From assembly GCA_030834695.1 (NCBI GenBank), contig JAUQXK010000035.1, positions 1 through 33,734 of the forward strand: a stretch of DNA of 33,734 bases. Reading direction: 5' to 3'. Positions within the stretch are counted from its first letter, which is position 1; each line of letters opens with the position of its first letter. Under the pieces are notes generated by a model. That model saw only the letters and a program-made list of their open reading frames with translations, made no database searches and had not been told where the DNA came from. Made by a program: the position numbers and the translations under genes. The stretch is from Desulfobacterales bacterium. GTDB lineage: Bacteria; Desulfobacterota; Desulfobacteria; Desulfobacterales; SpSt-501. Below are positions 1 through 33,734 of the stretch, piece after piece.

Positions 1-86
1 ATATGATCTTGGCTGGCAGGAACTCTGATAGGTTTTGTCGTGGAGATATATCCAGCAGAAGCAGATTTTATCTTATTTTGACAGCT

Positions 87-704
87 TCAGATTTTTAGCT
101 GCGTGAGTATAGTCCTTTCCAGCCTCTCGGCCTCGGCTTCCAGCTGGTCCACCTTGTGACCCAATTCGGACTTAAAGGCCTCGTCCTTGAGGCTACCGAG
201 ATTGATGCGGACATTGTAGACCGCTGTGCGCACCGCCATTCGCGCTGCGAGCACGCCGGCGGCGCCGTCGGAGGCGGCGTTGGGGTTGCCTTTCGAGATC
301 ACGGCACGGCCGAGGTCCATGATCGCGAGGGCGTCCCGGGCGACCCCCAGCGGCACCAGGGCCGCCTGCTTGAAGGCCTCTTGAACCGCCCGGCTGCGGT
401 CGGCTTTCTCCGCCTCGGTGGCCTTCGGCATCTGGAACGCTTTCAGCACCTGGGCATAAGCGTCCGAATCCCGGTCGATGTCTTGCAGGAGCTTCTGGCG
501 CAGGCTCGAGGCTTTCTCGGCCACCGCACGCATTTCGGCATCCACATCTTGAAAATTCTTGCGGCCGATGGTGAGGTTCGCCACCATCTCCGTCAATGCC
601 GCGGCCAATGCGGCATTCAAGGCGGCGGAACTGCCGCCACCGGGGACGGGATCGCCGGATGCGGTTTGGGCGAGATAGTCGACGATGCTCAGGTTTTTCA
701 GCAC
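87..704 (-). CDS. fchA: Formimidoyltetrahydrofolate cyclodeaminase
   Basis: This 205-residue protein matches the cyclodeaminase (FTCD_C) family. The enzyme converts 5-formimidoyl-THF to 5,10-methenyl-THF plus ammonia in the cytoplasm. The family signature is the N-terminal PGGGSSAALNAALAAAL stretch (about residues 21-37) followed by long helices typical of this all-alpha fold. The length fits a stand-alone bacterial enzyme rather than the bifunctional animal protein. The start is GTG at 704, with GGAG inside the end of hutI; only two bases separate it from the hutI stop, so the two are probably co-translated. Downstream of imidazolonepropionase it would process the formimino group released from formiminoglutamate. 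The partner glutamate formimidoyltransferase is not in the window and may lie past the left edge. Confidence 0.9.
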   Translation of the reverse strand: MLKNLSIVDYLAQTASGDPVPGGGSSAALNAALAAALTEMVANLTIGRKNFQDVDAEMRAVAEKASSLRQKLLQDIDRDSDAYAQVLKAFQMPKATEAEKADRSRAVQEAFKQAALVPLGVARDALAIMDLGRAVISKGNPNAASDGAAGVLAARMAVRTAVYNVRINLGSLKDEAFKSELGHKVDQLEAEAERLERTILTQLKI

Positions 705-706
705 GC

Positions 707-1987
707 CTATTCTCCTTGGTCGAGTTTGTTGAAGACGAGAGTTCCTCTCTTGATCACCTTCTCCACCGTGCTCACGCCGAGGTGGTATGGGATGAAGCGG
801 TAGGACGGGTTTTCGAGAATGACGACATCCCCCTGCTTGCCGGGATCGATGCTGCCGATCATCTGCGCCCGATCCAGGGCGGCCGCGCCGTTGATTGTGA
901 GCGCGGTCACGATTTCCTCCGGCGAGAGGTTCATGTAAAGCGCCGCCAGCGCCGCAACCAGCGGGACGGACTCCGAAAAGCAGCTGCCCGGGTTGAAATC
1001 GGTGGCCAGCGCCACCGCGCAGCCGGCATCGATCATAAAGCGTCCCCTAGCGTAAGGTTCGCGCAGGCTGAAGGCGGTGGCCGGAAGCAGGGTGGCCACC
1101 ACGCCGGCTGTTGCCATGGCGCGCAGACCCTCGTCGGAGGCGTTGAGCAGATGATCGGCCGACACCGCGCCGATCTCCGCGCCGAGCTCGGCACCCCCCA
1201 GCCGGACGATCTCGTCGGCATGCAGCTTCGGCTTCAAGCCGGATTGGGCGGCACCGGTCAACAGCCGCCGGGACTGCTCGACGGAGAACACATTTTTTTC
1301 GCAAAAGACATCGCAGAACTCGGCCAGCTGCCGGCCGGCAACCTCCGGCACCACCTCTTTCAGCAGGAAGTCGATGTAATCGTCTTCGCGGCCCTTGTAT
1401 TCGGGCGGAACCGCATGCGCGCCCATGAAGGTGGGGACGACATCCAGCGGATGCAGCCGATTGAGATCGGCCATGACCTCCAGTTGTTTGATCTCGGTTG
1501 CACGGTCCAGACCGTAGCCGCTCTTGCCCTCGACCGTGGTGACCCCGAAGGACAGCATGGAGTCGAGCCGCTTGAGTCCGGCATCCGTCAATTCTTGGAA
1601 CGAAGCGCTGCGGGTGGCGGCTACCGTGCTGAGAATGCCGCCGCCGCGCTGCAGGATGTCCATGTAGCTGTCACCCTTCAACCGCCAGGCGTATTCTTCG
1701 GCCCGATCGCCGCCGAAGACGAGGTGAGTGTGGGAATCGACGAAGCCCGGCAGCACGGCCTTGCCGGAGGCGTCGATGGTTTCGAATAGCGATAAGTCTC
1801 CGCCCGAAGCCTCCAAGTCCGTCATGACCTCCGCCGTGGGGCCGACGCGGGAAATCCGTCCCTGTTCTATGACGACGGCGCCGTCCGCGATGATGCCGAG
1901 GTTCGACATCGCCCGGCCCCTTTTCGCGGCAAAGGCGCTGCAGGTCACCAATTCGGAGGCGTTTTTGATAATCAGGTTCCCGCTCAT
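707..1987 (-). CDS. hutI: Imidazolonepropionase
   Basis: This 426-residue amidohydrolase hydrolyses 4-imidazolone-5-propionate to N-formimidoyl-L-glutamate, the third step of histidine degradation. The metal-binding HxH pair lies in DSHTHLVFGG (His86 and His88). Later metal and substrate motifs are KLHADE and ATDFNPGS, all in the order expected for HutI. I place the start at ATG 1987 (MSGNLIIKNASEL). An upstream in-frame ATG at 2035 would add residues encoded by a GATACGGG repeat block and is less likely. An AGGAT Shine-Dalgarno-like sequence precedes 1987. The upstream gene is a four-helix-bundle cassette that separates hutI from hutU, and its terminal repeat reaches almost to this ribosome site. 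Distal expression therefore probably depends on read-through from hutU. Confidence 0.95.
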   Translation of the reverse strand: MSGNLIIKNASELVTCSAFAAKRGRAMSNLGIIADGAVVIEQGRISRVGPTAEVMTDLEASGGDLSLFETIDASGKAVLPGFVDSHTHLVFGGDRAEEYAWRLKGDSYMDILQRGGGILSTVAATRSASFQELTDAGLKRLDSMLSFGVTTVEGKSGYGLDRATEIKQLEVMADLNRLHPLDVVPTFMGAHAVPPEYKGREDDYIDFLLKEVVPEVAGRQLAEFCDVFCEKNVFSVEQSRRLLTGAAQSGLKPKLHADEIVRLGGAELGAEIGAVSADHLLNASDEGLRAMATAGVVATLLPATAFSLREPYARGRFMIDAGCAVALATDFNPGSCFSESVPLVAALAALYMNLSPEEIVTALTINGAAALDRAQMIGSIDPGKQGDVVILENPSYRFIPYHLGVSTVEKVIKRGTLVFNKLDQGE

Positions 1988-1997
1988 GAGGTGATCC

Positions 1998-2512
1998 TGG
2001 ATACGGGATACGAGATACGGGATAACAGCCTTCATGCTCCCACGCCATCACTACTTTTTGCTTTGGTGACTCTCCTCGACCGATTTTCTAAAATTATGCA
2101 ATTTCTTTCCAAGGGTGTTTAACCTATCGCTCAAATTGCTGTAAAGGTCTTTACTGGATAGAGAGCCTGTTTCAAAAAGAGTTTCCAAATGGTCGAGCGT
2201 TTCATCATTCGACGCGATGGCATAACTGAGGAAACGAAGGAATTCCTGTTTGCACTCTCGGCGCCCGTAACCCTCGACTATGGTTGATTTAACCGACTTT
2301 ATCGATTTGCGTATCTGGCTTCCTTCCTCGAACATCTCGAATTTCGGTAATGCCTCGATGGTCATGCGGTGGCTATCAATTACAAGTTCTTTCGCAAGCT
2401 GCCATATTTCAAGCTTCTTGTAACTCATAGACACCTTCCCTCATCCAACCCCGTATCGAGTATCTCTTCTCTTCTTCTATCCCGTATCCCGCATCCAGTA
2501 TCTCTTCGCTAT
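1998..2512. mobile_element. Inverted-repeat-bounded four-helix-bundle cassette
   Basis: A block of about 0.5 kb between hutU and hutI contains one gene (2051-2428) flanked by related repeats in opposite orientation. The left end at 1999-2023 reads GGATACGGGATACGAG followed by ATACGGGAT. The right end at about 2490-2512, read on the minus strand, is GGATGCGGGATACGGG followed by AT. The two 16-mers match at 14 positions. A second, looser copy lies at 2452-2468 (CCCGTATCGAGTATCTC). The block fits between the hutU stop and the hutI ribosome site. No transposase is present, so any mobility would be non-autonomous. That it is an insertion is inferred from the symmetry and placement. Confidence 0.5.
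2051..2428 (-). CDS. Four helix bundle protein (23S rRNA intervening-sequence protein family)
   Basis: This 125-residue protein begins [16 protein letters not shown] and contains [24 protein letters not shown] and [17 protein letters not shown]-type segments. These are hallmarks of the S23/IVP four-helix-bundle family, related to the Avd protein of diversity-generating retroelements. Family members occur in 23S rRNA intervening sequences and scattered through genomes; their biochemical role is unsettled. ATG 2428 is preferred over GTG 2434 because AAGG lies five bases upstream of the ATG. The gene sits between hutU and hutI and has no obvious link to histidine metabolism. Its base composition is visibly more AT-rich than the neighbouring hut genes, which supports acquisition. 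Confidence 0.85.
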
Positions 2513-2521
2513 TTCTCCCTC

Positions 2522-4564
2522 TTACTTTTGCTTCACGAATGCCTTGGCCACCAATTCTGCCAGCAGGCCCTCATCGGCCAGATACGGCAGCGTGATGTGG
2601 TCCGAGCCGGCGCGCAGTTCGTTGTATTGGATGCAGGTTTCGATGGACGGCTCGTTGCGGGCCCAGGCGCGGCGGGCGACCCCGCCCATGACGTCCCAGG
2701 GGATGGCGCGGCGGATGATTTCGTCGACGCGCGCGCTGCCGTCCAGCACCAGCCCGAAGCCGCCGTTGACGGCCTTGCCGATGCCCACACCGCCGCCGTT
2801 GTGAAGCGCCACCAGACTCAGCCCGCGGGCGGCGTTGCCGGCAAAGCAGTGGGTGGCCATATCGGCCATGATGTTGCTCCCGTCATAGATGTTGGCGGTC
2901 TCCCGGAAGGGCGAGTCCGTGCCGCCGGTGTCGTGGTGGTCGCGGCCGAGCATGACCGGTCCGATCTCCCCGGCTCTGACCATTTCATTGAATTTAAGCG
3001 CGATCTTCATGCGGCCCAGGGCGTCCTGGTAAAGGATGCGCGCCCGGGTGCCGACCACCAGCCGGTTCTTCAAGGCATCTCGGATCCAGTTGTAGTTGTC
3101 GCGGTCCTGGAAGCGTCGATCGGGGTCGATGCACGCCATGGCGGCCTGGTCGGTCTTGGCAAGATCTTCATCTTTCCCGCTCAGGCAGACCCAGCGGAAG
3201 GGCCCGTAGCCGTAGTCGAAAAGGATCGGCCCCATGATGTCTTCGACATAGGACTGGAAGATGAAGCCGTCGAGCGGGCTCTCGCCGTTTTTGCAGATGT
3301 CCCTGACACCGGCGTCATAGACCGCCTTGAGAAAGCTGTTGCCGTAGTCGAAGAAGTAGGTCCCGCTTTCGGACAGCGTCTTGATGAGCTCGTAGTGATG
3401 CCGCAGGGTCGCATCCACCATTTCCTTGAATCCGGCATGGCCGCTGCGCAGCAGCTCCGTGCGCTGCTCGAAGCTGATCCCCTGGGGGCAGTAGCCGCCC
3501 TCGTAGACCGCGTGGCACGAGGTCTGGTCCGAGAGCAGATCGATCTTGACGTCATGGTGGACCGCATACTCCAGCAGGTCGACCACATTGCCGTGAAAGG
3601 CGATGGCTCGACTCTGGCGTTTGCGCCGGTATTCGGCCGCGGCGGCGAATGCCTCGGCCGGATTGTCCGTCACCTGGTCGATCCAGCCCTGGTCGAGGCG
3701 GGTTTTGATGCGCGAGTGGTCCACTTCGGCGATGATGCCGACCCCGTTGGCGATGACGACGGCCTTGCCCTGGGCGCCGCTCATGCCGCCCAGCCCCGAG
3801 GTCACGAACAGCCGCCCGGAGAGGTCCTGGTCCGCCGGGATGCCGAGTTTGGCGCGGCCGGCGTTCAGGATCGTGCTGTAGGTGCCGTGCACGATGCCCT
3901 GGGGTCCGATGTACATCCAGCCGCCGGCGGTCATCTGCCCGTAGTTGGCCACCCCCAGGGCCATGGCGCGGTGCCAGTTCTCCGGGTCGTCGAAGCAGCC
4001 CACCATCAGGGCGTTGGTGATGATGACCCGCGGGGCTTCGGGCGAGGAAGCAAAAAGACCCACGGGGTGGCCGGATGCCATGACCAAGGTCTGCTCGCGG
4101 GTCAGCACCTCGAGGTAGCGCTTGATCAGCCGGTACTGCATCCAGTTCTGGCAGACCTGGCCGGTTTCGCCGTAGGTCACGAGCTCATAGGGGTAGAGGC
4201 CCACCTCGAAGTCCAGGTTGTTGTCGATCATCACCTGGCAGGCCCGGCCCTCGATGCAGGCGCCGCGGTAATCGTCGACGGGCCGGCCATAGAGGCGGCC
4301 GGGCGGCCGGAAGCGGTAGCCGTAGATCCGCCCGCGCGTCAGGAGCTCCTCCAGGAACTCCGGCGCCAGCGTGCCGTGCCACTTCTCGGGGATGTAGCGC
4401 AGCGCATTCTTGAGCGCGAGATTGGTGTCCTTTCGGGACAGGTTGAAATGCCGCGCCGGCGCCCGGCGGATTCCATGAACGAACTCGGGCATGGGCGGCA
4501 GCTCGTCGAACAGCGCCCCGAGGTGGATTTGCATGGAGTTGGTGATGTCGGTGTTGGTGATCAC
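2522..4564 (-). CDS. hutU: Urocanate hydratase, long form
   Basis: This 680-residue urocanase hydrates urocanate to imidazolonepropionate with tightly bound NAD+. The NAD-binding signature GLGGMSGAQ is at about residues 257-265, followed by the Rossmann-type GKAVVIANGVGIIAEVD region. The conserved Cys-containing segment near DYGNSFLKAVYDAGV and the late HNGGGVGIGKAVNGG motif are also present. At 680 residues it is longer than the roughly 555-residue Pseudomonas-type enzyme and resembles the long form known from eukaryotes and some bacteria. The start is GTG 4564, with AAGGAAGG five bases upstream. It is the first gene of a minus-strand unit with hutI and the cyclodeaminase. A 21-bp dyad just upstream is a candidate operator or leader hairpin. 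Confidence 0.95.
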   Translation of the reverse strand: MITNTDITNSMQIHLGALFDELPPMPEFVHGIRRAPARHFNLSRKDTNLALKNALRYIPEKWHGTLAPEFLEELLTRGRIYGYRFRPPGRLYGRPVDDYRGACIEGRACQVMIDNNLDFEVGLYPYELVTYGETGQVCQNWMQYRLIKRYLEVLTREQTLVMASGHPVGLFASSPEAPRVIITNALMVGCFDDPENWHRAMALGVANYGQMTAGGWMYIGPQGIVHGTYSTILNAGRAKLGIPADQDLSGRLFVTSGLGGMSGAQGKAVVIANGVGIIAEVDHSRIKTRLDQGWIDQVTDNPAEAFAAAAEYRRKRQSRAIAFHGNVVDLLEYAVHHDVKIDLLSDQTSCHAVYEGGYCPQGISFEQRTELLRSGHAGFKEMVDATLRHHYELIKTLSESGTYFFDYGNSFLKAVYDAGVRDICKNGESPLDGFIFQSYVEDIMGPILFDYGYGPFRWVCLSGKDEDLAKTDQAAMACIDPDRRFQDRDNYNWIRDALKNRLVVGTRARILYQDALGRMKIALKFNEMVRAGEIGPVMLGRDHHDTGGTDSPFRETANIYDGSNIMADMATHCFAGNAARGLSLVALHNGGGVGIGKAVNGGFGLVLDGSARVDEIIRRAIPWDVMGGVARRAWARNEPSIETCIQYNELRAGSDHITLPYLADEGLLAELVAKAFVKQK

Positions 4565-4569
4565 GATGA

Positions 4570-4577
4570 CCTTCCTT
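4570..4577 (-). promoter_or_regulatory. Shine-Dalgarno deciding the hutU GTG start
   Basis: The minus-strand sequence AAGGAAGG lies five bases before GTG 4564. No ATG in the frame is better placed, so the GTG start is preferred. Confidence 0.7.
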
Positions 4578-4579
4578 TT

Positions 4580-4600
4580 GAAATCGCATATTGCGACTTC
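4580..4600. promoter_or_regulatory. 21-bp dyad upstream of hutU, candidate operator
   Basis: The plus strand reads GAAATCGCATATTGCGACTT followed by C. This is an inverted repeat GAAnTCGCA - TAT - TGCGAnTTC with one unpaired position per arm. It lies immediately upstream of the hutU Shine-Dalgarno. The position suits either repressor binding close to the start or a small leader hairpin. No regulator of HutC type is encoded in the window, so the binding protein is unknown. Confidence 0.45.
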
Positions 4601-4687
4601 AAGTTGGTTACCTCGACGATTACCTAATATAGAACTTGATGCAATTCAACACACGAGCGAGAGGCTGAAACAGCAGCAAATTCGAGT

Positions 4688-5839
4688 CTATTGTTGCTTC
4701 CAGGATGGGACATATTCCCGGGCCTGGGCGAACATGGCGATCACCTTTTCCGCGGACACGTCCGGCTGGATGTTGTGGCAGGACGAGAACACATACCCGC
4801 CGCCGCGGCCCAGGGTTTCGATCAAGCCCTCGACCATTTTCCGGATGTCTGCCACGGTGCCGAACGGCATGGTTTTCTGGGAGTCGGTGCCGCCCCAAAA
4901 GACCAGCTTCCCGGCGTATTTCTTTTTGAGAACCACCGGGTCCATGCCGCGGGCGGTGACCTGGACGGGGTTGATGATGTCCACGCCGATCTCGACCAGA
5001 TCGTCCAGGATATCCACGATGGAGCCGCACGAGTGGAACATGAGCTTGGCCGGGGTGAGCTCGCGCACGCGGCGGAAGAACCGGGCGTGCCGGGGCTTGA
5101 TGTAGCGCCGATAGTGATCGTAGCTGACCTGGAGTCCGGTCTGGCTGCCGAGGTCGTCGCCGCAGCGAACTACATCCACCTCGGCGCCGAACCGCTCGAG
5201 CTCGCGCTCGGCGATGCGCAGAGTGATCTCGAGGACCGCATCGAAGAGCGCTTCAAGCACATCGGCCCCGAGGATGAAATCCGTGTACCAGCCCTCGAAC
5301 CCTCGAACGAACTGCGTCAGATGCACAAAAGGCGCAGGCAGCGTCAGCACGGCCGCCGCCTCCGTTTGAGACCGGATCCAGTCCAGCCGTTCCCGCATCC
5401 CGTTCAAAAGGCCGGGGTCTTCAGGGTCGGGCCAGGGGTAGCGGGCCACATCCACCACCGTGATAGGTCCGGCGAGCGGTGCCGAGCGCTGGTCGTAGTA
5501 GTAGCCGCCCTCCGGGTGAACGCGTTCGACCCCCCACATGTCGCGGTAGGCACGGGGACCGAGCTCGGCCGCCAGCCCACGGGTCGGTGATCCCAGGATG
5601 ATGGCGCGGGTGTCGATCCCGAGCTTCCGCAATACGGCCTCGTCCAGCACGGCCGCTCGGGTCATACGCTGCATGATCTCGGTTTGGGATTCGATGCCGA
5701 AATAGGCTTTCAGCCGCTCGTAGCCCTCCACGACGATGGAGCTGTCATGCGTGCCGCCGAGGTCCAATGGGACCCGGTCTGTCTCTTCGTGGCTGAGCGC
5801 TTTCAGGATCCGTTCTCGGCTTGTCAGATTTTCATGCAT
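4688..5839 (-). CDS. Uroporphyrinogen decarboxylase-family (URO-D) protein, methyltransferase-like
   Basis: This 383-residue protein has the URO-D TIM-barrel fold shared by HemE and by corrinoid-dependent methyltransferases such as MtaA/MtbA. It begins LTSRERILKALSHEETDRVPLDLGG, as is typical of the methyltransferase-like branch. A zinc-site pattern HxC...C is visible: His269 and Cys271 in FHSCGS and Cys354 in SSCHN. That pattern is known from the CoM methyltransferases and argues against haem synthesis. There is no corrinoid protein in the window. It is divergent from the regulator/URO-D fusion at 6034 and so probably belongs to the same island. Alternatively it could be transcribed with hutU (123-bp gap). 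The substrate cannot be read from the sequence. Confidence 0.85.
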   Translation of the reverse strand: MHENLTSRERILKALSHEETDRVPLDLGGTHDSSIVVEGYERLKAYFGIESQTEIMQRMTRAAVLDEAVLRKLGIDTRAIILGSPTRGLAAELGPRAYRDMWGVERVHPEGGYYYDQRSAPLAGPITVVDVARYPWPDPEDPGLLNGMRERLDWIRSQTEAAAVLTLPAPFVHLTQFVRGFEGWYTDFILGADVLEALFDAVLEITLRIAERELERFGAEVDVVRCGDDLGSQTGLQVSYDHYRRYIKPRHARFFRRVRELTPAKLMFHSCGSIVDILDDLVEIGVDIINPVQVTARGMDPVVLKKKYAGKLVFWGGTDSQKTMPFGTVADIRKMVEGLIETLGRGGGYVFSSCHNIQPDVSAEKVIAMFAQAREYVPSWKQQ

Positions 5840-6033
5840 TGACGCTCTGCCCCAAATCTGTTCGGACGGTTTGTTTAAATCTTGATTTATCTTTTTATCA
5901 GTAAGTTATCATCTGCTTCAAGCAAAAAATCATGCAGCGTCGCATGCCTTCAGCATGCCGATTGGAAGAGATTATGGCTTGACAGACTGGTAAGATGTAG
6001 GATATCTGACAACCATTACTTCGGGGGTTTTCG
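5840..6033. promoter_or_regulatory. Divergent control region with phased CATGC boxes
   Basis: These 194 bases separate the divergent URO-D gene and the fusion regulator. Three CATGC boxes occur at 5931, 5943 and 5954, spaced 12 and 11 bases apart, about one helical turn. The last two are within perfect GCATGC palindromes (5942-5947 and 5953-5958). FadR-type GntR regulators commonly bind short palindromes near their own promoter, so autoregulation here is a reasonable inference. Confidence 0.45.
5979..6007 (+). promoter_or_regulatory. Probable promoter of the regulator-transketolase-TRAP operon
   Basis: A perfect -35 box TTGACA is at 5979-5984. It is followed after 17 bases by ATATCT at 6002-6007, or after 18 by TATCTG, as a weak -10. 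It lies 25 bases downstream of the CATGC boxes and about 30 bases upstream of ATG 6034, which has a GGGGG Shine-Dalgarno-like run. Confidence 0.5.
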
Positions 6034-7851
6034 ATGGCCGTCAGACCGCTGAAACCCATCAAGAAAGAAAGCGTGCGGGTCCAGGTTTTCCGCCAGTTGC
6101 GCGATCAGGTGCTGCGCCGCACCTGGGCGCCTGGAACCAAAATTCCCTCCGAGCACGACCTCTCCCGGACCATGGGCGTCAGCCGGGTCTCCATCCGTGA
6201 AGGCATCCAGCACCTGGTCTCCCTCGGCATTCTCGAAACCCGCCACGGCGAAGGCACCTTCGTCCGCGAACTTAGCGGGGAGATCTACTTCAATTCCCTC
6301 ATTCCCCTGATGGCGCTGGACGAGACCGACATCTTCCATGTTCTGGAATATCGCCGGATCGTCGAGAAAGGTACCGCCGCGCTGGCCGCTGAGCGCGTCA
6401 CCGATCAAGACCTGGCAGAGATGGAGGCCGTCTACGACCGGATGGTCCGAGCCCAGGACGACGTGGCCGAATTCGCGCGGGCGGATCTTGAGTTCCATCT
6501 CGTCGTGGCCAAGGCCACCGGCAATTCCGTGCTGATCAAAGTCAACAACGTCCTGCGCAGCGTTCTGAGCGTTTCCATGGAGAACATCGTCAGCACACTC
6601 GGGATGCACGATGGGCTGCACTACCACCGCTTGCTGATCGAAGCGGTGAAGTCCCGCAACGCGCCGGAGGCCGAACGGCTCATGGAAGAGCACGTGGTCA
6701 GAACCATTGAGCGCCTCAGGCGCGAAGCCGGCACGGCCGCGCGCGGGACCCCGGCCGCCGGGGCCGCCTTGCCGCGCGCCGGCATCGAGGAGCGGCTGGC
6801 CCTGCACCGCGCCTTCTGGGCCCGCGAAAACCAACCCCGGCCGCTGGCTTCCTTCCGCGTAGGCGATTTTTTCTTCTCGCGCCATTTTCTGGCCGCCCGC
6901 GGGCTGCTCGAGCCGGACAAACCCATCACGCCGGAAATGCTCGATGTGGCCGCCTTCATTCCGGACTACGAGCGCATGTTCCAGGAGTCGGAGGCGATCG
7001 GACAGGACGGCTTCTGGACGGGAGAGCCCTTCACCGGCATCCCATGGATGGAGGCCATGCTGGGCTGCGCCGTCCGCGCGGGGCGCGAGAGCTTTACGTC
7101 CCGGCCCTGGCTGTCGTCACCGGCCGAGGCGCTCGAAAAAGTGGGTTTCGACCCGGAGAACCCCTGGCTGAAAAAATACCTCGAATTCACGACCGCCCTC
7201 GTGCAGCAGAGCCGCGGCCGATTCCCGGTGGGCATGCCCATCCTGCGCGGACCGACCGACATGATCGGCGCACTCCTGGGCCAGCGGGAAATGGTGCTCG
7301 ACCTCATGATGGAAGACCCGGCGGTCATGCGCCGGTTGATCGAGCGGGTCACCCGCGCGTTTCTGTCCGTTATAGGTGCCCAGCGCCGGCTGATCCCGGA
7401 TTTCCACGGCGGAAACGCCCTGGGTTTCTATCACGTCTGGGCGCCCGGTCCCTCCATCTGGTTTCAGGACGACCTTTCGGCCATTCTGTCCCCGAAGCTT
7501 TACCGTGAGTTCTTCCTCGATGCGGCGCGCATGATCCTTGGGGGCCATCCTTACACCGCTTTCCATCTGCACCCGGCTTCCTTCTTCATCATCGATGAGT
7601 TGCGCGGCCTGGAGGACCTTAAGGTCATCGAGGTGAATAAGGACATCGGCGGCCCGGGCGTCCAGGAGATGCTGCCGGTCTTGAGCAAAGTCATGCAGAC
7701 GCGGGGCCTGATCCTCTGGGGCGACCTCACCATCGAGGACCTGGAAGTAGTCAAGCGTAACCTTCCCTGCCGGGGTCTCTGCCTAAACGTGGTCGCACCG
7801 ACCCTCGCAGAGGCGCACGAACGCCGCAACTATATTCATAAATGGGAGTGA
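6034..7851 (+). CDS. GntR/FadR-type regulator fused to a URO-D domain
   Basis: This 605-residue protein joins two families in one uninterrupted frame. Residues about 10-75 are a GntR winged helix (IPSEHDLSRTMGVSRVSIRE, then GILETRHGEGTFVRE). Residues about 95-230 are an FCD ligand domain with the metal-type DLEFH motif and later histidines (LHYHR, MEEH). An Ala/Pro/Gly-rich linker follows. Residues about 250-605 are a URO-D barrel (DYERMFQESEAIGQDGFW; LRGPTDMIGALLGQREMVLD; FHLHPASFFIIDEL). In this barrel the zinc-site HxC is His511-x-His513, and Cys583 lies near the expected third position. Metal binding and catalysis may therefore differ, and it may act as a sensor. The next gene starts six bases after the stop, so it heads the transketolase/TRAP operon. 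Homologues of each half are common; this combination is unusual to me. Confidence 0.85.
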   Translation: MAVRPLKPIKKESVRVQVFRQLRDQVLRRTWAPGTKIPSEHDLSRTMGVSRVSIREGIQHLVSLGILETRHGEGTFVRELSGEIYFNSLIPLMALDETDIFHVLEYRRIVEKGTAALAAERVTDQDLAEMEAVYDRMVRAQDDVAEFARADLEFHLVVAKATGNSVLIKVNNVLRSVLSVSMENIVSTLGMHDGLHYHRLLIEAVKSRNAPEAERLMEEHVVRTIERLRREAGTAARGTPAAGAALPRAGIEERLALHRAFWARENQPRPLASFRVGDFFFSRHFLAARGLLEPDKPITPEMLDVAAFIPDYERMFQESEAIGQDGFWTGEPFTGIPWMEAMLGCAVRAGRESFTSRPWLSSPAEALEKVGFDPENPWLKKYLEFTTALVQQSRGRFPVGMPILRGPTDMIGALLGQREMVLDLMMEDPAVMRRLIERVTRAFLSVIGAQRRLIPDFHGGNALGFYHVWAPGPSIWFQDDLSAILSPKLYREFFLDAARMILGGHPYTAFHLHPASFFIIDELRGLEDLKVIEVNKDIGGPGVQEMLPVLSKVMQTRGLILWGDLTIEDLEVVKRNLPCRGLCLNVVAPTLAEAHERRNYIHKWE

Positions 7852-7857
7852 TCGTTC

Positions 7858-8700
7858 ATGACTGACACCGCAACCGTCAAGAAACTGGAACGCATGGCCC
7901 TGCAACTGCGCTTCGACCTGATCGAGATGATCGGGGTCGGCAAGGTCGGGCATTTGGGCGGGTCGAGCTCGATGGCCGAGATCGCGGCCTGCCTCTATTT
8001 TCACGCGATGCGCTACAACCCCCAAAACCCGAAGGACCCGGACCGTGACCGCTTCCTGCTCAGCAAGGGCCATTGTGTGCTCATCCAGTACGCGGCCTTG
8101 ACCGAGTTGGGTGTCATCCCGCGAGCGGAGTTGAAAAAGGTCAAGACCCTCGAAGGCTGCCTCCAGGGCCACCCGGACATGGACCGGACCCCCGGGATCG
8201 AAGCCGTCACCGGCTCCCTCGGCATGGGGCTTTCCATCGGTCTGGGCATGGCCCTGGGCTTTCGTCTGGATCGGCGGCCGAGCCGCGTCTACGTCGTCAT
8301 GGGCGACGGCGAACTCTCCGAGGGCCAGATCTGGGAAGCCGCCATGGCGGCAGCCGCTTTCAAGCTCGACAATCTGACCGCCTTTGTGGATTTAAACCGC
8401 GTGCAGGCCACCGGCCCCACCCGCGAGATTTTCGACATCCCGCAGATCGAGCGCAAGTGGGCGGCCTTCGGCTGGGAGGTGGTGAGCGTCAACGGCCACG
8501 ACGTGGGCCAAATCCTGCAAGCGCTGGCGAAGGCGAAGGAAACCAGGGGCCGGCCGACGGTGATTGTGGCCGAGACGGTCAAGGGCAAGGGGTTTTCGTT
8601 TGCGGAAAACAACGCCGTTTTCCACAACAGCTCGCTGACCGCCGAGCAGCACCGCCAGGCGCTCTGCGAGTTGGAAGCCCGGCGGGCGGAGCTGAAATGA
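7858..8700 (+). CDS. Transketolase, N-terminal (TPP-binding) subunit
   Basis: This 280-residue protein is the pyrophosphate-binding half of a split transketolase. It has HLGGSSSMAEI near the start, SKGHCVLIQYAAL, and the thiamine diphosphate motif GDGELSEGQIWEAAMAA with the terminal Asn in DLNRVQATGPT. Transketolases move two-carbon ketol units between sugars. Split enzymes with small subunits are frequent in catabolic gene clusters for unusual sugars and in many anaerobes. Its start lies six bases after the regulator stop. It is separated from its partner subunit by a 163-base gap that holds an inverted repeat. The donor substrate is not predictable from the sequence. Confidence 0.93.
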   Translation: MTDTATVKKLERMALQLRFDLIEMIGVGKVGHLGGSSSMAEIAACLYFHAMRYNPQNPKDPDRDRFLLSKGHCVLIQYAALTELGVIPRAELKKVKTLEGCLQGHPDMDRTPGIEAVTGSLGMGLSIGLGMALGFRLDRRPSRVYVVMGDGELSEGQIWEAAMAAAAFKLDNLTAFVDLNRVQATGPTREIFDIPQIERKWAAFGWEVVSVNGHDVGQILQALAKAKETRGRPTVIVAETVKGKGFSFAENNAVFHNSSLTAEQHRQALCELEARRAELK

Positions 8701-8705
8701 AATAC

Positions 8706-8801
8706 AGGGTTCGAGGGGCCCAGGGGCCGAGGGTTCAAGTGAAGCAAGATCCGTTGGTCCTTTTCACTTGACCCCTTGGCCCCTTGAATCCTTGTACCCT
8801 T
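8706..8801. repeat. Imperfect inverted repeat between the two transketolase genes
   Basis: The left arm (8706-8743) and right arm (8763-8800) are imperfect reverse complements. The inner ends TTCAAGTGAA and TTCACTTGA pair almost perfectly, and both arms carry GGGGCC-rich segments in matching order. The loop is about 19 bases. There is no U-run, so it is not a classical terminator. It resembles a MITE or REP-like unit inserted between two subunit genes that must be co-expressed. Confidence 0.7.
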
Positions 8802-8863
8802 ATCGGACAGAGCAAAACGAACTCATACAGATAAAACAGTCGTTATCATTGAGGAGACGCCGA

Positions 8864-9826
8864 ATGACCCCTCATCCGAACATGCGAGAAGCTTACGGCC
8901 TGGCCCTGCTGGAGCTGGGTCGGAAAAACAGGGACGTGGTGGCGCTCGAAGCCGACCTGGGCAAGTCCACCCGCTCCGTACTGTTTCAGGAGGTCTTTCC
9001 GGAGCGCTATTTCCAGATGGGCATCGCCGAGCAGAACATGGCCGCCACGGCGGCCGGCCTGGCGCTGGCTGGCAAGATCCCGTTCATCCACTCCTTTGCC
9101 GTCTTCGCAACCGGCCGGGCCTATGATCAGCTGCGCAACTCGATCTGCATCCCCGGACTCAAGGTCCGCATCTGCGGATCGAGCAGCGGCCTTTCGGATT
9201 TCGGCGACGGCAAAACCCACCAATCGGTGGAAGACATCACCCTCATGCGGGCCCTGCCCGGCATGACGGTCCTGGCGCCCATGGACGGGCTGGAAACGGC
9301 CAAGATGATGGAGCGCCTGATCGACTGGCCAGGGCCGGCCTACGTCCGCATCAACCGCTCCGACCTGCCGCTGCTCTACCCGGCCAGTGAGCCCTACCAC
9401 ATCGGCAAGATCACCTGCCTGCGAAAAGGCTCCGATGCAGTCCTGCTGGCCACGGGGGTCATGGTCGGCCGCTCGCTCGAAGCGGCCCAGATCCTTGCCG
9501 AGCGGGGCATCGCGGCAGGCGTTTACAACATCAGCACGGTCAAGCCGCTCGACGCGGAGGCGGTCATCCAGGCGGCGGCGGGCGTGCGCGCGATCGTGGT
9601 GGCCGAGGAGCACAATCGTATCGGCGGCCTGGGATCGGCCGTGCTGGAGGCCTTGCGGGCCACCCCCCACCCGCCGGTCGAGCTGGTGGGCATCGAAGAC
9701 TGCTTCGGTCTGAGCGCCGCCTGCTACGATGAAATTTTAAACCACTTCGGCCTGACGGCCCAGGCCGTCGCCGCGGCGGCCATGCGAACACTGGACGGAA
9801 GCTCAAGGCCCAAAGGCCACAGCTGA
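8864..9826 (+). CDS. Transketolase, C-terminal subunit
   Basis: This 320-residue protein is the pyrimidine-binding plus C-terminal half of the split transketolase. It shows EADLGKSTRS, the catalytic-glutamate motif MGIAEQNMAATAAGLA, HSFAVFATGRAYDQLR and GLSDFGDGKTHQSVED. The C-terminal domain has the NISTVKPLDAEAV and EEHNRIGGLGSAV motifs. ATG 8864 is chosen because GAGGAG is seven bases upstream; the frame is open further upstream but that part is encoded by repeat sequence. It should form a heterotetramer with the preceding subunit. The following dctQ begins 17 bases after its stop. Confidence 0.93.
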   Translation: MTPHPNMREAYGLALLELGRKNRDVVALEADLGKSTRSVLFQEVFPERYFQMGIAEQNMAATAAGLALAGKIPFIHSFAVFATGRAYDQLRNSICIPGLKVRICGSSSGLSDFGDGKTHQSVEDITLMRALPGMTVLAPMDGLETAKMMERLIDWPGPAYVRINRSDLPLLYPASEPYHIGKITCLRKGSDAVLLATGVMVGRSLEAAQILAERGIAAGVYNISTVKPLDAEAVIQAAAGVRAIVVAEEHNRIGGLGSAVLEALRATPHPPVELVGIEDCFGLSAACYDEILNHFGLTAQAVAAAAMRTLDGSSRPKGHS

Positions 9827-9843
9827 AAGGGAAGGAAGTCGTC

Positions 9844-10362
9844 ATGTCGTCTGAAACCGTCGCAGCGGCTTCAAGAAGTGAGTGCATCAGCCAGGTCATA
9901 GACAAGACCCTGTCCTACGTGGTGGCGGCCCTGCTGGTGGCCATGTCGTTCACGGTCTTTGGAAACGTCGTCTGCCGCTACTTTTTGGACGCCTCGCTCG
10001 CCTGGTACGAGGAGGTGTCCCGTTTTCTGCTGATCTGGATCGTGTTTCTGGGGGCGGTCATCGCTTTCATCAAGGGCGACCACCTGGGGATCGACGTGCT
10101 GTTCATGGTCCTGCGGCCGAGATACCAGCGAATGGTCACCGTGCTAGCCGACGCCCTGGTCCTGGTGTGCCTGGCCATCATGTTCCAGGGCGGGTGGGAG
10201 ATGGCCATCGACTCCCTCGAGAGCGGCTGGGTGGCCTCCTCGGTGCCCATCCCGTACGGATGGGTTTACATGGTGGGACCGGTCAGCGCCGCACTCATGT
10301 TCGTCCAATGCCTCATCAAGACACACGCCGACATCCGGGCGCTGAAGGGAGTGCCGGCATGA
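9844..10362 (+). CDS. dctQ: TRAP transporter small permease, DctQ type
   Basis: This 172-residue membrane protein has four hydrophobic segments and the family pattern of residues ALLVAMSFTVFGNVVCRYF, then WYEEVSRFLLIWIVFLGAVI and DHLGIDVL. It forms the small subunit of a sodium-driven tripartite periplasmic transporter with DctM and DctP. AAGGAAG stands just before the start. Its stop overlaps the dctM start (ATGA), so the two are translationally coupled. Its location behind transketolase suggests that the imported compound feeds a pentose-phosphate-like step. Confidence 0.92.
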   Translation: MSSETVAAASRSECISQVIDKTLSYVVAALLVAMSFTVFGNVVCRYFLDASLAWYEEVSRFLLIWIVFLGAVIAFIKGDHLGIDVLFMVLRPRYQRMVTVLADALVLVCLAIMFQGGWEMAIDSLESGWVASSVPIPYGWVYMVGPVSAALMFVQCLIKTHADIRALKGVPA

Positions 10363-11648
10363 ACGTCCTCTCACTTTTTCTCATGTCGCTGTTCGGCTTC
10401 ATCCTGCTGACGGTGCCGATTGCCTTCGCGCTCTTCCTCACGGCGCTGGTCCTGGCGCTGGCCATGGGGGTCTGGTCGCCGGCCCTCATCATCCAGAACA
10501 TCTTCCGGGGGATCGACAGCTTTCCGCTCATGGCGATCCCGTTTTTCCTGCTGGCCGGGGAGATCATGAACACGGGGGGCATCTCGGAGCGGATCATCAT
10601 GGTGGCCAAGGCCATGTGCGGCCACGTGCGCGGGGGGCTGGGGTACGTGACCGTGGTGGCGAGCATGCTCATCTCGGGCGTCTCCGGCTCAGCCGTGGCC
10701 GACACGTCGGCGATCGGCTCGATCCTCTACCCGGTGATGAAGAAGGAAGGCTACGACCCTAAGAAAGCAGCGGCACTGTTTGCCGCCTCCACCACCAACG
10801 GCCCGATCATCCCCCCCTCCATCCCGATGGTCATCTTCGGGGTCATCGCCAACGTTTCGATCATCCGGTTGTTCATCGGCGGGGTCGTTCCGGGCCTGAT
10901 CCTCGGGGTGGGGCTGATGATCGGCTGGTACTTCCATGTCCGGGGCAAGGCCCGCTACCACGTCGAGGGCCAGTTCAGCCCGACGGCCGTTCTGAAATCC
11001 TGCATCGACGCGTTCTGGGCCCTTTTCCTGCCGGTCATCATCCTGGGCGGTATCCTGCTCGGCATCTGCACCGCGACCGAGGCCGCGGTCGTTTCCGCCG
11101 TCTACGCCTTCGTCGTCTCGGTGTTCATCTACCGCGAGCTCAAGATGAAGGACATGCTGCCGGTGCTGGTCAACACCGTGCGCGGGACGGCCGTGGTCCT
11201 GTTCGTCTGCGGTGCGGCCATGGCGGCGGCCTATTTCATCACCACGGCCCAGATCCCGGAGCTGCTGGCGGGAGTGCTCCTCCAGCTCTCCGGCGACAGC
11301 TGGGTGATGTTCATGTTCTGGGTCAACGTGCTGCTGCTGATCGTCGGCTGCGTCATGGACCTGACCCCGGCCCTGCTGATACTCGGGCCGATGCTGTTGC
11401 CCATCGCGACCAAGTACGGCCTCGACCCGATCTATTTCGGCGTGGTCATGATCGTCAACCTCTGCATCGGCCTCATTACGCCCCCGGTCGGGAACATCCT
11501 CTATGTGGCCTGCGGGATCTCCAAGATCTCCGTGGCCGAGATTTCGCGAGCGATCTGGCCCAACATCATCATCGGCATCATCGTCCTGTTCATCGTGACC
11601 TACCTGCCGTGGACGGTGATGTGGCTGCCGAACCTAATACCCAAATAG
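10359..11648 (+). CDS. dctM: TRAP transporter large permease, DctM type
   Basis: This 429-residue protein has about a dozen hydrophobic segments. Characteristic stretches are AIPFFLLAGEIMNTGGISER, SGVSGSAVADTSAIGSI, TTNGPIIPPSIPMVIFG, and NLCIGLITPPVGNILYVACG near the end. It is the transport-catalysing subunit in the inner membrane. The ATG at 10359 overlaps the dctQ stop by four bases. A longer open frame upstream is out of phase with real coding sequence and overlaps dctQ, so it is not used. A short GC hairpin lies between its stop and dctP. Confidence 0.94.
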   Translation: MNVLSLFLMSLFGFILLTVPIAFALFLTALVLALAMGVWSPALIIQNIFRGIDSFPLMAIPFFLLAGEIMNTGGISERIIMVAKAMCGHVRGGLGYVTVVASMLISGVSGSAVADTSAIGSILYPVMKKEGYDPKKAAALFAASTTNGPIIPPSIPMVIFGVIANVSIIRLFIGGVVPGLILGVGLMIGWYFHVRGKARYHVEGQFSPTAVLKSCIDAFWALFLPVIILGGILLGICTATEAAVVSAVYAFVVSVFIYRELKMKDMLPVLVNTVRGTAVVLFVCGAAMAAAYFITTAQIPELLAGVLLQLSGDSWVMFMFWVNVLLLIVGCVMDLTPALLILGPMLLPIATKYGLDPIYFGVVMIVNLCIGLITPPVGNILYVACGISKISVAEISRAIWPNIIIGIIVLFIVTYLPWTVMWLPNLIPK

Positions 11649-11651
11649 GAG

Positions 11652-11666
11652 CGGCCGAGGCGGCCG
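11652..11666. promoter_or_regulatory. Small stem-loop between dctM and dctP
   Basis: CGGCC at 11652-11656 and GGCCG at 11662-11666 form a five-pair stem with a five-base loop. Such intercistronic stems may stabilise the downstream binding-protein message. The stem is short, so confidence is low. Confidence 0.3.
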
Positions 11667-11700
11667 TTCTGATTACCAAACCCAAGAAAGGAGAAACGAC

Positions 11701-12699
11701 ATGAAACGGACATGGATTCTGGTTCTCACCCTGCTGCTGGCTATCGGCCTGGCGGCCGATCCGGCACTGGCCCAGCCCAAAGTTCTAAAGGTTTCCAACG
11801 GCGTCAACGAGCAGCACCCCTCGTACCTGGGGGGTAAGAAGTTCGGAGAAATCCTCGCCGCCAAGCTCCCCGGCAAGTACGACGTGCAGGTCTACGCCAA
11901 CGCCCAGCTGGGCGACGACGTGCGCGCCACGGAGGGCGTCCGCATGGGGACCCTTGAGATGGTCACCACCTCGGCCTCGCCCCTGACCGGCCTGGTTCCC
12001 GAGTTCAACGTGTTCGACCTGCCTTTCATCGTGACGAGCGAGAAGGCCGCCGACGCCATATACGACGGGTCGATCGGCGCCAAGCTGGGGGCCGCCCTGG
12101 AACCCAAAGGGATCAAGCTGCTGGCCTATTATGAAAACGGATTCCGGCAGCTGACCAACAGCGTGCGCGAGGTCAAGGCCCCGGCCGACATGAAGGGGCT
12201 CAAGATCCGCACCATGCAGAACCCCATTCATCTCGAGGCGTTCCGGGCCATGGGCGCCAACCCGACTCCCATGCCCTTCAGCGAGGTTTTCACCGCGCTG
12301 CAGCAGAAGACGATCGACGGACAGGAAAACCCCATCCCGACCATCTGGCTGTCCAAGTTCTACGAAGTCCAGAAGTTCGTCTCTCTGACCGGGCACGTCT
12401 ACGGCCCGCACATCGTGCTCATCAACAAGAAGCTCTTCGACTCTTTCCCGGCCGAAGACCAGAAGATCATCGCTGCCGCTGCTCAGGAATCGGCCATCTA
12501 CCAGCGGAACCTCAACCGCAAGATGAACAGCGATTTCGTGGCGGAGCTGAAGAAGGCCGGCAATACGGTCAGCGAGCTGACCCCCGAGCAGAAAAAAGCC
12601 TTCCAGGATGCCGTGGCGCCCGTGTACGCGACCTGGGAGCCTAAGATCGGCAAGGCGCTGATGGATGAATTCAAGGCGACGGTCGAAAAGGCCAAGTGA
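11701..12699 (+). CDS. dctP: TRAP transporter substrate-binding protein, DctP type
   Basis: This 332-residue periplasmic protein has a signal peptide (MKRTW, then a Leu-rich core, with cleavage after about ADPALAQ, residue 25). The DctP fold is shown by GDDVRATEGVRMGTLEM, FNVFDLPFIV, and the ligand region GLKIRTMQNPIHLEAFRAMG and FSEVFTALQQKTIDGQENP. Arg170 corresponds to the arginine that clamps the carboxylate in known DctP proteins, so an organic acid ligand is likely. The ANPTPMPFSEVFTALQQ pattern resembles binders of sugar acids, a weak inference. AAAGGAG precedes the start. It is encoded after the permeases, and the operon continues to an SDR after a hairpin repeat. Confidence 0.93.
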   Translation: MKRTWILVLTLLLAIGLAADPALAQPKVLKVSNGVNEQHPSYLGGKKFGEILAAKLPGKYDVQVYANAQLGDDVRATEGVRMGTLEMVTTSASPLTGLVPEFNVFDLPFIVTSEKAADAIYDGSIGAKLGAALEPKGIKLLAYYENGFRQLTNSVREVKAPADMKGLKIRTMQNPIHLEAFRAMGANPTPMPFSEVFTALQQKTIDGQENPIPTIWLSKFYEVQKFVSLTGHVYGPHIVLINKKLFDSFPAEDQKIIAAAAQESAIYQRNLNRKMNSDFVAELKKAGNTVSELTPEQKKAFQDAVAPVYATWEPKIGKALMDEFKATVEKAK

Positions 12700-12726
12700 C
12701 TATCAGCTCGCCGGCGTTTTCATTCC

Positions 12727-12791
12727 GTGGGGGCGGCTTTGCAGGAGGCGATCGACCCGGGTCGATCATCGCGGCGGCAAGCCGCTCCCGC
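12727..12791. repeat. REP-type hairpin with an 18-bp perfect palindrome, copy 1
   Basis: Outer arms GTGGGGGCGGCTTTGC (12727-12742) and GCAAGCCGCTCCCGC (12777-12791) pair with a few mismatches. The centre is the perfect palindrome GATCGACCCGGGTCGATC at 12750-12767. A related unit lies at 18080-18130. It sits between dctP and the SDR gene and could slow or stop transcription from the TRAP operon. Confidence 0.75.
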
Positions 12792-12861
12792 ATTTGATAG
12801 CGGTTTCCGCTTCCAATGGGAATGACCGTTTGGGTTCGGGGCCATCTATAGGAGACAGGGT

Positions 12862-13614
12862 ATGCGATTGAAAGGCAAGGTCGCTCTCATCACGGGGGGT
12901 GCGCAAGGCCTTGGAGCCGGCATCGCCCGGCGTTTCGGCCACGAGGGTGCGCAGGTCTTCCTGGGCGATCTGAAGGAGGCCGAGGGCAACGTCTTCGCGG
13001 CGCAACTCCAGGCCGAAGGGGTCAGCGCTCGGTTCGTGCGGCTGGATGTGGCCAGCGAGGAAAGTTGGGTCAAATCCTGCGAGAACGTGGTGGCAAATGC
13101 GGGGCGGCTCAATGTCCTCGTCAACAACGCCGGGATCAACATCCGCCAGCCCATCGAGGAAATGACGGTCGAAAATCTGGATCTGATGCTGGCGGTTAAT
13201 GTGCGCGGTCCGTTTCTCGGCATCAAGCACGCGCTGCCCTTGATGCGCAAAGCCGGCGGCGGCAGCATCATCAACATGGGCTCGGTCTGCTGCCTGATCG
13301 GCCACAAGTTCACACCGGAAGCCTACACCACCGTTAAGGGCGCCCTCATGCAGCTGACCAAGTCCGTGGCCGCTCGCTATGCAAAGGACAACATCCGTGC
13401 GAACATTCTCTGCCCCAGCACGGTCGAGACGCCTCTCGTCCAGGAAATGCTGAAAAATCCCGAACGCCGCAGCGAGCGCCTGGGCGAGGTGCCCCTGGGA
13501 CGGCTGGCGAGCATCGACGATGTCGCCAACGCGGCGCTTTATCTGGCTTCCGATGAAGCCGCCTTCATCAACGGGGTCGCTTTCCCGGTGGACGGCGGTG
13601 TGACCGCCTGGTAA
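12862..13614 (+). CDS. Short-chain dehydrogenase/reductase (FabG-like SDR)
   Basis: This 250-residue classical SDR begins MRLKGKVALITGGAQGLGAG. The TGGxxGxG cofactor loop is near residues 11-18, and GDL follows as the adenine-ribose acidic site, which favours NAD. NNAGIN and the catalytic YTTVK are present. The catalytic serine in GSVCCLIGHK lies 14 rather than 13 residues before the tyrosine, a one-residue insertion. The C-terminal GVAFPVDGG motif is standard. AGGAG stands seven bases before ATG. It follows dctP after a REP-like hairpin, so it may act on the imported substrate, for example by oxidising a hydroxyl to a ketose that transketolase can use. That role is inferred from neighbourhood only. 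Confidence 0.9.
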   Translation: MRLKGKVALITGGAQGLGAGIARRFGHEGAQVFLGDLKEAEGNVFAAQLQAEGVSARFVRLDVASEESWVKSCENVVANAGRLNVLVNNAGINIRQPIEEMTVENLDLMLAVNVRGPFLGIKHALPLMRKAGGGSIINMGSVCCLIGHKFTPEAYTTVKGALMQLTKSVAARYAKDNIRANILCPSTVETPLVQEMLKNPERRSERLGEVPLGRLASIDDVANAALYLASDEAAFINGVAFPVDGGVTAW

Positions 13615-13665
13615 TGAGAGCCTTGGGTTGAAGGGAAGATGTTATTAATCGTCTCGAAATAGTAC

Positions 13666-13766
13666 CGTCATGCCGGACGTGATAAGCCTGCCCCGTACCA
13701 CGATACGGGGGCATCCAGAACTGGTTGGATTCACTGGATTCCGGCTAAAGGCATGCCGGAATGACG
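13666..13766. repeat. MITE-like element of about 100 bp
   Basis: Terminal inverted repeats CGTCATGCCGG (13666-13676) and CCGGAATGACG (13756-13766) match at 10 of 11 positions. Inside is a smaller hairpin CCCCGTA - ACGGGG-type at 13691-13697 and 13704-13710. It is noncoding, lies downstream of the SDR gene, and resembles the small dispersed elements common in deltaproteobacterial genomes. Confidence 0.7.
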
Positions 13767-13797
13767 ACGTAAAGACAATTATGAGACCCTTAATAAA

Positions 13798-13851
13798 GCA
13801 GAAACGGGGAAGTCCACGGCGAACGTATCAACCGGGATTCCCCGTTTCTGC
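13798..13851 (-). terminator. Long hairpin downstream of the Lys-rich gene
   Basis: GCAGAAACGGGGAA (13798-13811) and TTCCCCGTTTCTGC (13838-13851) are perfect 14-base reverse complements with a 26-base loop. On the minus strand the stem is followed by TTTATTAA, so it could terminate transcription of the 54-residue gene, which ends 25 bases earlier. The long loop also allows a small insertion element. Confidence 0.5.
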
Positions 13852-13875
13852 AAGAAATGGCTTGAGAAGGTGCTG

Positions 13876-14040
13876 TTATTTTTTCTTGGCCACCGGCTTC
13901 TTGGCTGCCGGCTTTTTAGCCGCGGGTTTCTTGGCTACCGGTTTCTTGGTGGCGCACTTGCCCTTGGTGGCGCATTTCCCGGCGGGTTTCTTAACTGCCG
14001 GCTTCTTGGCTGTCTTTACGGCTTTCTTAGCTGTTGCCAT
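13876..14040 (-). CDS. Small Lys/Ala/Pro-rich histone H1-like protein
   Basis: This 54-residue protein starts MATAKKAVKTAKKPAVKK and ends in repeated AAKKPAAKKPVAKK units. About 40 percent of residues are lysine, with no acidic residue at all. The repeated KKPAxKKP pattern resembles the tails of histone H1 and bacterial H1-like proteins, so nonspecific DNA or RNA binding in the nucleoid is likely. The middle holds two copies of KCATK (GKCATKGKCATKK), giving a Cys-x5-Cys pair that H1-like tails normally lack. AGGAGG is six bases before the ATG, and a strong minus-strand promoter lies about 75 bases upstream. Both support a real, highly expressed gene despite its size. Confidence 0.8.
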   Translation of the reverse strand: MATAKKAVKTAKKPAVKKPAGKCATKGKCATKKPVAKKPAAKKPAAKKPVAKKK

Positions 14041-14113
14041 CACATCCTCCTGCTTTTGGATTAGGCGGCTCCGGATTAAGGATTTAGCCAGCCTGTGGAT
14101 TGTATTAAGTTGA

Positions 14114-14142
14114 ATTATAACCTACAATATATAGAGTTGCAA
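14114..14142 (-). promoter_or_regulatory. Near-consensus sigma-70 promoter for the Lys-rich gene
   Basis: On the minus strand TTGCAA (14142-14137), a 17-base spacer and TATAAT (14119-14114) form a near-consensus promoter. Transcription would start near 14107, giving a leader of about 67 bases. The surrounding region is AT-rich. Confidence 0.75.
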
Positions 14143-14266
14143 TTGTTTTTTGAGTTTTAAGCTTCACCGGAAAGCAGGATTTTCCTTGAGCGGCGGCCTG
14201 CTTTACTTCCGCTTTCGGCCAGTCTAAGATTCCTCATCATATTTTCCATTGCGGAGATTCGATCGA

Positions 14267-15796
14267 ATGAAAACCATCGTCCTCGATATGGAGAACATGA
14301 CTCTCGATGGCCTCGTCGCGGCGGCGCGCGGGGGGGCGGTCGTGCGGCTGAGCGCCGAGGCGGAAGAGCGCATCCGGGCCGGCCGGGCGCTGGTGGACCA
14401 GTGGGTGGCCGAAGAGCGGCGGATTTATGGAGTGACGACCGGATTCGGGGCCCTGAGCGACGTGGCCATTTCGAAAAAAGACACCCGGCGCCTGCAGGAG
14501 AACATTCTCATGAGCCACGCGTCCGGCGTGGGTGAGCCGTTCGCCGCCGAAACCGTTCGAGCCGTCATGACGCTCAGGGTCAAGGACTTCGCCCGGGGCC
14601 ACTCCGGCATCCGGCTGGAGACCGCCCGGCAACTGCTTGAATTGCTCAACCGCGGCATCCTTCCGGTGGTTCCGGAAAAAGGATCGGTGGGGGCGAGCGG
14701 CGACCTTGCGCCGCTGGCCCATCTGGCCCTGGTTTTGTTGGGAAAAGGCGAGGCGGTTTACGATGGGGTCCGCATGAGCGGCGCCGACGCATTGACCGCG
14801 TGCGGACTCCAGCCGCACCAACTCGAATCGGCCGAGGGGCTGGCGCTCGTCAACGGCACCCAGGTCATGACGGCCATCGGCGGGCTGGCGGTCTACGATG
14901 CCGACCGGCTTTCCCGATTAACCGACATCGCGGCGTCCATGACGCTGGAGGTGCTGATGGGCAGCCGCACCGAGTTCAATCCGCGGATTCACCAGGTGCG
15001 GCCGCACCCCGGCCAGATCACCGCTGCCGCCAACATGGAGCGCATCACCCGCAACAGCGAGATCATCTCCTCCCACAAAGACTGCTCGCGCATCCAGGAT
15101 GCCTACACCCTGCGGTGTTCGCCGCAGGTGCACGGCGCGACCAAAGACGCCATCGCCTACTGCCGACGGGTGATCGAAACCGAGATGAACTCCTCGACCG
15201 GCAACCCGCTGATGTTCGCCGACTCCGGCGAGTTCCTGCTGGGCGGGAACTTTCACGGGCAACCGGTGGCGCTCGCCATGGACTTCTTGGGCATAGCCGT
15301 GGCAGAGCTGGCCAACATCTCCGAGCGGCGCATCGAACGGCTGGTCAATCCCAAGCTGAGCGGGCTGCCGGCGTTCCTCGTGAGCGACGGGGGCCTGAAC
15401 TCGGGCTTCATGATCGCCCAGTACACGGCGGCCGCCCTGGTCTCCGAGAACAAGGTGCTGGCCCACCCGGCCAGCGTCGACTCCATCCCCACCTCGGCCA
15501 ACAAGGAAGACCATGTTTCCATGGGCACCATCGCCGCGCGCAAGTGCCGGGAGATCGTGGCCAACACCGAGAACGTGATCGCCATCGAGCTGCTTTGCGC
15601 GGCCCAGGCGCTCGATCTCTTCACCAACATGAAGCCCGGCGAGGGGACGCTGGCGGCCTACCAGGTCATTCGCCGGTCCATCGCCCACCTCGACACCGAC
15701 CGTTTCCTGGCCGCCGACATCAACGCCATGCGGGAGCTCATGCGCAGCGGTGAAATCCTGCGTGCGGCAGAGGAAAGAGTCGGCGAGCTGGCCTGA
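14267..15796 (+). CDS. hutH: Histidine ammonia-lyase
   Basis: This 509-residue enzyme deaminates L-histidine to urocanate, the first hut step. The self-forming MIO cofactor triad Ala-Ser-Gly is at residues 143-145 in GSVGASGDLAPLAHLAL. Other conserved stretches are YGVTTGFGALSDV, SSTGNPLMF, GNFHGQPVALAMDFLG and EDHVSMGTIAARK. ATG 14267 (MKTIVLDMENM) gives the usual length; a TTG at 14249 would only add six residues. The other hut genes lie 9.7 kb away on the opposite strand, with an unrelated catabolic island between. The GNAT gene starts 19 bases downstream and may be co-transcribed. Confidence 0.97.
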   Translation: MKTIVLDMENMTLDGLVAAARGGAVVRLSAEAEERIRAGRALVDQWVAEERRIYGVTTGFGALSDVAISKKDTRRLQENILMSHASGVGEPFAAETVRAVMTLRVKDFARGHSGIRLETARQLLELLNRGILPVVPEKGSVGASGDLAPLAHLALVLLGKGEAVYDGVRMSGADALTACGLQPHQLESAEGLALVNGTQVMTAIGGLAVYDADRLSRLTDIAASMTLEVLMGSRTEFNPRIHQVRPHPGQITAAANMERITRNSEIISSHKDCSRIQDAYTLRCSPQVHGATKDAIAYCRRVIETEMNSSTGNPLMFADSGEFLLGGNFHGQPVALAMDFLGIAVAELANISERRIERLVNPKLSGLPAFLVSDGGLNSGFMIAQYTAAALVSENKVLAHPASVDSIPTSANKEDHVSMGTIAARKCREIVANTENVIAIELLCAAQALDLFTNMKPGEGTLAAYQVIRRSIAHLDTDRFLAADINAMRELMRSGEILRAAEERVGELA

Positions 15797-15815
15797 GCCG
15801 GAGCGTAATCGAGGC

Positions 15816-16514
15816 ATGCCATTGAACTCGGACGATGTCATGCACAAGTTGACAGACTGGTCCCCGCGTCCGCGTCCGGACCGGGTGGCCCTCGCCGGAT
15901 CCTACTGCCGGCTGGAGCCGCTCGACCCGTCACGGCACGGCGGGGAGTTGTTCGACGCGTCCATGGCGCCGGGTGCCGAGAGCCGTTTCCGCTATCTGTC
16001 CGATTCGCCGCAGGACCGCGCGGGCTTCGATGGCTGGCTGGCCCGCGCCGCGGCCTCGGAAGATCCGCTGTTTTATGGGGTGATCGACGCCTCAAGCGGA
16101 CGCTGCGAGGGGCGCCAGAGCTTCATGCGGATCACGCCCGAGCACGGCGTGCTGGAGGTGGGCCACATCCTGTGGGGGCCGGCCGTCGCGCGGACGCGGG
16201 TGGCGACGGAAGCGCTGTTTTTGTTCGCTCGGCACGCCTTCGACGAACTGGGCTATCGGCGCCTGGAGTGGAAGTGTGACGCCCGCAACGACCCGTCGAT
16301 GCGGGCGGCCCGCCGTTTCGGCTTCACCTACGAGGGCACGTTCCGGCAGCACATGGTGGTCAAAGGTCGGAACCGCGACACGGCCTGGTTCGCCATATTG
16401 GATGCAGACTGGCCGCGCCTTCGAAGATCGTTCGAGCGCTGGCTCTCGCCGGACAACTTCGATCAACTCGGGCGGCAGAAGGCGCGGCTGGCGGATTTCA
16501 TGAAACCGCAATGA
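15816..16514 (+). CDS. GNAT-family N-acetyltransferase (RimJ/RimL-like)
   Basis: This 232-residue protein has the acetyl-CoA fold of the RimJ/RimL branch. Seen are the substrate-side segment GSYCRLEPLDPSRHGGELFDA, then VGHILWGPAVARTRVATEAL (motif A region) and YRRLEWKCDARNDPSMRAARRFGFTYEGTFRQHMVVKGRNRDTAWFAILD, which is typical of this family. Members acetylate amino acids, small amines or protein N-termini. ATG 15816 is chosen as the first ATG after the hutH stop; ATG 15840 is also possible. It may be co-transcribed with hutH, but no metabolic link is evident. Confidence 0.85.
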   Translation: MPLNSDDVMHKLTDWSPRPRPDRVALAGSYCRLEPLDPSRHGGELFDASMAPGAESRFRYLSDSPQDRAGFDGWLARAAASEDPLFYGVIDASSGRCEGRQSFMRITPEHGVLEVGHILWGPAVARTRVATEALFLFARHAFDELGYRRLEWKCDARNDPSMRAARRFGFTYEGTFRQHMVVKGRNRDTAWFAILDADWPRLRRSFERWLSPDNFDQLGRQKARLADFMKPQ

Positions 16515-16522
16515 GTCTCTTT

Positions 16523-16549
16523 GCGGTGCCGCCGAGACGGCGACACCGC
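16523..16549. terminator. Hairpin between convergent genes
   Basis: GCGGTGCCGCCG (16523-16534) and CGGCGACACCGC (16538-16549) pair with one mismatch around a three-base loop. It lies between the convergent GNAT and efflux lipoprotein genes. There is no clear T-run on either side, so a bidirectional or Rho-assisted role is only likely. Confidence 0.55.
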
Positions 16550-16587
16550 CCCCGAACGGCGGCCCGCGGTCTCCGGGCTGCCCGCCT

Positions 16588-18045
16588 TCACTCCTCGAAC
16601 CAGCCCCCGCCGATGGCCTTGTAAAGGGCCACCAGGTCGGTCGACATGGCGCTGGTGCTCAGCACGAGCGTTTCTTCGGTCACGAACAAGGACCGCTGCG
16701 CGTCCAGCACGTTCAGAAAGTCGGTCTGCCCCTGAGTGTAAAGCGTCTTGGCCAGGCTCACGGCCTTGCGGTTGGCCGCGACGGCGTCGGCGAGCGACCG
16801 CCGGCGCTCCTGCTCTTTTGCCGCGGCGATCAAAGCATTTTCGACCTCCTGCAGCGCCGCGAGCACGGTCTGCCGGTAGGCGATGAGAGTCTGCTCCTGC
16901 AGGGCCTCCTGCTGTTCGATGGCGGAGCGCGTGCGGCCGGTGTCGAACACCCGCCAGCTGACCGAAGGACCCAAAGACCAGAACCGCTGGGGCCACGTCA
17001 GCCAGGAGCTGAAATCGCCCGAGCGGGCTCCCGCGGCGCCGCTGATCGTGAATTTGGGAAACAGCTCGGCCGTGGCGACGCCGACGCGAGCCGTGGCGGC
17101 GTGGATGTCCGCCTCTGCCCGGCGGATGTCCGGGCGTCGGCGCAGCAGATCCGAAGGCAGGCCGGCCGGGGCGGCCGGCGGAGCGGGCGGGATGTCGGCC
17201 GCCGGCGAGAGCTCCGCCATCAGGGCGGCGGGCTCCTGACCCAACAAGAAGCCGAGCGCATAGATCGACTGGCGGGCCGCGGCTTCCAATTGAGGGATTA
17301 CAGAGGCGGTGGTCGCCACCTGGGCCTCGGCGTTGGCCACGTCCAGGCCGCTCACAAAACCGCCCTCGAACCGCTGGCGGGTCAGCCGGGCGCTGTGCTG
17401 TTGGGTGGCGAGGTTCTGCCGGGCGATCTCGATGCGCTGCTGAAAGGCGCGCAGCTCGATGTAGTTGCGCGCCACTTCCGCCGTCAAGGTTACCAGGACA
17501 TCGCGGCGATCCTCCACGGCGGCTTGCAGGTCGGCATCGGCGGCCTCGATGCTGCGGCGGATGCCGCCGAAGACGTCCAGCTCCCAGCCGGCGTCGAAGC
17601 CGGCGTCGTAGGTGTTGGAGACGACCCCGCGGGTCTCGCCCTGCTGCCAATTGTCGGTCCTTCCCGGGGACCGGCTGCGCAGGAAGGATCCCCCGGCGTC
17701 GACGGTGGGGCCCAGGCCGCTGGCGGCGATCCCGCGGGCGGCGCGCGCCTGGCGGATGCGCGCTTCGGCCTGCAGCAGGTCCAGGTTGGAGCGGACGGCT
17801 CTTTCCTCGAGTGCGAACAGGGTCGGGTCGTCGAACACCGTCCACCAGTGCGACAGGTCGACGGCCGTAGGCTCTGCCGGGGAGGGCGGCGGGGCCTCGA
17901 TCCAGCCGCCGGGAACCGCCATTTGCGGCGGCTTGAAATCCGGTCCGACCAAACATCCGCCCAGTGCGGACGCAGATAATAAGATTGTGCAAGCCATCGC
18001 CCACCGGCGGATTTTGCCGGCCGAAACAAGCCGCCGATCGTGCAC
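16588..18045 (-). CDS. Outer-membrane efflux lipoprotein (NodT/OprM type)
   Basis: This 485-residue TolC-like channel subunit has a lipoprotein signal ending in the lipobox LGGC (Cys31). The duplicated outer-membrane efflux protein domains follow. Typical stretches are LSHWWTVFDDPTLFALEERA, AGFDAGWELDVFGGIRRSIE, LRRRPDIRRAEADIHAATARVGVATAELFP and YTQGQTDFLNVLDAQRSLF. GTG 18045 is chosen because GAGGAG is eight bases upstream; further upstream lies a REP element, although the frame stays open there. It is the last gene of an operon with adaptor, ATPase and MacB-like permease, so it should be the dedicated exit duct of that pump. Confidence 0.93.
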   Translation of the reverse strand: MHDRRLVSAGKIRRWAMACTILLSASALGGCLVGPDFKPPQMAVPGGWIEAPPPSPAEPTAVDLSHWWTVFDDPTLFALEERAVRSNLDLLQAEARIRQARAARGIAASGLGPTVDAGGSFLRSRSPGRTDNWQQGETRGVVSNTYDAGFDAGWELDVFGGIRRSIEAADADLQAAVEDRRDVLVTLTAEVARNYIELRAFQQRIEIARQNLATQQHSARLTRQRFEGGFVSGLDVANAEAQVATTASVIPQLEAAARQSIYALGFLLGQEPAALMAELSPAADIPPAPPAAPAGLPSDLLRRRPDIRRAEADIHAATARVGVATAELFPKFTISGAAGARSGDFSSWLTWPQRFWSLGPSVSWRVFDTGRTRSAIEQQEALQEQTLIAYRQTVLAALQEVENALIAAAKEQERRRSLADAVAANRKAVSLAKTLYTQGQTDFLNVLDAQRSLFVTEETLVLSTSAMSTDLVALYKAIGGGWFEE

Positions 18046-18079
18046 CGGGCCATCTCCTCGAAATTGACCGGCAGCCATT

Positions 18080-18130
18080 GTGGGAGCGGCTTCCAGCCGC
18101 GATCGCATCACGGCGAGATGCCGCCCCCAC
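18080..18130. repeat. REP-type hairpin, copy 2
   Basis: GTGGGAGCGGC (18080-18090) and GCCGCCCCCAC (18120-18130) pair at 10 of 11 positions. The unit GGGAGCGGCTTCCAGCCGCG is closely matched by the minus strand of the copy at 12727-12791. It lies between the permease and outer-membrane genes of the efflux operon. Confidence 0.75.
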
Positions 18131-18208
18131 CGAAGCACTTTGAAAGTCATCGGAAACTCCAGTTAAGGCAATAACGACCTAATTTGAGCAGCCCCATCGC
18201 CACGGGCG

Positions 18209-19575
<1,367 letters not shown>

Positions 19576-19579
<4 letters not shown>

Positions 19580-20334
19580 CCGATGCCTCCCAATTCCGCC
19601 GCCGGCGATGCGGGATCGGCGGGCCGGGGGGCGGCTTCGATTCCGCCCGCGTACGCGCCCTCGACGATCAAGCCGTCGTGGATATGGATGACGCGCCGGG
19701 CATGGCGGGCCACGAGCGCGTCATGCGTGACGATGATGATGGTGATGCTGTCCCGGCCGTTGAGCTGCTGGAACATTTCCAGCACCTCTGCGCTGGTTCG
19801 TGAATCGAGGTTGCCCGTCGGCTCGTCGGCGAAGATCAGCGGGGGATTGTTGACGAGCGCCCGGGCAATGGCCACGCGCTGCTGCTGGCCGCCGGACAGT
19901 TGCGACGGTTCGTGGTCCAGCCGGTCCGACAAGCCGACCTGCTCAAGCACCTTGCGGGCCTGTTTCCGTGCCTGGCGCTCGGAGAGATGCCCGGCCGTGT
20001 AGGAGAGCGGCATGGCCACGTTTTCCAGGGCGCTGGTGCGCGGCAGCAGATTGAAATTCTGAAAGACGAAGCCGAAGGAGTGGTTGCGCACCTGGGCGCG
20101 CTCGTCCGCCGACAGGGTCGACACGTCCCGGCCGTCCAGCCAGTATTCTCCGGATGTCGGCCGGTCGAGGCACCCCAGAATGTTCATCAAGGTGCTCTTG
20201 CCCGACCCGGACGCTCCCATCAGGGCGACCATCTCCCCGCGGGCGATCTTCAGCGACACCCCCTTGAGCACGGGCACGGCGATGTCGCCCAGGTGGTAGG
20301 TCTTGCAGATGTTGTGAAGCTCGATGAGTTCCAT
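19576..20334 (-). CDS. ABC transporter ATPase, MacB/LolD family
   Basis: This 252-residue cytoplasmic ATPase has Walker A GASGSGKST, the Q-loop region FQNFNLLPRTS, signature LSGGQQQRVAIARAL and Walker B LIFADEPTGNLDS, then the switch His in VTHD. It belongs to the LolD/MacB type (YHLGDIAVPVLKGVSL at the N-terminus). A tail of about 25 Pro/Ala/Gly-rich residues beyond the normal end is unusual and may be a flexible extension. Its stop overlaps the permease start, and the adaptor gene ends 32 bases upstream. Confidence 0.95.
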
Positions 20335-20366
20335 GAACCCTCAGGCGCCCGCAGACGGGCGCCCCT

Positions 20367-21740
20367 TTACCTGGGCCTGCCGGCTCCGGCGCTGGAGCCG
20401 CCGCGCGAAAAACTCGGCGTAAAGGGATTGCTGGTATCCGGTTTGGTGCCGGCCTGAAACTGCACGCCGGTCACGACGTCCAGCCCCTCGGCGAGGTTCT
20501 CTCCGGAGACTTCGGTCATGGCGCCGTCGCTGAGACCGGCCTTGACCGCGAGCGGGCGGACATATTCTCCCGCGGCCAGCCACAGGCTGGAGCGGCCGCC
20601 GGAGGCCGCGCCGCCCCCGCCCGGTCCGGAGGCCGCCCGGGGCCCCTCTCCGGGTCTCGCCTTGCCCTCCGCGGCCGCGGCAAAGGCGTCGCGGAACTCG
20701 GGCAGGACCTGCTCGGCCGTCGGCCTGAACCGCAGCGCCGCATTGGGCACCAGGAGCACGTCCGTCAACCGGTTCAACTCGAATTGGACATTGGCGGTCA
20801 GGTACGGCAGAAGGCGGCCGCTGGAGTTGTCGGTGATCACCTCCACGGTGTAGGTGACGACGTTCTGGGTCATGGACGCGTTGAGACGGACCTTGCCGAC
20901 TTCGCCGCGGAAGGTCTCGCCCGGGAAGGCATCCACGGTGAAGGTCACCGGCTGGCCGGGGCGGATCTTGCCGATGTCCGCCTCGTTGACGGCCACCCAG
21001 ACCTGCATGCGTTTGAGATCCTTGGCGATCAGGAAGAGGCTGGGCGCGTTCAGGCTCGCCACGACCGTCTGCCCGATGTTCACCCGGCGATCGATGATGA
21101 CGCCCTTGACCGGCGACTTGATCGTGGTGTAGCTCAGATTGCGCTGGGCCCGCCGCAGGAGGGCCTCGGCCTGGGCCAGGCCGGCCCTGGCCTGGAGGAT
21201 GGCGGCTTGGCCCACGGCGAGATTGGCCACGGCCGACTCGTAGGCCGACTTGTAGGCGTCGAAGCTGGCTTCGGCCAGCGCTTCGGAGGGACCGATCTTC
21301 TGGGCCCGCTGCCAGTCGCGCTCGGCCTGGTGCAGCTTGGCGCGCAGCTGGCCCAGATCGGCTTCGGCCCGCTGCAGCGCCGCCCGCCCGGACTGCACCT
21401 GGGCTTCGGCCTGGGCCGCGTCCGCTGAATAAAGCGAATCGTCGATCTTGGCCAGGACGGTTCCCTCTTCGACCACCGAACCGTAGTCGACCGTGCGGCC
21501 GGAGGCGTCCCTGCCGAAGGACATGATCTGCCCGGCGATCTGGGCGCCGACGTCGATCACCTCCTCCGGCTCCACCGTGCCGGTGGCGCTGATCGCAACC
21601 AGCAGCTCGCCCCGCTTCACGGCCGCCGTGCGGAAGTCCGCCGCCCCGTCGCCGCCGCGCAGCAGGTACCAGGCGGCCCCGCCGCCGATGATGCCCAGCC
21701 CGACGATTCCGGCTACGGCTCCCTTCATCCAACGTCCCAT
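20367..21740 (-). CDS. Periplasmic adaptor (MacA/HlyD-type membrane fusion protein)
   Basis: This 457-residue protein is anchored by one N-terminal hydrophobic segment (residues about 7-27). It follows the adaptor order: half-lipoyl (ISATGTVEPEEVIDVGAQIA), a long coiled-coil hairpin (residues about 95-200), second lipoyl (YTTIKSPVKGVIIDRRVNIG) and beta-barrel (MQVWVAVNEADIGKIRPGQP). A Gly/Pro/Ala-rich insert at about residues 345-383 interrupts the membrane-proximal region, and another disordered Ser/Gly tail ends the protein. It is first in the operon and links the MacB-like permease to the outer-membrane lipoprotein. Confidence 0.94.
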   Translation of the reverse strand: MGRWMKGAVAGIVGLGIIGGGAAWYLLRGGDGAADFRTAAVKRGELLVAISATGTVEPEEVIDVGAQIAGQIMSFGRDASGRTVDYGSVVEEGTVLAKIDDSLYSADAAQAEAQVQSGRAALQRAEADLGQLRAKLHQAERDWQRAQKIGPSEALAEASFDAYKSAYESAVANLAVGQAAILQARAGLAQAEALLRRAQRNLSYTTIKSPVKGVIIDRRVNIGQTVVASLNAPSLFLIAKDLKRMQVWVAVNEADIGKIRPGQPVTFTVDAFPGETFRGEVGKVRLNASMTQNVVTYTVEVITDNSSGRLLPYLTANVQFELNRLTDVLLVPNAALRFRPTAEQVLPEFRDAFAAAAEGKARPGEGPRAASGPGGGGAASGGRSSLWLAAGEYVRPLAVKAGLSDGAMTEVSGENLAEGLDVVTGVQFQAGTKPDTSNPFTPSFSRGGSSAGAGRPR

Positions 21741-21954
21741 GCCCTATCTCCCGTCCTGTGCCGTAGGCCTCCGCAAGAATCCCTGTCAGCAAAGCCCGTT
21801 CGGTCCGCAAATCAACGCGTCATCTTCTATGACGATTTCAGCGAAATGTACGTTTACCCGGACAACAATAAGCTTTTTGCTTCGGTTCTGCAATGGAAGG
21901 AAGTGGAGGAGAACGGACCAATCGCCTTACCCAAAACGCATCGTGCCCGCGGCT
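21741..21954. other. Intergenic region with an unassigned coding-like remnant
   Basis: Upstream of the efflux operon the plus strand from 21801 to 21956 can be read as RVIFYDDFSEMYVYPDNNKL and onward to a TGA at 21954-21956, without an evident start. I do not recognise it. It may be a gene fragment belonging to the decay zone that follows. No clear promoter for the efflux operon was seen. Confidence 0.3.
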
Positions 21955-22556
21955 GAAAAGAGGGGCTTTTTGACAATTGTGTCGTCATATGTCGTGAAAT
22001 ATGACGATGAAAACGACATCGTCAATTTCACCAATGTCGCCAACGACGCGCAGGTCGCCCGGACCACGGTCTACGAATATTTCGAGATCCTGAAAGACAC
22101 GCTGATCCTGCGCGAGCTTCCCGCCTGGCGCAAATCGATAAAGCGAAAGCCGCTGGCCTCCTCCAAATTTTATTTTTTCGATGTCGGCGTGACGGCGGCG
22201 CTGCAGGAGCGGGAGTTTCGATCGGGCACGCCGGAATTCGGCGAGGCCTTCGAAACCTACATCATGCACGAACTGACCTGCTATCGGGACTATGTTCCCG
22301 GGGAGCCTTTGAGCTACTGGCGGTCCACCTCCGGATTTGAGGTCGACTTCATCGTCGGCGACCATACCGCGATCGAGGTCAAAGCCAGGAAAATGTCGCG
22401 TCATCCGACCTGAAGTCGCTGAAGGCCTTGGCTGAAGAAAACAGACTCAAGCGCTATCTCTGCGTCAGCCTGGAGGCTCGCCGCCGCCAGGTCGGAGAGG
22501 TGACCATACTTCCTTATTACGAGTTTCTTGATTCTCTGTGGGGTGGAGAGCTAACC
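21955..22556 (+). pseudogene. DUF4143 (AAA ATPase) remnant, N-truncated and frameshifted
   Basis: The sequence encodes only the C-terminal part of a DUF4143-containing ATPase. Seen are VNFTNVANDAQVARTTVYEY, then KFYFFDVGVTAAL, FGEAFETYIMHEL and the nuclease-like SGFEVDFIVGDHTAIEVKAR. The AAA domain with the Walker motifs, about 200 residues, is missing. At about 22391-22394 a run of four A leads to a stop at 22413. Restoring one base gives KARKNVASSDLKSLKALAEE and an uninterrupted end at 22556, as in intact relatives. Two independent lesions mark it as a pseudogene. Intact members are toxin-antitoxin-like or defence-associated ATPases of unclear function. Confidence 0.85.
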
Positions 22557-22687
22557 TGAGAGAATCACGGGAGGGCGGTCTGATTTCATTCATTCAATGG
22601 GTTTGTTTTTACGAGATCGACCCGCAAAGCGTTTTGGAGTTACGATATCATCGTCATCTCTGTGATCCGTCATAGGGGAGAAACAGC

Positions 22688-22789
22688 ATGGCTTCTCTGT
22701 TCACCAAGGCCAAGGAAAGCCTCGCGGCGGATCGCGAACGGGGCCTGGGGGACGCCGGGCGTCATCGATTCATCTGCTTCAGCTCGTAG
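22688..22789 (+). pseudogene. Truncated start of an unknown gene
   Basis: A strong ribosome site AGGGGAG (22674-22680) precedes ATG 22688, which opens MASLFTKAKESLAADRERGL. After about 20-24 codons the frame runs into the 3' end of the exported-protein gene on the other strand and stops at 22789. The good start and abrupt end suggest a deletion or recombination junction near 22760. The original product is not recognisable. Confidence 0.45.
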
Positions 22790-24198
22790 CTGCTGATCTC
22801 GCGCATGTGCTCGGACGGGTGGACCGGGTTCTGCCCCTCGAAATGAATGTAATTGTAGGGGGTGCCGTCGTACCGGGCGCCGGTCGAGGTGTCGCGGGTG
22901 CCCCAGGGGTCGGTCTGATAGACCTTGCCGCCTTCCAGGTCCGACACCCAGTAGCTGTTGCCGCGCCGGTAGTCGTCCCACTTCGCGTCGGAGGCCTCTT
23001 TGCGCGCTACGCGCGCCTCGTAGTCCCGCTGGTTCTGCTCGATCGCCGTGTAGAGCCCCTGGATGGCCTGGCGGGTCTGCTGCTGCAGCACGCGCAGGTG
23101 GGCGAGGCCCTGCTCGATGTACCGCCGCGCATAGGCATCGTTGATCGAGAAGGACTTGGCCACGTGATCGAGGACCGGAAGGTGGCGGGCCAGATCGTCC
23201 GCCGGGCCCCAGACCCCTGCAATGATGCTGAACCACTGGCCGGCCAGGTTGGGCTGCGCGTTCAGCACCTTGAACCCTCCCAGGCACGGCACGCCCTCGG
23301 GCGACACCCAGCTGACGTTCAGGTCGGCGACCTCGCACTGCCGATTGATCTGGGACGGACAGGCGGCCGTCGACTGCGCATCGGGCTTTGCGGCCAGCAC
23401 GCGGGTCTGGCGGTTCTTGAACTGAGCGAAGATGTCGTGGATGAAGGCCTGCGGCGGGCGGTAGGGCGCCACGATCACCCCGGGCTGGGGCGCCACGCCA
23501 TAGGCCTGCGGCATTACGGTGAACACGGTGAACACGAAGCCGGCGCGGCCCTGCGGCGCGGCCGCCACGACGGCGCCCTTCTGCGCCAGGAAGGTCCAAT
23601 CGGACGGCAGCTCGATCGACAGCGAGCGGTCCGCCGCTTGGCGGCGGACGAACTGCGGTTTGAGGGGCCGCGGTTCGCGCACGTGGATGTTGGTCAGGAT
23701 GTCGAGCAGCAGGGCCCGGTCCTGCTCGATCCGGGCGGCCGGGGCGCGGTAGCTCCGCACCGTACACACGTTCGGGTCGCCGTGGAAGAAATACCGCCCC
23801 CGCATCGCCGTGCCGTCGGCCGTGTAGGCGAGCGAGACCTCCGCGCACGAGGGCGGGGTGTCTTTGCATGCCGATGCCGCGGTGACGGTCAGATCCGCGT
23901 GGCGGGCTTTGAGCTCGCGGATGCGCTGCGCCATCACCTGCTGCGCGTCGAGCCGCTGCGCGCGGTTGTCGGTGAAGGCGACCTCGGCGACGCTTCGGCC
24001 GTCCGGGCTTGACACCGCGATGTTCAGCTTCTCGCCCGCGGCCGAGTGGCGCAGCGTCCAGGCGGCCGGCTTGAAGAGCACGAACGGCGGGTTCTCCGAG
24101 ACGACCGGCTTCATCGGCGCCTGCTGGGGAGGGCCGGCAAGGGCAACAGTACAGCAGGCACCGGCGATTGCCAGTATGGCAACCCACCGCAGGGCCAT
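22762..24198 (-). CDS. Exported protein of unknown function
   Basis: This 478-residue protein has a clear signal peptide (MALRWVAILAIAGACCTVALAG). I do not recognise the family. Two modules look alike in layout: each has an aromatic start (PAAWTLRH; LPSDWTFLAQK), a middle with paired cysteines, and an end like LLDILTNIHV or LDHVAKSFSIN. This would fit two PsbP/DUF1795-like domains, a tentative view. A helical, Gln-rich coiled segment follows (about residues 355-395), then a Tyr/Trp/Gly-rich tail with WVSDLEGGKVYQTDPWG. ATG 24198 has GGAGG seven bases upstream; a longer open frame beyond it is not supported. It is intact while its neighbours are broken. Confidence 0.7.
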   Translation of the reverse strand: MALRWVAILAIAGACCTVALAGPPQQAPMKPVVSENPPFVLFKPAAWTLRHSAAGEKLNIAVSSPDGRSVAEVAFTDNRAQRLDAQQVMAQRIRELKARHADLTVTAASACKDTPPSCAEVSLAYTADGTAMRGRYFFHGDPNVCTVRSYRAPAARIEQDRALLLDILTNIHVREPRPLKPQFVRRQAADRSLSIELPSDWTFLAQKGAVVAAAPQGRAGFVFTVFTVMPQAYGVAPQPGVIVAPYRPPQAFIHDIFAQFKNRQTRVLAAKPDAQSTAACPSQINRQCEVADLNVSWVSPEGVPCLGGFKVLNAQPNLAGQWFSIIAGVWGPADDLARHLPVLDHVAKSFSINDAYARRYIEQGLAHLRVLQQQTRQAIQGLYTAIEQNQRDYEARVARKEASDAKWDDYRRGNSYWVSDLEGGKVYQTDPWGTRDTSTGARYDGTPYNYIHFEGQNPVHPSEHMREISSYELKQMNR

Positions 24199-24301
24199 GG
24201 CGCAGCCTCCAAGATTCATCGTTCGCCAGGCAGTCGCTATGCTCGACATGGGTCTCAAGCTCCCTTTACGCCGAGGGTCAAGTGTCATTTTTGATTCCGA
24301 A

Positions 24302-24712
24302 TTATGAAAGGAAACCGTCGAACTCCTTCGTCCAGATCGGGATGCCCTTGCTCGATGGAAATAGCGCGTGGCCATCGTTGCCGAACGGGGGCTGAATGAC
24401 GAGCCTGCCCCTGCCCCCGGACTCCCGGAAGGCCGCGAACCAGGAGGTGATGTGCCGGGCCCCGAAAAACTTGTCGTTTTCGGCATAGTGCCAGAGCACG
24501 GGCACCTCTATGGTCTTCGCATAGCGGCGGATGGCGTCGGCCATCCGGTCCGGGCTGCACGGCTCCCCCGGATGGGAGTGCGGGCGGCCGCCCCGGCCGC
24601 CGGCAAAGTTGACCACCGCGATGACTCCCGGCACGCTCCGGCTCGCGGCCGCCAGCGAGCCGAAGCCGCCGGCCGACTGCCCCACTGCCCCCGAGCGTGT
24701 CAATGTCGCCAA
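24302..24712 (-). pseudogene. Alpha/beta hydrolase (dienelactone-hydrolase-like), N-terminally truncated
   Basis: About 137 residues remain of an alpha/beta hydrolase. The nucleophile elbow GQSAGGFGSL, the acid-bearing AENDKFF and the catalytic-histidine segment GNDGHALF are all present and in order. The N-terminal half, including the first strands and oxyanion loop, is missing. An in-frame stop stands directly upstream near 24717, next to the end of an unrelated RTX-like fragment. No ribosome site precedes the only possible start (TTG 24712). The fragment lies downstream of nothing that could supply the missing part, so it is probably dead. Confidence 0.75.
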
Positions 24713-24722
24713 TCAATCAGGG

Positions 24723-25022
24723 CTATGGGAAAACAGTCGCGCCGCCAGCTCCGGTGACCGTGATCTGCTCGATGCCCGTCACGGTGATCATGGTCCCGCC
24801 GCCCACGCCGTAGATGAGGTTCAGGTTGCTGTCCAGAATAAGGACCGGCAGCCCGTTGGGATTGTTCACGGTGAGGGTGTCTGTACCGCCGTCGACAGTG
24901 GCGGTGTCATTACCACTTACGTCGTCGGCGATGGTATCCACTCCTGGACCGGCGTCGATGACCACTGTGTCGTTCCCGGCACCCGTATCGACGGGGAGGG
25001 CGTCGTCTGCCGCCCCGCCGTA
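24723..25022 (-). pseudogene. C-terminal fragment of an RTX-like repeat protein
   Basis: About 100 residues read DTGAGNDTVVIDAGPGVDTI, then DDVSGNDTATVDGGTDTLTV and a tail ending GAGGATVFP. The GxGxDT-type repeats resemble calcium-binding RTX nonapeptides of secreted proteins, though they are degenerate. No plausible start or secretion partner lies upstream, because the frame runs directly into the end of the PxxKW gene. Only the last part of a larger gene seems to remain. Confidence 0.55.
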
Positions 25023-25035
25023 CGCAGGGCTCCGT

Positions 25036-25239
25036 CTACTTCTTCTTCTGCTTCTGCTGGCCCACGCGGACCTTGGCCGCCTCTGCCTTGGCGTCCGGCT
25101 TCACATGCGTTGCCGATGCACAGGCCCCCAGCCGCCACTTGGCGGCCGGGGTCGCCCAGATGCGGCAGACGTCGCCTTCGATGTTGCTACATCCGTCGCA
25201 CTCCTTCACGATGGGAGATTTCTTGAGTGGCACTGCCAT
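25036..25239 (-). CDS. PxxKW family cysteine-rich protein
   Basis: This 67-residue protein carries Cys14, Cys17, Cys25 and Cys40 and the motif PAAKW at residues 31-35. This matches the small PxxKW cysteine-rich family seen in deltaproteobacteria. The four cysteines probably bind a metal such as zinc or a cluster; the function is unknown. The C-terminus is a Lys/Gln-rich tail (VGQQKQKKK). ATG 25239 has GGAGG six bases upstream. The DUF3795 gene, another cysteine-rich protein, lies 66 bases upstream on the same strand and may be co-transcribed. Confidence 0.8.
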   Translation of the reverse strand: MAVPLKKSPIVKECDGCSNIEGDVCRIWATPAAKWRLGACASATHVKPDAKAEAAKVRVGQQKQKKK

Positions 25240-25305
25240 AGAGCACCTCCGCTTTTTTAACATCCCGTCCGCTCAAGGCTGAGGGTGGTTCATTGCCTTG
25301 ATATT

Positions 25306-25797
25306 TCAGTCCAGATCCAGCTTTGCTCTGCACTGGTTGCATTGGGTGGCACCGCGGAAAACTTTATTGCCGCATCCGGGACAAACATAGCGGGCTTCTT
25401 CGTCCTGAATCCATTTTTCAGTGCCGACTTCTCGCCGGTATGGGACCGCGCGCAGGATGACCTTTTTCCCGACCGCCATCGGAAAATCTTCGATATGCCG
25501 ACAGGGGAATTCATCGCACTGGTGGCAGCCCTCGTATCCCTTGCTTCGCGTGCAGTTTTTGATCTCACACTGCTCGCAGTGCATGAACCGATCGTCGGAC
25601 AGGCACCCGCGGCAGCGGATGTCTTCGGCTGAAAGGCTTTCGCTATTGGGAAGCGTGCCCTTGCCGGGAGTTCCGCCCCGATAAAGCGTTGCCAGGCGCT
25701 CCTTGAATTTTGAATTGTTGTCGCGGTGGGCCATGTAAATGGCGCAGACGCCGCAATACAAGCCGCAGGGTGAAGCAAAATCGGGGTTGATTCTCAT
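25306..25797 (-). CDS. DUF3795 domain protein with C-terminal zinc ribbon
   Basis: This 163-residue cytoplasmic protein begins with the DUF3795 pattern SPCGLYCGVCAIY. It continues with CRGCLSDDRFMHCEQCEIKNC and GCHQCDEFPC, all arranged as metal-ligand clusters. After about residue 130 a separate zinc ribbon YVCPGCGNKVF with CNQCRAK follows. More than a dozen cysteines in total imply metal or iron-sulfur binding. The biochemical role of the family is unknown. ATG 25797 has GGAG six bases upstream. It precedes the PxxKW gene. Confidence 0.85.
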   Translation of the reverse strand: MRINPDFASPCGLYCGVCAIYMAHRDNNSKFKERLATLYRGGTPGKGTLPNSESLSAEDIRCRGCLSDDRFMHCEQCEIKNCTRSKGYEGCHQCDEFPCRHIEDFPMAVGKKVILRAVPYRREVGTEKWIQDEEARYVCPGCGNKVFRGATQCNQCRAKLDLD

Positions 25798-26104
25798 GGT
25801 TCACTCCTTCGGGATCTCGGCCAGCGTTTTCGGGTTCAGATTCGGATAGACGTTGCTGCAGATCGCTGCGATCGCACCCCTGCCGCACGCTGCCTGTTTC
25901 GGCTTGTAGGAGGTATTTTCATCTTAAGCAGGTTCGATCGACAAGGTCAAGCCGCCTTTCGCATGCTCGTTCCCGGTTGATTTTTCCCCTGCCGATTTGA
26001 GTCGCAGAAACGCCGGGTGAGGCATGTGGGGGCCGATTGCTTTGCTTGACACGCCTGCAGGCATCTCCTATAGTCCCACCCCCAACGGAAAGGATGTTTG
26101 AACG
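25798..26104. promoter_or_regulatory. Divergent intergenic region; strong promoter for the SHMT-like gene
   Basis: The plus strand has TTGACA at 26046-26051, a 17-base spacer and TATAGT at 26069-26074, a near-consensus sigma-70 promoter. AAGG at 26090-26093 precedes ATG 26105 by 11 bases. The leader is only about 25 bases, leaving little room for a riboswitch. The rest of the region shows nothing I can assign; the DUF3795 Shine-Dalgarno is at its left edge. Confidence 0.75.
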
Positions 26105-27391
26105 ATGTTTGCCAAGAAGATCTCCGAGATCGAGAATCTGATCCAGAAGCAGGACGAGTGGCGCTGCCAGTGCATCAACCTCATCGCCAGCGAAAACGTC
26201 TTGAGCCAGCGTGCGCGCGCCGCGGGCTGCTCGGACTTCGCCCACCGCTACGCCGAAGGCCATCCGGGGGAGCGTTACTACCGGGGGACTTCCTATATCG
26301 ATGAAATCGAAAGCCAGCTCAAGACCAATCTGAAGATCATCTTCGAGTGCGACCACTGCGAGGTGCGGCCGATCAGCGGGACCAACGCCAACGAAGCCGT
26401 GTTCAGCCGGTTCGTCGGTCCGGGCGACGTGGTCATGGTGAACTCGACGCCGGGCGGCGGGCACATCAGCCATCACCGCCGGGGGTCGCTCGGCAAGTTC
26501 ACGCACAACATCATCGATTTCCCCGTGACGGCGGACGGCTATCACATCGACATCGAGAAGGCGGCCTACCTCATCGAGAAAACCCGGCCGAAACTGATCG
26601 TGGTCGGCAAGAGCCTTTTTCTTTTTCCGGAGCCCTTGGCGGAACTGGCCGAAGTCTGCCGCCGCAGCAAGACCCTGATCATGTACGATGCCGCGCATGT
26701 GCTGGGCCTGATCGCCGGCAAACGGTTCCAGCGCCCGCTCGCGGAGGGCGCCTGGCTGATGACGGCCAGCACCCACAAGACGTTTTTCGGCAGCCAGCGC
26801 GGCGTCATCCTCAGCAACATGGAAGAAGAGCCTTGGCGCAAGATCGACCGCGGGGCCTTCCCGGGCTCGTCCAGCAACCATCACCTCGACACCCTGGCGC
26901 AGATGGCCATCTGCGCTTACGAGATGATGGACTTCGGCGAAACGTACGCGGAAGACACCATCCGCAACGCCAAAACGCTGGCGGCGGCACTGGACCGGCT
27001 GGGCTTCGACGTCCAGGGCCGGGAATTCGGCTACACCGAAAGCCACCAGGTCGCCGTGAACGTCAGGGCCAACGGCGGCGGGGAGAAAGTATCCCGGACC
27101 CTCGAAGCCAACGACATCATCCTCAACATGAACATGCTGCCCCACGAGCCGCTCAGCAACCACGACCGGCCGGACGGCATCCGCCTCGGGGTGCAGGAGA
27201 TGACGCGCTTCGGAATGGGTGAGCAGGAGATGGGGCAGATCGCCGAGCTCATCCACGCGTGCATCATCGGCAAGAAGGACGTGAAGGAGGACGTGAGCCG
27301 GTTCCGGTCTCAGTTCCGCGAGGTCCGCTACAGTTACGACAATTTCGGAGAGCGTCGCGCCGAGCCGTTGAAGCTGATGAAATCCGCATAG
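26105..27391 (+). CDS. Divergent serine hydroxymethyltransferase-like PLP enzyme
   Basis: This 428-residue fold-type I PLP enzyme is clearly related to GlyA. It has NLIASENVLS, HRYAEGHPGERYYRGTSYID, the DAAHVLG aspartate motif, the PLP-lysine segment TASTHKTFFGSQRG and the substrate-arginine region GIRLGVQEMTRFGM. It differs from housekeeping SHMT: the usual GPRGG after the lysine is GSQRG, and the FPGGQGGP loop is FPGSSSNHH. It may therefore be a paralogue with a different acceptor or amino acid, such as an aldolase or a 2-methylserine-type enzyme, rather than the main one-carbon enzyme. It is followed by two exporters starting 23 bases downstream, which suggests export of its product or of a toxic amino acid. 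Confidence 0.82.
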   Translation: MFAKKISEIENLIQKQDEWRCQCINLIASENVLSQRARAAGCSDFAHRYAEGHPGERYYRGTSYIDEIESQLKTNLKIIFECDHCEVRPISGTNANEAVFSRFVGPGDVVMVNSTPGGGHISHHRRGSLGKFTHNIIDFPVTADGYHIDIEKAAYLIEKTRPKLIVVGKSLFLFPEPLAELAEVCRRSKTLIMYDAAHVLGLIAGKRFQRPLAEGAWLMTASTHKTFFGSQRGVILSNMEEEPWRKIDRGAFPGSSSNHHLDTLAQMAICAYEMMDFGETYAEDTIRNAKTLAAALDRLGFDVQGREFGYTESHQVAVNVRANGGGEKVSRTLEANDIILNMNMLPHEPLSNHDRPDGIRLGVQEMTRFGMGEQEMGQIAELIHACIIGKKDVKEDVSRFRSQFREVRYSYDNFGERRAEPLKLMKSA

Positions 27392-27414
27392 GATCCTTAT
27401 CTCCGGACGGCCTC

Positions 27415-28353
27415 GTGAACGACACCGCGCAGCCTGATCAGAAACTTTCGCTCTTCGCGGGCGCCATGGCCGCGTTTTTGTGCGCGCTGTGGGGGGCCAA
27501 CACCGTCGCGATCAAATTCAGCCTCTTGGGGATGGGGCCCTTCACCTCGGCGGCCGTCCGGTTCGGGATTTCGGTCGGGTTCCTCTGGGCGTGGGCCAAG
27601 ATCACCGGCCAGGGCTTAAAGCCGGCCGCCGGGCAGCTGCGGCCGCTGCTGGTCAACTCCCTCTTGTTCTTTGTGCAGCTGTCCCTGGTTTACGTCGGCT
27701 TCACCATGACCAGCGCCTCCCGCGGCGCCCTGCTGACCAACCTGCAGCCTTTTTTTCTCCTCTTCCTGGCGCATTTCTTCCTCTCCGGAGACCGCATCAC
27801 CTGGCTGAAACTGCTTGGATTGATTCTCGGGTTTGCGGGCGCGGCCTGTGTGCTGCTCGACCGGTACGACAGCAGCCGCAACCTGATGGCAGGCGACCTG
27901 CTGCTGCTCGTTTCCACCATCATATGGGCCTGCAGTGCGGCTTATACCAAGCACCTGGTCCGGAGCAGCTCATCGATTCAGATCGTGTTTTATCAGCTTC
28001 TGTTTGCCGTTCCGCTGTTTGCGCTGGGCGCGCCGCTGTGGGACGCGCCCATGATCACCCGGATCGACGTCGGGATCGCGGCCGCCATCGTGTTTCAGGT
28101 GGTGCTGACGACCGCCTTTGCATTCGTGGCCTGGACCCGGCTGATGCAAACCTATGGTGCGGTGGCCCTGCACTCGTTCGTCTTTCTGATCCCCGTGTCC
28201 GGCGTGTTCCTGGCGGCCGTCATTCTGGACGAGCCGATGACGAGGATGATCCTGCTGGCGCTGGTGCTCATCACCGCCGGGATTCTGACCGTTCAGCTCG
28301 GGCAGCGTCGCGACATGCAGGCGGTTCTCCCGGGCGGTTCGCACAAACGATGA
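27415..28353 (+). CDS. EamA/DMT-family transporter 1
   Basis: This 312-residue membrane protein has about ten hydrophobic segments in two repeated EamA halves (LFAGAMAAFLCALWGANTVA; GDLLLLVSTIIWACSAAYTK). Members of the drug/metabolite family commonly export amino acids or metabolites. The start is GTG 27415, with a weak GGACGG ribosome site; a longer open frame upstream overlaps the SHMT-like gene and is not coding. Its stop overlaps the next EamA start by four bases (ATGA). Confidence 0.87.
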   Translation: MNDTAQPDQKLSLFAGAMAAFLCALWGANTVAIKFSLLGMGPFTSAAVRFGISVGFLWAWAKITGQGLKPAAGQLRPLLVNSLLFFVQLSLVYVGFTMTSASRGALLTNLQPFFLLFLAHFFLSGDRITWLKLLGLILGFAGAACVLLDRYDSSRNLMAGDLLLLVSTIIWACSAAYTKHLVRSSSSIQIVFYQLLFAVPLFALGAPLWDAPMITRIDVGIAAAIVFQVVLTTAFAFVAWTRLMQTYGAVALHSFVFLIPVSGVFLAAVILDEPMTRMILLALVLITAGILTVQLGQRRDMQAVLPGGSHKR

Positions 28354-29231
28354 AGAGCGCCACCGTCAAATCGGACGGGTTGCTGCTGGTCACCGCCGCC
28401 ATCTGGGGTTTCGCCTTCGTGGCCCAGAGAGTGGGAATGGACCACGTCGGCCCCTTCACGTACAACGGCGTGCGCTTCGCGCTGGGCGCTCTCACGCTGG
28501 CGCCGCTGCTGTTGATGCGCACCCGATCCTCGGATGCGATCCCCGTTCCCATGACCCTGCGGGGTTATATCTGCGGCGGCGGGGCCCTGGGTGTGGTGCT
28601 GTTCGCAGCCGCATCGCTGCAGCAGGCGGCGTTGCTGTACACTACCGCCGGGAAGGCGGGTTTCATTACCGGTTTGTACGTCGTGGTCGTGCCGATCCTG
28701 GGCCTTTTCTGGGGGCAGCGTCCGTCGGCCGGCACCTGGGCCGGCGCCGGGCTGGCGGCTGCAGGGCTTTACCTGCTGTCGGTCACCGCGTCCTTCCGGA
28801 TGGAATACGGTGACGGGCTCGTGCTGGTCAGCGCCTTTTTCTGGAGCCTGCAGGTGCTCCTGGTGGCCTGGCTGTCTCCGCGCACCCGGCCTGTGGGGCT
28901 GGCTTTCTATCAGTTTTCGGTTTGTGCGCTACTATCCCTGATGACCGCCGTCCTTTTCGAAACGCTTGAATGGGCGGGCGTGGTTGCCGCGGCCGGGCCG
29001 ATTCTTTACGGCGGGGTGCTGTCGGTCGGAGTGGCTTACACGCTGCAGGTCGTGGCGCAACGCGACGCCCATCCGGCGCACGCCTCGATCCTGATGAGCC
29101 TGGAGGCGGTTTTCGCCGCTTTCGGCGGCTGGATGCTGCTGGGCGAGACCTTGAGCCTGCGAGGGCTCGTCGGCTGCGGCATGATGCTGGCGGGGATGCT
29201 CCTGTCGCAGTTGTGGGCACTTAGAAAGTGA
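28350..29231 (+). CDS. EamA/DMT-family transporter 2
   Basis: This 293-residue protein also has about ten membrane segments and two EamA repeats (LLLVTAAIWGFAFVAQRVGM; GLVLVSAFFWSLQVLLVAWL). It shares architecture with the preceding gene but the sequences are only distantly alike, so they are not a recent duplication. Translational coupling through ATGA at 28350 suggests equal amounts, compatible with a heteromeric exporter. The substrate is unknown. Confidence 0.88.
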   Translation: MKSATVKSDGLLLVTAAIWGFAFVAQRVGMDHVGPFTYNGVRFALGALTLAPLLLMRTRSSDAIPVPMTLRGYICGGGALGVVLFAAASLQQAALLYTTAGKAGFITGLYVVVVPILGLFWGQRPSAGTWAGAGLAAAGLYLLSVTASFRMEYGDGLVLVSAFFWSLQVLLVAWLSPRTRPVGLAFYQFSVCALLSLMTAVLFETLEWAGVVAAAGPILYGGVLSVGVAYTLQVVAQRDAHPAHASILMSLEAVFAAFGGWMLLGETLSLRGLVGCGMMLAGMLLSQLWALRK

Positions 29232-29309
29232 CTCACAAAACCGGACCAGCGGATGCCGGGTTTCTTCTGTGCGGCTGCACGGGAAAACGGACGAACGGGT
29301 GAACCTCTC

Positions 29310-30005
29310 ATGAAGAACGTCGATCCGAAGGAACTGTCCAGGTTCGCGGCGCTGGCGCCGGTCTGGTGGGACCGCCACGGGGCGTTCAAGGCCCTGCACG
29401 ACATCAACGGGCTGCGGGTCGGCTACATCAACCTCCGGGCGCCGTTGGCCGGCCGGAAGGTCGTCGACCTCGGATGCGGAGGCGGTATCCTGTCCGAGGC
29501 CATGGCGAGCCTGGGGGCCGAGGTCACCGGCATCGACGCCGGCGAGGAGCCGCTTGCGGCCGCGAGGCTTCACCTCCAGGAATCGGGCCTCCGGGTGGAT
29601 TACCGACGGGCCATGGCGGAACCGTTCGCGGAGCGGGCGCCGGAGAGTTTCGACGTGGTCACCTGCATGGAGCTGCTGGAGCATGTGCCCGATCCGCAAT
29701 CGGTCGTGGCGGCCGGCGCCCGCCTGGCCCGACCGGGCGGGGATGTGTTTTTCGCCACCCTCAACCGCAACCTCAAGTCGTTTCTCTTCGCCATCATCGG
29801 CGCCGAGATGGTCCTGCGGCTGGTGCAGCGCGGCACGCACTCCTACCGCCGGTTCGTCAAACCTTCGGAACTCACGGCGTGGTCGCAGCGGTCCGGGCTG
29901 GGCTTTCAGGATCTCACCGGGCTGCACTACAACCCGTTCACCCGCCGGTACTCTCTCGGCGGCAACACCCACGTGAACTATCTCATGCATTTCCGGAAGG
30001 CTTGA
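29310..30005 (+). CDS. ubiG: UbiG-like 3-demethylubiquinol/polyprenyl O-methyltransferase
   Basis: This 231-residue SAM-dependent methyltransferase resembles E. coli UbiG almost end to end. It shows VDPKELSRFAALAPVWWDRH, the SAM loop KVVDLGCGGGILSEA (residues about 50-64), VTCMELLEHVPDPQSVV, GGDVFFATLNRN and GLHYNPFTRRY. UbiG methylates hydroxyls of the ubiquinone ring twice, at the membrane. No other ubiquinone gene is in the window. ATG 29310 (MKNVDPKELS) is preferred; ATG 29253 would add 19 residues without homology. If the host is a menaquinone-using anaerobe, the substrate may differ. Confidence 0.88.
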   Translation: MKNVDPKELSRFAALAPVWWDRHGAFKALHDINGLRVGYINLRAPLAGRKVVDLGCGGGILSEAMASLGAEVTGIDAGEEPLAAARLHLQESGLRVDYRRAMAEPFAERAPESFDVVTCMELLEHVPDPQSVVAAGARLARPGGDVFFATLNRNLKSFLFAIIGAEMVLRLVQRGTHSYRRFVKPSELTAWSQRSGLGFQDLTGLHYNPFTRRYSLGGNTHVNYLMHFRKA

Positions 30006-30086
30006 CGCACCTGGAGCAAATCAACTAACATCTTTGAACCGGCCGGGCCTCAATCGTGACGATGCCGGAGGGACGAGGTGTGTGAC

Positions 30087-31244
30087 ATGAGCCAGGAAAA
30101 ATTCAACAAAACATTCATCGTCCTGCTGCTGTTGTTCATTACCTCGGTGTTTCTGGCCATGATCTGGCCCTTTCTGATGACGATCCTCATGGCTGCGATC
30201 TTCGCGGCGCTCACCCGGCCCCTGTACCGCCGCCTGAAAGAATGGCTCGGCGGCCGCAGCAGCCTGGCGGCCTCGGTGTCCCTGTTCCTGCTCTTTTTCG
30301 GCATTCTGCTGCCGCTGGTCGGATTGCTGGGGGCCGTGACCGCGGAGGGCATCAAAGTCAGCCAGACCGCCAAGCCGTGGATCCAGAAACAGATTTCCGA
30401 GCCCGCCGAGTTTTCGGACCTGTTGAAAAAAATCCCCTTCTACGAACACATCCTGCCATACAAGGAGACGATCTTCTTGAAGGCCGGCGAACTGGTGGGG
30501 CGTCTCAGCACCTATCTCATCAACAGCCTGTCGTCGGTCACCGTGATGACCGCCCAGTTCATCTTCATGATCTTCATTTTCCTGTACACGATGTTCTTTT
30601 TTCTGGTGGACGGGCGGCGGATTCTAAGCGGGATCCTGCACTATCTTCCGTTGAAACAGGAAGATCAGGAGCGCATGCTGGACAAGTTCACCTCGGTGAC
30701 CCGCGCCACGTTGAAAGGCATCGCGGTCATCGGAATGGTCCAGGGCTCGCTGGTCGGGGCCGCCTTCGCTGCGGTTGAATTTCCGAGCGCCATTTTCTGG
30801 GGGACGGTGGCCGCCGTCATGTCGATGGTTCCGGGGATCGGCACCGCGATCGTCTGGCTGCCCGGCGTGATCATTCTCTTCATGGGCGGGCACTACGGCG
30901 CGGCGATCGGGCTGCTGGCATTCTGCATCCTGGTGGTGGGCGGGATCGACAATTTCCTGCGGCCGCGGCTGGTCGGCAAGGACACCCGCATGCACGAGCT
31001 GCTGATCCTATTCGGGACCCTCGGCGGGCTCATCATGTTCGGCGTGGCCGGGATCATCATCGGCCCGATCATCGCCGCGCTGGTGGTGACCGTGTGGGAG
31101 ATTTACGGCGTGGCGTTTCAGGATATCCTGCCCGGCCGGTCCGTGCCGATGCCCGCCGAGGAGAAGCAGGCCCCGGAGGCGCCCCGCATTCTTCTGGCAG
31201 CCGAGGATTCCGAATCAAAGGGCGGCCGGCCGCCGGCAGGCTAA
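30087..31244 (+). CDS. AI-2E family (PerM-like) permease
   Basis: This 385-residue membrane protein has about eight hydrophobic segments. Family hallmarks are FIMIFIFLYTMFFFLVDGRR, GTAIVWLPGVIILFMGGHYG and DNFLRPRLVGKDTRMHELLI, followed by FGTLGGLIMFGVAGIIIGPI. Relatives export autoinducer-2 or act as sodium/proton antiporters; which applies cannot be told. ATG 30087 has GAGG about eight bases upstream and is preferred to GTG 30078. A polar Glu/Lys/Pro tail follows the last segment. Its stop codon overlaps that of the convergent pqiC by two bases (31242-31243). Confidence 0.9.
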   Translation: MSQEKFNKTFIVLLLLFITSVFLAMIWPFLMTILMAAIFAALTRPLYRRLKEWLGGRSSLAASVSLFLLFFGILLPLVGLLGAVTAEGIKVSQTAKPWIQKQISEPAEFSDLLKKIPFYEHILPYKETIFLKAGELVGRLSTYLINSLSSVTVMTAQFIFMIFIFLYTMFFFLVDGRRILSGILHYLPLKQEDQERMLDKFTSVTRATLKGIAVIGMVQGSLVGAAFAAVEFPSAIFWGTVAAVMSMVPGIGTAIVWLPGVIILFMGGHYGAAIGLLAFCILVVGGIDNFLRPRLVGKDTRMHELLILFGTLGGLIMFGVAGIIIGPIIAALVVTVWEIYGVAFQDILPGRSVPMPAEEKQAPEAPRILLAAEDSESKGGRPPAG

Positions 31245-31855
31245 GGGGTCTTGAGCTGCGCAGCCAGCTCGGCTGCGATCTCGCGGCTCAGCGTGCCCAA
31301 CGCCCGGCTCTGAGCCGATACCAGATCGGCATATCCGGGCCCCGAGATTTTCTCCTGGAGGATCGAGGTCTTCACCGCGAGCGTCTTCTTGTGCTTCTGG
31401 TCCCGGATCGTCCAGGCCGCATTCAACCACACGCTGTCCCCCAGCCGGCCGTCGAAGCGATTGAAGGTTACCGCCACAAAATAGACCGGGTCGACGGCCA
31501 GGTTGTCGGCCATGACACTGACGCGGCGGTCGGCCAGCAGGATGCCCAGGCTTTCCACCAGAATCCGCGAAATTTCCTCCTTCAGGGTTCCGCCCCAACG
31601 GTTGAATTCCGAGAGCATGATCTGGTTTTCAGCGGTGCGGGTGACGATCTGCGGCCGGTCGATGGCCGCCGGAATCACCGCCGGGTAGACGGCGACGATG
31701 GTCCCGGGCGCGCCGCCGGCCCCTCCGGCCGGACGGGTGAGGGGGGAAAGCGTATAGAACTCGGTCGGCTGGCTGTGCCCGAAGCATCCGCTCAGCAGGG
31801 CAGCCAGCGCGCAGGCGATCAAGAGGCGGCGGGAGGCTATGGCTCCTTTTTTCAT
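31241..31855 (-). CDS. pqiC: PqiC/YmbA-type lipoprotein (ABC-type transport auxiliary)
   Basis: This 204-residue outer-membrane lipoprotein has a signal ending in LLSGC (Cys24). The PqiC/DUF330 pattern follows: QPTEFYTLSPL, then IVAVYPAVIPAAIDRPQIVT, FNRWGGTLKEEISRILVESL and ISGPGYADLVSAQSRALGTL. PqiC is the outer-membrane component of the Pqi lipid-transport bridge, in contact with the PqiB needle. The start overlaps the pqiB stop by four bases (ATGA). Confidence 0.9.
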   Translation of the reverse strand: MKKGAIASRRLLIACALAALLSGCFGHSQPTEFYTLSPLTRPAGGAGGAPGTIVAVYPAVIPAAIDRPQIVTRTAENQIMLSEFNRWGGTLKEEISRILVESLGILLADRRVSVMADNLAVDPVYFVAVTFNRFDGRLGDSVWLNAAWTIRDQKHKKTLAVKTSILQEKISGPGYADLVSAQSRALGTLSREIAAELAAQLKTP

Positions 31856-33531
31856 TGCACGGGCTCCTTTCCGGTCAGGAGGGACTGCGGCTGGCGTTCC
31901 AGGTAGTCGCTGAGTACGCGCAGGGCGCGAGCGGCGGATGCCAGTTCCTCCAGGGTCTCTTTCAGGCGCGACTGCAGGGGCGAGCCCGATTCCAGAACAT
32001 CGGCCGCTGCGGCAAAGGAAGCTTGTGCTTTTTGCAAGGTGGCATTCACTTCCGGAGCCGTTCGGGTGCGCAGCTCCGCCGTCAGCAGCTGCAGCTCCTT
32101 GACGGCGGCGTTCAAGGACTTCACCGTTTCGATAATCTCAGGCGAGTTGGCGATGCGCTTGGCGCCCTTGATGGTGTCGCTGAGGTCGCTGCCGATCTGG
32201 TCGATGGGGACCCTGTCCAGCTTTGCGATGAGCTGGCTCACTTTGGTGCCGATCTCTTCAAGCTGGGTCGGCGTGGTCGGGAATTCGGTATATCCGTATT
32301 TGCCGTTGCGTAACAGCGCAGCGGGTTTGGCGTTGGGGAAGAAATCGAGCGCCACATAATTCTGGCCGGTCAGCAGGTTCCCCGTGCGCAGCTGGGCACG
32401 CAGTCCCCGCTCGACGAGATAATCGGTCAGATTCTCCCGAGTTACCCCATCGGGCAGCTTGCCCTGAAATGAGATCCGCTCCGGTTCGGCGGCGGCGATC
32501 ACCGGGATTTTGACCTTGTTCGCTTTAAAGTCGAACTCCGACTTGATATCCACCACCTGCCCGATCGGGATTCCCCGGAATTCGACCGGGGCTCCCGGCG
32601 ACAGCCCCCGGACCGATTCCTCGAAGAGCAGCACAAAATAGTTCTTTGTGCTGTAAATTTTCTCCCGGGCGGCTTCACGGTGTGTAAACAGCTTAAAAAC
32701 GGCGTTCTCCGAGGCCTGCTCGTCCGGGTCGGAGTTGTTCTTGAAACTGTCGAAGGCGATGCCCCCCACCAGGATGGAGACCAACGACTCGGTGTTCACC
32801 GTGATGCCGGTAGCATCCATTTTTAGGTCCACCCCGCTGGCGCTCCAAAACCGCGTGTTGCTGTGCACAAACTGGTGGTAAGGGGCGTTCACGAAAATCT
32901 TTGAGACGATTTTGGTGCCGTCCTCGCTGAGATGGTAGGCCACGACCTCGCCGGCACGGATCTGGCGGTAGTAAATCGGAGATCCCACCTCGAGCGACCC
33001 CCGCCGGTCCGACTCGAGAATGAAGTGCCGGCCCGGCAGCCCCGTGGTCACGATGGGCGGTTCTTCCAGACCGATGAAACTATTGGCCGATTTTCCAGTC
33101 TTGCCGGGATCGATGTCGATGTAGGCCCCCGAGAAGACCGTTCCCAGGCCGTAGATGGCGCTGGCGGAGACACGCGCCCGCACCACCCAGAACCGGGTGC
33201 TTTCCGAGATGAAGCGCTCCGCCTCCTTGACCATCTGCGCCTTGACCACGACGTTCGAGGCGTCTTCGCCGATGCGGATTTCTTCGACCAATCCGATCTC
33301 GACATCCTTGAATTTGATCTTGGTTTTCCCGGCCTCGAGCCCATCGGCCGACTTAAAGGTAATGGTGATCTGCGGGCCTTTTTCCGTCATGGCCTTCACC
33401 ACCAGCCAGCCGCCGATCAGGGCGGCCACCACCGGCACGACCCATACCAGCGAAAAGCGCCGCCTGCGGCTGTTGACGGACGCGGCGGGGAGTTCCGGAA
33501 AACCAGATTCCGAGCGGTGTTGCTCACTCAT
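31852..33531 (-). CDS. pqiB: PqiB-type MCE protein
   Basis: This 559-residue protein has one N-terminal membrane anchor (FSLVWVVPVVAALIGGWLVV, residues about 27-46) and three successive MCE domains (starting near QITITFKSADGLEAGKTKIK, HFILESDRRGSLEVGSPIYY and VLLFEESVRGLSPGAPVEFR). A long helical C-terminal region follows. Three MCE domains plus a coiled C-terminus are the PqiB hallmark. The protein forms a periplasmic tube for lipids between inner and outer membranes. ATG 33531 has AAGGAG seven bases upstream and overlaps the end of pqiA. Confidence 0.95.
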   Translation of the reverse strand: MSEQHRSESGFPELPAASVNSRRRRFSLVWVVPVVAALIGGWLVVKAMTEKGPQITITFKSADGLEAGKTKIKFKDVEIGLVEEIRIGEDASNVVVKAQMVKEAERFISESTRFWVVRARVSASAIYGLGTVFSGAYIDIDPGKTGKSANSFIGLEEPPIVTTGLPGRHFILESDRRGSLEVGSPIYYRQIRAGEVVAYHLSEDGTKIVSKIFVNAPYHQFVHSNTRFWSASGVDLKMDATGITVNTESLVSILVGGIAFDSFKNNSDPDEQASENAVFKLFTHREAAREKIYSTKNYFVLLFEESVRGLSPGAPVEFRGIPIGQVVDIKSEFDFKANKVKIPVIAAAEPERISFQGKLPDGVTRENLTDYLVERGLRAQLRTGNLLTGQNYVALDFFPNAKPAALLRNGKYGYTEFPTTPTQLEEIGTKVSQLIAKLDRVPIDQIGSDLSDTIKGAKRIANSPEIIETVKSLNAAVKELQLLTAELRTRTAPEVNATLQKAQASFAAAADVLESGSPLQSRLKETLEELASAARALRVLSDYLERQPQSLLTGKEPVQ

Positions 33532-33734
33532 GCATCTTCTCCTTTGCATCCCAGATCAGACGGGGGTCGAAGCTCATGGCGGCGATCATGGTAATGACCA
33601 CCACGGCGGCGAAGTGCAGGGCGGCCGGTCCGGCCTGGATCGTGGCCAGGGCCCCGAGATTCACCAAAGCCACCAGGATGGTGACCACGAATATGTCCAG
33701 CATGGACCAGCGACCGACCGCCTCGGTGATGAGG
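33524..33734 (-). CDS. pqiA: PqiA, C-terminal end (cut by window edge)
   Basis: The last 69 residues of an inner-membrane PqiA protein are present: RWSMLDIFVVTILVALVNLG, then ATIQAGPAALHFAAVVVITM and SFDPRLIWD, all strongly conserved in PqiA. The upstream part lies outside the window. The stop at 33524-33526 overlaps the pqiB start, so translation is coupled. PqiA anchors the lipid-transport complex in the inner membrane. Confidence 0.92.
   Translation of the reverse strand, partial: LITEAVGRWSMLDIFVVTILVALVNLGALATIQAGPAALHFAAVVVITMIAAMSFDPRLIWDAKEKMHE

Follow-up and report, generated by a model that had tools for sequence, protein, structure and literature searches.

A single gene in a Desulfobacterales bacterium joins a complete GntR/FCD transcription regulator to a URO-D-type enzyme barrel, and the product is probably a trigger-enzyme-like protein, serving both as local autoregulator and as working enzyme for a hydroxy or sugar acid imported by a TRAP transporter. 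The window, the whole stretch of 33,734 nucleotides that was analysed, holds this fusion at the head of a conserved set of transporter and dehydrogenase genes, behind a palindrome that is conserved upstream of every intact copy. The features on which the argument draws are as follows.

4688-5839, reverse strand: separate URO-D-type protein with the usual HSCG (HxC) motif, divergent to the fusion (Pfam URO-D E 8.1e-24, above cut-off)
5979-5984, forward strand: TTGACA, putative -35 element, identical in 6 of 6 fusion upstream regions
5996-6011, forward strand: putative operator TGTAGGATATCTGACA (palindrome TGTNNGATATCNNACA) over the putative -10 element, present upstream of six fusion genes
6034-7851, forward strand: fusion gene, GntR winged helix, FCD and URO-D-type barrel, 605 amino acids (open reading frame, Pfam, AlphaFold2, fold comparison)
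6073-6273, forward strand: winged-helix DNA-binding domain, residues 14-80 (Pfam GntR; model helices 14-27, 40-47 and 51-63)
6316-6729, forward strand: FCD ligand-sensing domain, residues 95-232 (Pfam FCD; DhdR fold match)
6730-6783, forward strand: flexible linker, residues 233-250 (pLDDT below 50 at 233-245; relaxed dN/dS)
6784-7848, forward strand: URO-D-type TIM barrel, residues 251-605 (AlphaFold2, VIA-align, Foldseek)
7564-7572, forward strand: HxH motif H511-L512-H513, at the place of the HxC of URO-D-type methyltransferases (sequence alignment; register from sequence)
7858-8700, forward strand: transketolase N-terminal half (Pfam E 9.4e-51)
8768-9826, forward strand: transketolase C-terminal half, start codon uncertain (Pfam Transket_pyr E 3.2e-40)
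9844-10362, forward strand: TRAP transporter DctQ (Pfam E 5.9e-33)
10359-11648, forward strand: TRAP transporter DctM (named by comparison and position)
11701-12699, forward strand: TRAP solute-binding protein DctP (Pfam E 1.9e-99; NCBIfam dctP above cut-off)
12862-13614, forward strand: short-chain dehydrogenase, SDR (Pfam adh_short_C2 E 7e-60)

The fusion is one open frame of 605 codons with an ATG start, and the order proposed for it by a sequence-only reading, a winged helix and an FCD domain ahead of the barrel, was borne out by Pfam and by fold, as was the linker between FCD and barrel. The N-terminal part belongs to the GntR family, FadR (FCD) subfamily, both domains clearing their curated Pfam cut-offs: GntR over residues 17-77 with 58.6 bits against 27 (E 4.9e-16), and FCD over residues 103-221 with 90.5 bits against 24.3 (E 1.4e-25). 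The FCD part of the model matches DhdR in complex with its inducer L-2-hydroxyglutarate (9vkn) with Z 21.1 and 2.2 Å over 138 residues. FCD domains use a metal site with D/H/H/H ligands to bind carboxylates. The counterparts here, D151, H155, H198 and H220, are the same in all 11 regulators aligned and are taken to be the candidate metal/carboxylate ligand set; with these residues in place, a second sensor is not needed. When the whole fusion was compared with PDB sequences by phmmer, the best stretches of all 29 matches fell within residues 1-237, and among the best 25 of 28 matching NCBIfam models none had its best stretch past residue 237; MocR-type models among the matches listed cover residues 11-83 only. 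The full-length AlphaFold2 model, built on a 20-row alignment, has a mean pLDDT of 84.8 and a pTM of 0.63, with low confidence at residues 1-11, 81-97 and 233-245.

Membership of the barrel in the URO-D fold was established by predicted structure. In a domain check of the Pfam/InterPro kind, the GntR and FCD part of the proposed architecture stood above its cut-offs, while the URO-D part fell below: PF01208 reached 16.4 bits in the fusion, over residues 341-450 only, and 18.2 bits with the barrel alone, against a cut-off of 23.9. At E values up to 10, the same model matches 8 of 16 barrel family members (best 1.5e-6). Searched against PDB sequences, the barrel as a single sequence gave nothing significant by phmmer (best E 0.26), nor did a 16-row barrel profile. 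The AlphaFold2 model of the barrel alone, by contrast with these sub-threshold scores, is confident (pLDDT 92.7, pTM 0.91), and VIA-align placed it next to human UROD 1jpk (Z 22.3, 3.5 Å over 305 residues) and the M. mazei methyltransferase 4ay7 (Z 22.1, 3.2 Å over 297 residues), the next family below the URO-D types being the MetE-type methionine synthases at Z 15.5. Foldseek returned URO-D/MtaA-type proteins in all of rows 1-21, at E 4e-8 or better. Judged by this predicted fold, which settles the identity despite the sub-threshold Pfam score, residues 251-605 form a complete URO-D-fold barrel, as the earlier reading had described.

Intact fusions were counted in six genomes from two lineages, namely those of the window and of loci L015, L016, L017, L051 and L052. 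The gene has one copy in the window's genome. That the assembly consists of 149 contigs would leave room for two genes having been joined by a frame or assembly error; the other five genomes hold the same unbroken frame at 74-91% identity to the window's copy. The frame error near position 6750 that had been considered possible is thereby excluded, and an artefact of either kind is to be regarded as extremely improbable.

Scanning contigs with the barrel, by exact short patterns that reach close relatives only, returned six loci, of which L015, L016 and L017 are fused and L018-L020, from Lachnospiraceae, are unfused. Within the window's family, the fusion occurs in three of seven genomes, all of one genus (those of the window, L015 and L016), and in the window's class 2 of 241 sampled genomes match, both among these three. 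The class of genome G621, which carries L017, gave 4 matches in 155 genomes: three complete fusions and a fourth locus, L053 of genome G1146, that begins at a contig end, its N-terminal part lying beyond the contig. A phylum sample matched the barrel in 5 of 395 genomes, with none of four fused apart from the window's own, and the class of the Lachnospiraceae genome G622 matched in 15 of 391 (G622 included), with none of the 15 fused and frames of 326-468 amino acids. The phylum, window-class and G622-class searches are samples from larger groups, and where first-look candidates were many, at most five per genome (phylum, G622 class) or eight per genome (window's class) were scored. The expectation that the two halves usually occur separately agrees with this picture, the barrel being unfused in all 15 matching genomes of the G622 class and in all four others of the phylum sample.

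In the window, the fusion is followed after 6 bases by the split transketolase and then by DctQ, DctM, DctP and SDR, and it appears to head a gene set for organic-acid import and breakdown. Loci L015 and L016 have the same order of fusion, transketolase, TRAP genes and SDR; in L017, L051 and L052, the TRAP genes come directly after the fusion, without transketolase. TRAP genes follow the fusion in six of six loci, and SDR is found in the four whose contigs extend that far (window, L015, L016 and L052). DctM-matching proteins are 81-99% identical beside the other fusions and 36-38% identical in the TRAP operons of L018, L019 and L057. For several DctP relatives, the ligands are presumably sugar acids, erythronate or pantoate for example; the entry names themselves carry no ligand information. 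A DUF1537-type kinase lies beside the fusion in L052, divergently oriented, and another beside the truncated L053, with none found by Pfam among the 20 window proteins scanned. These kinases score best against the 3-oxo-isoapionate kinase OiaK, with 385 and 467 bits, and since both lie under the cut-off of 700, the catabolic step is not assignable from the kinase.

The unfused relatives connect the same two halves. At L018 and L019, a barrel gene (41% identical) is followed 9 bases on by a GntR/FCD gene whose product is 41% and 39% identical, respectively, to the fused regulator; SDR and TRAP genes run in the same direction nearby. In two of the three Lachnospiraceae loci, the halves are adjacent separate genes, enzyme then regulator, in the company of TRAP and SDR genes; because this order is opposite to that of the fusion, the fusion is not the simple loss of a stop codon. 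The adjacency was counted in favour of a regulator working with its enzyme, as Rosetta-stone evidence suggestive of a functional link. The TRAP operons of L018 and L019 each contain an H-x-C type URO-D gene in addition to the H-x-H gene.

Nine stand-alone loci were compared with the operon gene set used. L018, L019 and L057 have DctP, DctM and SDR matches, with the order GntR, AraC, barrel, DctP, DctQ, DctM at L057; L055 has a DctP-like piece; and L020, L054, L056, L058 and L059 gave no match to that set. By Pfam, L054 encodes a TctC receptor, an HpcH/HpaI aldolase, a hydroxyacid dehydrogenase and a LarA-like protein, and L059 an NMT1-like receptor, a DctM-like protein and a mandelate-racemase-type enzyme. 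With other receptors at L054 and L059 and no operon matches at L020, L056 and L058, one common substrate for the family is not established.

Phylogenetic analysis of the regulators placed the fused ones in a single clade with support 98/99. The fused and five barrel-neighbour regulators group together at 89/88, a grouping made indecisive by long branches. Pairwise scores point the same way, the fused regulator scoring 124-177 bits against the five barrel-neighbour regulators and at most 103 against seven paralogues of its own genome, which represent 7 of 17 regulator matches.

Upstream of the fusion, the palindrome TGTNNGATATCNNACA begins 10 or 11 bases after TTGACA, with 22-29 bases between its end and the coding stretch used, and its position over the putative -10 element fits a repressor, as far as the sequence can tell. 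The candidate -10, chosen by eye, reads TATCTG in the window and TATCAG in the other five fusions. The palindrome departs from strict symmetry by one base in L051 (GTTATC) and in L052 (CGT). It was derived from the same six upstream regions in which it is conserved, and promoter DNA that is conserved for general reasons would retain it as well. In the 5.65-Mb genome, the only exact occurrence is at 5996-6011, which says little because a 12-base pattern is arithmetically expected about 0.3 times by chance in a genome of this size. A generic promoter scan of 5840-6060 returned no sigma-70 site by its rule, and a search of L018-L020 for a GATATC-type palindrome gave no match. Another palindrome, TTGTAATACAA, lies upstream of the barrel-GntR pair at L018 (9944-9954) and L019 (9873-9883), near a -10-like stretch, and could be an operator of its own.

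The metal motif distinguishes the barrel from the enzymes whose fold it shares. H-x-C is the zinc motif of MtaA/CmuA-type methyltransferases; the alignment A3, comprising 16 barrels (6 fusions and 10 stand-alone), shows H-x-H in 16 of 16 rows, with the truncated L053 and more distant relatives, 12 of them H-x-D, kept apart. The earlier observation of HxH in place of HxC is accordingly upheld for H511 and H513, and identity as a zinc methyltransferase, tried by motif, was rejected on the same 16 rows. Zinc enzymes of the URO-D type also carry a third ligand near the C-terminus, and none is evident in the H-x-H set, where residue 585 (positioned by eye) is N, H, Y, T, Q or G. A profile-profile alignment with HxC-type URO-D proteins (probability 96) opens a gap of two residues at the motif, setting H513 opposite the first His of HxC. 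A gapless register, in which H511 corresponds to the H and H513 to the C of HxC, is nevertheless likely, and is preferred because HxD, HxH and HxC proteins align by eye without gaps through the following helix.

Among the distant relatives, H-x-D stands at the motif place in L011-L013, L030, L036-L039, L041-L043 and L046, and H-x-H also in L040, L044 and L045; a similar helix motif mostly follows, and the motif of L047 is ambiguous. The HSCG (HxC) motif of the window's second URO-D protein recurs in the URO-D protein of L018. Read in this way, the sequences suggest three URO-D branches, H-x-C, H-x-D and H-x-H, with H-x-D as the sister of H-x-H. The truncated copy at L053 (positions 1-3771), outside A3, reads H-L-C, carries R405H and N535D and stands beside split DctM and DctP frames; from its sequence, this locus looks decayed or poorly sequenced.

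Selection has acted on both halves. Across all 15 pairs of the six fusions, dN/dS by NG86 was 0.03-0.14 for the winged helix, 0.03-0.20 for the FCD domain, 0.10-0.24 for the barrel and 0.31-1.25 for the 18-residue linker, ratios that are rough, several dS values lying near or above 1 and the linker being short. They point to purifying selection on every domain and to relaxation in the linker alone. Fourteen residues are invariant in the 10 stand-alone barrels, and all six fusions keep 13 of them: W338, E340, G344, W378, R405, G406, D409, G460, Q478, D480, H511, H513 and L577 in full-length numbering. The single exception, Y507, is His in three fusions. If identity in 9 of the 10 stand-alone barrels is enough, the fusions retain 27 of 32 positions. 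That 13 of the 14 family-invariant residues are retained makes a functional enzyme more likely than a pseudo-enzyme used for sensing.

Taken together, an autoregulating enzyme is the most probable reading, and it would operate as follows. The winged helix and FCD domain would form a one-component regulator, presumably dimeric like most FCD regulators; it would bind the palindrome at 5996-6011, overlying the promoter of its own gene, and keep the fusion gene and the downstream operon repressed. The carboxylate imported by the TRAP system, or its first oxidation product, would bind the FCD metal site, releasing the DNA. The barrel, tethered by the flexible linker, would be catalytically active in the same route of catabolism. 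Its substrate would most likely be a hydroxy- or keto-acid produced by SDR and its reaction a step such as decarboxylation, lyase cleavage or isomerisation, with an H-x-H site replacing the thiolate H-x-C site. Fusion would set regulator and enzyme at 1:1, and the operon would shut itself off as substrate is consumed. Coupling of sensing to catalysis, with the barrel as sensor or the protein responding to its own turnover, is offered as a hypothesis. Its most elaborate form seems doubtful: a dual-input flux switch in which the FCD domain reads the imported acid and an active barrel reads consumption, through occupancy or product, both acting on one operator, the barrel representing an H-x-H URO-D branch (sister H-x-D) with a cobalamin-free sugar-acid step.

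Other readings differ mainly in what the barrel does. It might be a retired enzyme serving as a second effector-binding domain, as in MocR or BzdR, and both the change of the metal motif from HxC to HxH and the BzdR precedent of an enzyme-like domain with lost activity, described in PMC3602430, lend this some weight. The same HxH is equally invariant in the 10 stand-alone A3 barrels, however, which are regulator-free, and the kept family-invariant residues, the low barrel dN/dS and the effector site already provided by the FCD domain also speak against retirement, which is judged unlikely. A corrinoid-dependent methyltransferase (demethylase) like MtaA, CmuA or CdmB would account for the close fold match to 4ay7, and the altered metal site does not exclude it, since zinc-free URO-D-type methyltransferases exist, CdmB being presented as one in PMC13222342. 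Against it stand the HxH of every A3 barrel, the neighbouring TRAP, SDR, transketolase and DUF1537-type kinase genes, and the result of a Pfam scan that found no B12/corrinoid-binding protein among the 20 window proteins or the scanned proteins of L052-L055, L057 and L059, although one encoded elsewhere is possible; this reading is quite improbable.

A passive fusion, in which the two activities share a chain and catalysis has no influence on DNA binding, is compatible with an autoregulating enzyme and comes close to an even chance of applying. It draws on the short, low-confidence linker under relaxed selection and on the drop in pTM from 0.91 for the barrel alone to 0.63 at full length, as is seen for domains without a fixed arrangement. 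Yet all six complete copies, in two lineages, are fused, a sign that the join may bring an advantage.

Proteins that fuse an enzyme to a regulator are a known kind, to which this one adds the joining of a complete FCD regulator to a URO-D-type barrel; no description of the GntR/FCD and URO-D combination was found in the literature searched, which consisted of open-licence papers. Trigger enzymes that act as repressors of their own operon, such as PutA, as well as BirA and NadR, likewise combine a DNA-binding domain and a metabolic enzyme in one chain. PutA-type trigger enzymes use a different DNA-binding domain, and in the fusion an FCD sensor is placed between DNA-binding part and enzyme, the latter being a URO-D-type barrel. 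By analogy, PutA may be regarded as the nearest working counterpart, being described in PMC8249747 as repressing its own gene putA and the transporter gene putP.

The MocR/PdxR/GabR proteins, like the fusion, attach a GntR winged helix to an enzyme fold. Theirs is an aminotransferase-like domain that acts as sensor, and MocR proteins are not known to carry an FCD domain, whereas the fusion has one, with a barrel whose conserved core is kept. The C-terminal domain of the fusion, a URO-D-type barrel instead of the aminotransferase fold that defines the MocR subfamily, places it outside that group. BzdR resembles the fusion in that a linker joins its DNA-binding domain to an enzyme fold, a shikimate-kinase-like effector domain whose evolution, according to PMC3602430, required the loss of enzymatic activity. 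The effector site of BzdR is that inactive enzyme-like domain, while the fusion has a separate sensor. DgoR, NanR and DhdR, of the FadR subfamily, share the winged helix and FCD domain but end after the FCD. HemE and the MtaA/CmuA/CdmB-type methyltransferases share the fold of the barrel, with Z about 22 over some 300 residues, but are only 10-13% identical to it, and the barrel is set apart by its HxH, its TRAP/SDR operon and its fusion to a regulator. Acid-sugar operons with a DUF1537 kinase, such as the aldolase-DUF1537 cluster for erythronate and threonate reported in PMC10580937, resemble L052 and the truncated L053 locus in having TRAP, SDR and DUF1537-type kinase genes, and differ from the window, whose scanned proteins lack the kinase.

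With the fusion, sensing can be tested against turnover in a single, small protein. A further gain is the link between organic-acid import operons and an H-x-H branch of URO-D, a very large superfamily; this link provides a handle on the reaction, as the effector of the regulator should equal the substrate of the enzyme or a near relative.

Several further genes surround the operon or resemble its regulator. The histidine-utilisation genes HutI (707-2035, reverse strand), HutU (2522-4564, reverse strand) and HutH (14249-15796, forward strand) flank it on both sides. All three are present at L016, and HutH follows at L015, where the contig leaves no room for the others; Hut matches are absent from the L017, L051, L052, L053, L018, L019 and L057 loci. 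This flanking may reflect chance within one genus or may be a substrate clue. Farther downstream, an efflux cluster on the reverse strand (16588-21740) encodes an outer-membrane factor (OEP), a MacB/FtsX permease, an ABC ATPase and an HlyD-type adaptor. Elsewhere in the same genome, on contig C134, an FCD regulator frame (L003, 1162-2238) has about 100 residues ahead of its GntR match and could be a second unusual fusion or a mere open upstream frame.
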